Below are positions 1-53,500 of a stretch of DNA of 53,500 bases, one piece after another; position 1 is the first letter of the stretch; each line of letters begins with the position of its first letter. The stretch is from the NCBI RefSeq assembly GCF_013377085.1, contig NZ_JACAAX010000047.1:1-53500 (forward strand). The letters are read 5' to 3'. Below the pieces are notes generated by a model. That model had not been told where the DNA came from and searched no databases. It was given only the letters and a program-made list of their open reading frames with translations. The translations under genes were made by a program, and so were the position numbers. The stretch is from Rhodoplanes sp. Its GTDB lineage: Bacteria > Pseudomonadota > Alphaproteobacteria > Rhizobiales > Xanthobacteraceae.

Positions 1-1692
1 CCTCCGGCCGCCGTAGCGCCGCCTCCGCGTCCGGCCCCGCTGCCGACCGTGCAGGCCCCGCCGCCTCCGGCCCCGCCTCCGGGAGTCCAGCGCCAGCCGC
101 CCGCCGCGCAGGCGCCAGCGCCGACACCGCCTCCGGGCCGCCAGGGCCCGCCGCCGACCGTACAGGGTCAGCCCGCCGCGCCGCCGCCTCCGCCCACCGT
201 CCAGGCACCGCCTCCGGTGCCGGGCCGCCAGGGCCCGCCACCGACCGTGCAGGGTCAGCCCGCGGCGCCGCCGCCTCCGCCGACCGTCCAGGCACCGCCT
301 CCGGCGCCGGGTCGACAGGGTCCGCCTGCGGCCGTGCAGGGACTACCCGCGGCGCCGCCGCCCGGAACCGTGACGACGCCGCTTGGGCAGCAGCCACTCC
401 CGCCACCGGCCGCCCAGGGCGGACGCCCGCTCCCGCCCCCGACCGTCCAGGCACCGCCCCCGACAATGGGCCGTCAGGGGCCGCCGCCGGCCGTGCAGGG
501 ACTGCCGGCCGCGCCGCCGCCGCCGACCGTCGCGGCTCCGCCCGGACCGCCGCCCGCCACCATGGCGGCGCCGCCCGCCATGGTGCCGTCGACCCAGGCT
601 GCACCGCTGACGCCGGCCGGCGTGCCGGCGATGACCCAGCAGCAGGCACGGCCGATCGCGCCGAGCGCGCCGGGCGCCGGCTTCGCGCCGCAGTCGGCGC
701 AGGGTCAGCCGCTGCGCCGGATGGACGATCTGCGCGGCGAGCGCCGCGAGACCGTCCAGGGCGGCACGACGATCATCCGCGAGCCCGACCGCACCATTTT
801 CCGTGAGGGCGACCGGACCATCATCCGCCACAACGAGGTCGACCGTTTCCGCTACGGCGCCCAGGACGTGCGGGTCGAGCGGCGCGGCAACGACAACGTC
901 ACCATGGTGGTGCGCCCGGACGGCGACCGGATCGTCACGGTGACGGACGACAACGGCTATCTGGTGCGGCGCAGCCGTCTGCTGCCGGACGGCCGCGAGA
1001 TCATCATCATCGACAACCGCCCGCGGCCCGGCTGGGGCGGCCCCGGCGGCCCACCTCCCGGACCGGGTCCGCGCGGACCGGGCTTCGGCACCGGCCTCGC
1101 GGTCGGCGCGGTGGTCGGGCTGGGCCTCGGCGCGCTGTTCGTCGACGTGGCGCCGCCGGTCGTGAGCATCCCGCGCGAGCGCTACATCGTCGAGACCGAG
1201 CGGGCGAGCCCGGCGCTGCTCTACGACACCCTGACGGCGCCGCCCGTGTCCGCCATCGAGCGGCCCTACACGCTCGACGAGATCCGCTACAGCGCACCGC
1301 TGCGCGACCACATGCCCCGCGTCGACCTCGACACGGTGACGTTCGAGACGGGATCGTGGGAGCTGGGTCCTGATCAGGTCCAGTTGCTCGCCGGCATCGC
1401 CGAGGGCCTCAACCGGGCGATCCGGCGCAATCCGCAGGAGGTGTTTCTGATCGAAGGGCACACCGACGCGGTCGGCGGCGACGACGACAACCTGTCGCTG
1501 TCGGACCGCCGTGCCGAATCGGTCGCGCTCGTCCTCACCCAGCAGTTCGGGGTGCCGGCCGAGAACCTGACCACGCAGGGCTATGGCCGGCAGTATCTGA
1601 AGGTCCCGACCGACGGCCCGCTGCGGGAGAACCGCCGCGTCGCGGTGCGGCGCATCACGCCACTGCTCACCGGCCAGGCGCAGCCGCAGTAG
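1..1692 (+). CDS. OmpA-family outer membrane protein with proline-rich N-terminal repeats (5' partial)
   Basis: The frame is open from the first base, so the true start lies outside the window; a GTG at 49 is only the first in-window candidate. The visible 563 codons begin with about 200 residues rich in Pro, Ala and Gln containing a 29-residue tandem repeat. A charged beta-rich middle part follows (several TIIR-like strands), then a Gly/Pro-rich stretch with a glycine-zipper-like hydrophobic segment. The C-terminal OmpA domain (roughly codons 443-555) contains the GHTDAVG motif and NLSLSDRRAESV, which hold the Asp and Arg that bind diaminopimelate in peptidoglycan. It is probably an envelope protein anchoring the outer membrane to the wall, with the Pro-rich part spanning or exposed. 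The OmpA domain is secure; the role of the repeats is unknown. Confidence 0.85.
   Translation, partial: PPAAVAPPPRPAPLPTVQAPPPPAPPPGVQRQPPAAQAPAPTPPPGRQGPPPTVQGQPAAPPPPPTVQAPPPVPGRQGPPPTVQGQPAAPPPPPTVQAPPPAPGRQGPPAAVQGLPAAPPPGTVTTPLGQQPLPPPAAQGGRPLPPPTVQAPPPTMGRQGPPPAVQGLPAAPPPPTVAAPPGPPPATMAAPPAMVPSTQAAPLTPAGVPAMTQQQARPIAPSAPGAGFAPQSAQGQPLRRMDDLRGERRETVQGGTTIIREPDRTIFREGDRTIIRHNEVDRFRYGAQDVRVERRGNDNVTMVVRPDGDRIVTVTDDNGYLVRRSRLLPDGREIIIIDNRPRPGWGGPGGPPPGPGPRGPGFGTGLAVGAVVGLGLGALFVDVAPPVVSIPRERYIVETERASPALLYDTLTAPPVSAIERPYTLDEIRYSAPLRDHMPRVDLDTVTFETGSWELGPDQVQLLAGIAEGLNRAIRRNPQEVFLIEGHTDAVGGDDDNLSLSDRRAESVALVLTQQFGVPAENLTTQGYGRQYLKVPTDGPLRENRRVAVRRITPLLTGQAQPQ
135..395 (+). repeat. 87-bp tandem repeat coding for a 29-residue Pro-rich unit
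   Basis: Three copies of a block starting GGGCCG/GGGTCG begin at 135, 222 and 309, exactly 87 bp apart and in frame. Each encodes GRQGPP..VQG.PAAPPP followed by a TVQAPPP segment; the third copy is diverged. Shorter relatives (PTVQAPPP, GRQGPP) occur before and after, so the array has probably expanded and contracted by slippage or recombination. Confidence 0.85.
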
Positions 1693-1713
1693 CCACGGTC
1701 GCGTTCATGACAG

Positions 1714-1748
1714 CCGGAGAGGCGACGACGCCGCCGCCGCCTCTCCGG
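1714..1748 (+). terminator. Stem-loop after the OmpA-like gene
   Basis: A perfect 11-bp inverted repeat (CCGGAGAGGCG / CGCCTCTCCGG) with a 13-nt loop lies 21 bp after the stop codon at 1692. It is not followed by a clear T-run, so it is a terminator-like hairpin rather than a textbook intrinsic terminator. Confidence 0.5.
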
Positions 1749-1858
1749 TCCCCCGAAATGCCGATAGACGGGCGACACCCGCATCCCGGCCTTGTGAAGA
1801 ACCCCGCTCCGCATCCCGCCGTAAGGTCTCCGCCGCAGGATCCAGACGGAGGACACCC

Positions 1859-2821
1859 ATGCGGCTGTCGCTTGCGCTCGCGCTGACCCTCGCGCTGCTC
1901 CCGCTCGCCGCCGGCGCGGCGGAGCAGCGGTACTACGAGCTCCCCAAGGGCGACTATCCGCACGACGTCGCCGCCGGACCGAACGGCGAGGTCTGGTACG
2001 CCGGCCAGCAGCTCGGAATCGCCGGACGACTCGATCCGGCGACCGGCGCGGTCGAGCGCATCCCGCTCGGCAAGGGTTCGGCGCCGCACGGCGTCATCGT
2101 CGGACCGGACGGCGCGCCGTGGTTCACGGACGGCGGCCAGAACGCCATCGTGCGGGTCGACCCGGCCACCAAAGCCGTGAAGGCGTGGCCGCTGCCGCCG
2201 GAGCGTATGCCGTTCGTCAACCTCAACACCGCCGCCTTCGACGGCCGGGGCCGCATCTGGTTCACGGGTCAGAACGGCGTGTACGGCCGCCTCGACCCGG
2301 CCTCGGGCGACATGCGGGTGTGGGACGCGCCCAAGGGCCGCGGTCCGTACGGCATCACCGGAACCCCGCGCGGCGACATCTGGTTCGTGTCGCTGGCCGG
2401 CAGCTATCTGGCCAATGCCGACCTGGAGAGCGGCGCCGTCACGGTGCTCGAGCCGCCGACCAAGGCCCAGGGCGCCCGCCGCGTCTGGTCGGACTCCAGG
2501 GGCCGGCTGTGGATCAGCGAGTGGAACAGCGGAAACGTCAGCGTCTACGATCCGGCTGCCAAGACCTGGAGGTCCTGGAAGCTGCCGGGCGAGAAGCCGC
2601 GCACCTACGCCGTGTGGGTCGATCCGGACGACGGCGTGTGGCTGACCGACTGGGCCGCCAATGCCGTGGTGCGGTTCGACCCGGCGACCGAGCGGTTCGA
2701 GAGCTTCCCGAGCGACAAGCCGGGCTCCAATGTGCGCCAGCTCCTGGGTCGCAAAGGCGAGGTTTGGATCGCAGAGTCCGGCACCGAGCGGGTGCGGGTG
2801 ATCCGCTACGGCGCGAAGTGA
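1859..2821 (+). CDS. Exported beta-propeller protein, virginiamycin B lyase-like (Vgb/NHL family)
   Basis: 320 residues with a cleavable signal peptide (MRLSLALALTLALLPLAAGA, then AEQ). The mature part is a repeating propeller in which blades carry G-x-(I/V)-W-(F/Y)-(T/S/A) cores such as GEVWYAG, GRIWFTG, GDIWFVS, GRLWISE, GVWLTD and GEVWIAE, the pattern of the streptogramin lyase/SMP-30-like group. The start follows a good ribosome site (GGAGGACACCC-ATG). The PH(D/G) pair typical of blade starts is present only in the first two blades; later blades read PYG, YAV and VRQ at the equivalent point, so true streptogramin lyase activity is doubtful. Its stop overlaps the start of the following cytochrome c gene, which suggests a periplasmic redox or sensing partnership. 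The fold call is firm; the substrate is unknown. Confidence 0.8.
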   Translation: MRLSLALALTLALLPLAAGAAEQRYYELPKGDYPHDVAAGPNGEVWYAGQQLGIAGRLDPATGAVERIPLGKGSAPHGVIVGPDGAPWFTDGGQNAIVRVDPATKAVKAWPLPPERMPFVNLNTAAFDGRGRIWFTGQNGVYGRLDPASGDMRVWDAPKGRGPYGITGTPRGDIWFVSLAGSYLANADLESGAVTVLEPPTKAQGARRVWSDSRGRLWISEWNSGNVSVYDPAAKTWRSWKLPGEKPRTYAVWVDPDDGVWLTDWAANAVVRFDPATERFESFPSDKPGSNVRQLLGRKGEVWIAESGTERVRVIRYGAK

Positions 2822-3249
2822 CAACAGCAGCGCGTGCGTCTCGGTCCGCGGGAGCCGCCGGTGCGATCGCGGCCGGGATGCTCTCGGCCAGTCTGCTCGC
2901 CGCCGTCTCGGCCGCGGCGGACGGCGACGCGGTGCGCGAGGAACGTGCCTTCCTGCGCTGCTATTCCTGCCACACCGTCGACCCGGACGAGACCGCGACC
3001 CTCGACGGCCCGCTGCTCGCCGGGATCCTCGGCCGGCGCGCCGCGACCCGGTCCGGCTTCGACTATTCCGACGCCCTGCGGGCCGCCGGCGAAGCCGGCC
3101 TGACCTGGGACGCCGCCACCCTCGACCGCTTCATCCGCGATCCGCAGGCCATGGTGCCGGGCACCCGCATGAGCCTGCCGCCACTCGACGATGCCGGGCT
3201 GCGCGCCGACATCGTCGCCTATCTGGCCCGGACCGGCGGCGGACCGTGA
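2818..3249 (+). CDS. Small exported class I c-type cytochrome
   Basis: 143 residues beginning at a GTG that overlaps the previous stop by four bases (GTGA). An Ala-rich signal sequence (about residues 12-36) is followed by one haem-binding CYSCH motif (Cys48, Cys51, His52). Met118 in PGTRMS is the probable distal haem ligand, and the GP.L.G..GR...... spacing after the haem motif matches cytochrome c2/c-550 proteins. The reading frame stays open far upstream inside the propeller gene, but the overlap start gives a proper signal peptide and normal length. Translational coupling with the propeller protein suggests that the pair acts together in the periplasm; the electron donor and acceptor cannot be told. 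Confidence 0.85.
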   Translation: MTTAARASRSAGAAGAIAAGMLSASLLAAVSAAADGDAVREERAFLRCYSCHTVDPDETATLDGPLLAGILGRRAATRSGFDYSDALRAAGEAGLTWDAATLDRFIRDPQAMVPGTRMSLPPLDDAGLRADIVAYLARTGGGP

Positions 3250-3315
3250 GCGCCGGCCCCCGGACCAGCGGTGCAACGCCGCACGCGGCACCGCAGCCGG
3301 GACGCCAGGCGAGAA

Positions 3316-4101
3316 TCAGATGCTCGGGATGAAGCCGCCGTCGACCCGGATCACCGAGCCGGTGAGATAGGACGCCCGGGTCGAGGCCAGGAACGCCACC
3401 ACGTCGCCATACTCCTTCGGATCGCCGTAGCGTCCGACCGGGATCGACGCCGTGCTCTCGGCCGAGACCTCCTCGACCGAGCGGTTCTCGCGCTTGGCCT
3501 TCTGCTCGTCGAGGAATCTTATGCGCGGCGTCGCGATGCGGCCGGGCAGCACGATATTGACCGTGACGCCGTCGCGGCCAACTTCACGCGCGAGCGTCTT
3601 CGACCAGCCGACCAGCGTGAGGCGCAACGCGTTCGACATTCCGAGATTGGGGATCGGCGCCACCACGCCCGACGAGGTCGAGGTGATGATGCGTCCGAAC
3701 TTTTTCGCCCGCATCTGCGGAAGGACGCGATCCGTGAGGGCGATGACCGAGAGCACCATCGACTGGAAGTGCTTGGCCCACACCGCCGGGTCCTGGCCGC
3801 TCGCCGGCGTCGGGGGCGGGCCGCCGGTGTTGTTGACCAGCACGTCGACGGGCCCGAACGCCGCCTCGATCGCCGCCACGTGGGTGTCGATCGAGGCGAG
3901 GTCGGCCAGATCCCAGGTGAGCGGCAGCGCCTTGGAGCCCGCCGCCTCGATCGCCGCCGCCGTCTTCTTCAGTGCCTCGCCGTCGATGTCGCCGATGGCG
4001 ACGCGCGCGCCCTCCTTCGCGAGCGCCGTCGCGATGGCGCCGCCGAGACCGCCGCCGGCGCCGAGCACCAGGGCGGTCTTTCCCGCGAGACCGAGATCCA
4101 T
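3316..4101 (-). CDS. SDR-family protein with a non-canonical active site
   Basis: 261 residues with a Rossmann fold: the GAGGGLG dinucleotide loop at residues 14-20, NNTGG at 90-94 (the NNAG position), Ser143/144, and the C-terminal GSVIRVDGGF strand usual in SDRs. Where classical SDRs have Tyr-x-x-x-Lys this protein reads S-N-A-L-R (residues 156-160), so both catalytic residues are replaced. It may therefore bind NAD(P) without classical reductase chemistry, or use another mechanism. It is the last gene of the minus-strand aromatic-degradation group, 42 bp after the aldolase gene, so a role on a pathway intermediate is possible but unproven. It is not the MocA-family LigC dehydrogenase. Confidence 0.8.
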   Translation of the reverse strand: MDLGLAGKTALVLGAGGGLGGAIATALAKEGARVAIGDIDGEALKKTAAAIEAAGSKALPLTWDLADLASIDTHVAAIEAAFGPVDVLVNNTGGPPPTPASGQDPAVWAKHFQSMVLSVIALTDRVLPQMRAKKFGRIITSTSSGVVAPIPNLGMSNALRLTLVGWSKTLAREVGRDGVTVNIVLPGRIATPRIRFLDEQKAKRENRSVEEVSAESTASIPVGRYGDPKEYGDVVAFLASTRASYLTGSVIRVDGGFIPSI

Positions 4102-4143
4102 GTCGTTCCCTTCTTCTTCGAGGTTGTCGGGAACGCCTGGGTG

Positions 4144-4836
4144 TCACACCTCGTCGAGGCTGTCCACCCAGCGCAGGCCCGCCTTGGCGAGCGGCTCGCG
4201 CATCTTGTACATGTCGAGGCCGAGCACACCCGAGGCGAGCTTCTGGCGCTTCTCCTCCTCGTTGGCGACCCGCGCCTCGCCGGCTGCCGCGACCGCGGCG
4301 GCGTCCTTGACGGGCACCACCACGACGCCGTCGTCGTCGGCGACGATCACGTCACCCGCGTTGACGATGGCGCCGGCGCAGACGATCGGGACGTTGACCG
4401 AGCCGAGCGTCGCCTTGACCGTGCCCTTCGCCGAGATCGCCTTCGACCACACCGGGAAGCCCATCTCGGTGAGGGTCTTCACGTCGCGCACGCCGGCATC
4501 GATGACGAGAGCAACGCCGCCGCGCGCCTTCAGCGAGGTGGCGAGCAGGTCGCCGAACATGCCGTCGGTGTTGTCGGCGGTGACGCCGACCACCAGCACG
4601 TCGCCCGGGCGGAGCTGCTCGATGGCGACGTGAATCATCCAGTTGTCGCCGGGCTGGGCCAGCACCGTGACGGCGCTGCCGGCGATCTGGGCGCCCGGAT
4701 AGATCGGCCGCATATAGGGCTTCATCAGGCCGATGCGGCCCATCGCCTCGTGCACGGAGGCGACGCCGAGCTCGGCGAGCGTCGCCACGACCGCGGCATC
4801 GGCGCGCGGGATGTTGCGGACGACGACGGGCTTCAT
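4144..4836 (-). CDS. 4-carboxy-4-hydroxy-2-oxoadipate (CHA) aldolase, LigK/GalC type (RraA fold)
   Basis: 230 residues. This family cleaves CHA to pyruvate and oxaloacetate, the last step of the protocatechuate 4,5-cleavage and gallate pathways, and usually also decarboxylates oxaloacetate. The sequence has the hallmarks of that branch rather than of the RNase E inhibitor Rra[38 protein letters not shown] (the Arg/Asp pair that binds substrate and divalent metal), [13 protein letters not shown] and [10 protein letters not shown]. The chosen ATG overlaps the stop of the upstream PIG-L gene by four bases; the frame runs further upstream only as an overlap. The neighbours (4-oxalomesaconate hydratase-like, PDC lactonase-like) support the assignment strongly. 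Confidence 0.88.
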
Positions 4837-5549
4837 GCCAGCTCCCCCAGCGCCATCGGGAACAGCCGCTGATAGGCCTCGCCATAGGTCATCGGCTTGC
4901 CGGTGTTGCGGCCGCCCTGGACGCCACGGTTCAGCGCCACCCGCTCGTAATAGGCCCACAGATGCTTCTGGGCGGCGAGGATCTCGAAGGTCTTGCGCTT
5001 GATCTCCCAGACCTCGTCGATGTTGAGGATCACCTGGGGCTTGAAGTTGCACATCTCCGGCTGATGCGGCTCGAACAGAAAGACGGGCGGCGCCGCGTAG
5101 GTGTAGTCGGCGCCCGGCTTGTGGCCCATCGCCTGGGCGAGAATGCGCGCCTCCTGGGCGAAGCGCGCCGCCTCCGGATGGTCGACGTTGTAGGGATCTT
5201 CCAAAGCGTGGGTGAGGACGAAGGACGGATTGAGCTCGCGATAGATGTCGATCAGCCGATCGAGATGCTCCGCCGTGAGATGCAGCGGATAGTCGCCGGC
5301 GTCGAAGAACTCGATCTCGGCGCCCAGCATCGCGGCGGCGCGCTCGGCCTCGTCCTTGCGGCCGGCCCGGACCTTTTCCATCGTGATGCCGGGCTGCTTC
5401 CAGGCAAACTGGCTCTCGCCGCGCTCGCCATAGGCGAGGCAGACGATCTTGACCCGGTAGCCCTTCTTGGCGTGCAGCGCGATGGCGCCGCCGGCGCGCC
5501 AGACGAAATCGCCCGGATGGGCCGTGACGACGAGTCCTGTTTTGCTCAT
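4833..5549 (-). CDS. PIG-L-fold metal enzyme, probable 4-oxalomesaconate hydratase (GalB type)
   Basis: 238 residues of the PIG-L/LmbE family, with the N-terminal metal motif AHPGD (residues 10-14, one Asp replaced compared with the common AHPDD) and a later [11 protein letters not shown] helix carrying another metal ligand. PIG-L proteins are usually deacetylases, but the GalB branch hydrates 4-oxalomesaconate to CHA. The [10 protein letters not shown] segment after the metal motif and the coupling (ATGA overlap) to a CHA aldolase gene favour that function here. Ahead of it lies a Bug receptor gene, separated by an intergenic palindromic repeat. The family is certain; the substrate is inferred mainly from context. 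Confidence 0.82.
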
Positions 5550-5569
5550 GGGGAACCTCTTTGGTTTTT

Positions 5570-5673
5570 GTCATTCCGGAAGACGAGCGAAGCGAGGCTG
5601 TCCGGAATCCATACTCACAGACTGGGGTTATGGGTTCCGGGCTCGCGGCCTGCGGCCGCGCCCCGGAACGACG
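5570..5673. repeat. Intergenic palindromic repeat, family 1 (copy 1)
   Basis: About 104 bp beginning GTCATTCCGG and ending CCCCGGAACGAC, so its two ends are complementary; an inner TCCGGAATCC / GGGTTCCGGG pair and a GCGGCCTGCGGCCGC hairpin lie between. Close relatives are at 19158-19259 and 29034-29141. It sits between the Bug receptor gene and the PIG-L gene, so it would form a hairpin in that mRNA. Confidence 0.85.
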
Positions 5674-5682
5674 GGGATGGAC

Positions 5683-6699
5683 CTACTGCTTCTGAATGCC
5701 GGCCTTGTCGATCACGGCCGACCAACGCTTGATGTCGGCCGTGAGGCGGTCCGACAGCTCGCCGGGCGTCGAGGCCGTCGCGACGATGCCGAGCTCGAGC
5801 AGCTTCGCCTTGACCTCGGGCTCGACCAGCACCTCCTGCAGGCCGGCATTGAGGATTTGCACCACCTCCGGGGGCGTGCCGGTCTTGGCGAACAGCGCGT
5901 TCCACGAGGTGGCATCGAAGCCGGGAACGCCCGCCGCGGCGACCGGCGGCACGTCGGGCAGCACGACGGATTGCTTGGCGCCCGAGGTCGCGAGTGCGAC
6001 CAGGTTCTTGTCCTCGACCGAGCCCTTCAGCGACGCATAGGAGTCGATGATGAGCTGCGCGTCGTTGCGCAGCAGCGACACCAGCGCGTCCGGCGTGGTG
6101 CGATAGGCGATGATCTCGGTCTTGATGTTGGCTTCAGTGTTGAACAACACGGCCGACAGGTTCTGGGTCGAGCCGGCGATCACGGTCGCGATGTTGAGGG
6201 CGCCGGGCTTCTCCCTGGCGGCGGCGAGCAGATCGGCGAGCTTTGTGTAGCCGGTCTGCTTGTTGGTCGCGAGAATGAAGTCGAACAGGCCGAGCGTCGA
6301 GATCGGCACGAATCCGTTGATCGGATCGAACGGGAGCTGCTTGAACAGGCCGACGCTGACCGCGGTGCCGTTCGAGAACAGCGCGAGCGTGTAGCCGTCC
6401 GGCGCCGAGGAGGCGACCCGGGAGCCGGCGAGCGAGCCGCCGGCGCCGGGCGCGTTCTCGATCACGAAGCGCGCGCCGACCTTGTCGCCGAGCCGCTCGG
6501 TGACGATGCGCACCGTGATGTCGGCGACGCCACCCGGACCGAACGGCACCACCACCTTGATGGGACGGTTCGGGTACTTCGCCTGCGCCCACGCCGAGCC
6601 GGAGATGACGGCCGGCGCCGCGAGGCCGCCGGCCAGGCCACCCGCGACGCCGCGCAGAAGAGTGCGGCGGCTGAACGTGGATCTGATGTCTCGGGTCAT
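5683..6699 (-). CDS. Bug/TctC-type tripartite tricarboxylate transporter receptor
   Basis: 338 residues. An N-terminal twin-arginine-like leader (SRRTLLRG, Arg11-Arg12, hydrophobic Ala/Gly-rich core, AWAQ-A cleavage region) precedes YPNRPIKVVVPFGPGG, the hallmark of Bug periplasmic receptors, and later the N(A)PGAGGSLAG loop that grips carboxylate ligands. No TctA/TctB membrane subunits are nearby, which is common for this expanded family. Position between the PDC lactonase and 4-oxalomesaconate hydratase genes suggests that it binds an aromatic acid or dicarboxylate such as protocatechuate, gallate or PDC; this is inference. The ATG used follows AAGGATATGTC; an earlier in-frame start would run into the untranslated leader. 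Confidence 0.9.
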   Translation of the reverse strand: MTRDIRSTFSRRTLLRGVAGGLAGGLAAPAVISGSAWAQAKYPNRPIKVVVPFGPGGVADITVRIVTERLGDKVGARFVIENAPGAGGSLAGSRVASSAPDGYTLALFSNGTAVSVGLFKQLPFDPINGFVPISTLGLFDFILATNKQTGYTKLADLLAAAREKPGALNIATVIAGSTQNLSAVLFNTEANIKTEIIAYRTTPDALVSLLRNDAQLIIDSYASLKGSVEDKNLVALATSGAKQSVVLPDVPPVAAAGVPGFDATSWNALFAKTGTPPEVVQILNAGLQEVLVEPEVKAKLLELGIVATASTPGELSDRLTADIKRWSAVIDKAGIQKQ

Positions 6700-6727
6700 G
6701 ACATATCCTTTCGGTCGCGCGGACGGA

Positions 6728-7606
6728 TCACGGGGAGAAGCCGAACAGACGCGCGGGATTGTCGACCAGCAGCTTCTGCCGGACGGCGGGATCTTCAGCA
6801 TACAAAGGAACGAGATCGACGAGATCGCCGTCGTCGGGCATCGCCGGCACGTTGGGGTGCGGCCAGTCGGTGCCCCACAGCAGGCGGTCGGGATCGACCT
6901 CGATCAGCCGCTTGGCGAACGGAACGACGTCGTGATAGGGCGCCCCGGCCGACGAGATGCGTTCGGCGCCGGTGAGCTTGATCCAGCATTTCGGGTCGCG
7001 CTCGAAGCGGGAGACCAGGGCCCGGAAGGCCGCCTGCTCGACACCGAGCTTGGCATCGACGACGCCGAGGTGGTCGATCACATAGGGAATCGGCAGCGCA
7101 TCCAGAACCGGCGCGAACGCGTCTAGGTCCTTGGCCGGCAGATAGAGGTCGACGTGCCAGCCCTGCGGTGCGATGCGGCGCACCACTGTCTCGAACGTGC
7201 TCATGTCGGGCCGGCCGCCGAGCCGCCCCAGGAACGTGAACCGGCAGCCGACGATGCCGGCAGCGGCGAGCTTGCCGATCTCGGCCTCCGAGAAGCTCGC
7301 ATCGACATTGGCGATGCCCTTGTAGCGGCCGCCGCTCGCCGCGATGGCGTCGGTCACCACCAGGTTGTCGCGGCCGTGCGGGGTCGCATTGACCAGCACG
7401 GCGCGCGCGATTCCCATCCGGGCCTGCAGCCATTGCAGCTTGGCGAGCGGCGCATCGGGCGGCGTGTAGGGACGATCGGCCACGTAGGGATAGCGGGCGT
7501 CCGGTCCGAACACATGGCAATGGGTGTCGCAGGCGAGCGGCGGCAGCACGAACCGCGGGGCGTGCGGATCGGGATGCGGCGGGGGAATCGTCGGGATGGG
7601 ACTCAT
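6728..7606 (-). CDS. ligI: 2-pyrone-4,6-dicarboxylate lactonase (LigI-type amidohydrolase)
   Basis: 292 residues. The enzyme opens 2-pyrone-4,6-dicarboxylate (PDC) to 4-oxalomesaconate in the protocatechuate 4,5-cleavage pathway. Diagnostic features are CDTHCHVFG (His29 and His31), YPYVADRPYTPPDAPL just after it, and LLWGTDWPHPN near the end, whose Asp247 matches the essential Asp of this family. Length equals that of characterised LigI. The start ATG was chosen because homologues begin shortly before the proline-rich segment; the frame continues upstream but into a promoter-like region. It is the first structural gene after the LysR gene on the same strand and is 28 bp ahead of the Bug receptor gene. 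Confidence 0.9.
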   Translation of the reverse strand: MSPIPTIPPPHPDPHAPRFVLPPLACDTHCHVFGPDARYPYVADRPYTPPDAPLAKLQWLQARMGIARAVLVNATPHGRDNLVVTDAIAASGGRYKGIANVDASFSEAEIGKLAAAGIVGCRFTFLGRLGGRPDMSTFETVVRRIAPQGWHVDLYLPAKDLDAFAPVLDALPIPYVIDHLGVVDAKLGVEQAAFRALVSRFERDPKCWIKLTGAERISSAGAPYHDVVPFAKRLIEVDPDRLLWGTDWPHPNVPAMPDDGDLVDLVPLYAEDPAVRQKLLVDNPARLFGFSP

Positions 7607-7850
7607 GGTTCCGTCTCTGATGTGCCGGCGCCGACGGCTGGACGCTGGTCCGGCCCGGCGCTGGGAACATGGACGGCCGTCGATCAAGCGAACGGGCCGT
7701 GCCGCGGGGCGGACCATGGTCGCTTCGGGAGCCGCAAACAAATGACATTATTGTGGCTATTCATGCAAACCAGTCACCAATCGCGAAGACCACGGGCCAT
7801 CCGTTGCGCCCTGTGGAACAGCGCGCGGACTGCCGGTCGAGCAGGACGGA
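7607..7850 (-). promoter_or_regulatory. Probable promoter/operator region of the PDC-degradation genes
   Basis: This 244-bp gap lies between the LysR stop and the LigI start, both on the minus strand. Around 7740-7765 it contains an AT-rich, imperfectly symmetrical patch (ATGACAT...ATTCAT) that would suit LysR-type T-N11-A binding. No convincing -35/-10 pair stands out, so this is a location guess rather than a mapped promoter. Confidence 0.3.
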
Positions 7851-8747
7851 TCACGCGCGGCTGCGCAATGTGCGGCTGATGATGCGCAAGAGATCCTCGG
7901 CGGCCGGCGACAGCGGCAGGCCGCGCTTGACCACGACGCCGAGCGCCCGCGAGACGCTCGGATTGCGGAGCGACACGGTCGCGATGCCGGTCTTTCCGCT
8001 CGCCTCCACGGCGAGGCGCGGCACCACGGCGAGGCCGACGCCGGCACTCGCGAGGCTGATGGCGGTGGAGAGGTGCTGCACCTCGTATCGCCAGGTCAGC
8101 GCCTCGCGGCGGCTGCCGAGCGCGTCGTCCAGCAGAATGCGGTTGCCGGTCTGCGGGCTCACCCGGACCAGCTTCTGGCCCTCGAGATCCGACCAACTGA
8201 TGGCTTTCTTGCTCGCGAAGGCATGGTCGGCCTGGCAGACCAGCACGAAGGGCTCCTTGACGAGCTCGGTCACCTCCAGGTCCCAGCGATTGGCCGAGAC
8301 GATGGTGATGCCGAATTCGGCACGGCCCGACTGCACATGGTCGGCGATCTCGCTCACCGAGTTGTCGAAGACCTGCACGTCGAGATCCGGATACATGCGG
8401 GTGAACTCGAAGAGCACCCGCGGGATGTAGCGGATCGCGATCGTCGGCAGGCAGCCGATGGCGAGCCGCTCCTGCTGGGCGCGGCCCTGGCGGCGCAGAT
8501 CCTCGAACGAGCGCGTCGCCTCGTCGAGGATGCGACGCGCCTTGGGCAGCAGCTCCAGCCCGGCCGGCGTCAGCGCCACATGGCGCGTGGTGCGCGCCAA
8601 GAGCTTGACGCCGAGATCGTCCTCGAGCTTGCGCATGCGGTGGCTGAGCGCGGTCTGCGACAAGTTCAGATTGGCGGCGGCACGATGGAAGCTGCCACGC
8701 TCGGCGATGCCGAGAAACGCCTCCAACCCCAGGAAATCGATGCGCAC
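7851..8747 (-). CDS. LysR-family transcriptional regulator
   Basis: 298 residues. An N-terminal winged helix-turn-helix of LysR type (FLGIAERGSFHRAAANLNLS, then QTALSHRMRKLEDDLGVKLL, residues 9-49) is followed by a two-lobed effector domain beginning near residue 90 (QERLAIGCLPTIA). Size and architecture are normal. It lies immediately upstream of, and co-oriented with, the LigI gene instead of in the usual divergent arrangement, so it could be co-transcribed or drive the operon from the 244-bp gap. The expected effector is an aromatic-acid or PDC-type metabolite, by analogy with LigR-type regulators; that is inference from neighbours. Confidence 0.92.
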   Translation of the reverse strand: MRIDFLGLEAFLGIAERGSFHRAAANLNLSQTALSHRMRKLEDDLGVKLLARTTRHVALTPAGLELLPKARRILDEATRSFEDLRRQGRAQQERLAIGCLPTIAIRYIPRVLFEFTRMYPDLDVQVFDNSVSEIADHVQSGRAEFGITIVSANRWDLEVTELVKEPFVLVCQADHAFASKKAISWSDLEGQKLVRVSPQTGNRILLDDALGSRREALTWRYEVQHLSTAISLASAGVGLAVVPRLAVEASGKTGIATVSLRNPSVSRALGVVVKRGLPLSPAAEDLLRIISRTLRSRA

Positions 8748-8997
8748 GGCGGCTCCTCGACGACGACCTCCCGCAGTCTACCGCAGGCCGACGGTCGGCG
8801 GATACGGACTCGGCGAGACCATCCGATCTGTTCGGCTCGCCGCCGGCCGGCACGTTCCGAACAATTTTAACGATCCGCCTCACCGCCGCTTCAGCCTGCC
8901 GGCGAAAACGGCGCAGCGGCGCAGCGTCCCTTGCCGGTCCGGTGACACGTCGGCCCGCATCCTCGCACCCGATCGTGATGTTGCGGGGAGGCGGATC

Positions 8998-9357
8998 ATG
9001 GCGCGAGGCGCGCTGTTGCGGCGGCCGGATCGGGACGACGCGGGATACACCCTGTCGGTGCGGGCCGACGGGACCTCGCCGTCACGCAGGACGCTTCTGG
9101 TCGCCGCCTGGGACGGCGAGACCGGCGCGCTGCTCGGCCGCTGCGAGATCACGGCCTCCGCCGGCAGCCCCCTGCCCCTGTCACCGGCCGACCTGCTCGA
9201 CCGGATGGGCGGTCATTATCGTCTCGAAGCCGTGCGGGTCGACCACGCGCTGGCGCGTCTCTCGGCCGTGACCCGGCGGGTCGCCCGCGCCTGCGCGCGG
9301 CGCCGCCGGTCGGCACGACTCTGGCGCCGCTCCGGCGCGACGGTGCTGCCCTCCTGA
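8998..9357 (+). CDS. Small hypothetical protein with Arg-rich C terminus
   Basis: 119 residues starting at an ATG preceded by GGGGAGGCGG, a strong ribosome site, which is the main reason to accept it. The sequence opens MARGALLRRPDRDDAGYTLS, has a beta-like middle (TLLVAAWDGETGALLGRCEI) and ends in a very basic stretch (RRVARACARRRRSARLWRRS). I recognise no domain and see no signal peptide or membrane segment. It is convergent with napC and stands alone. It could bind nucleic acid or an acidic partner, but that is only a remark on composition. Confidence 0.55.
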   Translation: MARGALLRRPDRDDAGYTLSVRADGTSPSRRTLLVAAWDGETGALLGRCEITASAGSPLPLSPADLLDRMGGHYRLEAVRVDHALARLSAVTRRVARACARRRRSARLWRRSGATVLPS

Positions 9358-9394
9358 GGCTCGACCGCACCGTCCGCCCAGACCACCTGTCCCG

Positions 9395-10123
9395 TCAGCG
9401 CGCTGCGGCGACCCCGCCCGCCGGCGTCGCCGGCGCTGGCGCACTGCTCTGCGACAGCTCGTGCCACAGCTTGTCGGCCGCCTCCTGGGCGCCGGGCGGC
9501 AGCCGGTGGGCGATACCGCGGTGGCAATCGATGCAGGTGTTGGCGTTCCGTACCGCTTCCTGGTGCTTCTCGGCCGACCGCTTCTCCTGCACGGACCAGT
9601 CCATGTGGATGAAGTCGTGGCAGTTGCGGCACTCGCGGCTGTCCGTGGTCTTCATGGTGCGCCAGACATTGGTGGCGAGCTGGATACGCTTGGCGTTGAA
9701 CTTCTCCGGCGTGTCGACGGTGCCCAGGATGTGCTGCAGCAGGTCGTTGGAGGCCTGCACCTTACGGATCATCTTGTGAGTCCAGTCCTTCGGCACGTGG
9801 CAGTCGGTGCACACCGCGCGCACGCCGGTGCGGTTGGTGTAGTGCACGGTCTGACGATACTCGCGGAAGACGTTCGCCTCCATCTCGTGGCACGAGATGC
9901 AGAACGCTTCGGTGTTGGTGGCCTCGACGACGGTGTGGAAGCCGCCCCAGAAGGCGATTCCGCCGAAGAACCCGATGATCAGCAGGGCGCCGAGCGACAG
10001 CGTTCCGGAGGGGCTCCAGAACCAGCGCCACAGGCGGCGCAGCCGGCCCGGCGCCTTGGCGGGCGCGCCCGCGGGCGTCGCATCGGGCGTCGCCGGGGTC
10101 GGGGTCGTGGAGTTGTCGTTCAT
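9395..10123 (-). CDS. napC: NapC, membrane-anchored tetrahaem cytochrome c quinol dehydrogenase
   Basis: 242 residues. NapC oxidises membrane quinol and passes electrons to periplasmic NapB/NapA. One N-terminal transmembrane anchor (GTLSLGALLIIGFFGGIAFW) precedes four CxxCH haem motifs (CISCH, CTDCH, CRNCH, CIDCH), the NapC/NirT pattern, together with the ATNTEAFCISCHEM signature and the HMDW/HRGIAHRLP region. Two low-complexity tails rich in Pro and Ala (residues 5-25 and the last 15) are unusual additions. It is the last gene of the nap operon, 68 bp after napB. Confidence 0.95.
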   Translation of the reverse strand: MNDNSTTPTPATPDATPAGAPAKAPGRLRRLWRWFWSPSGTLSLGALLIIGFFGGIAFWGGFHTVVEATNTEAFCISCHEMEANVFREYRQTVHYTNRTGVRAVCTDCHVPKDWTHKMIRKVQASNDLLQHILGTVDTPEKFNAKRIQLATNVWRTMKTTDSRECRNCHDFIHMDWSVQEKRSAEKHQEAVRNANTCIDCHRGIAHRLPPGAQEAADKLWHELSQSSAPAPATPAGGVAAAR

Positions 10124-10191
10124 CGTGCCGATCCTTCTTCTGCGCCGGGCCGGCTGCGCTTTTCACGCGCCGCAGCACCGGCGCGGCGGCG

Positions 10192-10668
10192 TCACTTCAC
10201 CTCGGTGGCGTTGCGGAACGTGTTCTGCACGAGCGGCTTGGCGTCGAGCTGCGGCACGTGGCATTGGGTGCAGAAGAACCGCGTGCCGGAGATCTTGTCG
10301 AGCCGGTTGCCCTCGCGGTCGTTGTAGTGAGTCTCGGAGACCTTCGGCGCTCCGGCCTTGATGTTGGCGGGCCAGTCATGACAGGTCATGCACTGGTTGA
10401 AGTCCTTGGTGACCTGATAGGTCTCGATCCGGTGCGGGATCAGCGGCGGCTGCTGGCGATAGGCGCGCCCGAACATGCCGTCGGCCGGCGTGTCCTGCTT
10501 CATCACCGGCGGCGCCGCTCCGGTCTCCTCCAGCGCGACGTCGCCGCGCAGGCTCTTCACCGCAGTGCGCTCCTGGGCGAGACCGGGCCCGGTCAGCGCG
10601 AGCGCGACGGCGACGAGCGCAAATGCGAGTGCGGCGAGCGCGGCTCCAATACGCGTCCTGTCGGCCAT
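10192..10668 (-). CDS. napB: NapB, dihaem cytochrome c subunit of periplasmic nitrate reductase
   Basis: 158 residues with an N-terminal signal sequence (ALAALAFALVAVALALTG, cleavage near LAQ-E). Two haem motifs, CMTCH and CTQCH, are spaced as in NapB, preceded by PPLIPHRIETYQVTKDFNQC and followed by HVPQLDAKPLVQNTF, both diagnostic. NapB relays electrons from NapC to NapA. The ATG at 10668 has GGAGGG six bases before it; an in-frame ATG directly upstream (10671) and another at 10698 are alternatives. It sits 34 bp after napH. Confidence 0.95.
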   Translation of the reverse strand: MADRTRIGAALAALAFALVAVALALTGPGLAQERTAVKSLRGDVALEETGAAPPVMKQDTPADGMFGRAYRQQPPLIPHRIETYQVTKDFNQCMTCHDWPANIKAGAPKVSETHYNDREGNRLDKISGTRFFCTQCHVPQLDAKPLVQNTFRNATEVK

Positions 10669-10702
10669 CATTGCCCTCCATCGGCGATACGGTGTCATCG
10701 GT

Positions 10703-11626
10703 TCAAGCCTTCTCCAGCGCGGCCGGCTCGGATTGGCCGGCGGCGGGGCGCGCGGGCGACGGAGCCGCCGCATCCACGCGCGTGTCGAAACGGTGTGCGA
10801 GCCCAAAGACGCGCTCGGGACAGACGTCGATGCAGCGCCCGCACACGGTGCAGTCGCCCGACATGATCACCGGGCCGCCGCCGGCCCGCGCCCGCAGGGC
10901 CGGCGCGATCACATGCGGCTCGGGGCAGACGGCGAAGCAGTCGAGGCAATCGTCACAGCGCTCCCGCCCGCGGGCCGAAACCCGCAGCAGCGTCGCCTTG
11001 CCGATCAGGCCGTAGGCGGTGCCGACCGGGCAGAGATGGCCGCACCAACCGTCACGGGCGACCACGAGATCGAAGGCGAACACCGCGACCACCACGACGA
11101 GACCGGCGAAGGTGCCGAACAGCGCGGCGCGATAGAGCAGCGTGATCGGATTGATCAGCTCGAACGCGACCGTGCCGGTCGCGGCTGCCGCGGTCAGGAC
11201 CGCGAGCGCCACCAGCCAGCGGGTCTCGCGCCGCATCGCCCAGCCTTTCTCCACGCCGAGCCTCCGCCGCAGCCAGGCGGCCAGATCGGTGACCGGGTTG
11301 ATCGGGCAGACCCAGGCGCAATAGCTGCGGCCGCCGAAGACGAGATAGAACGCCACCACGATGCCGAGGCCGGTGAACGTCGTCATCTCGGGCCAGTGGC
11401 GGGCGACCAGCGTCTGCGCCACCACGAACGGATCGGTGAGCGGCATCACCTCGAGCGTCAGGCTGGCGGCGAGCGTGCCCTTGACGATCCACACGCCGAG
11501 CAGCGGGCCGGCGAGGAACAGCGCCAGCACGCCGAGCTGACTGAGGCGACGCAGGATCAGGTACCGATGCGCGGACCAGAAGCCGTGCTCGGCCCAGGCG
11601 GCGCGTCCGGGGATGCGGGCCGTCAT
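10703..11626 (-). CDS. napH: NapH, polytopic membrane quinol dehydrogenase/ferredoxin-type subunit
   Basis: 307 residues with four predicted transmembrane segments. The motifs CAWVCPINP and CGHLCPVG face the cytoplasm in NapH/NosR proteins, and a C-terminal region carries two [4Fe-4S] clusters ([14 protein letters not shown] and [13 protein letters not shown]). NapH works with NapG to move electrons from menaquinol or ubiquinol toward NapC/NapB. The start overlaps the napG stop by four bases (ATGA), so the two are translationally coupled. The C terminus has a Pro/Ala-rich tail. Confidence 0.95.
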
Positions 11627-12378
11627 GGCTTCAGCTCCGGCAGCCGGTCGGGCAGATCGATGATCCCGGGCACCAGCTCGCGGCCGGCCTTGCTCTTCTC
11701 CTCCCAGCCGCGGCGGTAGTGGACGTCCTGGTGGCCGACGGCGAGCGCCACGGGCAGCACCTTGATCGCCGCCTCGGTGAGCACGCAGGACTTCTCGCAT
11801 TTGCCGCAGCCCGTGCAGGCGTCGGGGTGGACGACGGGCTCGAACACGGCATGCTTGCCGGTGCGGCGATTGTGGGTCTGGTCGAGCGTGATCGCCTTGT
11901 CGATCGCCGGGCAGACCCGGTAGCAGACGTCGCAGCGCAATCCCTGCAGATTGAGGCAGGTGTCACGCGACACGATCACGGCGACGCCCATGCGCGACAG
12001 CGAGATGTCGGTCAGACCTTTGTCGAGCGCGCCGGTCGGGCAGGCCTTTACGCACGGGATGTCGTCGCACATCTCGCACGGGATTTTTCGCGCCCGGAAA
12101 TAGGGCGTGCCGCCGGCCGCGCCCGCCGCCAGATCGGCCAGCTTCAGCGTGTCGTAGGGGCAGGCCCGCACGCACAATCCACAACGCACGCAGGCCGACA
12201 GGAACTTGTCTTCCGGCAAGGCGCCGGGCGGACGCAGTGCGTCGGCGGGCAGCGACCGCGACTGCGCCGAGAACAGCGCAAGCCCGAGCCCGCAGGCGCC
12301 CGCGCCTACCGCCGTGCGCAGGGTGCCCTGCACGAAGCGGCGGCGGGTCGGAGCCTTCTTGTCGGTCTCGGTCGCCAT
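11623..12378 (-). CDS. napG: NapG, exported ferredoxin-type [4Fe-4S] protein
   Basis: 251 residues. A twin-arginine leader ([20 protein letters not shown], about residues 11-30) directs export of the folded iron-sulfur protein. Four cysteine clusters follow: [43 protein letters not shown] and [12 protein letters not shown], i.e. four [4Fe-4S] centres as in E. coli NapG. It partners the membrane protein NapH, whose gene overlaps its stop. The napA gene ends 34 bp upstream of its... start side in the same transcript order A-G-H-B-C. Confidence 0.95.
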
Positions 12379-12412
12379 GGGCTTGCTCGCTCGATGCCGT
12401 GCGCGCGCCGGA

Positions 12413-14932
12413 TCAGATCGGCACCACCTTGCAGGCCGCCTTCTTGAAGTCGGTCTCCTTGGAGATCGGACAGGTGGCGTCGAGCGTCAGCTTGTTGACG
12501 AGCTGCGCCTCGTCGAAGAACGGGATGAAGACGAGGCCGACCGGCATCTTGTTGCGGCCGCGGGTCTCCACCCGGGTCAACACCTCGCCGCGCCGCGTGA
12601 TCACCTTGACGGACTGGCCGCGGCGCAGACCACGCTGCTGCGCGTCGTCCGGATGCATGAAGAGCTGCGCGGTCGGATACGAGCGATGCAGCTCGGGCAC
12701 GCGCCGCGTCATCGAGCCGGAGTGCCAGTGCTCCAGCACGCGGCCGGTGCACAGCCACATGTCGTAGTCCTTGTCCGGGCTCTCGGCCGCCGGCTCGTAG
12801 GGGCAGAAGATGATGCGCGCCCGGCCGTCCGGCTTGCCGTAGAACTTCACGCCCTCACCGGCCTTCACATACGGGTCGTAGCCTTCGCGGAAACGCCAGA
12901 GCGTCTCCTTGCCGTCGACCACCGGCCAGCGCAGCCCGCGTGCCTTGTGATAGAGCTCGAAGGGCCCGAGGTCGTGGCCGTGGCCGCGGCCGAAGGCGGC
13001 GTATTCCTCGAACAGGCCCTTCTGCAGGTAGAAGCCGAACGCGTTGGACTCGTCGTTGTCGAAGTCCTGCTGCAGCTCGGCGAGCGGGAACTTGTTCACG
13101 GCGCCGTTGGCATAGAGCACGTCGTAGAGCGTCTTGCCGCGAACCTCCGGCTTCTTGGCGATCAGCTCCTCGGGCCACACCTCCTCGACCTTGAAGTATT
13201 TCGAGAACTCGACGACCTGCCAGAGATCGGAGCGGGCCTCGCCCGGCGGCTTCACCTGCTGACGCCAGAACTGGCTGCGCCGCTCGGCGTTGCCGTAGGC
13301 GCCTTCCTTCTCCATCCACATCGCGGTCGGCAGTATCAGGTCGGCCGCCATCGCCGTCACGGTCGGATACGGGTCCGACACCACGATGAAGTTGTCGGGG
13401 TTGCGGTAACCGGGCAGTCCCTCGCCGTTCATGTTCGGCGCGGTCTGCATGTTGTTGGTGCACTGGACCCAGTAGGCGTTGAGCTTGCCGTCCTTGAGCA
13501 TCCGGTGCTGCACCACGGCGTGGTAGCCGATGTTGCCCGGCAGCGTGCCTTCGGGCAGTTGCCAGATCTTCTCGGAGAAGGCCCGGTGCTGCGGATTGGT
13601 GACCACGAGATCGGCCGGCAGGCGATGGGCAAAAGTGCCGACCTCGCGGGCCGTGCCGCAGGCCGAGGGCTGGCCGGTGAGCGAGAACGGGCCGTTGCCG
13701 GGCTCGGAGATTTTTCCGGTGAGCAGGTGGATGTTGTAGGCGAGATTGTTCACCCAGGTGCCGCGGGCGTGCTGGTTGAAGCCCATGGTCCAGTAGGAGA
13801 CGATCTTCTTCTTGGGATCGGCGTAGAGCTTCGCCATCCGCAGGAGCTTCTCGGGCTCGACGCCGGAGAGCTTCGCCGTGTAGTCGAGCGTGTATTTGGC
13901 GACCTGCTCCTTGTACTGGTCGAAGGTGATGTCGCGCATGCCGGCCGGATCGAGGGCGCCGCCCTGGCCGGCCTTGTGCGAGGCGTTCTTCGCTGCGACC
14001 TCCAGCGGATGGGTCGGCCGCAGCCCGTAACCGATGTCCTCGACCGTGTGGGCGAAGGCGACGTGCTTTTTCACGAAGTCCTCGTTCACGGCGCCGTTCT
14101 GGATGATGTAGTTGGCGATGTAGTTGAGGATCGCGAGATCCGTCTGCGGCACGAAGATCATGCCGTTGTCGGCGAGCTCGAAGCTGCGGTGCTCGAAGGT
14201 CGAGAGCACGTGCACCTCGCAGCCCTCGTGGGTCAGCCGCCGGTCGGTGAGCCGCGACCACAGGATCGGGTGCATCTCCGCCATGTTGGCGCCCCACAGC
14301 ACGAAGGCGTCGGCGTGCTCGACGTCGTCGTAGCAGCCCATCGGCTCGTCGATGCCGAAGGTGCGCATGAAGCCGGCAACCGCCGAGGCCATGCAGTGGC
14401 GCGCATTGGGATCGAGATTGTTGGAGCGGAACCCCGCCTTGTAGAGCTTCGCCGCGGCGTAGCCCTCCCAGATGGTCCACTGGCCGGAGCCGAACATGCC
14501 GACCGCCGAGGGGCCGCTCTTCTTCAGCGCAGCCTTCCACTTCTCGGCCATGATCTCGAAGGCCTGCGACCAGGTGATCGGGGTGAAGTCGCCGGTCTTG
14601 TCGAACTTGCCGTTCTTCATGCGCAGCAGCGGCCGCGTCAGGCGGTCCTCGCCGTACATGATCTTCGAGAGGAAATAACCCTTGATGCAGTTGAGGCCGC
14701 GGTTGACCGGCGCATCCGGATCGCCCTGGGTCGCCACCACCTTGCCGCCCTTGACGCCGACCAGCACGCCGCAGCCGGTGCCGCAGAAGCGGCAGACGCC
14801 CTTGTCCCAGCGGATGCCGTCGGGCCGCGTCACCTGGGCCTCGGCGGTTTCTGGAAGCGTCACGCCGGCGGCCGCCGCGGTGGCCGCCACGGCGGCCAGC
14901 TTCATGGTGTCGCGTCGCGTCTGCTCGGACAT
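12413..14932 (-). CDS. napA: NapA, catalytic molybdopterin subunit of periplasmic nitrate reductase
   Basis: 839 residues. NapA reduces nitrate to nitrite in the periplasm with a bis-MGD molybdenum centre. A Tat leader ([19 protein letters not shown], Arg6-Arg7) is followed by the [4Fe-4S] ligands Cys47, Cys50, Cys54 and Cys82 and by Cys180 in [10 protein letters not shown], the molybdenum ligand. Length and motif spacing are normal for NapA. The ATG at 14932 is preferred; a TTG nine bases upstream is in frame and overlaps the napD stop. NapD, encoded just before, is expected to bind the Tat leader. Confidence 0.97.
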
Positions 14933-14937
14933 TGCCT

Positions 14938-15204
14938 TCAAGCCTCCATGACGGGCGGAGCGGCAGAGCCGCGGTCCGGATCGAAACCGTGATAGACGAG
15001 CGCCGCGGCGACGACGCCGGGCAGCCGGTGAATCGCCGCGAGCCCGTCGATGGCGGTCGCGTGCGCCGTGTCCTCGAGCGTGACGATCAGCCGGCCGCCC
15101 TCGGCGGTGCCGTGCAGCTCGCTGCCCGGAATGTCCTCGAGCGCCCGCGCGACCTCGTCGGCGCGGGCCGGGACGGCATGGACGAGAACGCCGCAGACGT
15201 TCAT
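14938..15204 (-). CDS. napD: NapD, chaperone for the NapA Tat signal peptide
   Basis: 88 residues with the ferredoxin-like NapD fold: [20 protein letters not shown], then [18 protein letters not shown] and [14 protein letters not shown], all characteristic. NapD binds the NapA twin-arginine leader and prevents premature export. Its start overlaps the stop of the preceding NapF-position gene by four bases, and its stop is five bases before napA. Confidence 0.93.
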
Positions 15205-15548
15205 GACACCGCCTCCGGACCGGGATGCATGCGCGCGGTGCTGGCGCCGACCACGCTCGCGGTCAGCACGCCGGGAACGGCCGCGAGCGCGGCGAGCGCC
15301 CCCGCCACCGCATCGGCCGATACCTCGGTGGTCAGCCGGCCGGGCGGATCGCAGGTCAGCAGTCGGACGCCGGCGATCGCCGCGATCGCATCGGCGACGC
15401 TGTCGAGGCGGGCCGGCGCGGCCTGCACCAGGACCCGGGCCGTGGCGATCGTGGCAGGCCGCGTGCCGGCGGCCTCACCCTGCCATCCCCCGCCGAGGAA
15501 TCGGCGGCGGTCCAGCCCGAACGGGGCGGCTGTCGGCAAATCGGACAT
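15201..15548 (-). CDS. NapD-like protein with a NapF-like leader, at the napF position
   Basis: 115 residues. The first 25 residues ([13 protein letters not shown], Arg14-Arg16) look like the start of NapF, but no ferredoxin cysteines follow; only one Cys is present, whereas NapF needs several CxxCxxCxxxC clusters. Residues about 35-108 instead read as a second NapD-type domain: [52 protein letters not shown]. The gene occupies the slot that napF has in the E. coli order F-D-A-G-H-B-C. An ATG at 15677 would add 43 residues; the shorter start, with GAGG ten bases ahead, places the leader at the N terminus. Its job may be NapA maturation, by inference. Confidence 0.7.
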
Positions 15549-15963
15549 GCGGTGCAACCTCGACCTGGCGGAGAGCGGGGAGAGGAGCGAGACGTGAGGG
15601 ACCTCGGAGGGACGACCTGTAAGCTGGCGCGGGAATAAGCGAAACGATAGACTTATTCCTTGTTCCAGGTCAGTCATCTTTCCGATTCGAATTCATTGCC
15701 TATTTTTTGCGCTGCACAATGATTATTTTATAAGCATATCAATTGCATGATCGAGCCGTCCGGGCCGCGCTTCGGCACCGCGTCTCCGCGCCCGGACACT
15801 ATCGAAGTACCGCTGGATTCGTGATGATCCTGATGCGGCCAAACGCCGCTTTCGCCGCGACACGAACCTGGTCGCGACCGGCGCATGGTCCGTCGGTCGG
15901 CATCGCGGGCGGGGGGCTCCCACAATCCTCGAACGATCGAGGACCGATCTCGTCGATCCCGGC
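15549..15963 (-). promoter_or_regulatory. Intergenic region with probable nap promoter
   Basis: 415 bp between the first nap-operon gene and the end of the GH13 gene, containing no convincing gene. A strikingly AT-rich patch at about 15695-15745 lies upstream of the nap genes on their strand and is the likely promoter area. Only a half-site of an FNR-type box (ATCAA at 15738-15742) is visible, so oxygen control cannot be claimed. The part near 15750-15960 is ordinary GC-rich sequence. Confidence 0.35.
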
Positions 15964-18408
15964 TCACACCCGCTCGAACACCGCGACGGTGTTGGCCGGC
16001 AGGACCGCCGTGAAGGCCCCGTGCGTGGTCTCGACGTCACCGCGATTGAGCAGCCCGCGTCCCCCGTAAGCGACATCGTCGCTGTTGAGCACCTCGCGCC
16101 AGCGACCGTCGGCGAGCGCCGGATGCTGGATGCGGTAGCCGGCGCCGAAGTCGTGGTTGGCAAGGCTGGCCATCACCAGGAGATCCTGGCCGGCCTCGGC
16201 GCGCCGGAAGGCGAGCACCCGGTTGGCGTCGTGCACGTGCAGGATCTCGAGCGCGTGCGAGCGCAGCGCGGCGCGCCCGCGCCGCAGCCGGATCAGGTCC
16301 TGATAGAAGCGGAACAGGTTCGCGCCGATGCCGTCGCGCAGGCCGACGAAGTCCTCGCGGTGCGCGATGAAGTCGTCGTAGCGATATGGCTCCGAAGCGC
16401 CCACCTCCTCGCCCATGAAGAACATCGGCGTGCCCGGACCGAGCAGCGTGAGGCCGGCGACGACGCGGGTGCGGGCCTCGGCAAACAGGCGGGTGTCGCC
16501 GTAGAGCGGTGCGCCGTTGACGGCCACCAGGATGGTGCGGGCCGAGCGGATCGTCTGGCCGTTCTCGCGATAGCTCGAATTGCCGGCCTCGTCGTGCGAC
16601 TCGTGATAGACGACGCGGCCCGATGTGCTCGCCGCCATGGTGCCGGCGAACCACGACATGGCGAGCGGCCGGTCGTCGCCCCAGCCGGCGATCTTCAGCA
16701 GTCTAGCGCGGGAGGACTCGTTGGTCGCATCGCCGACGAGCTGGTGATAGTGCTCGGCGAACCAGGCCGCGTCGAAGCCGAGGCCGCCGGCGTCGGCGGA
16801 TTGCGTCACGGCCCGCCAACCGGAGTGATCCTCGGCGATCAGGACGGTGTCAGGGCGCACCAGCCGCATGGTGCGGGTCCATTCGCGCAGGAATTTTATG
16901 CCGAAGCCGCGCGCCCGCTCGGCGGCACGGCCGTCCGCATGAACCACGGCATAAGCGTGCAGCGAGGTGGTCTGGTCGACCCGGAAGCCGTCGACATGGA
17001 ACTCGTCCAAGAGCATGGCGGCGCTGCTGATGAACAGCTTTCGGACGTTCTCCTCGCAGAAACGCGGCGCCCAGCCGGTCGACATGTTGTCGACATAGCC
17101 GCCGTCCGGCTGCGCGTAGTCGTGCGGGCTGCCCTCGTACCAATAGTAGATGTTGCGGTCCGGTGCGGTGGAGTCGTAGGCCCACTCGGCCCGCTCGGCA
17201 TCCCTGACGAAGTGGTTGTAGACCACGTCCATGATCACGGCGATGCCGTGGCGGTGGCATTCGCGCACGAAGTGCTTGAACTGGTCGCGCCCGCCACCCG
17301 CATACTCGATGGCGAGGTAGTGCGACGAGCCATAACCCCAGCTCGCCCAGCCCTCGTACTCGGACAGCGGCATCAGCTCGACGGCGTTGACGCCGAGGTC
17401 GCGCAGATAGGGAAGCAGCTCGATCGCGTGCTTCAGCGTGCCGCGCGGCGCCTTGCCCGCCGCGAGCCCGTCGACATGCAGCTCGTAGATGATCAGATCC
17501 TCGAGCCGATGCGGCACCGGCCGGGCCGGATCGAGCTCGTCGCGCCAAAAATCGTCCTCGGACAGCCAGCGCGTCTCCGGGAAGACGGGCGAGTCGAACA
17601 ACTCGGTGACCTTTTCCGGGTCGACGACGACCGAGCAGCTCTTGGTGCCGTCGAGCTCCTGGCGCCGGCCGTTCCATTGCTGCTTCGCCGGATCGACGTC
17701 GCCGCTGCCAATCTGGCAGCGCGAGTAGAGATCGGTGCGATACGCGATCGTGCCGTCGTCGCGGGTGATGCGGTACATATAGAGCGAGTGGTCGCACTGC
17801 TCGAACCCGGCGACGCCGGGTTGGTCGGCGATCTCGGCGCTCCACACGCCGTCGTCGCTGCGCTGCATCGCGATCGTGGCGGCGACGCCGCGGCCGTCGT
17901 CGTGGATGTAGCCGCCATCGTCGTTGCCGCTGCCGGAGAGCCGGCTGCGCACCAGCTCGACGGTCTGCGCGTTCGGCGCCCACACGGCGAAGCGGAAGCG
18001 GGGCGTCGGCGCGCCGCCGGCGAACGCCCGGTTGGCGCCGAGCCGGCGGCAGTTCGTCAGCCAGTAGCGCTCGACCTGGTCGGCGGCGTCGGTCAGCACG
18101 AAGCGTCGGGTGCGGTCCGACGAGGCGGCATCGTTCGCCTCGGTCGCCACCGCACAGATGCTCGCCGCGTCCGCCGTGTCGACGATCACGGTCCAGTGGA
18201 ACTCGCGGCCCAGTTCGGCGTCGTCGAGCTGCACGGTGGCGCGGAAGGCCGGGCAGCCGTCCTCGGCCAAGACGCTTTCCATCGGCACGGTCGACCACTG
18301 CGCCGAGACGCGACCGGCAGCGTCCCAGCTCCCGGTCAGGCGCGGGTTTCTCAACGCGATGTGGCGCAGCCCGGTGAGATACTCGAAACGCACGGGACGA
18401 AGCGGCAT
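15964..18408 (-). CDS. GH13 alpha-amylase-superfamily protein, branching-enzyme/trehalohydrolase-like
   Basis: 814 residues. An N-terminal part with its own beta-sandwich-like sequence (MPLRPVRFEYLTGLRHIAL...) precedes a CBM48-type module (PRFRFAVWAPNAQTVELV) and the catalytic barrel. The GH13 regions are complete: DVVYNH (region I), HVDGFRVDQTT (Asp nucleophile near residue 477), VLIAEDHS (Glu acid/base near 524) and YHESHDE (near 604). It should hydrolyse or transfer alpha-1,4-glucan. Length exceeds a standard GlgB by about 100 residues at the N terminus, and no glycogen genes are nearby. It is the last gene of a four-gene minus-strand group, 18 bp after the EthD gene. Exact specificity is open. 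Confidence 0.85.
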   Translation of the reverse strand: MPLRPVRFEYLTGLRHIALRNPRLTGSWDAAGRVSAQWSTVPMESVLAEDGCPAFRATVQLDDAELGREFHWTVIVDTADAASICAVATEANDAASSDRTRRFVLTDAADQVERYWLTNCRRLGANRAFAGGAPTPRFRFAVWAPNAQTVELVRSRLSGSGNDDGGYIHDDGRGVAATIAMQRSDDGVWSAEIADQPGVAGFEQCDHSLYMYRITRDDGTIAYRTDLYSRCQIGSGDVDPAKQQWNGRRQELDGTKSCSVVVDPEKVTELFDSPVFPETRWLSEDDFWRDELDPARPVPHRLEDLIIYELHVDGLAAGKAPRGTLKHAIELLPYLRDLGVNAVELMPLSEYEGWASWGYGSSHYLAIEYAGGGRDQFKHFVRECHRHGIAVIMDVVYNHFVRDAERAEWAYDSTAPDRNIYYWYEGSPHDYAQPDGGYVDNMSTGWAPRFCEENVRKLFISSAAMLLDEFHVDGFRVDQTTSLHAYAVVHADGRAAERARGFGIKFLREWTRTMRLVRPDTVLIAEDHSGWRAVTQSADAGGLGFDAAWFAEHYHQLVGDATNESSRARLLKIAGWGDDRPLAMSWFAGTMAASTSGRVVYHESHDEAGNSSYRENGQTIRSARTILVAVNGAPLYGDTRLFAEARTRVVAGLTLLGPGTPMFFMGEEVGASEPYRYDDFIAHREDFVGLRDGIGANLFRFYQDLIRLRRGRAALRSHALEILHVHDANRVLAFRRAEAGQDLLVMASLANHDFGAGYRIQHPALADGRWREVLNSDDVAYGGRGLLNRGDVETTHGAFTAVLPANTVAVFERV

Positions 18409-18426
18409 GCGGGCCTCCGGCCAGGA

Positions 18427-19137
18427 TCACGAGGGGACGTAGGGCCGCGGCTGCGGGCCGATGATCCAGTGCTCGCGCAGCAGGATGCGATGCAGCCAGC
18501 GCGTTTCGGCGCACAGCCGCCAGTCGGCCGCGAGCAACGTGCCCTCGATCGACCGCTCGGCGGCGGCCGCCGCGTCGGCGTGGTCGAACCAGAACTGCTC
18601 GACGCAATCGAGGATCGCCTCGCCGACCCCATAGGAGCCGTCGCGGACATGGCCCTGCTGATAGCGGCGCAGTCCCGGCAGGACCTTGGCCTTGTCGGCG
18701 TGGGCCCCGAGCAGATGCGCGCGGTAGTCGGAGAGCGGCAGGCCTTCGCGGCGCTTGGAGAGGGCCAGCAGCAGGACCTGGGCTGCGTCGCGCGCCTCGG
18801 GCGGGCCGGGCAGCAACAGATGCGCCGTGGTGTCGAGCACGACGGTCTGCCAGAACGCCGCCCAGCTCGGCTCGTCGGCGCGGGCGCCCTCGATCAGCTC
18901 GGGCGTCTGCAGCGAGGCGACCTGCGTCTCCTCGTCGTCGAGCCAGATCTCGGCGACGCCGCCCCACGGCGGGTCGGCGGGATCGCCCGGTCGGGCGATG
19001 CGGGTATCGACCTTGTATTTGCGGATCTGCGGGATCTTGCTCGCATAGCGCACCGCATGGACCTCGACCCAGTAGCGCTGGAAATCGACCTCGCTCATGC
19101 CGGGCTTTGCGTGCGCGAAGATGAACTGGTGGATCAT
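18427..19137 (-). CDS. Protein with two EthD-like (dimeric alpha-beta barrel) domains
   Basis: 236 residues. The first half opens MIHQFIFAHAKPGMSEVDFQ and continues with RYWVEVHAVRYASKIPQIRKY, the EthD pattern of a ferredoxin-like barrel strand followed by a helix and a Trp-x-x-x-His. The second half repeats the plan (LLALSKRREGLPLSDYRAHL, LGAHADKAKVLPGLRRYQQ, then EQFWFDH). EthD proteins act beside oxygenases or as small-molecule decarboxylases or isomerases; here no cytochrome P450 is near, and the partners are sugar-active and PfpI-type proteins. Role unknown. Confidence 0.75.
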   Translation of the reverse strand: MIHQFIFAHAKPGMSEVDFQRYWVEVHAVRYASKIPQIRKYKVDTRIARPGDPADPPWGGVAEIWLDDEETQVASLQTPELIEGARADEPSWAAFWQTVVLDTTAHLLLPGPPEARDAAQVLLLALSKRREGLPLSDYRAHLLGAHADKAKVLPGLRRYQQGHVRDGSYGVGEAILDCVEQFWFDHADAAAAAERSIEGTLLAADWRLCAETRWLHRILLREHWIIGPQPRPYVPS

Positions 19138-19157
19138 GGCGCTCCCACGATGCTTCC

Positions 19158-19259
19158 GTCATTCCGGGGCGCCGCGCAGCGGCGAGCCCGGAATCCATAC
19201 ACACAGACCGGGGTTATGGGTTCCGGGTTCGCGGCCTGTCGGCCGCGCCCCGGAACGAC
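19158..19259. repeat. Intergenic palindromic repeat, family 1 (copy 2)
   Basis: About 102 bp with the same GTCATTCCGG...CCGGAACGAC ends, central GGGGTTATGGGTTCCGGG and GGCCTGTCGGCC hairpin as the copy at 5570-5673; the two share long identical blocks. It lies between the EthD gene and the tandem PfpI gene inside the putative operon. Confidence 0.85.
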
Positions 19260-19272
19260 GGCCGCTGGTTCC

Positions 19273-20823
19273 TCACCACCCCCATCGCCGCAACGGCGGG
19301 TCGCCGTCCAACACCTCGATCAGCTTGCGGCCGGTGAGCGCGCTGTCCGGCGTCGAGCGGCCGGTGACGAACGGATAGTCGACCAGCACGCTGGTCGGAT
19401 GACCGAAATTGCCGTGATAGCCGCCGTCCGGCCCGGTGGCGTCGCGCAGGATGAACTCCAGCGGATAAGGCGGCGGACCCATGTTGAAATCGAGGAAGGT
19501 GTTGCGGGCGCGCACGAACGCCGTGCCGTCCTTGTAGTCGTATTCCAGGCAGTGCCCGGTGACGTGCTTGCCCCAGATGATGCTCTTGCGGATGTTCATG
19601 TCGCGCGCGAAGGCGAGGCAGGCGACGCCGTAGCACTCGGCGGCGATCGGCTTGCCGGCGTCGAGGAAGGCGAGGATCAGGTCGTGGACCCGCTGGTTGT
19701 TGACGAGATCGACGACGGGCCCGGAGCCGCCGACGATCAGGATCGAGTCGTAGCGCGCGATACTTTTCCGCGCCTCTTCCAGCTCGCGGTTGTAGGCTTC
19801 GAGCAAACGCACGAAGCTCGGCGCCGAGAAATAGGGGCGCTCGGGGAACCAGGCGGCGAGCGAGATCGGCGTCTGCAGGCGGCGGCCGCGCTCGGTGGAC
19901 GGGTCGTCGTACTCGCGCACGCGCGCCGCCATCTCAGGGCTCGTCACCGGCCGCTGCAGCGGCGGATCGAAGAAGTCCGGATCCATGCTGACCGGAATGG
20001 CGTTCGGTCTGCGGCCGTTGGGCGTGCAGAAATCGACCGTGTAGCCGGCGCGGTCGAATTCTTCCAATGGCCCGACCAGCTCCTCGCCCCAATAGCCCCA
20101 TTCGGAGAGCACGATCAGGATGTGGCGTTGTCCGCGCCGTTCCGGTTCGGCCGGCAACGGATCGACGGGCGGCGCCGCCGGTCCCGCCAAAATCGCGTCC
20201 TTGATGGCGTCGACGAAGGCTTCGGTGGCGTGCCAGGAATTGTCGGTGACGAGATCGCCGTCGACCACCACCTGCTTGTCCGCCGGCGTGCCGGGAACGC
20301 AGGGCGTGTAGATGCCGCCGGCATTGACCACGTCGGCCAGCACCACCTTGTTGCAGATCACCCGGCGGCCGGCGAGCAGATCGGGCGACGGCGTCAGCAG
20401 CCACAGGCCGTGGCAGGCCGCGCCCTTGACGATGTTCGGGTTCGCCATGGCGCGGCGGAAGAAGCGCGCCGCCGGGACGTTGCGGGCCACCTCGGCGGCA
20501 TTGGCCGCCGTGATGTCCTCGCGCTCGCTCCAGCGCAGCCGCACGCTGGTGTAGTTCGCTGCGACGATCACGGCGGCGTACTCGTCCGGGCTGACGTGAT
20601 CAAAATCCTTTTCGACGTCGATCCATTCGAGCTGATCGACTGCGCCCGGCTCGACCGTCGAGTAGAAGCGCTGGCTCGGCTGACCCCACAAGCGTGAGAC
20701 CAGCTCGACGGTCGCCCCGTAGGAGGCGAAGCGCTCGCGATAGATCCGGATTTCTCCCGGGATGAACTGCGACTCGACGACGACGGCGATCTTCTTGCCG
20801 GCGAGCGGAGTGTTCGACATCAC
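19273..20823 (-). CDS. Tandem DJ-1/PfpI (class I glutamine amidotransferase-like) protein
   Basis: 516 residues built from two DJ-1/PfpI domains. The first (about 8-210) opens GKKIAVVVESQFIPGEIRIY and carries GAACHGLW with the nucleophile-elbow Cys near residue 137. The second (about 230-490) opens RHILIVLSEWGYWGEELVGP and carries AAECYGVA with Cys near 396. Double-domain members of this family are uncommon; relatives act as proteases, chaperones, glyoxalases or isonitrile hydratases. It is 31 bp downstream of the AGE-fold gene and probably co-transcribed. Two adjacent Met codons open the frame (20823 and 20820). Confidence 0.8.
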   Translation of the reverse strand: MMSNTPLAGKKIAVVVESQFIPGEIRIYRERFASYGATVELVSRLWGQPSQRFYSTVEPGAVDQLEWIDVEKDFDHVSPDEYAAVIVAANYTSVRLRWSEREDITAANAAEVARNVPAARFFRRAMANPNIVKGAACHGLWLLTPSPDLLAGRRVICNKVVLADVVNAGGIYTPCVPGTPADKQVVVDGDLVTDNSWHATEAFVDAIKDAILAGPAAPPVDPLPAEPERRGQRHILIVLSEWGYWGEELVGPLEEFDRAGYTVDFCTPNGRRPNAIPVSMDPDFFDPPLQRPVTSPEMAARVREYDDPSTERGRRLQTPISLAAWFPERPYFSAPSFVRLLEAYNRELEEARKSIARYDSILIVGGSGPVVDLVNNQRVHDLILAFLDAGKPIAAECYGVACLAFARDMNIRKSIIWGKHVTGHCLEYDYKDGTAFVRARNTFLDFNMGPPPYPLEFILRDATGPDGGYHGNFGHPTSVLVDYPFVTGRSTPDSALTGRKLIEVLDGDPPLRRWGW

Positions 20824-20854
20824 ATGCTCCTGGCGCAGCGAAGGTGAGACGGGA

Positions 20855-22900
20855 TCAGGGCGCGATCGCGCTGAACTGGACGACGAGCGAGATGGTGCCG
20901 TCGCGGCGATCGCCGTCGAGGCCCGCGAGCGGCACCTGGAAGTCGTCGGGGTTGGCGGGCTTCAGCCCCGCCGTCACGTCGACGCCGTTGGCGATGATCC
21001 GCTCGATCGTCAGCCGCCCGGGCGGCATGAAGTCCGGCAGCACGTTGATGGTGGTCTGGGTGGTCGACCGCGTGATGCGGAAATACATGCAGAAGCCGTT
21101 GTCGGCGCCGTTGCCGGCGTCCACGTAGGTGCGCGTGTAGACGTGGGCCAGATAGGCGAGCTCGAAGGCGTGATAGCCGATCGCGTGGCTGCTCTTCATG
21201 CCGTACTGGCCGTCGAGAATCGGGAGCCCGTCCTCGGTGGTGCGGAAGTAATAGCCCTGCCGATCGCGGTCGAGGAAGAACAGGTTCCAGAACGCGGAGC
21301 TCTCGCGGGCGAGCGCGAGATAGTGCGGACTGCCCGGTGTCGCGCCGTGCAGGATCAGATAGGCGAGGATGCCCTGCTCCTGCTGCCAGAAATCCTTGGT
21401 GGCGCCCCAGGCGAACTGGATCGGCACGCCGCCGGTGGGCTCGCGCTCGACGCAATCGAAGATGCCGCCCCGCACCATGTCGAGGCCGACCACCGCCATG
21501 TTGTCGCCGAGCTGGCGGGCGACGGCGAGACAACGGGTGGCGCGCTGATCGTCGGCCGCAGCCTCGACCGGGTGCCCCATGGCGCGGCGGCGCGAGGCGC
21601 GCATGTGGAAGTAGTTGGCGCAGCGCGTCAGGTTCCAGGCGATCTTGAGATTGTGACCGACCACGGCGCGGTTCTGCTGCCAGGAGTAGGTGTGGTCCGG
21701 CGTCCAGTCGTCGTGGAAGCGCTCGTTGACATATTTGGACTTGGGGTCCGGGAATTTTTCGACGATCAGCGAGGTCGTCTCCTCGAGAATGCCGATGCAG
21801 ACCTTCAACAGGTCGCCCAGATAGGCGCGGGCACTGCCGGCCGGCAACGGCTCGAGCGTCAGGATCAGGTTGACCAGATAGGCCGGGATATGGTCGCCGA
21901 CAGAGTTCCAGTTCTTGCGGCGATAGTTCTGGCCGAGCGCCGGCGTGTCAGGCCGCATGGTGACGGGATCGAGGTGCGAGTAGTAGCCGCCCGTTCCGGC
22001 GAAGCCCTTGTCCTTGGCGCTCGGCGGATCCCAGTAGAAGGCCTGGAACGTGTTGATGGTCCGCCTGACGTCCTCCAGCACCTCGGTGTCGAGCGTGATG
22101 CGGTAGTACTGGGTCAGGCCGGCGAGCGCGTAGATCTGCTCGTAGAGAGGAATCGTGTTGGTGTCGTCCGGGCCCTGCGAGGCGAAATACAGGCTCTCGC
22201 CCTTCTCGCCCTCCAGGTGGCGGCGCCGGCCATAGGCCCAGAAGCAGTACTCGCCGTCGTGGCTCGACGAGCGGAACGCCTCGCGCAGGTATTTCATCGC
22301 CGCCTGGGCGGCGAGAAAGTACCGCTCGGCGCCCGTGATCAGGAAGGCGGTCGAGAGATCGTAGAGCAGCCGCGACAGCACGGCGCATTCCTGCACGTCG
22401 TCGTCGGTCGGCTGGCCGAGGATGTTCAGGTTGGTGTGATAGAACTTGGCGAAATCATCGATGGTGTAGTTGCGCCGCTGGTCGAACAGATGGTCGAGGA
22501 TGCGGTCCGCCATCTGGGTCACCTGCACGAGCCACCAGTGCGTCTCCTCGAAGAGATAGCGGGTGGGGCTCGAATGCAGCAGATACACGGTGCGCGCCTC
22601 GAAGCGCACGTGCTCGCCGTCCTCCTGATAGATCCCGCCGATGAACACGCGCCGGTCGATCGCGATGTATTTCTTCAGGGCGAAGAGCGGACCGGCCTCG
22701 GGCGGCACGCCCGCCGGATCGGGCACGCGGTCGCGCGAGATCTGGTCGAGATTGGTCAGCACCTGAAACGACGTGCTCGGGCCGACGATCGCCTCGAAGA
22801 CGTCGCCGCTGCGGGCCTGGACGCTGAATGCGGCGCGCGCCTCGTCGATGGCGACGACGGTCCCCGCGAGCGTGATGGTCTGGTTGGAATTCCGCCGCAT
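20855..22900 (-). CDS. AGE-fold ((alpha/alpha)6 barrel) protein, N-acylglucosamine 2-epimerase-like
   Basis: 681 residues. An N-terminal beta-rich part of about 120 residues (TITLAGTVVAIDEARAAFSV) is followed by an alpha/alpha barrel of the AGE/cellobiose-epimerase clan. Recognisable helices include YDLSTAFLITGAERYFLAAQ, YEQIYALAGLTQYYRITLD, NRAVVGHNLKIAWNLTRCAN and FAWGATKDFWQQEQGILAY, whose His, Trp and Gln-Glu residues match the substrate pocket of that clan. A C-terminal beta domain (about 600-681) ends the protein. It is larger than ordinary AGE enzymes (about 400 residues). As first gene of the minus-strand group it faces btaA divergently. Activity on a sugar is likely; the sugar is not known. 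Confidence 0.75.
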   Translation of the reverse strand: MRRNSNQTITLAGTVVAIDEARAAFSVQARSGDVFEAIVGPSTSFQVLTNLDQISRDRVPDPAGVPPEAGPLFALKKYIAIDRRVFIGGIYQEDGEHVRFEARTVYLLHSSPTRYLFEETHWWLVQVTQMADRILDHLFDQRRNYTIDDFAKFYHTNLNILGQPTDDDVQECAVLSRLLYDLSTAFLITGAERYFLAAQAAMKYLREAFRSSSHDGEYCFWAYGRRRHLEGEKGESLYFASQGPDDTNTIPLYEQIYALAGLTQYYRITLDTEVLEDVRRTINTFQAFYWDPPSAKDKGFAGTGGYYSHLDPVTMRPDTPALGQNYRRKNWNSVGDHIPAYLVNLILTLEPLPAGSARAYLGDLLKVCIGILEETTSLIVEKFPDPKSKYVNERFHDDWTPDHTYSWQQNRAVVGHNLKIAWNLTRCANYFHMRASRRRAMGHPVEAAADDQRATRCLAVARQLGDNMAVVGLDMVRGGIFDCVEREPTGGVPIQFAWGATKDFWQQEQGILAYLILHGATPGSPHYLALARESSAFWNLFFLDRDRQGYYFRTTEDGLPILDGQYGMKSSHAIGYHAFELAYLAHVYTRTYVDAGNGADNGFCMYFRITRSTTQTTINVLPDFMPPGRLTIERIIANGVDVTAGLKPANPDDFQVPLAGLDGDRRDGTISLVVQFSAIAP

Positions 22901-23296
22901 CGGCACCCCCTGCCCTCCGTCCGTTGCTCCCGCCGTCCGCCGCCGCCACCCGGGCATGCGCCGTCCGTCCCGCGCCGGAGGACTCCGGCGCGGCTGAAAC
23001 GGCTCGGCATCGGGCCGGGACGAGGGCCCGCGAGACGGCGGGCTCCGTGACGTCGTTGGTATCGGCGGCGTCTACTTTTAGGAGAGCATAATTAGAATTG
23101 CAACCTAGGAATGCAGCGGTTGGCGATCACGACTTCGCGTGGCGCACCGGCCGGCACCTCGGCAACGTCACGGGGCTCGGTGTTGCACATGCGGCGTCAT
23201 GAAGACGTCACGGGAGGCTCGATACACACCGAAGACCGGCCGCCGGCCGAGTCCGTGCGTTGCACAGCGTCCCGTCCGCATTCATCGAGGCCCGAT
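22901..23296. other. Divergent intergenic region between the AGE-fold gene and btaA
   Basis: 396 bp if btaA starts at 23297. A short AT-rich patch (about 23070-23105, including AGCATAATTAGAATTGC) could hold promoters for both directions. No direct repeat resembling a Pho box (CTGTCAT-type) is visible. The btaA frame is open back to an ATG at 23111, but that upstream part does not resemble the family. Confidence 0.4.
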
Positions 23297-24535
23297 TTGA
23301 CCTCCTCGTCGAAGCTTCGCTGCGGCGTCAGCGCCGCCGTCCGCCGCACCCCGGCGCTCTCGCGCCAGGGCCTCTCCGAGCTTGTGTTCGCCTGGATGTT
23401 CCGCGGCCTCGTCTATCCGCAGATCTGGGAGGACCCGGCCGTCGACATGGAGGCGCTGGCGATCTCCCGCGATCACCACGTCGTGGCGATCGCGTCCGGC
23501 GGCTGCAACGTGCTCTCCTATCTCACGGCGAACCCGGCGCGCATCACCGCCGTCGACGTCAACACGGCGCATGTCGCGCTTGTGCGGCTCAAGCTCGCCG
23601 CCGCCCGGCATCTGCCGTCGTGGCGCGCCTTCTACCGCTTCTTCGGCACCGCCGACGAGGCCGAGAATGTCGAGGCCTATTGGAACCATCTGGCGCCGCG
23701 GCTCGATGCCGACACGCGCGCCTATTGGGAGGGCCGCGGCGCCATGGGGCTCGGCCGCCGGCGCATCTCGCTGTTCGCCCGCAACGTCTACAAGCACGGT
23801 CTGCTCGGCCATTTCATCGGGCTCGGCCATGCCGTGGCGCGCCTCTACGGCGTCGATCTCAAGACGGTCCTGCGGGCGCGCTCGCGCGAGGAGCAGTACC
23901 AGTTGTTCGAGACCGTGCTGGCGCCGCTGTTCGAGAAGCGCTTCGTGCGCTGGGCCGCCGACCGGCCGCTGGCGCTCTACGGGCTCGGCATCCCGCCGGC
24001 CCAGTACGAGGCGCTGGCCTCGGCCGGCAGCGACATGGCCTCGGTGCTGCGCAGCCGCGTCGAGCGGCTGAGCTGCGGCTTCAGCCTGAACGACAACTAT
24101 TTCGCCTGGCAGGCCTTCGGCCGCAGCTACGGCGACGGCGAGCACGACCCGGTGCCGCCCTATCTCGAGCGGGGCAATTTCGCTGCCGTCAGCGCCCGGG
24201 CAGACCGCGTCGCCGTCGTCAACGCCTCGATGACCGAGCACTTGGCAGCGCAGCCGGCGCAGTCGGCCGACCGCTATGTGCTGCTCGACGCCCAGGACTG
24301 GATGACGGACGCCCAGTTGAACGCGTTGTGGGGCGAGATCACCCGCACGGCCAGGCCGGGCGCCCGCGTGATCTTCCGCACGGCGGCCGAGCCGAGCCTG
24401 CTGCCCGGCCGGCTCGACGACGCGATCCTGTCGCGCTGGCGCTACGAGGAGGCCGCCTCGCGGGCCTTCACGGCACGCGACCGCTCCGCCATCTATGGCG
24501 GCTTCCATCTCTACGTCCTGGCCGACGAGGTGTGA
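23297..24535 (+). CDS. btaA: BtaA, S-adenosylmethionine:diacylglycerol 3-amino-3-carboxypropyltransferase
   Basis: 412 residues from a TTG start with GAGG seven bases upstream. The start is a judgement: ATGs at 23111 and 23189 and a GTG at 23255 are in frame, but family members begin about ten to twenty residues before the LS.QGL segment seen here. The enzyme moves the aminocarboxypropyl group of SAM to diacylglycerol, the first step of betaine lipid (DGTS) synthesis. Diagnostic stretches are LVYPQIWEDPAVDMEAL, VAIASGGCNVLSYL, the helical ALYGLGIPPAQY, NYFAWQAFGRSY, LLDAQDWM and SAIYGGFHLY. btaB follows after two bases, giving the classical btaAB pair. Confidence 0.9.
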   Translation: MTSSSKLRCGVSAAVRRTPALSRQGLSELVFAWMFRGLVYPQIWEDPAVDMEALAISRDHHVVAIASGGCNVLSYLTANPARITAVDVNTAHVALVRLKLAAARHLPSWRAFYRFFGTADEAENVEAYWNHLAPRLDADTRAYWEGRGAMGLGRRRISLFARNVYKHGLLGHFIGLGHAVARLYGVDLKTVLRARSREEQYQLFETVLAPLFEKRFVRWAADRPLALYGLGIPPAQYEALASAGSDMASVLRSRVERLSCGFSLNDNYFAWQAFGRSYGDGEHDPVPPYLERGNFAAVSARADRVAVVNASMTEHLAAQPAQSADRYVLLDAQDWMTDAQLNALWGEITRTARPGARVIFRTAAEPSLLPGRLDDAILSRWRYEEAASRAFTARDRSAIYGGFHLYVLADEV

Positions 24536-24537
24536 GA

Positions 24538-25188
24538 ATGGGGTCCGACGCGACCGACCGGATGAACCGGATGTATCGCCGCCAGCGGCATCTCTACGAC
24601 TTCACCCGGAAATACTATCTGCTCGGCCGCGACGATCTGATCGACGGGCTGAAGCCAGGCGCCGGCGAGCGCGTGCTGGAGATCGGCTGCGGCACCGGTC
24701 GCAATCTGGTCCGGGCCGCGCAACGCTGGCCGCAGGCGCGCTTCTTCGGCATCGACGTCTCAACCGAGATGCTGTCGACCGCGATGGAGCAGATCGCGGG
24801 CGCGGGCGTCGCCCGGCGGGTCCGGATCGCCCATGCCGATGCAACCCTGCTCGACCCGGTCGCCGTGTTCGGCGAGCCGGCCTTCGAGCGCGTGTACTTC
24901 TCCTACACGCTGTCGATGATCCCGGACTGGCAGGCGGCGGTCGACCGCGCGCTCGCCATGGTGGCGCCGGGCGGCGAGCTGCAGATCGTCGATTTCGGTG
25001 CCCAGGAGGGACTGCCGACCGGCCTGCGGGCGGTGCTGCGGGCCTGGCTGTCGCTGTTCGACGTGACGCCGCGCGACACGTTGGAAGCCGGCCTGGCGGC
25101 CCGCTCACGGGCGCTCGGCGCCATGCTGACGGTCGAGCGCCCCTACCGCGGCTACGCGCAACGCGCCGTGGTGCGGGTCGCGCCATAG
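24538..25188 (+). CDS. btaB: BtaB, SAM-dependent N-methyltransferase of betaine-lipid synthesis
   Basis: 216 residues with a class I methyltransferase fold: motif I VLEIGCGTGRNL (near residue 42), FFGIDVSTEML, and FSYTLSMIPDWQAAVDRAL as the post-I/IV region. BtaB trimethylates diacylglyceryl-homoserine to DGTS. The MNRMYRRQRHLYDFTRKYYL opening is typical. The ATG is two bases after the btaA stop; a GTG six bases earlier is also in frame. Betaine lipids usually replace phospholipids when phosphate is scarce, but no Pho box is visible here. Confidence 0.9.
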   Translation: MGSDATDRMNRMYRRQRHLYDFTRKYYLLGRDDLIDGLKPGAGERVLEIGCGTGRNLVRAAQRWPQARFFGIDVSTEMLSTAMEQIAGAGVARRVRIAHADATLLDPVAVFGEPAFERVYFSYTLSMIPDWQAAVDRALAMVAPGGELQIVDFGAQEGLPTGLRAVLRAWLSLFDVTPRDTLEAGLAARSRALGAMLTVERPYRGYAQRAVVRVAP

Positions 25189-25365
25189 CCGCACTGGACC
25201 GGCCGCTCCAGCCCGACGCTGCCGATGACCGATCCGGGCTGCCGGCGCCGGCGTCGCAGCTCGGGAGCCGAATGCCGGCGCGGCCGAGATCCATCCCGAC
25301 AAACAGAGCCTGCGGGTCCGGCCGCTGGGCGTCCGGACCGACGACGAGGCGACAACGCGGCGCGA

Positions 25366-25746
25366 TCAGCCGCGCTTGCGGCGGCCACGGCCGCCCTTGC
25401 GGGCCGGCTTCTCGGCAGGCTGCTCTTCGACCTCGGCGGCTCCCTCGATCGAGAACTCGTCGAGCGCATGGCCCTCGTCGAGCAGCGCCGACAGCCACTT
25501 GGGATGGGCCCCGCGCCCGGCCCAGGTCTCGCCGTTCGGGCCGCGAAACTTCGGCGCAACCTTGACGCCCTTGAGGGCGCTGGAACGGCCACCGGCCGAT
25601 GCACGGGCGGGACGGCCGCGGGCCGTCTCGAGTGCGCTGAGCTGCTTCTTCAGCTCCCGGCTCCGCTGCTCGAGCGTCTCGTCGATCTCGCCGCGAAGCG
25701 CGAGCAGCGCATCGACGTCCATGGCTTTGAGATTTACGACAGCCAT
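25366..25746 (-). CDS. H-NS/HvrA-family nucleoid-associated DNA-binding protein
   Basis: 126 residues. An N-terminal coiled-coil (about residues 8-45, ALLALRGEIDETLEQRSREL) serves oligomerisation. The C-terminal H-NS core reads KFRGPNGETWAGRGAHPKWL (about 67-86), including the GRG-like minor-groove hook. A Lys/Arg-rich tail (KPARKGGRGRRKRG) follows. Such proteins silence AT-rich DNA; HvrA-type members also tune photosynthesis or nitrogen genes in alphaproteobacteria. An unusually AT-rich non-coding stretch starts right at its promoter side and may be its own target. The gene stands alone; size is normal. Confidence 0.9.
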   Translation of the reverse strand: MAVVNLKAMDVDALLALRGEIDETLEQRSRELKKQLSALETARGRPARASAGGRSSALKGVKVAPKFRGPNGETWAGRGAHPKWLSALLDEGHALDEFSIEGAAEVEEQPAEKPARKGGRGRRKRG

Positions 25747-26707
25747 TCTCGGACTCTCCTGAAAGGGAATGGAACGCTTCCTATAACGAATGAATGCGAT
25801 CCGACCGGCGTAGAAATCGGCGCGAGTGGGTCACAAAAAGGTCTTCTCACGCGCCCGAGGCAACAGCAACAAAAAAACTCTTAGGCAAATTCCGCGGTAA
25901 AATTGCAAATACTCGGACACATTACTATCGGTTGACGAATTACCGGCACCGGGGCGGGCTCTCGCCCAAACACACGTCACTCGACTTGGAATCGGCAATT
26001 TGGATTGGTCCGATTGTATTATATCCGACTAAAAAAGCAAGACGAAACACGCTAGAAACGCTCCGGATAACTTCGGTCGAAAACCCCGGAGACCGGCAAT
26101 TCCGCCGAATCGGCGGGCAACTCTGACGGATCAGCGCCCCGAAAGAGTTCCGATATCCGAAACCAGACCAGCGATTCGCGTGCCGGCGGAAGCTAATCTC
26201 CGGTTTGAGTGCCCAAACCGGCGACGGTATCGCATCCCGTCGGGTCCACGGCGGCGAAGGCGCCCGGCCGGTACTTACCTCAAAAAGCCCGTCCGGCGGG
26301 CCGGGACGCCGCAGCGGTAATTTCTGGACGATCCCCCGGAATTATCGGGGCTATCGATCTGCCATTCGCGGCGTTCTTCGGCGGCGAGACAATGGCGCCG
26401 AAGCCGGTTTTCCGACCGAAGCTCGATGCCTGCCACCGGCGGCGGTATTGTTCGGTGGCAGCTTTTTGGTGGTCCACCGACTGAAAGCCCGGCGACCGAT
26501 TCGCAGAGGCTTGTTCGGATCCCGACGCCGCCCCGACCGCCCTCGAGGCTGCGCCACCGCCTGGGTGTTGCTCGCGCTCGGTGTGCTGCTGCGCCGCCCG
26601 TGATTGGGAGGAATGCCGGCGGGGCCGTTGCGCCGACGCGACGGCCGACGCATCATGCGGGCCCGCCGTTCCCCCCCTTCCCCCCCCTTTCCCGTTGCGA
26701 GGCATCG
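25747..26707. other. 961-bp AT-richer non-coding stretch beside the H-NS-family gene
   Basis: No open frame here has a family resemblance or a good ribosome site. From about 25770 to 26200 the sequence is visibly richer in A and T than anything else in the window, with runs such as ACAAAAAAACTC and ATTATATCC, then it returns gradually to high GC. It holds the promoter of the H-NS-like gene and of the downstream monooxygenase gene; it could also hide a small RNA or be decayed foreign DNA. Confidence 0.5.
26671..26693 (+). repeat. Homopolymeric C tracts upstream of the ABM gene
   Basis: Two runs of seven and eight cytosines separated by TT, followed by TTT and CCC, lie 15-37 bp before the start codon at 26708. 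Such tracts are slippage-prone; here they overlap the likely leader and spacing to the ribosome site. Confidence 0.6.
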
Positions 26708-27007
26708 ATGGTCCTGGAAATCGCGCAGATCGAGGTGAAGCCCGGCCAGGAGGCCGACTTCGAGGCCGGCGTCGCCAAGGCCGTGCCGCTCTTCCGCCGC
26801 GCCAAGGGCTGCTCGGGCGTGACCCTGCAACGCAGCGTCGAGAAGCCGACGCGCTATCGGCTGTTCGTCAAATGGGCGACGCTGGAGAACCACACGGTGG
26901 ACTTCCGCAACTCGCCCGACTTCCAGGAGTGGCGTGCCTGCGTCGGCCACACCTTCGCCGGCCCGCCCGAGGTCGAGCACGTGCAGCAGGTGGTGGACGG
27001 GTTCTGA
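26708..27007 (+). CDS. Antibiotic biosynthesis monooxygenase (ABM) domain protein
   Basis: 99 residues, one complete dimeric alpha-beta barrel of the ABM family: MVLEIAQIEVKPGQEADFEA, then KAVPLFRRAKGCSGVTLQRS, YRLFVKWATLENHTVDFRNS and QEWRACVGHTFAGPPEVEHV. Members are cofactor-free monooxygenases, haem-degrading proteins or quinone-modifying enzymes; no haem-ligand signature is evident, so the substrate is open. The ATG at 26708 matches the domain start. A GST gene follows 83 bp later on the same strand, which suggests a shared role in detoxifying reactive aromatics. Confidence 0.85.
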   Translation: MVLEIAQIEVKPGQEADFEAGVAKAVPLFRRAKGCSGVTLQRSVEKPTRYRLFVKWATLENHTVDFRNSPDFQEWRACVGHTFAGPPEVEHVQQVVDGF

Positions 27008-27090
27008 TCAGCAGATCCGGTCCCGCCCTTCTGTCCGAAGAGTCTGTCTCGTCGCCCTAACCGCAGCCTCGACCCGCGGAGCATGCCGCC

Positions 27091-27789
27091 ATGATCGATC
27101 TCTACGCCCTGACCAGCCCCAACGTCCAAAAGGTCTTCATCGCGCTGGAGGAGCTGGCGCTCCCCTACGACACCATCCTGGTCGACGTGTGGAAGGGCGA
27201 GCAGTTCCGTGAGGAGTTCGCCCGCCTCAATCCCAACCGGAAAATCCCGGTCATCGTCGACCACGACGGGCCGGGCGGCAAACCCGTCACGGTGTTCGAG
27301 TCGGGCGCCATCCTGATCTATCTGGCCGAGAAGACCGGACGGCTGCTTCCCGCCGACCCGCTGGCGCGGCTCGAGGTTCTGCAGTGGCTGATGCTGCAGA
27401 TGTCGACGCTCGGCCCGATGTCCGGCCAGCACGTGCATTTCTCGAAATTCGCCCCGCCCGGCAACGATTACGGGGCCAGCCGCTTCCGCACCGAGGTGAA
27501 CCGCCTGTTCGACCTCTATGACGGGCGACTGGCATCGCGCGACTGGGTCGCCGGCGACGACTATTCGATCGCCGATATCGCCGCCTTCCCCTGGCTGCGC
27601 AACCACGGCTTTCTCGGCATCTCGGTCGAAGGCCGTCCGAACCTGACCCGCTGGGTGGAGCGGATCGCGGCGCGGCCCGCCGTGCAGCGGGCCATGGCCA
27701 AGGTCGCCACCATCCCGTCGTCGCGCGACACCGCGAGCGAGGACGACCGCGACCGCATTTTTCAGCGTGGCCGCTGGGCCCGCGGCTGA
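27091..27789 (+). CDS. Glutathione S-transferase family protein (Nu/YghU-like or beta-like)
   Basis: 232 residues. The thioredoxin-fold N-terminal domain (about 1-82) has MIDLYALTSPNVQKVFIALE, the NPNRKIPVIVDHDG cis-proline loop and the FESGAILIYLAEKTG glutathione-binding Ser. The helical C-terminal domain contains DWVAGDDYSIADIAAFPWLR, the usual GST hallmark. The TSPNxxKVxIxLEE opening resembles bacterial Nu-class/YghU proteins. It probably conjugates or reduces electrophiles with glutathione. It ends 20 bp before a hairpin shared with the convergent FmdB gene. Confidence 0.9.
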   Translation: MIDLYALTSPNVQKVFIALEELALPYDTILVDVWKGEQFREEFARLNPNRKIPVIVDHDGPGGKPVTVFESGAILIYLAEKTGRLLPADPLARLEVLQWLMLQMSTLGPMSGQHVHFSKFAPPGNDYGASRFRTEVNRLFDLYDGRLASRDWVAGDDYSIADIAAFPWLRNHGFLGISVEGRPNLTRWVERIAARPAVQRAMAKVATIPSSRDTASEDDRDRIFQRGRWARG

Positions 27790-27809
27790 GCGCTCGAGCC
27801 CCTTGGGAA

Positions 27810-27831
27810 CGCGCGCCTGAAGCGGCGCGCG
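27810..27831. terminator. Bidirectional stem-loop between GST and FmdB genes
   Basis: A perfect 8-bp all-GC inverted repeat (CGCGCGCC / GGCGCGCG) around a 6-nt loop sits between two convergent genes, so it could end transcription from both sides. There is no T-run. Confidence 0.5.
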
Positions 27832-27836
27832 GGATG

Positions 27837-28067
27837 TCAGCCGCAGCCGGCGCCCATCGCCATGCCGGGGCACTGGCCGCAAGCGCCGCCCCCACCGGCG
27901 CACATCGGCTCCGGATCCGACCCGCCCTTGGCCGGGGAGGCGATCAGCGAGAGCTGCTGATCGAGGTCGCCGCTGTCGCAGGCCGGGCAGGCCGGCACGT
28001 CCGACGAGCGCACCAGGGTCTGGAACATGTGGCCGCAGCTTTTGCACGCGAAGCCATAGATCGGCAT
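27837..28067 (-). CDS. FmdB-family zinc-ribbon protein
   Basis: 76 residues. MPIYGFACKSCGHMFQTLVR followed by a CPACDSG pair gives the four-cysteine zinc ribbon of the FmdB/CxxC family, whose members are small putative regulators. The C-terminal half is unusual: a Gly/Met-rich tail with four more cysteines (MCAGGGGACGQCPGMAMGAG), possibly a second metal site. The gene stands alone and is convergent with the GST gene. Confidence 0.9.
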   Translation of the reverse strand: MPIYGFACKSCGHMFQTLVRSSDVPACPACDSGDLDQQLSLIASPAKGGSDPEPMCAGGGGACGQCPGMAMGAGCG

Positions 28068-28277
28068 GGCGACTCCGGAGGTTGAGCGATCCAGGACAGC
28101 GGGGGTGCCCTCTCATGCCCGACCGCCGCGGTGCGTGCAAGTCGGGCGCCCGCCCGTTGCGCCGGTGTTCATGGACAGCGAGTCCTCGGCCTTACCGCCG
28201 GAGGCCAAACCGTAGTATCGAGTGCGGCCGAAGCCGCGCATCGCGCCTCGGCTGCCGACAAACAGGGGATCGGACCG

Positions 28278-29006
28278 ATGCAGGACGTGCTGCAGGACGT
28301 GCTGAAGGAGCTCGCGCCGCAGGGGCGCGTGCGCGCCGCGATCAATTTCGGCAATGCCGTGCTGGCCCAGCAGGACAAGGCGACCGGCGAGCCGCGCGGC
28401 ACCCAGGCGGCGCTCGCCCGCGAGCTGGCGGCGCGGCTCGGCGTCCCGGTCGCCTATGTCACGTATCCGGCGGCCGGAAAGGTGTTCGATGCATTGGCCC
28501 GCGGCGAATGGGACGTCGCCTTCATGGCGATCGACCCGGTGCGGTCGGCCGAGCTCGACTTCACGCCGCCCTATGTGCTGATCGAGGCGGCCTGCCTGGT
28601 GCCGGCGGATTCGCCGTTGCAGGATGTCGGCGATGTCGACCGGGCGGGTGTGCGGATCGCCGGGGCGCGCGGCAGCGCCTACGAGCTGCACCTCACCCGC
28701 ACCCTGAAGCAGGCGCAGCTCGTGCTTGCGCCGAGCGGACCCGAGGCGCGGGCGCTGTTCCTGAAGGACAAGCTGGAGGCGGTCGCCGGCGTGCGCCAGG
28801 AGCTGGTCGCCTTCGCCGAGTCGCATCCCGGCTATCGGGTGATGCCCGGCCGCTTCGTCGGCATCGAGCAGGCGATCGCCGTGCCGAAGGGCCGCGCCGC
28901 CGCGCTGGCGTTCCTGAAAGACTTCATCGCCGAGATGAAGGCCGACGGCTTCGTCGCGACGGAGCTGGCCGCCAGCGGCCAGTCGCCGTCGCTGGTGGCG
29001 CCGTGA
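28278..29006 (+). CDS. Solute-binding (SBP family 3-like) protein lacking a signal peptide
   Basis: 242 residues. The bilobal pattern of amino-acid/transport receptors is clear: VRAAINFGNAVLAQ, GTQAALARELAARLGVPVAY, DALARGEWDVAFMAIDPVRS and AELDFTPPYVLIEAACLVPA. The frame runs upstream to about 28131, but neither that part nor the ATG used here encodes a hydrophobic leader, so the protein looks cytoplasmic. No permease or ATPase gene is adjacent. It may be a ligand-binding or enzymatic derivative (arogenate/cyclohexadienyl-dehydratase-like proteins share this fold). It starts nine bases after the stretch CAGGGGATCG. Confidence 0.75.
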   Translation: MQDVLQDVLKELAPQGRVRAAINFGNAVLAQQDKATGEPRGTQAALARELAARLGVPVAYVTYPAAGKVFDALARGEWDVAFMAIDPVRSAELDFTPPYVLIEAACLVPADSPLQDVGDVDRAGVRIAGARGSAYELHLTRTLKQAQLVLAPSGPEARALFLKDKLEAVAGVRQELVAFAESHPGYRVMPGRFVGIEQAIAVPKGRAAALAFLKDFIAEMKADGFVATELAASGQSPSLVAP

Positions 29007-29033
29007 GGGTTTGACGGCCCACGAAAATTGACC

Positions 29034-29141
29034 GTCATTCCGGGGGCGCCGCACAGCGGCGAACCCGGAATCCAGCGTCAAGGTCTGTGCTCGCGGTTGG
29101 ATTCCGGGTTCGCGGACCTGCGGTCCGCGCCCCGGAATGAC
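29034..29141. repeat. Intergenic palindromic repeat, family 1 (copy 3)
   Basis: About 108 bp opening GTCATTCCGG and closing CCCCGGAATGAC, with an inner GGACCTGCGGTCC hairpin. The ends match the copies at 5570-5673 and 19158-19259, whereas the centre differs. It lies just after the solute-binding-like gene, between convergent genes. Confidence 0.85.
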
Positions 29142-29157
29142 CAGCGAACAACGCCCC

Positions 29158-29556
29158 TCAGTTCATCCCCGAGGCCGAGGTCGGCTCGATCTCGATGGAC
29201 AGCCGCTGCTCGCCGGGCTGGCGATACGGATAGGTGTCGACCCCGAGATACTTCTTGGCCAGCGCGTTGATGTGGTCGTCGGCGCCGGCCTCGGTGACGC
29301 TGCGGACGCGGCCGCGGATCTGCAGATAGCGATAGGGATTGTCAGGATCGATGATGGCCATCGCCACCGGCGCGCCCTGCGTCAGGGTCTTGGCCTTCAC
29401 CCGGCCCTTGGCGGTGTTCACCCGCACGACGCCGTCGGCATAGTCGAACCACACCGGCGTCACCTGGGGCGAGCCGTCGGCCATCACGGTGGCGATGCTG
29501 GCGAAGGCCTTCTTCTGCTGCAGGAGATCGAGATAGGCATCCGGAGGCGTAACCAT
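29158..29556 (-). CDS. PPOX-class flavin/F420-binding split-barrel protein
   Basis: 132 residues of the pyridoxamine-phosphate-oxidase-like fold: [60 protein letters not shown] and [18 protein letters not shown]. The last motif is typical of the F420/FMN PPOX group. It probably binds FMN or F420 and reduces a small molecule; the substrate is unknown. The ATG at 29556 sits at the domain start with GAGTCTTC upstream (moderate). It is divergent from uvrB, 128 bp away. Confidence 0.85.
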
Positions 29557-29684
29557 CGAAGACTCCTCGGTCGGGAGAGCGGGACCGGCCGCGTCGCCGG
29601 CCGGAGGTATATAGGATAGCGGCTGCCTGTCCGGCAGCCCCGGCGGCCCTTCCGTCGCCATGGTCGCCGGCCCATATTGCGGCC

Positions 29685-32600
29685 ATGCCCAAGCCTCCGA
29701 TCGAGCCCCCGACCCAGCCACCCGGCCCGACCTCCGATCCGTCGTCCGCGAGCCCGCAAAAGCCCCGCAGGGAGCCGCCCCGCAAGGATCCGGTCCGTAA
29801 GGATCCGGCGCGGCCGACCCGGGCGAAGGCGTCGCGCGAAACTCTGCCGCCGATCGCGCCGGCGCTCGAATCGCTGCTCAATCCCGGAATCGCCCGCGGC
29901 GAGGCCGGCATCGGCTCGCAGACCGGGCGAGACCGGTCGCACGACCCGGGCCGCGACCCGGCGCCCGACCGCAGGGCAGACAGTTCGCCGAGATTTGAAC
30001 CACAGGCGCCGAAATCCGGGCTGCAGCCGCCGGCCGACAACTCGCGCGACCGCCGCGCCGACTTTTCCGCCGCCCATATGGCCCGCCGCTCGGCCCAGCA
30101 CGGCCACCCCGTCCCCGGCCCTCCCCCGCAGGCGGGGGAGGGAGACGCCGGGCCCGGCTTCGGCGAGGCGCCGCAGGCGAGCTACCTCGACGCCGAGGAG
30201 CTGCGCGAGGCCTCGCCCGAGCTCGCCCGTGCGCTGGGGCTGACCGGAGACGATGCCGAACCGCCATCGGGCACGACCCCTGGACTCCCCTCCCGCTCGT
30301 GGGGAGGGGTTGGCGGTGGGGGTGCTCGACAAGCGCCGTCGACCGGGGCTACCCCCCTCCCCGACCCTCCCCCGCAAGGGGGGAGGGAGCAGACCGGTGG
30401 TCGGACGAAGGGCAAGGCGCCAAAGGGAAGCGTATCCCCCGAGCCCGCCCATCCGTTCGGCTTCACCGGGGCGAACGCCACCGCGCAGTCGCTGGACCGG
30501 CTGCTGCGCGAGGGGCGGCCCGAGCTGAACGAGCAGGCGTGGACGCCGCACCGGCCGCCGCGGCCGGAGAAGAGCGAGGGCGGCCAGCGCCTGGTGGTGA
30601 AATCCGATTTCGAGCCCAAGGGCGACCAGCCGACTGCCATCGCCGACCTGGTCGAGGGCATCCGTCGCCACGACAAGACCCAGGTGCTGCTCGGCGTCAC
30701 CGGCTCGGGAAAAACCTTCACGATGGCCAAGGTGATCGAGGCGACGCAGCGCCCCGCCCTGATCCTGGCGCCCAACAAGACGCTGGCGGCGCAGCTCTAC
30801 GGCGAGTTCAGGAGCTTCTTCCCCGACAACGCCGTCGAGTACTTCGTCAGCTATTACGACTACTACCAGCCCGAGGCCTACGTCCCGCGCACCGACACGT
30901 ATATCGAGAAGGAATCGTCGATCAACGACCAGATCGACCGCATGCGCCACTCGGCGACGCGGGCGCTGCTGGAGCGCGACGACGTCGTCATCGTCGCCTC
31001 GGTGTCGTGCATCTACGGCATCGGCTCGGTCGAGACCTACTCGGCCATGACGTTCACGCTCAAGCGCGGCGACCGCATCGACCAGCGCCGCCTGATCGGC
31101 GATCTGGTCGCGCTGCACTACAAGCGCACGCCCGACTTTTCCCGCGGCACATTTCGGGTGCGCGGCGACATCGTCGACGTCTTCCCGGCCCACTACGAGG
31201 ACCGCGCCTGGCGCATCAATCTGTTCGGCGACGAGGTGGAATCGATCGAGGAGTTCGACCCGCTCACCGGGCACAAGACCGACGATCTGGCCTTCGTGAA
31301 AATCTACGCCAACTCGCATTACGTGACGCCACGCCCGACCCTGCTGCAGGCGATCGACGGCATCAAGAAGGAGCTGCGCTGGCGGCTCGGCCAGCTCACC
31401 GACGCGGGGCGCCTCTTGGAGGCGCAGCGGCTGGAGCAGCGCACCATCTACGATCTCGAGATGATGGAGGCGACCGGAAGCTGCGCCGGCATCGAGAACT
31501 ATTCGCGCTATCTCACCGGCCGGCTGCCGGGCGAGCCGCCACCGACGCTGTTCGAGTACGTGCCCGACAACGCTCTGGTCTTCGTCGACGAGAGCCACGT
31601 CACCGTTCCGCAGATCGGCGGCATGTATCGCGGCGACTTCCGCCGCAAGGCGACGCTGGCCGAATACGGCTTCCGCCTGCCCTCCTGCATGGACAACCGG
31701 CCGCTGCGCTTCGAGGAGTGGGACGCCATGCGGCCCCAGACGGTCGCGGTGTCGGCGACGCCGGGCGGCTGGGAGATCGGCGAGGCCGGCGGCGTGTTCG
31801 CCGAGCAGGTGATCCGCCCGACCGGCCTGATCGACCCGCCCGTCGAGGTGCGCCCCGCCCGCACCCAGGTCGACGACCTGGTCGGCGAGGTGCGGCTGGT
31901 GGCCCAGCAGGGCTACCGCGCCCTCGTCACCGTGCTGACCAAGCGCATGGCCGAGGACCTCACCGAATACCTGCACGAGCAGGGAATTCGCGTGCGCTAC
32001 ATGCACTCGGACATCGACACCATCGAACGCATCGAGATTATTCGCGACTTGCGCCTGGGTGCCTTCGACGTCCTCGTGGGCATCAACCTGCTGCGCGAAG
32101 GGCTCGACATTCCGGAATGCGCACTGGTCGCCATCCTGGACGCCGACAAGGAAGGTTTTCTGCGCAGCGAGACGTCGCTGATCCAGACCATCGGCCGCGC
32201 CGCGCGCAACGTCGACGGCAAGGTGCTGCTCTATGCCGACACCATCACGGGCTCGATGGAGCGTGCCATGGCCGAGACCAGCCGGCGCCGCGAGAAGCAG
32301 GAGGCCTACAACACCGAGAACAACATCACGCCGGAGAGCATCAAGAAGGGCATCGCCGACATTCTCGACACGCCGTACGAGCGCGACCACGTGCTGGTGG
32401 CGACCGGCCGCGGCGGCCCCGGATCGAAGTCGGGAGCCGGTTTCGAGGACGCCGCCACCATCGGGCACAATTTCCAGGCCGTCATCGCCGACCTCGAGGT
32501 CCGCATGCGCGAGGCCGCCGCCGACCTGAACTTCGAAGAAGCCGCCCGCCTGCGCGACGAGGTCAAGCGCCTTCGCGCCACCGAGCTCGCGGTGACGGAC

Positions 32601-33032
32601 GATCCAACGGCCAAGGTGGTGGATATTTCCAAGGCACGGGCAGCGCGGGGTGGGGCCCCGGGCCGCAGCGCCCCACCCTCCCCTGGAGGGGGAGGGTCGC
32701 CGGCCAAAGGCCGGCGGGGTGGGGTGACAGCGCCCGACACCGGGCAAGGCTCCGGTGGCGTTCCCCGTGCCCGCCCCCACAAGCCCGACCTCGACGAGAT
32801 GGGCATCGCGCTCTGGCACGAGCGCGGCGTCCACCGCCCGGACAGCAAGCGTCCAGACGCCGAGCGCCCGCGCAAGCCGACGCTCGACGAGATGGGCCCC
32901 GGCGTCGAGTCGATCCCCTACGGCAAGGACAAGCCCGCGGGCGACCGGCCCGCCGGCGAAAAGCCGTCCGGCCCCCGCTCCACTATGGGCCGCCCCGGCC
33001 AGCACGGCGGGTTCAAGCCGAAGCGGCGGTGA
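29685..33032 (+). CDS. uvrB: UvrB, excinuclease ABC subunit B, with long low-complexity extensions
   Basis: 1115 residues against about 670-720 for a typical UvrB. The core begins near residue 303 ([20 protein letters not shown]), has Walker [11 protein letters not shown] (about 337), the beta-hairpin [18 protein letters not shown], the helicase motif [10 protein letters not shown] and the UVR domain [14 protein letters not shown] (about 948). UvrB loads onto damaged DNA with UvrA and recruits UvrC. The first 300 residues are Pro/Arg-rich, and the last 150 carry a repeated LDEMG motif and basic tail. Both extensions hold palindromic repeat insertions translated in frame. The start at 29685 lacks a strong ribosome site, so the protein may begin further in. 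No SOS box is obvious. Confidence 0.93.
30109..30148. repeat. Palindromic repeat inside the uvrB N-terminal extension (first)
   Basis: CCCTCCCCCGC-AGGC-GGGGGAGGG-type hairpin read in frame as [12 protein letters not shown]. It resembles short intergenic hairpins of Hyphomicrobiales rather than coding sequence. Confidence 0.7.
30285..30389. repeat. Composite palindromic repeat inside the uvrB N-terminal extension (second)
   Basis: About 105 bp with CTCCCCTCCCGCTCGTGGGG at one end and CCCTCCCCCGCAAGGGGGGA at the other; each end folds alone (CCCCTCCC/GGGGAGGGG; CCTCCCCC/GGGGGGAGG). Translated in frame as [11 protein letters not shown] followed by [14 protein letters not shown]. Confidence 0.75.
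32646..32728. repeat. Composite palindromic repeat inside the uvrB C-terminal extension (third)
   Basis: About 83 bp opening GGGGTGGGGCC and closing GGCGGGGTGGGGTGAC, with CCCTCCCCTGGAGGGGGAGG and GCCGGCCAAAGGCCGGC hairpins inside. Translated as [20 protein letters not shown] between the UVR domain and the LDEMG motifs. Confidence 0.75.
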
Positions 33033-33085
33033 TGTCGATCGCAAGCATTCCGTCCGCGTGACGGCACGGCCATTCCACTGGCGCT

Positions 33086-33107
33086 ATTCCTCCGTAAGGA
33101 ATATACT
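33086..33107 (+). promoter_or_regulatory. higBA operator palindrome overlapping a -10 element
   Basis: A perfect inverted repeat ATTCCT-CCGTA-AGGAAT (33086-33102) is immediately followed by, and shares one base with, TATACT (33102-33107), a good -10 box. The higB start is 9 bp further on. This is where the HigA antitoxin would be expected to bind to repress its own operon. Confidence 0.65.
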
Positions 33108-33115
33108 GCCGGCGG

Positions 33116-33394
33116 ATGATCCGTTCGTTCAAAGACTCGGCGACCGCTCGCCTGTTCTCAGATGAGGACGTGCCGCGCTTTCGTGCCATCGAACGCCAGG
33201 CGCGGCGTAAGCTTCTGTTGCTGGACGGAGCCGCATCGCTGAACGATCTGCGTGTGCCGCCCGGCAATCGGCTCGAAGCGCTGAAAGGCAGTCGCGCCGG
33301 CCAGCATTCGATCCGCATCAATGATCAATGGCGAATCTGTTTCGTGTGGCTCGACGATGGTGCTGAGCAGGTCGAAGTCGTAGATTATCACTGA
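33116..33394 (+). CDS. higB: HigB-type toxin (RelE/ParE superfamily mRNA interferase)
   Basis: 92 residues. MIRSFKDSATARLFSDEDVP and the later ARRKLLLLDGAASLNDLRVP and LEALKGSRAGQHSIRINDQW, then RICFVW, are the conserved landmarks of HigB ('plasmid maintenance killer') toxins, which cleave mRNA on the ribosome. Basic and aromatic residues of the active surface (Arg, His, Trp of HSIRINDQWRI) are present, so the toxin looks intact. The gene order toxin-first is typical of higBA. The antitoxin gene begins nine bases after its stop. Confidence 0.93.
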   Translation: MIRSFKDSATARLFSDEDVPRFRAIERQARRKLLLLDGAASLNDLRVPPGNRLEALKGSRAGQHSIRINDQWRICFVWLDDGAEQVEVVDYH

Positions 33395-33402
33395 GAGCGA
33401 AA

Positions 33403-33705
33403 ATGGCCGCGAAGAAGCTCCCTCCCATTCCGCCCGGCGAGATCCTGCTGGAGGAATTCATGAGGCCGAACGGGATCAGCCAGAACCGGCTCGCCCGTGA
33501 CATCGATCTCGGTCCGGCGCGCATCAACGACATCGTGCACGGCCGCTCGGCCATCACGGCGGCCATCGCCCTGCGGCTCGCGAAGTTCTTCGGCACGACG
33601 CCGGAGCTGTGGATGAACCTGCAGTCCGGCTACGAACTGCGCAAAGCGCGCGCAGAAGACTGGCCGAAGATCGAGCGACGCGTGCGGGTGCTGGCGGCCG
33701 AGTGA
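33403..33705 (+). CDS. higA: HigA-type antitoxin (XRE-family helix-turn-helix)
   Basis: 100 residues. The opening LPPIPPGEILLEEFMRPNGI is the HigA signature; the helix-turn-helix is SQNRLARDIDLGPARINDIV (about residues 27-46), followed by GRSAITAAIALRLAKFFGTT and PELWMNLQSGYELRKA. It neutralises HigB and represses the operon through the palindrome in front of higB. Length is normal and no damage is seen, so the pair should be active. Confidence 0.93.
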   Translation: MAAKKLPPIPPGEILLEEFMRPNGISQNRLARDIDLGPARINDIVHGRSAITAAIALRLAKFFGTTPELWMNLQSGYELRKARAEDWPKIERRVRVLAAE

Positions 33706-33856
33706 TCACGCCCGCTTCTGCCCCGCCTTCCCCGTCACCGGCACCAGATCGATGACCAGCCTGTGGCCGGTGGCGGCGGCGTAGTTCTCCAGCGTGCGGG
33801 TCGAGGGGTGCACGCGTCCGCCGTCGAGGCGGGCGACCGCAGATACCCGGCCGCAT
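33706..33856 (-). pseudogene. Remnant of an XRE-family antitoxin/regulator gene (C-terminal fragment)
   Basis: Read on the minus strand, this segment encodes VARLDGGRVHPSTRTLENYA followed by ATGHRLVIDLVP and a basic end, which is the second half of a common XRE antitoxin-type helix-turn-helix protein (usually ...VSRLE.G...PSLRTLERYA.ATG.RL...L.P). No N-terminal half or plausible start lies upstream; the frame runs straight into the amidohydrolase gene. Its stop shares the boundary with the end of higA. Confidence 0.6.
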
Positions 33857-33934
33857 GGCACGCTCATTGCTGGTTCGGCGTCGTGCGCCGCGAGAGCGAC
33901 GCCGCCGTTCACCACGCTTGCGCCAGGCCAAGAC

Positions 33935-35377
33935 ATGTCAGACCGCCTACTCGTCCGCGACGTGCTCGTGCTCGACGCGGAATCCGCCCCCGCCCGAAAG
34001 GACGTTCTTGTCGCCGGCGGCCGCATCGCCGCCGTGCAGGAGCCCGGCGCAACCGCAGAGGCGCGCGCGCCGCGCCCGGATGACGCGGGCCTGCGCATCA
34101 TCGATGGGCGCGACCGCCTGCTGGTGCCCGGCCTGATCAACGCCCATACGCATTCGCCCCTCAACGTGCTGAAGGGCACGGGCGACGTGCTGAACCATCC
34201 GGCCTTCATGTGGCTGAACCAGGCCGATACGGCCGGCCGCAGCGCCGACGAGATCCGCGTCTCGGCACTGCTCGGCTGCATCGAGCATCTGAACAACGGC
34301 ACGACCGCCGTGGTCGATCATTTCCCGGAGCAGGGTTTTTGTCCCGGCGACGTCGACGCGGTGGTCGAAGCCTATGCGGTGTCGGGACTGCGCGCGCTGG
34401 TGGCGCTGCGGGTGTTCGACGAGCCCTACACCGACATCGATCCGCCCGGCGGCCTGCCTGTCTCGATCGCGGCGCAGAATCCGCTGGCGCCGCCTCCGCT
34501 CGCCGACAGCCTCGCGCTGATCGAGGATGCCATCACGCGGCACGACGGCGCCGCCGACGACCGCATCACGATCTGTCCGGCGCCGTCCAATCCGAGCCGC
34601 TGCAGCGATGCGCTGCTCGACGCCGTGCGCGATATCGCTGCGCGACACGACACCGCCGTGCACATGCATCTGCTCGAGACCCGCGTGCAGGCCGAGATCG
34701 CCAAGAAACGCTACGGCACCACCATGGTGCGCCATCTCGACCGGCTCGGCCTGCTCGGGCCGCGGCTCTCCTGCGCCCACACGATCTGGATCGGCGACGA
34801 CGACATCGCCCTGATGGCGGAGCGCGGCGGCATCGCGGTCCACAATCCGGAGAGCAACCTGAAGCTCGGCGCCGGCATCGCGCCGGTCGCCCGCATGCTG
34901 GCCGCCGGCATGACGGTCGCGCTCGGCACCGACGGCGCCTCGACCAACGACAATCTCGACATGCACGAGGTGATGCGCATCGCCGTGATGCTGCAGCGGC
35001 CGTCCGAGCCCGACCGCCGCCGCTGGCCGACCGCCGCCGATGGGCTGCGCATGGCGACGAGCGCGGGCGGCGCCGTGATGCGCTGCGCCGGCCTCGGCCG
35101 CATCGTGCCGGGCGCGCCGGCCGATTTCGTGCTGCACGACCTCGCGACGCCCGCGTGGACGCCGCTCAACGATCCGCTGACCCAGCTCGTGTTCGGCGCC
35201 TCCGGATCGACGGTCGATACCGTCGTGATCGACGGCCGCATCGTGGTCGAAGGCGGCCGCATCGTCGCCTTCGATCCGGAGCCGGTTTTGCGCGAGGCGA
35301 AGGATCTGGTCCGCCATCTGCGCGCGCGCAACACCGCCCTGTACGGACTGGCCGCCCGCATCGCCGCCCTGTCCTGA
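33935..35377 (+). CDS. TRZ/ATZ-type amidohydrolase (cytosine deaminase-like superfamily), paralogue 1
   Basis: 480 residues. Metal-dependent hydrolase with the subtype III ligand set: INAHTHSPLN (HxH), HMHLLETR (His plus catalytic Glu), CAHTIWIGDDDI (His) and ALGTDGASTNDN (Asp). The family deaminates or dechlorinates nitrogen heterocycles such as triazines, guanine, 8-oxoguanine, pterins and cytosine. Compared with its paralogue at 41142, long identical stretches include FPEQ/FPGQ, C/FPAPSNPxRC, NPESN and GTDGASxNDN. It is separated from the ABC operon by the GntR gene, so it is likely controlled by it. Substrate not predictable. Confidence 0.88.
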   Translation: MSDRLLVRDVLVLDAESAPARKDVLVAGGRIAAVQEPGATAEARAPRPDDAGLRIIDGRDRLLVPGLINAHTHSPLNVLKGTGDVLNHPAFMWLNQADTAGRSADEIRVSALLGCIEHLNNGTTAVVDHFPEQGFCPGDVDAVVEAYAVSGLRALVALRVFDEPYTDIDPPGGLPVSIAAQNPLAPPPLADSLALIEDAITRHDGAADDRITICPAPSNPSRCSDALLDAVRDIAARHDTAVHMHLLETRVQAEIAKKRYGTTMVRHLDRLGLLGPRLSCAHTIWIGDDDIALMAERGGIAVHNPESNLKLGAGIAPVARMLAAGMTVALGTDGASTNDNLDMHEVMRIAVMLQRPSEPDRRRWPTAADGLRMATSAGGAVMRCAGLGRIVPGAPADFVLHDLATPAWTPLNDPLTQLVFGASGSTVDTVVIDGRIVVEGGRIVAFDPEPVLREAKDLVRHLRARNTALYGLAARIAALS

Positions 35378-35697
35378 TCAGGGTTTTCGAGCGCTTACGG
35401 TCCGCTCGTCCCCGCGAAGGCGGGGACCCAGGTGCGGCCCAGGAGCGGCGCGGCGTGTCGCCCCTGGATGCCCGCTTTCGCGGGCATGAGCGGAGGGCGA
35501 GGGACAAACTGGTCCACGCTCCTGCACGCTCCACGCGAATATGTGAGCGAATTTCGAAATTCCGTCGCTTTGCATACGAAACGGCACTTTGCCTACAAGG
35601 TTGCCCAATTTCCCGGCATTCGCCCCTCGAGAACCTCGCATACAGACCGGACCCGCGCTGGCCCGCCCCTTGCTGACGAGACGGCAGGGAGGCCGCC
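35378..35697 (+). promoter_or_regulatory. Intergenic region before the GntR gene
   Basis: 320 bp. The first third holds a palindromic repeat (35403-35493). From about 35530 to 35640 the sequence is AT-richer (AATTTCGAAATTCCG, TTTGCATACGAAACG) and is the likely promoter and GntR operator area; AATTTCGAAATT is itself a perfect palindrome. A good ribosome site GGGAGG precedes the GntR start. Confidence 0.45.
35403..35493. repeat. Intergenic palindromic repeat, family 2 (copy 1)
   Basis: About 91 bp: CGCTCGTCCCCGCGAAGGCG at one end and CGCTTTCGCGGGCATGAGCG at the other, each able to fold alone (TCCCCGCGAAGGCGGGGA and TGCCCGCTTTCGCGGGCA) and complementary at the extreme ends. Typical of repeats found between genes in Hyphomicrobiales. 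Confidence 0.8.
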
Positions 35698-36495
35698 ATG
35701 GAATTGGACGATGTCCGCACGATCGCCCAGGCCGTGCAGGGACGCCTGAGCACCGACATCCTGTTCGGCCGGCTGGCACCGGACGACCGGCTGCGGCTCG
35801 GGCCGCTGTGCGAGACCTACGCGGTCGGCATGAGCCCGATCCGCGAGGCCCTGGCGCAGCTCGTCGGGCGCGGCCTGGTGATCCAGGACGGCCAGCGCGG
35901 TTTTCGCGTGGCGCCGATCTCGCGGCACGAGCTCGACGACATCACGGCGACGCGGATCAGGTTGGAGACCATGGCGCTGCGCGACGCCATCGCGCACGGC
36001 GACGACGAATGGGAGGCGCGGATTCTCGCCGCCCATCACCGTCTCGCCCGCCGCCCGCGCACGCCCGACAAGCTGGTCGACGAGCCGTGGGAGGCGCTGC
36101 ATCGCGGCTTCCATCTGGCGCTGATCGAGGCCTGCGGCTCAGCCCTGCTGCTCGAGTTCTGCAGCGACCTGCACGACCGCTTCGACCGCTATCGCCGTCT
36201 CGCCGTGTTGCAGGCCGGCCGCCATCCGAAGATCACGGCGAGCGCACACGGGGCCATCGTCGAGGCGGCGCTGGCGCGCGACGCCGAGCGCGCCGCCACG
36301 CTGCTCGCGCGTCACATCGCCGAAGCGGCCGCAGACGTCGCGCGCATGGGCGCCCCGTGCTTTCCGGATGGCAAGACTGCAGCCGCGCAGCGTGGCACGT
36401 CGCTTGCTGAGACACCGACATCCTCGCCTGCACGCCGCCGGACCGTCCGCGGCGCCCGCCCGCACGCATCGAGCCAGAAAGGAAAGCCGCGATGA
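35698..36495 (+). CDS. GntR-family transcriptional regulator (FadR/FCD subfamily)
   Basis: 265 residues. An N-terminal winged helix (LRLGPLCETYAVGMSPIREA, then LAQLVGRGLVIQDGQRGFRV, about 38-78) is followed by an all-helical FCD effector domain with metal-binding-type residues (FHLALIEACGSALLLEFCSD and HGAIVEAALARDAERAATLL, whose His are usual ligands). The last 45 residues are a low-complexity tail. The stop overlaps the start of the ABC receptor gene (ATGA), so the regulator is co-translated with the transporter it probably controls. The inducer is likely the imported substrate or a breakdown product. Confidence 0.9.
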   Translation: MELDDVRTIAQAVQGRLSTDILFGRLAPDDRLRLGPLCETYAVGMSPIREALAQLVGRGLVIQDGQRGFRVAPISRHELDDITATRIRLETMALRDAIAHGDDEWEARILAAHHRLARRPRTPDKLVDEPWEALHRGFHLALIEACGSALLLEFCSDLHDRFDRYRRLAVLQAGRHPKITASAHGAIVEAALARDAERAATLLARHIAEAAADVARMGAPCFPDGKTAAAQRGTSLAETPTSSPARRRTVRGARPHASSQKGKPR

Positions 36496-37529
36496 CCTCA
36501 CCCGACCAGCGCATCCTCAGCCGGCGCAGGGTTCTGGAGATCGGCGGAACCGCGGCCCTGTCGGCCGCCATGCTGTCGCTCGGCGACCGCGGCGGCGTTT
36601 CGCGCGCCAACGCCGCCGAGACGGCGGTGTCGTTCCAGCTCTCCTGGATCAAGAGCATCCAGTACGGCGGCTATTTCGCCGGCATCGACCAGGGCATCTA
36701 CAAGAAGTTCGGCATCGACCCGACCTTCGTGTCGGGCGGCCCCAACGTGGATCCCGTCGCCAACGTGGCGAGCGGCCGCTCGCCGATGGGCGACCGTCCC
36801 ATCGGCCCGCTCATCGTGGCGCGAGAGAAGGGCATCCCGATCAAGGTGATCGGCACGGTGTTCCAGAAGAGCCCGTACAGCATCATCAGCCTCGCCAAGA
36901 CGCCGATCCGCACCGCCAAGGAGCTCGCCGGCAAGACCATCGCGACCGCCACGTCCGGCCGCCCGATGATGATCTATCTGATCAAGGAGGCGGGCCTCGA
37001 TCCGGCCTCGGTCAATCTGGTGCCGTCGTCACCCGATCCGTCGGCGCTGGTCAGCGGCCAGATCGACGGCTATGCCGGCTACTCCACCAACCAGGGCGTG
37101 ATGCTGCAGACTCGCGGCATCGAGATCGTCACGCTCAACGCCCACGACCTCGGCCTGCCCGAGACCACCGGCACCCTCTACGCCCGCGAGGACTTTCTGA
37201 AGGACAACCGCGACCTCGTCGTGCGCTTCCTGCGCGCCTCGGCGGAGTCGTGGCGCTGGGCGCTCGATCATCCGGAAGCCACCGCCAAGATGATGGTCGA
37301 GAAGTACGGCAATCCCGGCCTCAACTACGAGGCGCAGCTCACCGAGATCAAGGACAGCAAGCCCTATATCGAGGCCGGCCCGGCGATGAGCCGTGGCCTG
37401 CTGGTGCTCGACATGCCGCTGTTCGCCAAGATCATCGAGCTCTACCGCACGGTCGGTCTCGTCAAGGGCGACATGAAGGTCGAGGAGCTGTGCGACCCGA
37501 GCTTCGCCGACGCGGCGGCCAAGAGCTGA
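36492..37529 (+). CDS. ABC-transporter substrate-binding protein (NMT1/THI5-like, Tat leader)
   Basis: 345 residues. The leader has a twin-arginine motif (SRRRVLEIGG, about residues 10-19) and a hydrophobic core ending ANAAE-T. The mature part begins VSFQLSWIKSIQYGGYFAGI, the hallmark of NMT1/THI5-like receptors for pyrimidines, sulfonates, riboflavin and related compounds. Later landmarks are the TIATATSGRPMMIYLIKEAG hinge region and VSGQIDGYAGY. With the ATPase and two permeases it makes a complete importer. The Trp/Tyr-rich pocket favours a flat ring compound. Confidence 0.9.
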   Translation: MTSPDQRILSRRRVLEIGGTAALSAAMLSLGDRGGVSRANAAETAVSFQLSWIKSIQYGGYFAGIDQGIYKKFGIDPTFVSGGPNVDPVANVASGRSPMGDRPIGPLIVAREKGIPIKVIGTVFQKSPYSIISLAKTPIRTAKELAGKTIATATSGRPMMIYLIKEAGLDPASVNLVPSSPDPSALVSGQIDGYAGYSTNQGVMLQTRGIEIVTLNAHDLGLPETTGTLYAREDFLKDNRDLVVRFLRASAESWRWALDHPEATAKMMVEKYGNPGLNYEAQLTEIKDSKPYIEAGPAMSRGLLVLDMPLFAKIIELYRTVGLVKGDMKVEELCDPSFADAAAKS

Positions 37530-37553
37530 TACCAGTCTACACGAGCTCCGACC

Positions 37554-37645
37554 CGTCATGCGCGGGCTCGACCCCGCGCATCCATCGCTTGAAGTGAGCT
37601 TATTTCGAAATGCGCTGGATTGCCGGGTCAAGCCCGGCAATGACG
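37554..37645. repeat. Intergenic palindromic repeat, family 3
   Basis: About 92 bp with complementary ends CGTCAT and ATGACG; ATGCGCGGGCTCGACCCCGC at the left and TTGCCGGGTCAAGCCCGGCA at the right each form a hairpin, joined by an AT-rich centre (AGCTTATTTCGAAATGCG). It separates the receptor gene from the ATPase gene and may set their relative expression. Confidence 0.8.
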
Positions 37646-37688
37646 TCGACGACCTGAACGCAGAGAGCTGAACGGAGACGAGCGCGCC

Positions 37689-38504
37689 GTGTCGCGGGAC
37701 ATCAAGGTCGACCATGTCACGATGGTGTTCGAGGGACGGGGCCAGCCGGTCATCGCCCTCGAAAAGGTCGACCTGCATGTCCCGACCGGCCGCTTCGCCT
37801 CGATCATCGGCCCGTCGGGCTGCGGGAAGTCGACGCTGCTGCGGCTCGTCGCCGACGTGATGCAGCCGTTTGCCGGCTCCGTGACGCTGTCAGGGGTTTC
37901 ACCGCGAAAAGCGCGCCACGAGCATGCGATCGGCTTCGTGTTCCAGAGCCCCACGCTGCTGCCGTGGCGCACCGTGCGGCAGAATGTCGAGCTGCCGCTC
38001 GACGTCGTCGGCCGCAAGAGCACCCGCCGCTCCGCCAAGACGCCGGACGAGCTGATCGAGCTGGTCGGCCTGAAGGGGTTCGAGGGCGCGCTGCCGCATG
38101 AGCTCTCCGGCGGCATGCAGCAGCGCGTCGCCATCGCCCGCGCGCTGGTGCTCGAGCCCGACGTGCTGCTGCTCGACGAGCCGTTCGGCGCGCTCGACGA
38201 GATCACCCGCCAGCGCATGAACATCGAACTCTTGCGCATCTGGGCCGAGTCGGGCACCACGGCGCTGCTGGTGACCCATTCGATCGCCGAAGCCGTGTTC
38301 ATGAGCGACGAGGTGCATGTGATGAGCGCGCGCCCCGGCCGAATCTCCGGCGTGGTCGACGTGCCGCTGGCGCGGCCGCGCACCCTCGACATGATGCGCA
38401 CGCAAAATTTCTACGACTGCGTCAACCGCGTCCGCGACGGCCTGTTCGGCCGCGACGCCGAGCCGGCCGAGCACGGCGCGGGCGCGCCTGTCGAGGCCTG
38501 GTGA
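37689..38504 (+). CDS. ABC-transporter ATPase (nitrate/sulfonate/taurine-type)
   Basis: 271 residues from a GTG start. Walker A GPSGCGKST (about residue 40), Q-loop FVFQSPTLLPWRTV, signature LSGGMQQR, Walker B VLLLDEPFGALD and the H-loop LVTHSIAEAV are all present and intact. The TauB/SsuB-like pattern fits the NMT1-type receptor and TauC-like permeases around it. It energises import. The following permease gene overlaps its stop codon. Confidence 0.95.
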   Translation: MSRDIKVDHVTMVFEGRGQPVIALEKVDLHVPTGRFASIIGPSGCGKSTLLRLVADVMQPFAGSVTLSGVSPRKARHEHAIGFVFQSPTLLPWRTVRQNVELPLDVVGRKSTRRSAKTPDELIELVGLKGFEGALPHELSGGMQQRVAIARALVLEPDVLLLDEPFGALDEITRQRMNIELLRIWAESGTTALLVTHSIAEAVFMSDEVHVMSARPGRISGVVDVPLARPRTLDMMRTQNFYDCVNRVRDGLFGRDAEPAEHGAGAPVEAW

Positions 38505-39292
38505 TGGCCGCCGCCGGCACGCTGCAGAGAACCTGGGCCGCGTCCTGGCGGCCGCTGACCACGCTGGTGGTGCTGATCGCCGCCGCCGAGATCGCCCAGC
38601 GCGCCGGTCTGCTGCCCGTGTTCGTCCCCTCGCCCGGCCAGGTGCTGGCCGAGGCGATCCAGGATCCGCGGCTGATCACCGAGAATGTCGGCCAGACCGC
38701 CTGGCGGGCCGCCGCCGGCTACGGCATCGCCGCCAGCATCGCCATCGTCGCCGCCTCGGCCGCCGTGCTGGTGCGTCCGCTCTACGGGCCCGTCTACAAT
38801 CTCGGCGTGACGCTGCACAGCATTCCGATCATCGCGCTGGCGCCGCTGCTCGCCACCTGGATCGGCAACGGCTCGCAATTGCAGATCGCCATCGCGGCGC
38901 TGACCAGCCAGTTCGCCATGCTGGTCGGCACCATCCAGGGGCTTCGCGCCGCCGACGAGCGGCAACGCGAGCTTCTCCATGTGCTGTCGGCGACCCGGCT
39001 GCAGATGCTGCGCTATCTGCTGGTGCCGAGCGCGCTGCCCTATCTGTTCGCCGGCCTGAAGATCGCCGCGCCCTCGGCGGTGCTGGGCGCCATCACGGCC
39101 GAGTGGGCCGGCGCCGATCGCGGCGTCGGCGCCATGATGCTGTACGCGCTGTTCGCCTACGATCCGCCGAAGGTGTGGCTCTCGGTGGTGCTCACCTGCC
39201 TGTTGGCGGCGAGCGGCTACGGCCTCTTCGCCGCGATCGAGCGCGTCGCCATCTTCTGGGAGCCCGGCGCGACGCTGGCGGACCAGCCATGA
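38504..39292 (+). CDS. ABC-transporter permease (TauC/SsuC type), first subunit
   Basis: 262 residues, about six transmembrane helices (e.g. LTTLVVLIAAAEIAQRAGLL and ASIAIVAASAAVLV). The cytoplasmic coupling EAA loop is visible as LHVLSATRLQMLRYLLVPSA. The ATG overlaps the ATPase stop by one base (TGATG); a GTG three bases upstream gives the four-base overlap alternative. It forms the membrane channel with the second permease. Confidence 0.93.
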   Translation: MAAAGTLQRTWAASWRPLTTLVVLIAAAEIAQRAGLLPVFVPSPGQVLAEAIQDPRLITENVGQTAWRAAAGYGIAASIAIVAASAAVLVRPLYGPVYNLGVTLHSIPIIALAPLLATWIGNGSQLQIAIAALTSQFAMLVGTIQGLRAADERQRELLHVLSATRLQMLRYLLVPSALPYLFAGLKIAAPSAVLGAITAEWAGADRGVGAMMLYALFAYDPPKVWLSVVLTCLLAASGYGLFAAIERVAIFWEPGATLADQP

Positions 39293-40077
39293 GCGCCGAG
39301 GATCTCTCCATCGACCGGCCGCGGGCCGGCCGGCTCCTCGCCCGACGGCTCGCGCTGATCGCCCTCACGGTCGGCATCCTGGTGCTCGCCTGGCAGCTCG
39401 TCGTCACCGGCCTGCGCATCCCGCCCTATCTGATCCCGGCACCCGGCCCAGTCGCCCAGGCCTTCGTCGCCAATCTCGGCGTGATCGGCACCCAGACGGC
39501 CTTCACGCTGACGGCCGCTGCGCTCGGGCTCACGGTCTCGACGGCGCTGGCGACCGGCATCGCGCTCGCCTTCTCGATGAACCGCAATCTCGCCCAGGCC
39601 TCGCTGCCCGTGGTGATCGCCTTCCGCTCCACCCCGGTCGCCGCCGTCGCGCCGCTCGCGATGCTGTTTCTCGGCCGCGGCATCAGCACCAGCATGGCGG
39701 TGGTCACCATCGTGTCGTTCTTTCCGCTGCTGGTGAACCTGATGCGCGGGCTCGCCGGCGCCGATCGCAACGCCGCCGAGCTGATGCATGTCTACGGCGC
39801 CAGCCGCTGGCAGCAGATGCGCTATGTCCGTATTCCGTATGCGCTGCCGTTCCTGTTCACCGGCATGCGCATCGCCGCGTCGAGCGCCATCCTGGGCGCC
39901 ATGCTGTCCGAGTGGATCACCGGCTCCAAGGGACTCGGCAATCTCATCCTCGATTCCGGCGAGATGCGCGAGACCGAGCTTCTGTGGGCGGCGGTCGTCA
40001 CCTCGATCACGATCGCGCTGTCGGTGTTCTGGATCACCTCGGCCGGCGAAAAGCGTTTCGTCCACTGGCGGGCCTGA
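39289..40077 (+). CDS. ABC-transporter permease (TauC/SsuC type), second subunit
   Basis: 262 residues with about six transmembrane helices (LALIALTVGILVLAWQLVV; AVVTSITIALSVFWITSA) and an EAA loop MHVYGASRWQQMRYVRIPYA. Its ATG overlaps the stop of the first permease (ATGA). The two permeases are homologous but distinct, so the transporter is a heterodimer. Confidence 0.93.
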   Translation: MSAEDLSIDRPRAGRLLARRLALIALTVGILVLAWQLVVTGLRIPPYLIPAPGPVAQAFVANLGVIGTQTAFTLTAAALGLTVSTALATGIALAFSMNRNLAQASLPVVIAFRSTPVAAVAPLAMLFLGRGISTSMAVVTIVSFFPLLVNLMRGLAGADRNAAELMHVYGASRWQQMRYVRIPYALPFLFTGMRIAASSAILGAMLSEWITGSKGLGNLILDSGEMRETELLWAAVVTSITIALSVFWITSAGEKRFVHWRA

Positions 40078-40122
40078 GCCCGCTTTGTCATAGTTCGTCC
40101 AGGCCGGGATGAGGCTGCCGCC

Positions 40123-41145
40123 ATGAGGCTTCTGTCCGAGCGCGATATCGAGCGCCTGCTCGACTCCGAAAGCGCGATCGCCGCAGCCGAAGAAGCATAT
40201 CGCCGGCATTCCGCCGGCGCCATGCCGGCGCCCGGCCGTCTCGACCTGCTGCGCCACGACCCCATCGGCGGCGCCCTGGTGCTGGGCGGCCACTCGTTCG
40301 ACCACCGCTTCGCCGTCAAGACCAATGTTCACGCCTATGCGGGCGACGCGACGCTGTCGCGCAGCGCCGGCAGCGCGCTGGTGCTGTGGGACGGCGTCGC
40401 CTGCGTGCCGCTCGCCTTCATGGCGACGACGGCGTTCAACGATCACCGCACCGCCGCCGGCTTCGCCGCCGCGGCCCGCCTGCTGGCGCCCAAGGACACC
40501 CATACGCTCGCGGTGTTCGGCGCTGGAAAGATTGCCCCGGCGACCGTGCTGTATCTCGCCGCGGTGCGCAAATTCTCGCGCATCCTGATCGTCGGACGCG
40601 ACCAGGACCGCGCCCACGCCCTCGCCGCCGGCCTGGGGGTGCGACCGGAGCTCGCCGGTGCCATCGTCGCGGTGGAGAGCGATGCGGGCCGCGCCGCCAA
40701 CGAGGCCGACGTCATCGCCGCCGTAAGCACGGCCGAGCAGCCGGTGTTCCCGGGCGAAGCGGTGCGGCCCGGCACCTTCGTGGTGCTGGGCGGCGCCAAC
40801 CGGCCGAACACCCGCGAGGCCGACGACGCCTTCATCCGCCGCGCCCGCATCTTCACCGACCATCTCGACGGTTGCCTCGCCCGCGCCGGCGACCTCGTCA
40901 TCCCGCTCGCCTCCGGCGCGCTGTACCGCGACCAGATTTTCGGGGAGATCGGGACCGTGCTGGCGACGGGCGTCGTCCCGCCCGCCCCGGAAGGCACCGA
41001 CGTGACCGTGTTCAAGTCGATCGGCATCGCCGGCCAGGACGTGGTTCTGGCCGGCCTGATCTACGATCGCGCCGTACGGGACGGCGTCGGGCTGGAGTTC
41101 GATCCGCGCGACGGCCCTCACACGGCCGGCGCGGCCGTGCCATGA
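40123..41145 (+). CDS. Ornithine cyclodeaminase/mu-crystallin family protein
   Basis: 340 residues. The N-terminal substrate domain (LLSERDIERLLDSESAIAAA; FAVKTNVHAYAG) leads into a Rossmann domain with the NAD loop VFGAGKIAPATVLYLAAVRK (about 125-144) and VLGGANRPNTREADDAF. Members deaminate ornithine, reduce ketimines such as 1-piperideine-2-carboxylate, or dehydrogenate unusual amino acids. Within this cluster it may process a ketimine or amino acid released by ring opening. The following amidohydrolase gene overlaps its stop (ATGA). Confidence 0.88.
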   Translation: MRLLSERDIERLLDSESAIAAAEEAYRRHSAGAMPAPGRLDLLRHDPIGGALVLGGHSFDHRFAVKTNVHAYAGDATLSRSAGSALVLWDGVACVPLAFMATTAFNDHRTAAGFAAAARLLAPKDTHTLAVFGAGKIAPATVLYLAAVRKFSRILIVGRDQDRAHALAAGLGVRPELAGAIVAVESDAGRAANEADVIAAVSTAEQPVFPGEAVRPGTFVVLGGANRPNTREADDAFIRRARIFTDHLDGCLARAGDLVIPLASGALYRDQIFGEIGTVLATGVVPPAPEGTDVTVFKSIGIAGQDVVLAGLIYDRAVRDGVGLEFDPRDGPHTAGAAVP

Positions 41146-42581
41146 CGACGACACTCATCCGCGACGCCACCATCCTGACGCTCGATGCCGCCGAGCGGAT
41201 TTTTGCCCGCGGCCATGTCCTGGTCCGCGACGGGACGATCGTCGCCGTGGGCGACGACGATTATGCGGGTCCGGAGGTGCCGGACCGCACGCTCGACGGC
41301 GCAAGCCGCCTGGTCGCACCGGGCCTGATCAACGCCCACACCCATTCGCAGTCGAGCACCATGGCGGGCTTCGGCGACCGCCTCAGCCATCCGGCCTTCA
41401 TGTGGCTGACCCAGGCGCACACGTCGCGGCGGACGCCCGACGAGATCCGCCTCGCCGTGCTGCTGACTGCCTGGGGCCTGATGACCAGCGGCACCACGGC
41501 GGCGATCGATCACTTCCCGGGCCAGCGCTTCACGGCCGCCGACATGGACGCCGTGCTGGCCGCCTGGGAGGAGACCGGCCTGCGCGTCGCGCTCGGCATG
41601 CGCTTCTTCGACGGCGCCTTCAGCGACATCTTTCCCGATGCGCCGCTGCCCGACGCGTTGCGCGACCGCATGGCGCAGGTCGAGATCCTGAAGCCGCAAG
41701 GAGTCGACGAGCTGCGCGACCTGATGACCGACACGATCGCACGCTGGCACGGCCGCGCCGGCCGGCTGTCGGTGTTTCCCGCGCCCTCCAATCCCGACCG
41801 CTGCACCGATGCGGCGCTTCTGCTCTGCGCCGAGCTTGCGGAACGACACGACACCGGCATCCACACGCATCTGCTTGAGACCCGGCGACAAGCCGCCCTC
41901 GCCCTCGAAAAGTACGGCGAAACCGCCGTGCGGCACCTGGAAACGCTCGGCGTCCTGTCGGCTCGCTGGTCCTGCGCGCATTCGATCTGGCTCGACGACG
42001 CCGACATCGACCTTCTGGCGGCGCGCGGCGCCGTCGCGGTGCTCAACCCCGAGAGCAATGCCCGCATCGGCACCGGCCTGGCGCGGGCACCCGAGATGCT
42101 GAGGCGCGGCGTTACGTTGGCGTTGGGCACCGACGGGGCGAGCGCCAACGACAACATGGTGCTGCACGAGGCGATGCGCGCGGTGGCGACCAGCCACCGC
42201 GCCGGCGAACAGGACCGCAGCCGTTGGATCACGGCGCGCGACGCGCTGCGGATGGCGACCGCAGGCGGCGCGGCGGCGCTGCGCCGGCCGGGCCTCGGTA
42301 CCATCGCGCCCGGCGCGCCGGCCGACCTCGCGCTCTATCGCCTCGACGCGCCCTGGTGGGTGCCGCTCAACGATCCGGTGGCGCAGCTCGTCTTCGCCGA
42401 GACCGGCGGCGCGGTCGACACCGTGATGATCGATGGGAAGATCGTGGTGGAGAACCGCAAGGTGACGACCTTCGACACCCAGGCCCTGGCCGAGGAGGTG
42501 CGCGCCATGACGCGCTCGCTGCGCAAGCGCAATGCCGATCTGTTCGACGTCGCCACCGAGATCGCCGGGGTCGTGCCGTGA
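41142..42581 (+). CDS. TRZ/ATZ-type amidohydrolase, paralogue 2
   Basis: 479 residues, full-length relative of the protein at 33935. Ligand motifs are again complete: INAHTHSQSS, HTHLLETRRQ, CAHSIWLDDADI and ALGTDGASANDN, with FPAPSNPDRCTDA and LNPESNARIG shared. The C-terminal beta-sandwich ends VDTVMIDGKIVVENRKVTTF. It starts inside the stop of the cyclodeaminase-like gene and its own stop overlaps the next start (GTGA), so the three enzymes are tightly coupled. The two paralogues may act on successive intermediates or on alternative substrates. Confidence 0.9.
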   Translation: MTTTLIRDATILTLDAAERIFARGHVLVRDGTIVAVGDDDYAGPEVPDRTLDGASRLVAPGLINAHTHSQSSTMAGFGDRLSHPAFMWLTQAHTSRRTPDEIRLAVLLTAWGLMTSGTTAAIDHFPGQRFTAADMDAVLAAWEETGLRVALGMRFFDGAFSDIFPDAPLPDALRDRMAQVEILKPQGVDELRDLMTDTIARWHGRAGRLSVFPAPSNPDRCTDAALLLCAELAERHDTGIHTHLLETRRQAALALEKYGETAVRHLETLGVLSARWSCAHSIWLDDADIDLLAARGAVAVLNPESNARIGTGLARAPEMLRRGVTLALGTDGASANDNMVLHEAMRAVATSHRAGEQDRSRWITARDALRMATAGGAAALRRPGLGTIAPGAPADLALYRLDAPWWVPLNDPVAQLVFAETGGAVDTVMIDGKIVVENRKVTTFDTQALAEEVRAMTRSLRKRNADLFDVATEIAGVVP

Positions 42582-43951
42582 CGCCGCCCCCGCCCGCGCG
42601 CCTCGTCGACCTCGTGATCACGGGCGGCCTCGTCGTCGCGCCGGAGACGACCGTGCCGGCCGCCATCGCGGTCGACCAGGGCCGCATCGTCGCCATCGGG
42701 CAGCCCGACGCACTGCCGCCTGCCCGTGAAACGATCGACGCGACCGGGCTCTTCGTGTTGCCCGGCGCCATCGATGTTCACGTGCATTTCCGCGAGCCCG
42801 GGTTCTCGCACAAGGAGACCTGGACGAGCGCCACGCAGGCCGCCGCGGTCGGCGGCGTCACTACGGTGTTCGACATGCCGAACACCGACCCGCCGACCGG
42901 AAGCGTCGCGGCCCTGGAGCAGAAGCACGCCATCGCGGCCGCGCAGGCGATCGTCGATTTCGGCCTCTACGGACTGATCGGCGAGACAAATCTCGATCAG
43001 CTCGAGGCGATGGCGCAGGCCGGCGCCGCCAGCTTCAAGCTCTATATGGGCAGCGAGAATCCCTTGGTGCCCTGCCCGTGCGACGGCGCCATCGTCGAGG
43101 CCTTCGAGATTATGGCGCGGCTCGGCATCCGCTGCACCGTGCATGCCGAGAACACGCCGCTGCTGTCCTGGCGGGGCGAGCGCCTGCGCGCCGCCGGCCG
43201 CACCGATGCGGCCGCCCATCTCGAACAGCACATCGACCTCGCCGCCGTCGAGGCGGTATCCCGCACCGCCGTGTTCGCCGAGTGGACGGGCGCCAAGGTG
43301 CACATCGCCCACGAGAGCACGCGCCATTCGCTGCCGCATATCCGCTTCGCCAAGGACCGCGGCGTCGACATGACGGTCGAGACCTGCCCGCACTATCTGT
43401 TCCTGTCCACCGACGACGGCGCCCGGCTCGGCGAGAATTTCATGCGGGTGAAGCCGCCGGTGCGCGAGCCGGGGCACGCCGGGCCGCTGTGGAACGCGCT
43501 TTTGGACGGCACCATCGACATCCTTTCCACCGACCACGCCCCGCATCTGCGCGCCGAGAAGATGCGGCCGGTGATCTGGGACTGCGCGCCGGGCTTTCCC
43601 GGCGTCGAGACCTCGATGGTGCTGATGCTCGCCGAAGTGTCCCGCGGCTGCCTCACGCTCGGCCAATACGTGCGGATGGCCTGCGAGGCGCCGGCAAAGG
43701 CCTTTGGCCTCTATCCGCGCAAGGGCGTGCTGGCGGTCGGCGCCGACGCCGACATCGTGCTGGTCGACATGGAAAAAACCGGCCGCGTCGCGGCCGACGG
43801 GCTGCACTCGATCGGCAACGCGACGCCGTTCGAAAGCTTCGAGATCCGCGGACGGCCGGTGCGCACCTTGGTGCGCGGCGCCACCGTCGCCCTCGACGGC
43901 CGCCCGGTCGGCACGCCCGGCTGGGGCCGCGCCGTCACGGCGCCGAGATAG
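42578..43951 (+). CDS. Dihydroorotase/allantoinase/hydantoinase-type cyclic amidohydrolase
   Basis: 457 residues from a GTG overlapping the previous stop. Catalytic motifs: DVHVHFREPGFSHKET (HxH), DMPNTDPPT, FKLYMGSENP (the Lys that is carboxylated to bridge two zinc ions), CTVHAEN, VHIAHEST and LSTDHAPH (the final Asp). This set belongs to class I dihydroorotases and allantoinases, which open or close cyclic amides. No other pyrimidine or purine genes are nearby, so a housekeeping role in pyrimidine synthesis is less likely than cyclic-amide opening within this catabolic cluster. It is the last gene of the run. Confidence 0.9.
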   Translation: MTPPPPARLVDLVITGGLVVAPETTVPAAIAVDQGRIVAIGQPDALPPARETIDATGLFVLPGAIDVHVHFREPGFSHKETWTSATQAAAVGGVTTVFDMPNTDPPTGSVAALEQKHAIAAAQAIVDFGLYGLIGETNLDQLEAMAQAGAASFKLYMGSENPLVPCPCDGAIVEAFEIMARLGIRCTVHAENTPLLSWRGERLRAAGRTDAAAHLEQHIDLAAVEAVSRTAVFAEWTGAKVHIAHESTRHSLPHIRFAKDRGVDMTVETCPHYLFLSTDDGARLGENFMRVKPPVREPGHAGPLWNALLDGTIDILSTDHAPHLRAEKMRPVIWDCAPGFPGVETSMVLMLAEVSRGCLTLGQYVRMACEAPAKAFGLYPRKGVLAVGADADIVLVDMEKTGRVAADGLHSIGNATPFESFEIRGRPVRTLVRGATVALDGRPVGTPGWGRAVTAPR

Positions 43952-44037
43952 ACGCGGCCCGATGCCGGCGCAACGGTCAGCGCCGTGCCGCGCCGCGACG
44001 ACCTTCGACTCCGGCTGCGGCCGGGCCGCTTCGACGC

Positions 44038-44535
44038 TCAGGCCGCCGGCGCCCTATCGGACCGCCGCCAGTGGCAGTCGCGGTGGCAGCAGCTCTCGTG
44101 TCCGTCCAGAACGCGCTTGTTGATGCGGAGCAGGCGGTCGCAGAGCGTCGAGATCGCCAGCGGCTTCTCGATCGGGTAGCAGACATGGAGGCCGAGCCCG
44201 TAACCGAGATCGGCGGCCGCATCGATGACGTTTCGGCCGGCTCCGCCGACGATCAGCACCGGAATGACGCAGCCGAGCGCCGCCAGCGCCGCGAAGAACT
44301 CCCCGACGTCGCGCCCCCCCACCGTCGTTTCCGAGACGATGCAATCGAAATTGTGGGTTTCGATCATGGCCTCCGCATCGGCGAAAGTGGGCACCGCGAC
44401 CGGTGCCCATCCGACCGTCGCGGCGAACTGGGAGATCGCCCGCCGGCTGGCGGCGTCGTCGTCGAGGACCAGCACGGAATTGCGCCAGAGAATCCGGCGG
44501 GGCGTCGGAACCAGGTCGGTTGCGGGCGAGTGCAT
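44038..44535 (-). CDS. Receiver-domain protein with Glu at the phospho-acceptor position
   Basis: 165 residues, a single response-regulator fold without output domain. The acidic cluster Asp25-Asp27 (VLVLDDD) and Lys124-Pro125 (IEKP) are conserved. The strand that should end in the phosphorylatable Asp reads FDCIVSETT, with Glu69 there, and the switch Thr/Ser position is Gly (VLIVGGAG). The protein therefore cannot be phosphorylated normally and may mimic the active state. A Cys/His-rich C-terminal tail (ESCCHRDCHW) is odd and may bind metal. The ATG at 44535 has GGAG upstream; a TTG at 44553 is in frame. No histidine kinase is nearby. Confidence 0.75.
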   Translation of the reverse strand: MHSPATDLVPTPRRILWRNSVLVLDDDAASRRAISQFAATVGWAPVAVPTFADAEAMIETHNFDCIVSETTVGGRDVGEFFAALAALGCVIPVLIVGGAGRNVIDAAADLGYGLGLHVCYPIEKPLAISTLCDRLLRINKRVLDGHESCCHRDCHWRRSDRAPAA

Positions 44536-44823
44536 GTGAAGGCTCCGTCGCAAAGGAAAAGCGCCGCATTGCGACCGGACTGGATCGCCGTCGGCGCAGG
44601 AGACTCACGGAAGGGGGGTGATTACAACGTCACGAATCGGGAGCGTTGAGGCAGCAGTCGACGACAACGCCCGGTCGCCCATTGACGCCGATCAAAAATG
44701 GCAACCGCAGTGACAGATTTGACGTCGCCGCGGCGCGAAAAACACGGGTGGTCGAGGTGAGCGGGCGGTGGCGAGGCGGCCCGACGGGAGGTGTTCCGTC
44801 GCCCTGCGGCAAGGCGCGAGGAC

Positions 44824-45548
44824 TCAGGAGGTCTGCATCCGAAGTCGCCCGAGCACGGTCGCTCGCCCCGAGACGACATAGCGGCGGCAGCGTCCGATCA
44901 GCTTCTCGGCCGGACCGCGAAGGCGCCCCGGCATCGTGCCGACGAGCCGGACCAAGGCCGGATGATAGGATGCGATCCTGTGGGTCTTGTGAAAGTCGCC
45001 GAACACCGAATCCCATTCGGCGTCGTCCTCGCCGAAGCTCTCCGGAACCCGGACGCGGGTGATGCTGTCGCCGATCGGTCCGGTCGCGACCGAGGGCGCA
45101 TCGCTCAGAAAAAGCAGATGGAAGGACGATGGCGGGCGCCAGCGAGCCAGCGCCCGGAGCAATCGTTCCGCCGCGTCCGGCGGTGCCGTCCCCGGCATCT
45201 CGTGCCGGACGAACAGGATGCGCGCCGGCGATGACAGCGCCCGGCGGAAGCGATGAACCAGGAAAGCCCGCTGCGCCGCCACCCGCCCGTGCTGGGTCAT
45301 GAAATCCGGATGCAACGGATAATCGTGGACGTGACCGAAATCGAAATGCCGATCGAAGACCCACCCGTCGCGGAACTCCATGCGGTCGGGCTGGAGCATT
45401 CCCGAGAACCCGGTCTCGATGGCGGCGACGGCCCCTCGTTCCGCGACCAGACCCAGTCGAACGGCATCGTGCCCGAATGGATCATCATGCGGCGCTGGTG
45501 CTGCGCCGTGTAGCAACGATGACCCAGGCTGATCACCAGATCGAGCAT
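44824..45548 (-). pseudogene. DUF1796 (papain-like cysteine peptidase fold) gene with a single-base frameshift
   Basis: The N-terminal part (MLDLVISLGHRCYTAQHQRR, MIHSGTMPFDWVWSRNEG) is in one minus-strand frame, and the continuation (AVAAIETGFSGMLQPDRMEF, HFDFGHVHDYPLHPD, HRIASYH...) is in another. Together they give the DUF1796 layout: SLG..C at the start, PFDW, then the HD/H motifs. The frame changes at the run of four C at 45432-45435 (four G on the coding strand); five would join the frames exactly. Either the gene is broken, the run is slippage-prone, or the sequence has a one-base error. Start ATG at 45548 follows GGAGGG. Confidence 0.65.
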
Positions 45549-45933
45549 GCGACGACGTCCCTCCGATCCAAAACCGTCGACGAGCAGGCCGCACACGCGC
45601 ATCGAGCAACCGAGCCGGGACCTTTCCCTGCGCCCCATTTGAGCGCGAGACGCACGTCAATGCAACCGTTAGGCGATCCGTACAGGAATACTAGTCATAC
45701 GTGTTCGTGGGGATTTCCGGCACAAAGTCCCGCCAGCCGCGTGGCCTGGCCGAAACGGCATCGCAGCGCCGTCACGGGGTGGCTCGACCGGAGCATCGCG
45801 CGCGGGTCCCGCCTGGCGGCACCCGGCGGTCTCGCGCGAGGACGAACCCGACCCGCACGGGTCCACGGCACCGTCGCCCGAACAGCCGACGGCCATCTCG
45901 ACCAAAAACCCGGTGTGGATACGGATCGTTCGC
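45549..45933. other. Gene-free gap between the DUF1796 gene and tRNA-Thr
   Basis: 385 bp. An AT-richer patch around 45680-45715 (AGGAATACTAGTCATACGTG) could be the promoter of the DUF1796 gene. The remainder is GC-rich and shows no gene, repeat or hairpin that I trust. Confidence 0.4.
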
Positions 45934-46008
<75 letters not shown>

Positions 46009-46381
46009 ATCGCGCCCGCATTTGCCGGGCGACGCACGGCTCGGGACGGGGGTTCCTTGCCACAAGGCCGGGGGCGGCGCAAGCGTCGGCCTAGGCCCGC
46101 CCGGGCGGTTCCAGGGGCAGCCGTCGCCGGATGGCCGCCGGAGCCCGTTGATTCGCCCACAAGCGGTTGATCTTTATCATTCTACCGAGGGGTGGCTTCG
46201 CCCACGATCCGGCCCGTGCCGGCCGCGCGGCCGGCACGGTGTGTATCTCGCGGTCGTCCCACCGGTGCTCCTCGTCTCGACAAGGCGAGCCGGTCGCTGG
46301 AGCGTTTCGCTCCGCCGACACCGTTTCGCCCCCGGAAAGCTGCGCCGGCGCCAGGCGACCGCCTCGAGCGGGGGCTTCAAC
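46009..46381 (+). promoter_or_regulatory. Intergenic region ahead of the atoE-like gene
   Basis: 373 bp. It carries the tRNA promoter (minus strand, near 46010-46060) and the leader of the atoE-like gene, including an FNR-like box at 46167-46180. The atoE frame is open across it, but the encoded residues are Arg/Pro-rich and unlike the family, so it is treated as untranslated. Confidence 0.5.
46167..46180 (+). promoter_or_regulatory. FNR/FixK-like box
   Basis: TTGATCTTTATCAT matches the TTGAT-N4-ATCAA consensus at nine of ten defined positions. It lies 201 bp before the atoE-like start codon and 158 bp from the tRNA. If functional it would link the transporter to low-oxygen control. Confidence 0.45.
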
Positions 46382-47827
46382 ATGAGCATCGATCTGGGCG
46401 TCGAGTCGCTTCGTCCGAAGAGCGGCCGCACGCCGGAACAGGAAAGCGGCTTCGCCCGCTTCGCCATCGTCTTCACCAACTGGTCCGAGCGCTGGTATCC
46501 GGACTCCTTCGTCTTCGCCGCCCTGACCGTGATCGGCGTGGCGATCGCCGCGGTGTCGCTCGGCGGCAAGCCGCTCGATGTCGCCGTCGCCTTCGGCACC
46601 GGCTTCTGGACCATCATCATCTTCACGATGCAGATGGCCATGGTGGTCATCACCGGCTTCGTGGTGGCGACCTCGCCGCCCGCCGCGGCCTTCATCGACT
46701 GGATCGCCCGGCTGCCGCGCACCGGCCGCGGCGCCATCGCCTTCATCGCCTTCGTCAGCATGTCGGCCTCGTTCCTCAACTGGGCTTTCAGCATGATCCT
46801 GGGCGGCCTGCTGGTGCAGGCGCTGGCGCGGCGCACCGAGCTCAAGATGGATTACCGGGCCGGCGGCGCCGCCGCCTATCTCGGGCTCGGCGCCACCTGG
46901 GCGCTCGGCCTCAACTCCTCGGCGGCGCAGCTCCAGGCCAATCCGGGCAGCCTGCCCAAGGCGATCTCGGACATCACCGGCGTCATCCCGTTCACCGAGA
47001 CGATCTTCCTGTGGCAGTCGATGGCGATGGCGCTGATCATCCTGATCGTGTCGGTGCTGATCGCCTATTTCTCGGCGCCGCGTGCCGGGGCCGCCAAGAC
47101 GGCCGAGGATTTCGGCATCGACCTGACCCCGAAGGTCGGCGACGGCTTCAAGGCGTTCCGCCCCGGCGAGTGGCTGGAGCGCACCCCGATCATCTCGATC
47201 CTGCTCGCCGTGCTGGGCTTCGGCTTCATCTATGTCGAGTTCACCACCAAGGATCCGTTGCTGGCGATCTCCAACCTCAACACCTACAACCTGCTGTTCC
47301 TGCTGGTCGGCCTGGTGCTGCATTGGCGGCTCGGCAACTTCCTCGCGGCGGTCTCCAAGGCGGTGCCGACCACGGCCGGCGTCTTGATCCAGTTTCCGCT
47401 CTACGGCTCGATCGCCGTGATGCTCACGGCCGTGAAGGGCTCCGACGGCTTCACCATCTCGCACCACCTCGCCAACCTGTTCGTCAGCGTCTCCAACCAG
47501 GAAACCTTCCCGGTGCTGATGGGCATCTACTCGGCCGTGCTGGGCTTTCTGGTGCCGTCGGGCGGCGGCAAGTGGATCATCGAGGCGCCCTATGTGATGC
47601 AGGCCGCCAAGGACCTGCACACCCACATGGGCTGGGCCGTGCAGGTCTACAACGCGGCGGAAGCCATCCCGAACCTGATCAACCCGTTCTGGATGCTGCC
47701 GCTGATCGGCGTGCTCGGCCTGAAGGCGCGCGACATCGTCGGCTTCACCTTTACGCAGTTCATCTTCCACATCCCGATGGTGCTGTTCCTGCTGTGGTTC
47801 TTCGGCCGCACCCTGCTGCCGACCTGA
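46382..47827 (+). CDS. atoE: AtoE-family short-chain fatty acid transporter
   Basis: 481 residues with about twelve transmembrane segments. Family landmarks: SERWYPDSFVFAALTVIGVA, FGTGFWTIIIFTMQMAMVVI, FVSMSASFLNWAFSMILGGL, GLGATWALGLNSSAAQLQA and FLVPSGGGKWIIEAPYVMQA. AtoE proteins take up acetate/butyrate-type acids with protons. The ATG at 46382 is chosen because homologues begin just before WSERWYPD; the frame is open about 120 codons further upstream without family similarity. No atoDAB genes are nearby, so the transporter acts alone here. Confidence 0.92.
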   Translation: MSIDLGVESLRPKSGRTPEQESGFARFAIVFTNWSERWYPDSFVFAALTVIGVAIAAVSLGGKPLDVAVAFGTGFWTIIIFTMQMAMVVITGFVVATSPPAAAFIDWIARLPRTGRGAIAFIAFVSMSASFLNWAFSMILGGLLVQALARRTELKMDYRAGGAAAYLGLGATWALGLNSSAAQLQANPGSLPKAISDITGVIPFTETIFLWQSMAMALIILIVSVLIAYFSAPRAGAAKTAEDFGIDLTPKVGDGFKAFRPGEWLERTPIISILLAVLGFGFIYVEFTTKDPLLAISNLNTYNLLFLLVGLVLHWRLGNFLAAVSKAVPTTAGVLIQFPLYGSIAVMLTAVKGSDGFTISHHLANLFVSVSNQETFPVLMGIYSAVLGFLVPSGGGKWIIEAPYVMQAAKDLHTHMGWAVQVYNAAEAIPNLINPFWMLPLIGVLGLKARDIVGFTFTQFIFHIPMVLFLLWFFGRTLLPT

Positions 47828-47845
47828 CCGTGGCGACATGATCTT

Positions 47846-47876
47846 TCCGGGCGGCGGGCCTGCCCCGCCGCCCGGA
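47846..47876 (+). terminator. Strong stem-loop after the atoE-like gene
   Basis: A perfect 13-bp inverted repeat (TCCGGGCGGCGGG / CCCGCCGCCCGGA) with a 5-nt loop lies 18 bp after the stop. A second GC hairpin (GCGGCCCGGC / GCCGGGCCGC, 47910-47944) follows. Neither has a T-run, but the first is a very stable termination candidate. Confidence 0.65.
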
Positions 47877-47962
47877 CCCGTTTCGGAGCATCGCGAATCG
47901 GGTCGCCGAGCGGCCCGGCAGGCGCGTTGCGCCGGCCGGGCCGCCGTGCTCTAAGGCCCGCC

Positions 47963-48172
47963 ATGGCCGAGTCCGGAAAAGCGCAGGAGCGCGCCGCCCG
48001 CGAGCAGCGCCTGTCGGCGGCGCTGCGGGAAAACCTGAGGCGCCGCAAGGCCCAGTCGCGCGCCCGCACGGTGCCGGCTGCCGGGGCATCCCCGGACGCC
48101 GCGATGTCGCCCGAACGCCCGGCCGAGTCCCACGATTCCGCCGGATTCCTCGACGAGAACCAGCCCGGGTAG
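47963..48172 (+). CDS. Small basic coiled-coil protein upstream of murA
   Basis: 69 residues. The first half is a charged helix ([20 protein letters not shown], then KAQSRAR), a pattern I associate with small conserved Hyphomicrobiales proteins of unknown function. The second half is low-complexity and acidic at the end. The ATG was chosen because the helix starts right behind it; upstream codons are intergenic hairpin. It lies 68 bp before murA and may share its transcript. Confidence 0.65.
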
Positions 48173-48240
48173 GCACGGGCAAGACAACACGCGGGCGGCG
48201 CTGCCGGACTATTCCGGCCGCTGCACCGGGAGGGGGCATC

Positions 48241-49530
<1,290 letters not shown>

Positions 49531-49633
49531 GTTTTCACGCGGCCTCGAGAAAATCGGGGACGCCTCGTCGGGGAACCGATACCGCGGTGCGGCATTGGCT
49601 CACGAACAACCCACGCACCCCGCGAGGCGGATC

Positions 49634-50032
49634 ATGCATTCCAGGATGCCACGTTTGGCCGCGCTGACGCTCGCCGGCACCCTCGCGGCGCTCGCGACCG
49701 CCGCACACGCCCAGCAGAACCCGCCGCTGCCGGCGATGCCGTCGACCGGCGGTGTGAGCACGCTGTCGAGCCAGCCGGTGGCTCTCACCGAGGATCAGAA
49801 GCGGGCGGTCGCCCGCGCCGTCGCACAGGCCGGCCGCAAGGTGGCTGTGCCGCCCGGCGTCGATGCCCGGGTAGGCGCCGAGCTGCCCGCCTCCATGGAG
49901 CTCTACATGCTGCCCGATGTGGCGCTGGCCGACATTCCGGAAGCCAAGCCCTATCGCTACACCATCGTCGAGAATCGCGTCGTGCTGGTCGACCCCACCA
50001 ACATGCGGGTGGTCGAGGTCCTGGAGAAATAG
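49634..50032 (+). CDS. Exported DUF1236-type protein (short)
   Basis: 132 residues. A signal peptide (LAALTLAGTLAALATAAHAQ) precedes a short Pro/Ser linker and a C-terminal domain ending MLPDVALADIPEAKPYRYTI, then VENRVVLVDPTNMRVVEVLE, the pattern of DUF1236 proteins that abound in Bradyrhizobium-type bacteria. Function unknown. The ATG at 49634 follows GCGAGGCGG. Confidence 0.8.
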   Translation: MHSRMPRLAALTLAGTLAALATAAHAQQNPPLPAMPSTGGVSTLSSQPVALTEDQKRAVARAVAQAGRKVAVPPGVDARVGAELPASMELYMLPDVALADIPEAKPYRYTIVENRVVLVDPTNMRVVEVLEK

Positions 50033-50051
50033 CGAGCGCGGAGCTGCGGCG

Positions 50052-50516
50052 TCACGACGACGGGCCGGCGCTTTTCGGTCTCGACCGGGAGCCGGCGGAT
50101 CGCGCGGTCGCCCGCGTGGCGACGTTCAGCGCAACGGCGGCACGAACAAGCGCCTTGAACGCCTCCTCGTCGATCTCGTCGCCCTCGCGCAGATCGATCG
50201 CCCGCCTGGTGTTGCCGTCGAGGCTTGAATTGAAAAGGCGCGCGGGGTCCTTCAACGAGGCGCCCTTGGCGAAGGTCATTTTCACGACGGCTTTGTACGT
50301 CTCGCCCGTGAAGATGATGCCGGCATGCTCCCACACCGGAACCCCTCGCCACTTCCACGTCTCGACGACATCGGGACAAGCGTCCTTGACGAGAGCTCGG
50401 ACGCGGGCGAGCGTCTCGCCACGCCAGTCACCCAGCTCCTTGATCTTCGCATCGATCAGCCGAGCCGCGGACGCGTCGGCTGTGGCGGCGTCCGAACCGG
50501 TCGCGCTCTTGGTCAT
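50052..50516 (-). CDS. DUF1801 (YdhG-like) protein
   Basis: 154 residues. Landmarks WRGETLARVRALVKDACPDV, VETWKWRGVPVWEHAGIIFT and KMTFAKGASLKDPARLFNSS belong to the DUF1801/YdhG family, small cytosolic proteins of unknown role with an iron-cofactor-like fold. An Arg/Ser/Pro-rich tail ends the protein. ATG 50516 is preferred over a TTG at 50525 because of the GGAAGG site upstream. Confidence 0.82.
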   Translation of the reverse strand: MTKSATGSDAATADASAARLIDAKIKELGDWRGETLARVRALVKDACPDVVETWKWRGVPVWEHAGIIFTGETYKAVVKMTFAKGASLKDPARLFNSSLDGNTRRAIDLREGDEIDEEAFKALVRAAVALNVATRATARSAGSRSRPKSAGPSS

Positions 50517-50564
50517 CTGGGCCAACCCTTCCTTGCGATCGCTGCCGATCGGGGCTCTTCGGCG

Positions 50565-50933
50565 CTACTTCGCCGGCGACCCGGCCTTCAGCATACGGCT
50601 CGCCGCGGTCGGCAGCACGTCGAGGTAAGGCCCCATGAAAAACCGCTCGCCGGTGCCGTCGCCGAACGACGCGTCATAGGCATCGATCATCTCGCGCACC
50701 GTCGCGGCGCAGGCCGGCATCGAGTCGACGATCAGCTCGCCCATCATCGCGTCGGCGCTCGCCTGCCGTGAGCGCGGATCGGCCGCGATGGTCCGCATCA
50801 GGCAATCGGTCGTGGCGTGCATGGCGCTCTGCAGGGCGGCATGCGGAACGGCGGCCTGCTTCGGCTGCGGATCGAGCGGCCCGGTTGCAGCCGTCACCAC
50901 CAGCGACACGGCGAGCAGCGGTGCCATGATCAT
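50565..50933 (-). CDS. Small exported hypothetical protein
   Basis: 122 residues. MIMAPLLAVSLVVTAATGPL is a short signal sequence, followed by a helical mature part with two cysteines (TTDCLMRTIAADP, SMPACAATVREMIDAYDA) that could form a disulfide. I do not recognise the family. GGGGGAG precedes the start, and the gene ends 48 bp before the DUF1801 start on the same strand. Confidence 0.65.
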   Translation of the reverse strand: MIMAPLLAVSLVVTAATGPLDPQPKQAAVPHAALQSAMHATTDCLMRTIAADPRSRQASADAMMGELIVDSMPACAATVREMIDAYDASFGDGTGERFFMGPYLDVLPTAASRMLKAGSPAK

Positions 50934-51201
50934 GGAACGTCTCCCCCGTTCGGCCCTGCACACGTCCCCCGCGCGCGCCCGCGCACTCCCGACAAAGCAA
51001 GAGGCACGCCAGCCACTCGCGGCGGCCACGTTCCAATCTATTGGAAACATCCTTAACGGCGCGTTTGGACTTGCGGCGTGGCCGTGGCGAAACAGGTGGC
51101 GGGCCGCGCCCAGGAACCCGGCCGGCCCGCGGGTCAACAGGTCGCCCCTCCCCCTGGGTTTTGCGGCGCCGCCGCGCTGCCCAGGGGAGGGTGAACGCCA
51201 A

Positions 51202-51579
51202 TCAGGCCGGGCGGGCGGGATCGACCGCGGTCTTCCACTTCGACATGCTGTCCGCGATGATGCGGGTCGACGTCATGGCGGCCTGGTTGAGCTGGGCATA
51301 GCCGGCGAGCTCGCGCTGCACCCGCTCGCCTTCGCTCGAGATGTAGTCGCGCAGCGTCTGCAGCTCGCCGATCAGGTTGTCGATCTCGGCCAGCGACGTG
51401 CCGGCGACCCGCTGCACCAGGGTCGAGATGTTGCTCGCCGCGAACTCGCCCGAGCCGGTGTCGCCGCTGCGCCGCACCGGCGTGAAGTCGCGCCGGACGA
51501 ACTCGCGGATCTCGCCCTCGAACGTGGTGGCGGCGGCCTCGACGTCGTCCTGCGGCTGGATGGTGGTGTTCAACGTCAT
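51202..51579 (-). CDS. Small helical protein, possibly phasin-like
   Basis: 125 residues, nearly all predicted helix, without cysteine or signal peptide: TTFEGEIREFVRRDFTPVRR, ISTLVQRVAGTSLAEIDNLI, GELQTLRDYISSEGERVQRE and AAMTSTRIIADSMSKWKTAV. The amphipathic helices and the closing SMSKWK segment remind me of granule- or membrane-associated proteins in this order, but no family can be named with confidence. The start follows CGGGGAGAATG. Confidence 0.65.
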   Translation of the reverse strand: MTLNTTIQPQDDVEAAATTFEGEIREFVRRDFTPVRRSGDTGSGEFAASNISTLVQRVAGTSLAEIDNLIGELQTLRDYISSEGERVQRELAGYAQLNQAAMTSTRIIADSMSKWKTAVDPARPA

Positions 51580-51876
51580 TCTCCCCGTACTCCTGATTTG
51601 AACAAGTCAGTCCCCGTTGCGTGCGGCGCCCGAGCCCCGACCGCCTTTCGGCGGGCCCCCGGGGAGAAAGCGATGGCGCACCCAATCGAGACGATTAGCT
51701 CAGCCCAATGGGGCCTCGTCGGGGCCGATATGCGGCACCGTCTGCCCTCGTCGCGCCGAACGATCGTCGCATTTTGGAGATCCGGACCGACGCTCACGCA
51801 TCCGTGTGACGGCATGGCGGAACGGACCGGGAGCGACGGCGTTTGGTTGCAGTGCCTTCAGCACCGGAGAAACTGC
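51580..51876 (+). promoter_or_regulatory. Divergent intergenic region between the helical protein and the DUF1236 protein
   Basis: 297 bp containing both promoters. Near 51680-51705 the sequence is AT-richer (ATCGAGACGATTAGCTCAGC). No operator or ribosomal leader element is recognised. Confidence 0.35.
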
Positions 51877-52752
51877 ATGACCGCAACTCGCCTGCTCGCC
51901 GTCGGCCTGGCGCTCCTGTCGGGAACCGCCGCCGTGAACGCCCAGACCGTCATCTCCCGCGAGGTGTCGAACGAGCCCGTCGAGACCCTGATCACCCGCG
52001 GGCCGGACGGCATCACGGTGACGCGCCGGCCGCTGCAGACCATGGCGGCCCCGGTGGTCTCCACCACGCCGGTGTTCCCGACCTACGGCCCGTCCGGTGA
52101 GCTCTACACCCAGAGCTGGGTGCCGGCGCCCGCCTGGACCCCCGGCTATGCGGCGAGCCCGGGCTATGCCGTGGTCGCGCCCGCCGCGCCGGGCTATGGC
52201 AGCATCGACGTGCGCCCCTATGCGCCGCCGCCGGCGACGACCCGCACCGTCGTGGTCGACGAGGACGAGGTCATCGAGCCGACACGTCCCGCCGTGCGGA
52301 CGGCGCGGCGCGGCACCCCGCCCATCATGGCGCGCGCCGTCGAGCCGGAGCCGCGCAGCACGCGGACCGTGACGCGGCGCGTCACCACCGAGCCGATGGC
52401 CCTGGCGCCGACCGAGCGCACCGTGCTGTACCGCACGCTCGGGCAGCAACAGTCCTACGACCCGACCACCCTCGAGGTGGTGACGCCGACCTACGCGCGG
52501 CCCTACGGCACCACCGTCTATGCGCCGGGCTACGCGCCGGGATACGGCGGCTACGCCGCGGCGCCGGCGGTCCGCGCCGTCACCTACACGGTGGGCTCGA
52601 TCATTCCGGAGACCGTCACGCTCGCGCCGGTGCCGCGCCAGGTGCTGGTGCGGGTGCCGTCGGCCCGCGGCTACGGCTACGCCGTGGTCAACGACCGCGT
52701 GCTGCTGGTCGAGCCGACCACCGGCACCGTGGTGGCCGACATCACCCGCTGA
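51877..52752 (+). CDS. Exported DUF1236-type protein with repetitive linker (long)
   Basis: 291 residues. Signal peptide LLAVGLALLSGTAAVNAQ, then a Pro/Tyr/Ala/Thr-rich repetitive region (APGYG-, TRTV- and YAPGYAPGYGGY-type units) and a C-terminal DUF1236 module: VGSIIPETVTLAPVPRQVLV, then VVNDRVLLVEPTTGTVVADI. It is the larger cousin of the protein at 49634. The APGYG repeats suggest a surface or wall-associated disordered segment. The ATG at 51877 was chosen since the signal peptide starts there; the frame is open far upstream. Confidence 0.8.
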   Translation: MTATRLLAVGLALLSGTAAVNAQTVISREVSNEPVETLITRGPDGITVTRRPLQTMAAPVVSTTPVFPTYGPSGELYTQSWVPAPAWTPGYAASPGYAVVAPAAPGYGSIDVRPYAPPPATTRTVVVDEDEVIEPTRPAVRTARRGTPPIMARAVEPEPRSTRTVTRRVTTEPMALAPTERTVLYRTLGQQQSYDPTTLEVVTPTYARPYGTTVYAPGYAPGYGGYAAAPAVRAVTYTVGSIIPETVTLAPVPRQVLVRVPSARGYGYAVVNDRVLLVEPTTGTVVADITR

Positions 52753-52787
52753 GGCGACGCCGAGACGGCAAAGACGGCAAAGCAAGC

Positions 52788-52814
52788 GATGCGGCGGACC
52801 TCGTCCGCCGCATC
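52788..52814. terminator. Stem-loop between the DUF1236 gene and the convergent last gene
   Basis: A perfect 12-bp inverted repeat (GATGCGGCGGAC / GTCCGCCGCATC) with a CTC loop, placed between two convergent genes, is a good bidirectional terminator candidate. Confidence 0.65.
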
Positions 52815-52900
52815 CCGTTCAAGTCCCGCCCGGACATCCCCCGGATGACGATTCGAACCCGTCGAGCCCGCGCCGCCCGAGCGCGGCGCCCGTCACCGGC

Positions 52901-53500
52901 TCACGGTGACGACGGATAGCCGAACAGAATCTCGACGACGGTCGGCTTGACGCCCTTGATGCCGGCATCGGTGGAGACGAGCTCCTTGCCGGCCGCCTGC
53001 GCCTTGGCGGCATCCGCCGCCTTCGGATCGGCCGCCAGTCGCACGCCGACATTGCAGCCGCCCGGGACCGAGGCCAGCGCGCCGCCCTGCCAGTCCATCA
53101 CGGCGCCGCCATCGGCCTGATCGAAGCCAGACAGCTTGAACGGCTTGCCGTTGAGCTTCTCGAGCGCCGCCAAGCCGAGCCCGAGCTTGAGGCCCTTCGG
53201 CCCCGTCCAGGTCGACTGGCCCGTGATGACGATCAGCGAGGTGTCGCTGCGCGCCGCCTCGTTCTGCCACAGCACCTCGAGCCGGCGCTTGGGATCGTCG
53301 GGGAACAGCACCGAGGCGTTGAGCTTGCTGCCCTCCGGCCCGTCCACCTCCGTGAAGGTGATGTTCTTCGAGTTGAAGGCCGCGGCGAGCGCCAGATGAT
53401 TCGACGACTTGGCGAACACGCCCGAGCAGGCGATGGCGCGCGGCGCCGCCGCCGAGGGCTTCGCCCCGCCGGCGGCCGGGGCTGCGGCGCGGGCCGCGGG
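52901..53500 (-). CDS. Hypothetical protein, probably exported (5' partial at window edge)
   Basis: At least 199 residues; the frame is open to the window edge and the true start is outside. The first visible part is Ala/Pro-rich (AAPAAGGAKPSAAAAPRAIA), then a Cys and a globular part, SGVFAKSSNHLALAAAFNSK, WQNEAARSDTSLIVITGQST, LAALEKLNGKPFKLSGFD, GGALASVPGGCNVGVRLAA. The Ala/Pro stretch looks like a linker or the end of a leader. I do not recognise the family. The two cysteines could form a disulfide, consistent with a periplasmic location. Confidence 0.7.
   Translation of the reverse strand, partial: PAARAAAPAAGGAKPSAAAPRAIACSGVFAKSSNHLALAAAFNSKNITFTEVDGPEGSKLNASVLFPDDPKRRLEVLWQNEAARSDTSLIVITGQSTWTGPKGLKLGLGLAALEKLNGKPFKLSGFDQADGGAVMDWQGGALASVPGGCNVGVRLAADPKAADAAKAQAAGKELVSTDAGIKGVKPTVVEILFGYPSSP

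Follow-up and report, generated by a model that had tools for sequence, protein, structure and literature searches.

The sugar 2-epimerases and isomerases of the AGE superfamily (N-acylglucosamine 2-epimerase, cellobiose 2-epimerase, glucose 2-epimerase and YihS) are built on an (alpha/alpha)6 barrel, PF07221. Cellobiose epimerases are described as having a triple-histidine centre (PMC5726027). The alpha-glucan enzymes GlgB, TreZ and GlgX combine CBM48, a GH13 domain with the full set of catalytic residues and a C-terminal beta domain. Glycogen (glg) operons include a GlgX-type or GH13 enzyme, and to our knowledge they are without AGE, PfpI, TPP, EthD or ankyrin genes. Arabidopsis DJ-1D has two DJ-1-type domains per chain, and glyoxalase III or deglycase activities are known in its superfamily (DJ-1, with PfpI and Hsp31). 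EthD and muconolactone-isomerase-like domains are reminiscent of catabolic dimeric alpha/beta barrels.

Members of these families lie side by side in the window, the 53,500-nucleotide stretch of a Rhodoplanes sp. contig analysed here, as a cluster of four genes:

20855..22900, minus strand: AGE-fold protein, 681 aa from the ATG at 22900 (22957..20855 and 700 aa from the first ATG); on sequence and model a candidate sugar C1/C2 epimerase/isomerase
20823..19273, minus strand: PfpI-ThiJ tandem protein, 516 aa, GTG start
19137..18427, minus strand: double EthD-domain protein, 236 aa, EthD matched in two stretches
18408..15964, minus strand: GH13 protein, 814 aa, with Alpha-amylase, CBM_48 and Alpha-amylase_C (Pfam)

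The preliminary description of this DNA reported four co-oriented genes of these sizes, and the ORF listing and Pfam bear it out: all four are on the minus strand, with gaps of 31, 135 and 18 bp. Its statement that no known pathway combines the four families is also supported, as no account of an AGE/PfpI/EthD/GH13 combination was found in the literature searched (for two queries, among the best 15 of 193 and the best 10 of 111 matches).

The AGE-fold protein is over the Pfam cut-off for GlcNAc_2-epim (PF07221; 34.9 bits, cut-off 23.4). In the predicted structure (pLDDT 91.9) a beta domain at about residues 4-111 is followed by the (alpha/alpha)6 barrel of the AGE superfamily (about 122-593) and a second beta domain (about 602-678). 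The best Foldseek matches, 8h1l (TM to target 0.69) and 3wkf (0.80), are glucose/cellobiose 2-epimerases. The protein has an extra beta domain at both ends and exceeds the solved AGE members in length by some 260-290 residues; its identity to those among the Foldseek matches is 12-17%, and at 12.9 of 800 bits it falls below the NCBIfam equivalog cut-off for the cellobiose 2-epimerase EpiA (NF041848). R177, H337, H416, K419 and H577 are invariant in the alignment (54/54). The three histidines stand at or near helix starts, resembling the triple-histidine centre described for cellobiose epimerases. Three residues past the GH motif, where YihS has a Glu, the invariant K419 is found. The equivalence of these residues to those of known epimerases is motif-based, because hhalign profile alignment to YihS gave no placement, either global or local.

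The GH13 protein has an N-terminal region of its own, CBM48 (about 130-228), the GH13 barrel and a C-terminal beta domain. D478, E526 and D606, which by motif would be the nucleophile, acid/base and third carboxylate, are present in 23/23 sequences. By sequence the protein is GlgB/TreZ-related; a GlgB or TreZ label was rejected, since its scores are far under the equivalog cut-offs (GlgB, 156.5 of 463.95 bits for TIGR01515 and 187.9 of 577 for NF008967; TreZ, 168.6 of 538.8 for TIGR02402). In the tandem protein Pfam recognises DJ-1_PfpI (65.4 bits, cut-off 26.6) and ThiJ_like (69.9 bits). Domain 1 carries E17-C137-H138, as in DJ-1D; unlike DJ-1D, to which identity is 15-16%, the second domain is ThiJ_like, with C397-Y398 in place of C-H. 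The E-C-H set, C137 included, is conserved in 17/17 alignment rows and C397 in 16/17. At 92.3 of 139.05 bits the tandem is below the NCBIfam subfamily cut-off for PfpI (TIGR01382), and the packing of its domains in the model is uncertain (pTM 0.56). This two-domain fusion had been singled out as unusual; within the cluster family it is not out of the ordinary; other members have a separate gene for each domain. Both domains of the EthD protein are recognised over cut-off (PF07110, 66.8 bits, cut-off 22; TIGR02118, 52.4 bits, cut-off 30.5). It differs from the EthD family in the fusion of the two domains and matched one solved relative, at E 0.5. At E 1e-3 these are the only two EthD domains in the window genome.

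Homologues of all four genes adjoin one another in four further genomes of the genus (L020-L023; the EthD reading frame of L022 shifts midway), so the adjacency is beyond chance. Other parts lie elsewhere. The window genome has a TPP (ThDP) enzyme gene on one other contig and a MIase-SnoaL gene adjoining an ankyrin gene on another, the system being divided here among three places: the window, the MIase-SnoaL and ankyrin pair, and the TPP gene. The TPP enzyme is 63% identical to that of a Sphingobium cluster. TPP relatives (E 1e-100) are present in 5/39 genomes, exactly the five with AGE, all of the same genus and with the cluster, and in 1/398 genomes drawn from the phylum, the one being the window genome itself, with the top three candidates per genome scored. 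Ankyrin relatives, sought by phmmer (E 1e-40), occur in 4/39 genomes, confined to the same genus with the cluster, and MIase-SnoaL adjoins in 4/4 (its search covered the own genome and the flank of the ankyrin gene in three others); in PH10 TPP is present and the ankyrin match absent. A pattern search for ankyrin repeats gave no match, although Pfam had revealed ankyrin proteins. Kinship is a confounder here, because the co-occurrence of TPP and ankyrin within the family is limited to one genus. A plain glycogen operon is ruled out: GlgA, GlgB and GlgX are over cut-off elsewhere in the own genome, GlgB and GlgX on a contig other than that of the AGE cluster, and extra partners recur. A GMC partner in the own genome was rejected: the nearest relative (one gene, in two pieces) is just 41-44% identical, at best a putative orthologue.

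One scan of named genomes gave at least 482 stretches encoding an AGE-fold relative at E 1e-3, and a tree of 86 AGE proteins carries sixteen phylum-level labels, yet the set is unnamed in the literature searched. Neighbourhoods were examined with a simple ORF caller in 91 stretches, namely the window, L008-L015 (plasmids), L021 and L025 (genomes) and 80 scan loci, which are the best 80 of at least 482 and so were not picked at random; of 19 plasmid records, nine were taken. Sixteen loci were omitted: L001-L007 (short pieces), L016 (distant AGE), and L017-L020, L022-L024 and L026 (duplicates or short copies). L082 and L106, in which an AGE ORF over 450 aa was absent, were dropped to leave 89 loci. 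Many contigs are cut, and Rhodoplanes accounts for five of the 46 type A loci. The counts are lower bounds, because in L027 the PfpI gene went uncalled, though it is seen in that genome under L020.

The cluster that the AGE-fold gene leads is present in many phyla. A PfpI and a GH13/GlgX gene both lie on the AGE strand, within a stretch of about 10 kb, in 57/89 AGE loci. Six partner families (PfpI, GH, TPP, GMC, EthD and VOC) are on the AGE strand in 260/269 cases and opposite in 9; ORFs outside these families that reach 250 aa divide 316 to 205 in the 89 loci. AGE, PfpI, GH13/GlgX, TPP and EthD occur together in 11/89 loci, in shuffled order and with some members partial. Scattered, never adjacent homologues had been named beforehand in the preliminary description as speaking against a system; when co-occurrence was checked, adjacency was common across phyla and the genes formed a conserved unit, which rules out an isolated oddity of the genus. 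The proposed four-gene system therefore stands in that the genes are linked, but is too small, as at least TPP, MIase-SnoaL and ankyrin also belong, at two other loci.

The two types of AGE differ in their usual glucan enzyme. Type A, that of the window, has a GH13 of about 820 aa within 10 kb in 32/46 loci (27/41 without the five Rhodoplanes), and the sister type B has GlgX in 41/43. The type B GlgX of L011, the one protein tested, is over the GlgX cut-off (716 vs 640.9 bits). On two Streptomyces plasmids a maltosyltransferase-type gene, GlgB and maltokinase are near the cluster. TPP is on the AGE strand within 10 kb in 33/89 loci and EthD in 16/89, so neither is obligatory in cis. EthD is found in 7/41 type A loci outside Rhodoplanes, and in L025 and two cut Magnetococcales loci (L036, L050) AGE, PfpI and GH13 are present, TPP and EthD absent. 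SnoaL and ankyrin proteins recur in AGE neighbourhoods, and alpha/beta hydrolases and multiple SnoaL proteins are among the neighbours.

Parts of the cluster are tied together by fusions, SnoaL-Ank-TPP in L052, PfpI-Ank in L064 and SnoaL-Ank in L048, L061 and L077. With one Rhodoplanes kept, AGE distances correlate with those of the PfpI fusion (r 0.84, n=15; 0/2000 shuffles as high; the L064 row removed beforehand), of GH13 (r 0.58, n=22; 0/2000) and of TPP (r 0.35, n=19; 21/2000). AGE and EthD distances are uncorrelated outside Rhodoplanes (r -0.22, n=8; 0.60, n=11, with all Rhodoplanes in), as are those of GH13 and TPP (r -0.02, n=11). In alignment A4 the L029 row is out of frame in its second half, and in A3 the starts of four rows are too long.

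The best explanation of the window is that it carries four components of a metabolic system spread by horizontal transfer. The AGE-fold enzyme, one or more PfpI/ThiJ enzymes and an alpha-glucan enzyme (in the window GH13, in the sister type GlgX) are the commonest parts of this system; the TPP enzyme, double EthD, MIase-SnoaL/SnoaL, GMC oxidoreductases and ankyrin proteins are recurrent further parts. Co-occurrence, common strand, fusions and conserved catalytic residues are observed; we infer substrates, step order, product and the role of a scaffold. Tentatively, and with somewhat less than even confidence, we propose a horizontally spread, ankyrin-scaffolded pathway in which a reducing sugar derived from intracellular alpha-glucan undergoes enediol/carbonyl chemistry. 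The GH13 enzyme would trim intracellular glycogen to free reducing-end glucose or malto-oligosaccharide, and the AGE-fold enzyme, with a histidine centre modified by the invariant lysine, would form a C1/C2 enediolate by epimerase/isomerase chemistry. The TPP enzyme could make or break a C-C bond beside the carbonyl; EthD, MIase and SnoaL domains might isomerise, dehydrate or cyclise enol/lactone intermediates; the PfpI/ThiJ protein may work on a reactive dicarbonyl intermediate, and the ankyrin protein would keep the enzymes together. Assembly or breakdown of a modified glucan or glycoside, as first suggested, is compatible with the data; the canonical GlgX of the sister type (one protein tested) favours ordinary alpha-glucan breakdown as the entry step. 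It is possible, if doubtful, that the pathway is a mobile, undescribed one from glycogen to a new small carbonyl/lactone metabolite, carried out by an ankyrin-assembled complex and in some hosts gated by partner-switching or STAND proteins.

A protective role, stress-gated glycogen mobilisation with carbonyl damage control and not biosynthesis, is unlikely though by no means far-fetched. GH13/GlgX would free sugar and AGE interconvert it; the reactive carbonyls arising would be removed by the PfpI/ThiJ, VOC and EthD proteins. The top Foldseek match of the PfpI-ThiJ tandem is Arabidopsis DJ-1D, and Pseudomonas PfpI and the stress protein DR1199 lead its single-domain matches. Type B clusters on plasmids have STAS genes, some with anti-sigma and SpoIIE genes, and VOC proteins recur (6/46 type A and 6/43 type B loci). 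Left unexplained by protection are the TPP enzyme, GMC oxidoreductases, alpha/beta hydrolases and multiple SnoaL proteins, and the fusion of ankyrin to TPP and SnoaL. In another reading the genes degrade an external substrate, such as a glycoside or a lactone-like compound: GH13 would attack its glycosidic portion, and EthD/MIase/SnoaL its ring or aglycone. The EthD and muconolactone-isomerase-like domains would suit such catabolism, which is nevertheless improbable, as no transporter is among the annotated recurrent families (17, 28, 29 and others lie outside these, and 18 is without a Pfam match) and the type B partner is GlgX, which indicates internal glycogen.

A role as effectors of a conflict (defence) system under signal control is very improbable. 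The neighbourhood hints are weak: a large STAND-type family in 11/91 stretches (the three members compared with Pfam are nSTAND1, one of them with TIR, and one member is annotated NB-ARC) and the patchy, partly plasmid-borne distribution. The other 80/91 stretches are without a member of that family, and PADLOC gave no match for the four window proteins and TPP, save GH13 to a GlgB model. Chance neighbours with unrelated duties, which broad-function known families and gaps of up to 135 bp might suggest, are scarcely credible, being already contradicted by the neighbourhood data (recurrence in many phyla in shuffled order, the 260:9 strand bias, the fusions) and by the presence pattern of the trans genes.

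If the proposed pathway is correct, a common bacterial exit route from glycogen is missing from textbooks, an epimerase-fold enzyme has an invariant lysine in its active site, and bacteria employ ankyrin repeats to scaffold enzymes. In a given genome, a compact cluster can be just one portion of a larger dispersed system, which bears on cluster-based genome mining.

A consensus scan at the window cluster, uninformative on operon status, gave 0 promoter-like sites and 4 terminator-like ones, where 2.9 would be expected. The second gene upstream of the cluster is btaB-like.

An ORF listing confirmed the arrangement first claimed for these genes. All four genes are encoded on the minus strand, AGE-fold first and followed by PfpI-ThiJ, EthD and GH13, with 31, 135 and 18 bp between them, and their families were confirmed with Pfam and NCBIfam profiles. 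The AGE protein is 681 aa long from its start at 22900. The window is an entire contig, 53.5 kb in length, from a genome of 6.48 Mb, and further features lie around the cluster:

9395-15677, minus strand, downstream: nap-type (periplasmic nitrate reductase) set, starting 286 bp beyond the GH13 stop
23111-25188, plus strand, upstream and divergent: DUF3419 gene, then a methyltransferase-like frame (by eye)
26426-27789, plus strand: small ABM-like ORF, then a glutathione-S-transferase-like ORF (both by eye only)

The nap-type set includes a molybdopterin oxidoreductase and a NapD narrowly below the Pfam cut-off (27.9 vs 28 bits); cytochrome- and ferredoxin-like frames were also seen there by eye. 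The DUF3419 gene (Pfam, 374.7 bits) is presumably of the BtaA type, and its pairing with the methyltransferase-like frame recalls btaA/btaB of betaine lipids.

The AGE gene was found in five of the 100 genomes searched, namely our own and four of the five same-genus genomes. The fifth of these, without a match, is only 58% complete, and the gene was absent at E 1e-3 from the remaining 94. Among the matches listed, the nearest named genomes by AGE protein were Rhodoplanes tepidamans and R. serenus. All four homologues are adjacent in the four other same-genus genomes, at 71-87% identity except for the second half of the EthD protein in genome PH10 (60%). The reading frame of that EthD gene (L022, 11767-11071) shifts between the two domains, through either gene decay or perhaps an error in sequencing. 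Three of the four genomes also retain the flanking DUF3419 and napA genes; in PH10 neither was found in the 20 kb around the cluster. The block therefore holds together even with different flanks. The conserved co-occurrence that the preliminary description proposed to look for is seen: the genes stand side by side within the genus, and neighbouring homologues are common in other phyla too, in shuffled order.

Beyond the genus, a profile scan of named genomes with AGE gave at least 587 matching stretches and at least 482 relatives at E 1e-3, of which the best 80 were kept for neighbourhood work. Of 398 genomes sampled from the phylum, only four had AGE at E 1e-20, our own among them, so that the distribution of the gene is wide but patchy. 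In a quick tree (SH-aLRT support, midpoint root), 86 AGE proteins split with support 100 into type A (43 rows, including the window) and type B (43 rows), each mixing many phyla. The 16 labelled groups required 26 changes against a minimum of 15, a result that does not by itself prove transfer. The presence of the gene on plasmids strengthens the case for horizontal transfer: tblastn found 19 plasmid records with an AGE match, in Streptomyces, Nostoc, Gloeothece, Gemmobacter, Runella, Deinococcus and others. In eight of the nine whose surroundings were examined (Persicobacter was the exception), AGE lies in varying company with DJ-1/PfpI, 'type 1 glutamine amidotransferase', thiamine-pyrophosphate (TPP) enzyme, EthD, GMC oxidoreductase, SnoaL/NTF2, VOC and GlgX or other GH13 genes. 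The Persicobacter AGE-family protein (L016, 5188-7020) has the GH..K motif of the window AGE protein and adjoins a mannonate dehydratase gene.

Family profiles were run on the ORFs of 91 stretches around AGE genes (L-numbers), 89 of which yielded an AGE gene over 450 aa, and partners within 10 kb on the AGE strand were counted. Of the 46 type A loci, 32 held the approximately 820-aa GH13, 33 a gene best matched by the PfpI-fusion profile, 11 one best matched by the single PfpI profile, 21 TPP, 12 EthD, 10 GMC and three GlgX; without the five Rhodoplanes loci (n = 41), GH13 stood at 27 and EthD at seven. Of the 43 type B loci, 41 held GlgX, 25 a gene of the single-PfpI type, 12 TPP, nine GMC and four EthD. 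That each AGE type is so closely paired with its own type of glucan enzyme argues for the two functioning together. AGE, PfpI and a glycoside hydrolase occurred jointly in 57 of 89 loci, and these three with TPP and EthD in 11, in varied orders and with some members partial (L008, L014, L035, L037, L048, L052, L060, L061, L079, L084 and L091). Three loci whose contigs are short or cut (L033, L044, L090) gave no partner. Members of six partner families shared the AGE strand in 260 cases and lay on the opposite strand in nine, compared to 316 and 205 for the remaining ORFs of 250 aa or more. In a Nostoc plasmid cluster, two Nif11 leader-peptide genes lie between EthD and GMC (L008, 18149-18809).

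Protein distances were correlated between families with one Rhodoplanes kept and 2000 shuffles each. AGE correlated with the PfpI fusion (r 0.84, n = 15) and with GH13 (r 0.58, n = 22), no shuffle being as high in either case, and with TPP at r 0.35 (n = 19; 21 shuffles as high); GH13-EthD gave r 0.51 (n = 7; 33 shuffles). No correlation was seen for AGE-EthD (r -0.22, n = 8; 1607 shuffles) or GH13-TPP (r -0.02, n = 11; 929 shuffles). The pattern indicates that AGE, PfpI and GH13 travel together, with freer exchange of EthD and TPP. The cluster is real and belongs to a larger system for which no description was found, and its genes very probably work together. None of the papers listed from the literature searched, which takes in few subscription-journal papers and no bioRxiv preprints, deals with the gene combination, so a description may exist elsewhere.

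Further parts of the system are encoded in trans. A TPP protein of the cluster, used as query, gave seven matches at E 1e-20 in our genome, one of which stands out as full length (contig C31, 51% identity); with the TPP of the Sphingobium cluster it shares 63% identity over 576 residues. At E 1e-100 it was present in five of 39 genomes, precisely the AGE-bearing ones, and in one of the 398 phylum genomes, our own. A first ankyrin family (approximately 350 aa) was matched strongly in L035, L037, L048, L052, L057, L060, L061, L064 and L091 and weakly in L025, L040 and L077, and a second occurs in L025, L039, L040, L050, L054, L066, L074 and L077. Our genome has a single match to the first at E 1e-10 (contig C16, 58% over 343 residues), directly behind a MIase-SnoaL fusion gene. 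That fusion is 70% identical to its counterpart in Sphingobium L060, which sits between EthD and the ankyrin gene. MIase-type domains occur in five cluster stretches (L035, L037, L052, L060, L061). The ankyrin gene was found in four of 39 genomes, all same-genus, and adjoins MIase-SnoaL in all four; PH10, with its disrupted EthD frame, was the sole cluster-bearing same-genus genome among the 39 without a match. The Rhodoplanes system is thus split over three loci; Sphingobium L060 and others keep these parts together. Kinship within one genus confounds the trans co-occurrence, and the cis clusters across phyla are independent support.

Several parts are also fused. L052 encodes SnoaL-ankyrin-TPP in a single 1090-aa frame, L064 a PfpI-ankyrin fusion, and L048, L061 and L077 SnoaL-ankyrin fusions. 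Inside the cluster, a prenyltransferase-type alpha-alpha toroid is joined to ankyrin repeats in L039 (13666-15759) and L054 (4996-7125), and to ankyrin repeats and SnoaL in L050 (4558-7089). Because ankyrin repeats are fused to TPP, SnoaL and PfpI, we propose that the ankyrin protein may serve as a scaffold for the system's enzymes.

The AGE model was confident (pLDDT 91.9, pTM 0.93), with a beta domain, an (alpha/alpha)6 barrel and a C-terminal beta domain. Foldseek placed glucose 2-epimerase (8h1l) and cellobiose 2-epimerase (3wkf) at the top, followed by YihS and N-acylglucosamine epimerases. R177, H337, H416, K419 and H577 were invariant in 54 of 54 rows. A triple-histidine centre is described for cellobiose epimerases (PMC5726027), and in YihS Glu251 stands 4.4 Å away from substrate C2 (PMC6333288). 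Mapped by motif only, the YihS glutamate (PGHWIEWG) is replaced by the invariant lysine of the window AGE (VGHNLKIAW). The PfpI-ThiJ model was good per domain (pLDDT 81.6) and unsure in domain packing (pTM 0.56); by structure match its closest tandem was Arabidopsis DJ-1D and its closest single domains PfpI and DR1199. The GH13 catalytic residues were complete in 23 of 23 rows. The proposed chemistry, from intracellular alpha-glucan to a reducing sugar and then enediol/carbonyl steps, is offered tentatively.

GlgA, GlgB and GlgX were above cut-off on other contigs of our genome, so that the genome probably supports glycogen synthesis and the GH13 of the cluster is an additional, divergent enzyme. 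The one type B partner tested scored as a true GlgX against the cut-off. Large STAND-type proteins of one family were present in 11 of the 91 stretches (the three members checked nSTAND1 by Pfam, one more annotated NB-ARC), with no member in the clustered part of the window. STAND-type NTPases near the cluster were:

L045, 13815-18656: nSTAND1, TIR
L012, 15304-18495: nSTAND1, WD40
L048, 15342-19808: nSTAND1, WD40
L010, 3063-6584: annotated NB-ARC

In type B loci of Streptomyces plasmids, Runella and Deinococcus, STAS genes lie beside AGE and GlgX, sometimes with anti-sigma and SpoIIE genes. A small STAS-family gene stands between AGE and GlgX in L009, L012-L014, L086, L093, L095 and L105, and in the plasmid examples the next genes are of STAS, ATP-binding or SpoIIE type. 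Such a set would place a partner switch within the cluster itself.
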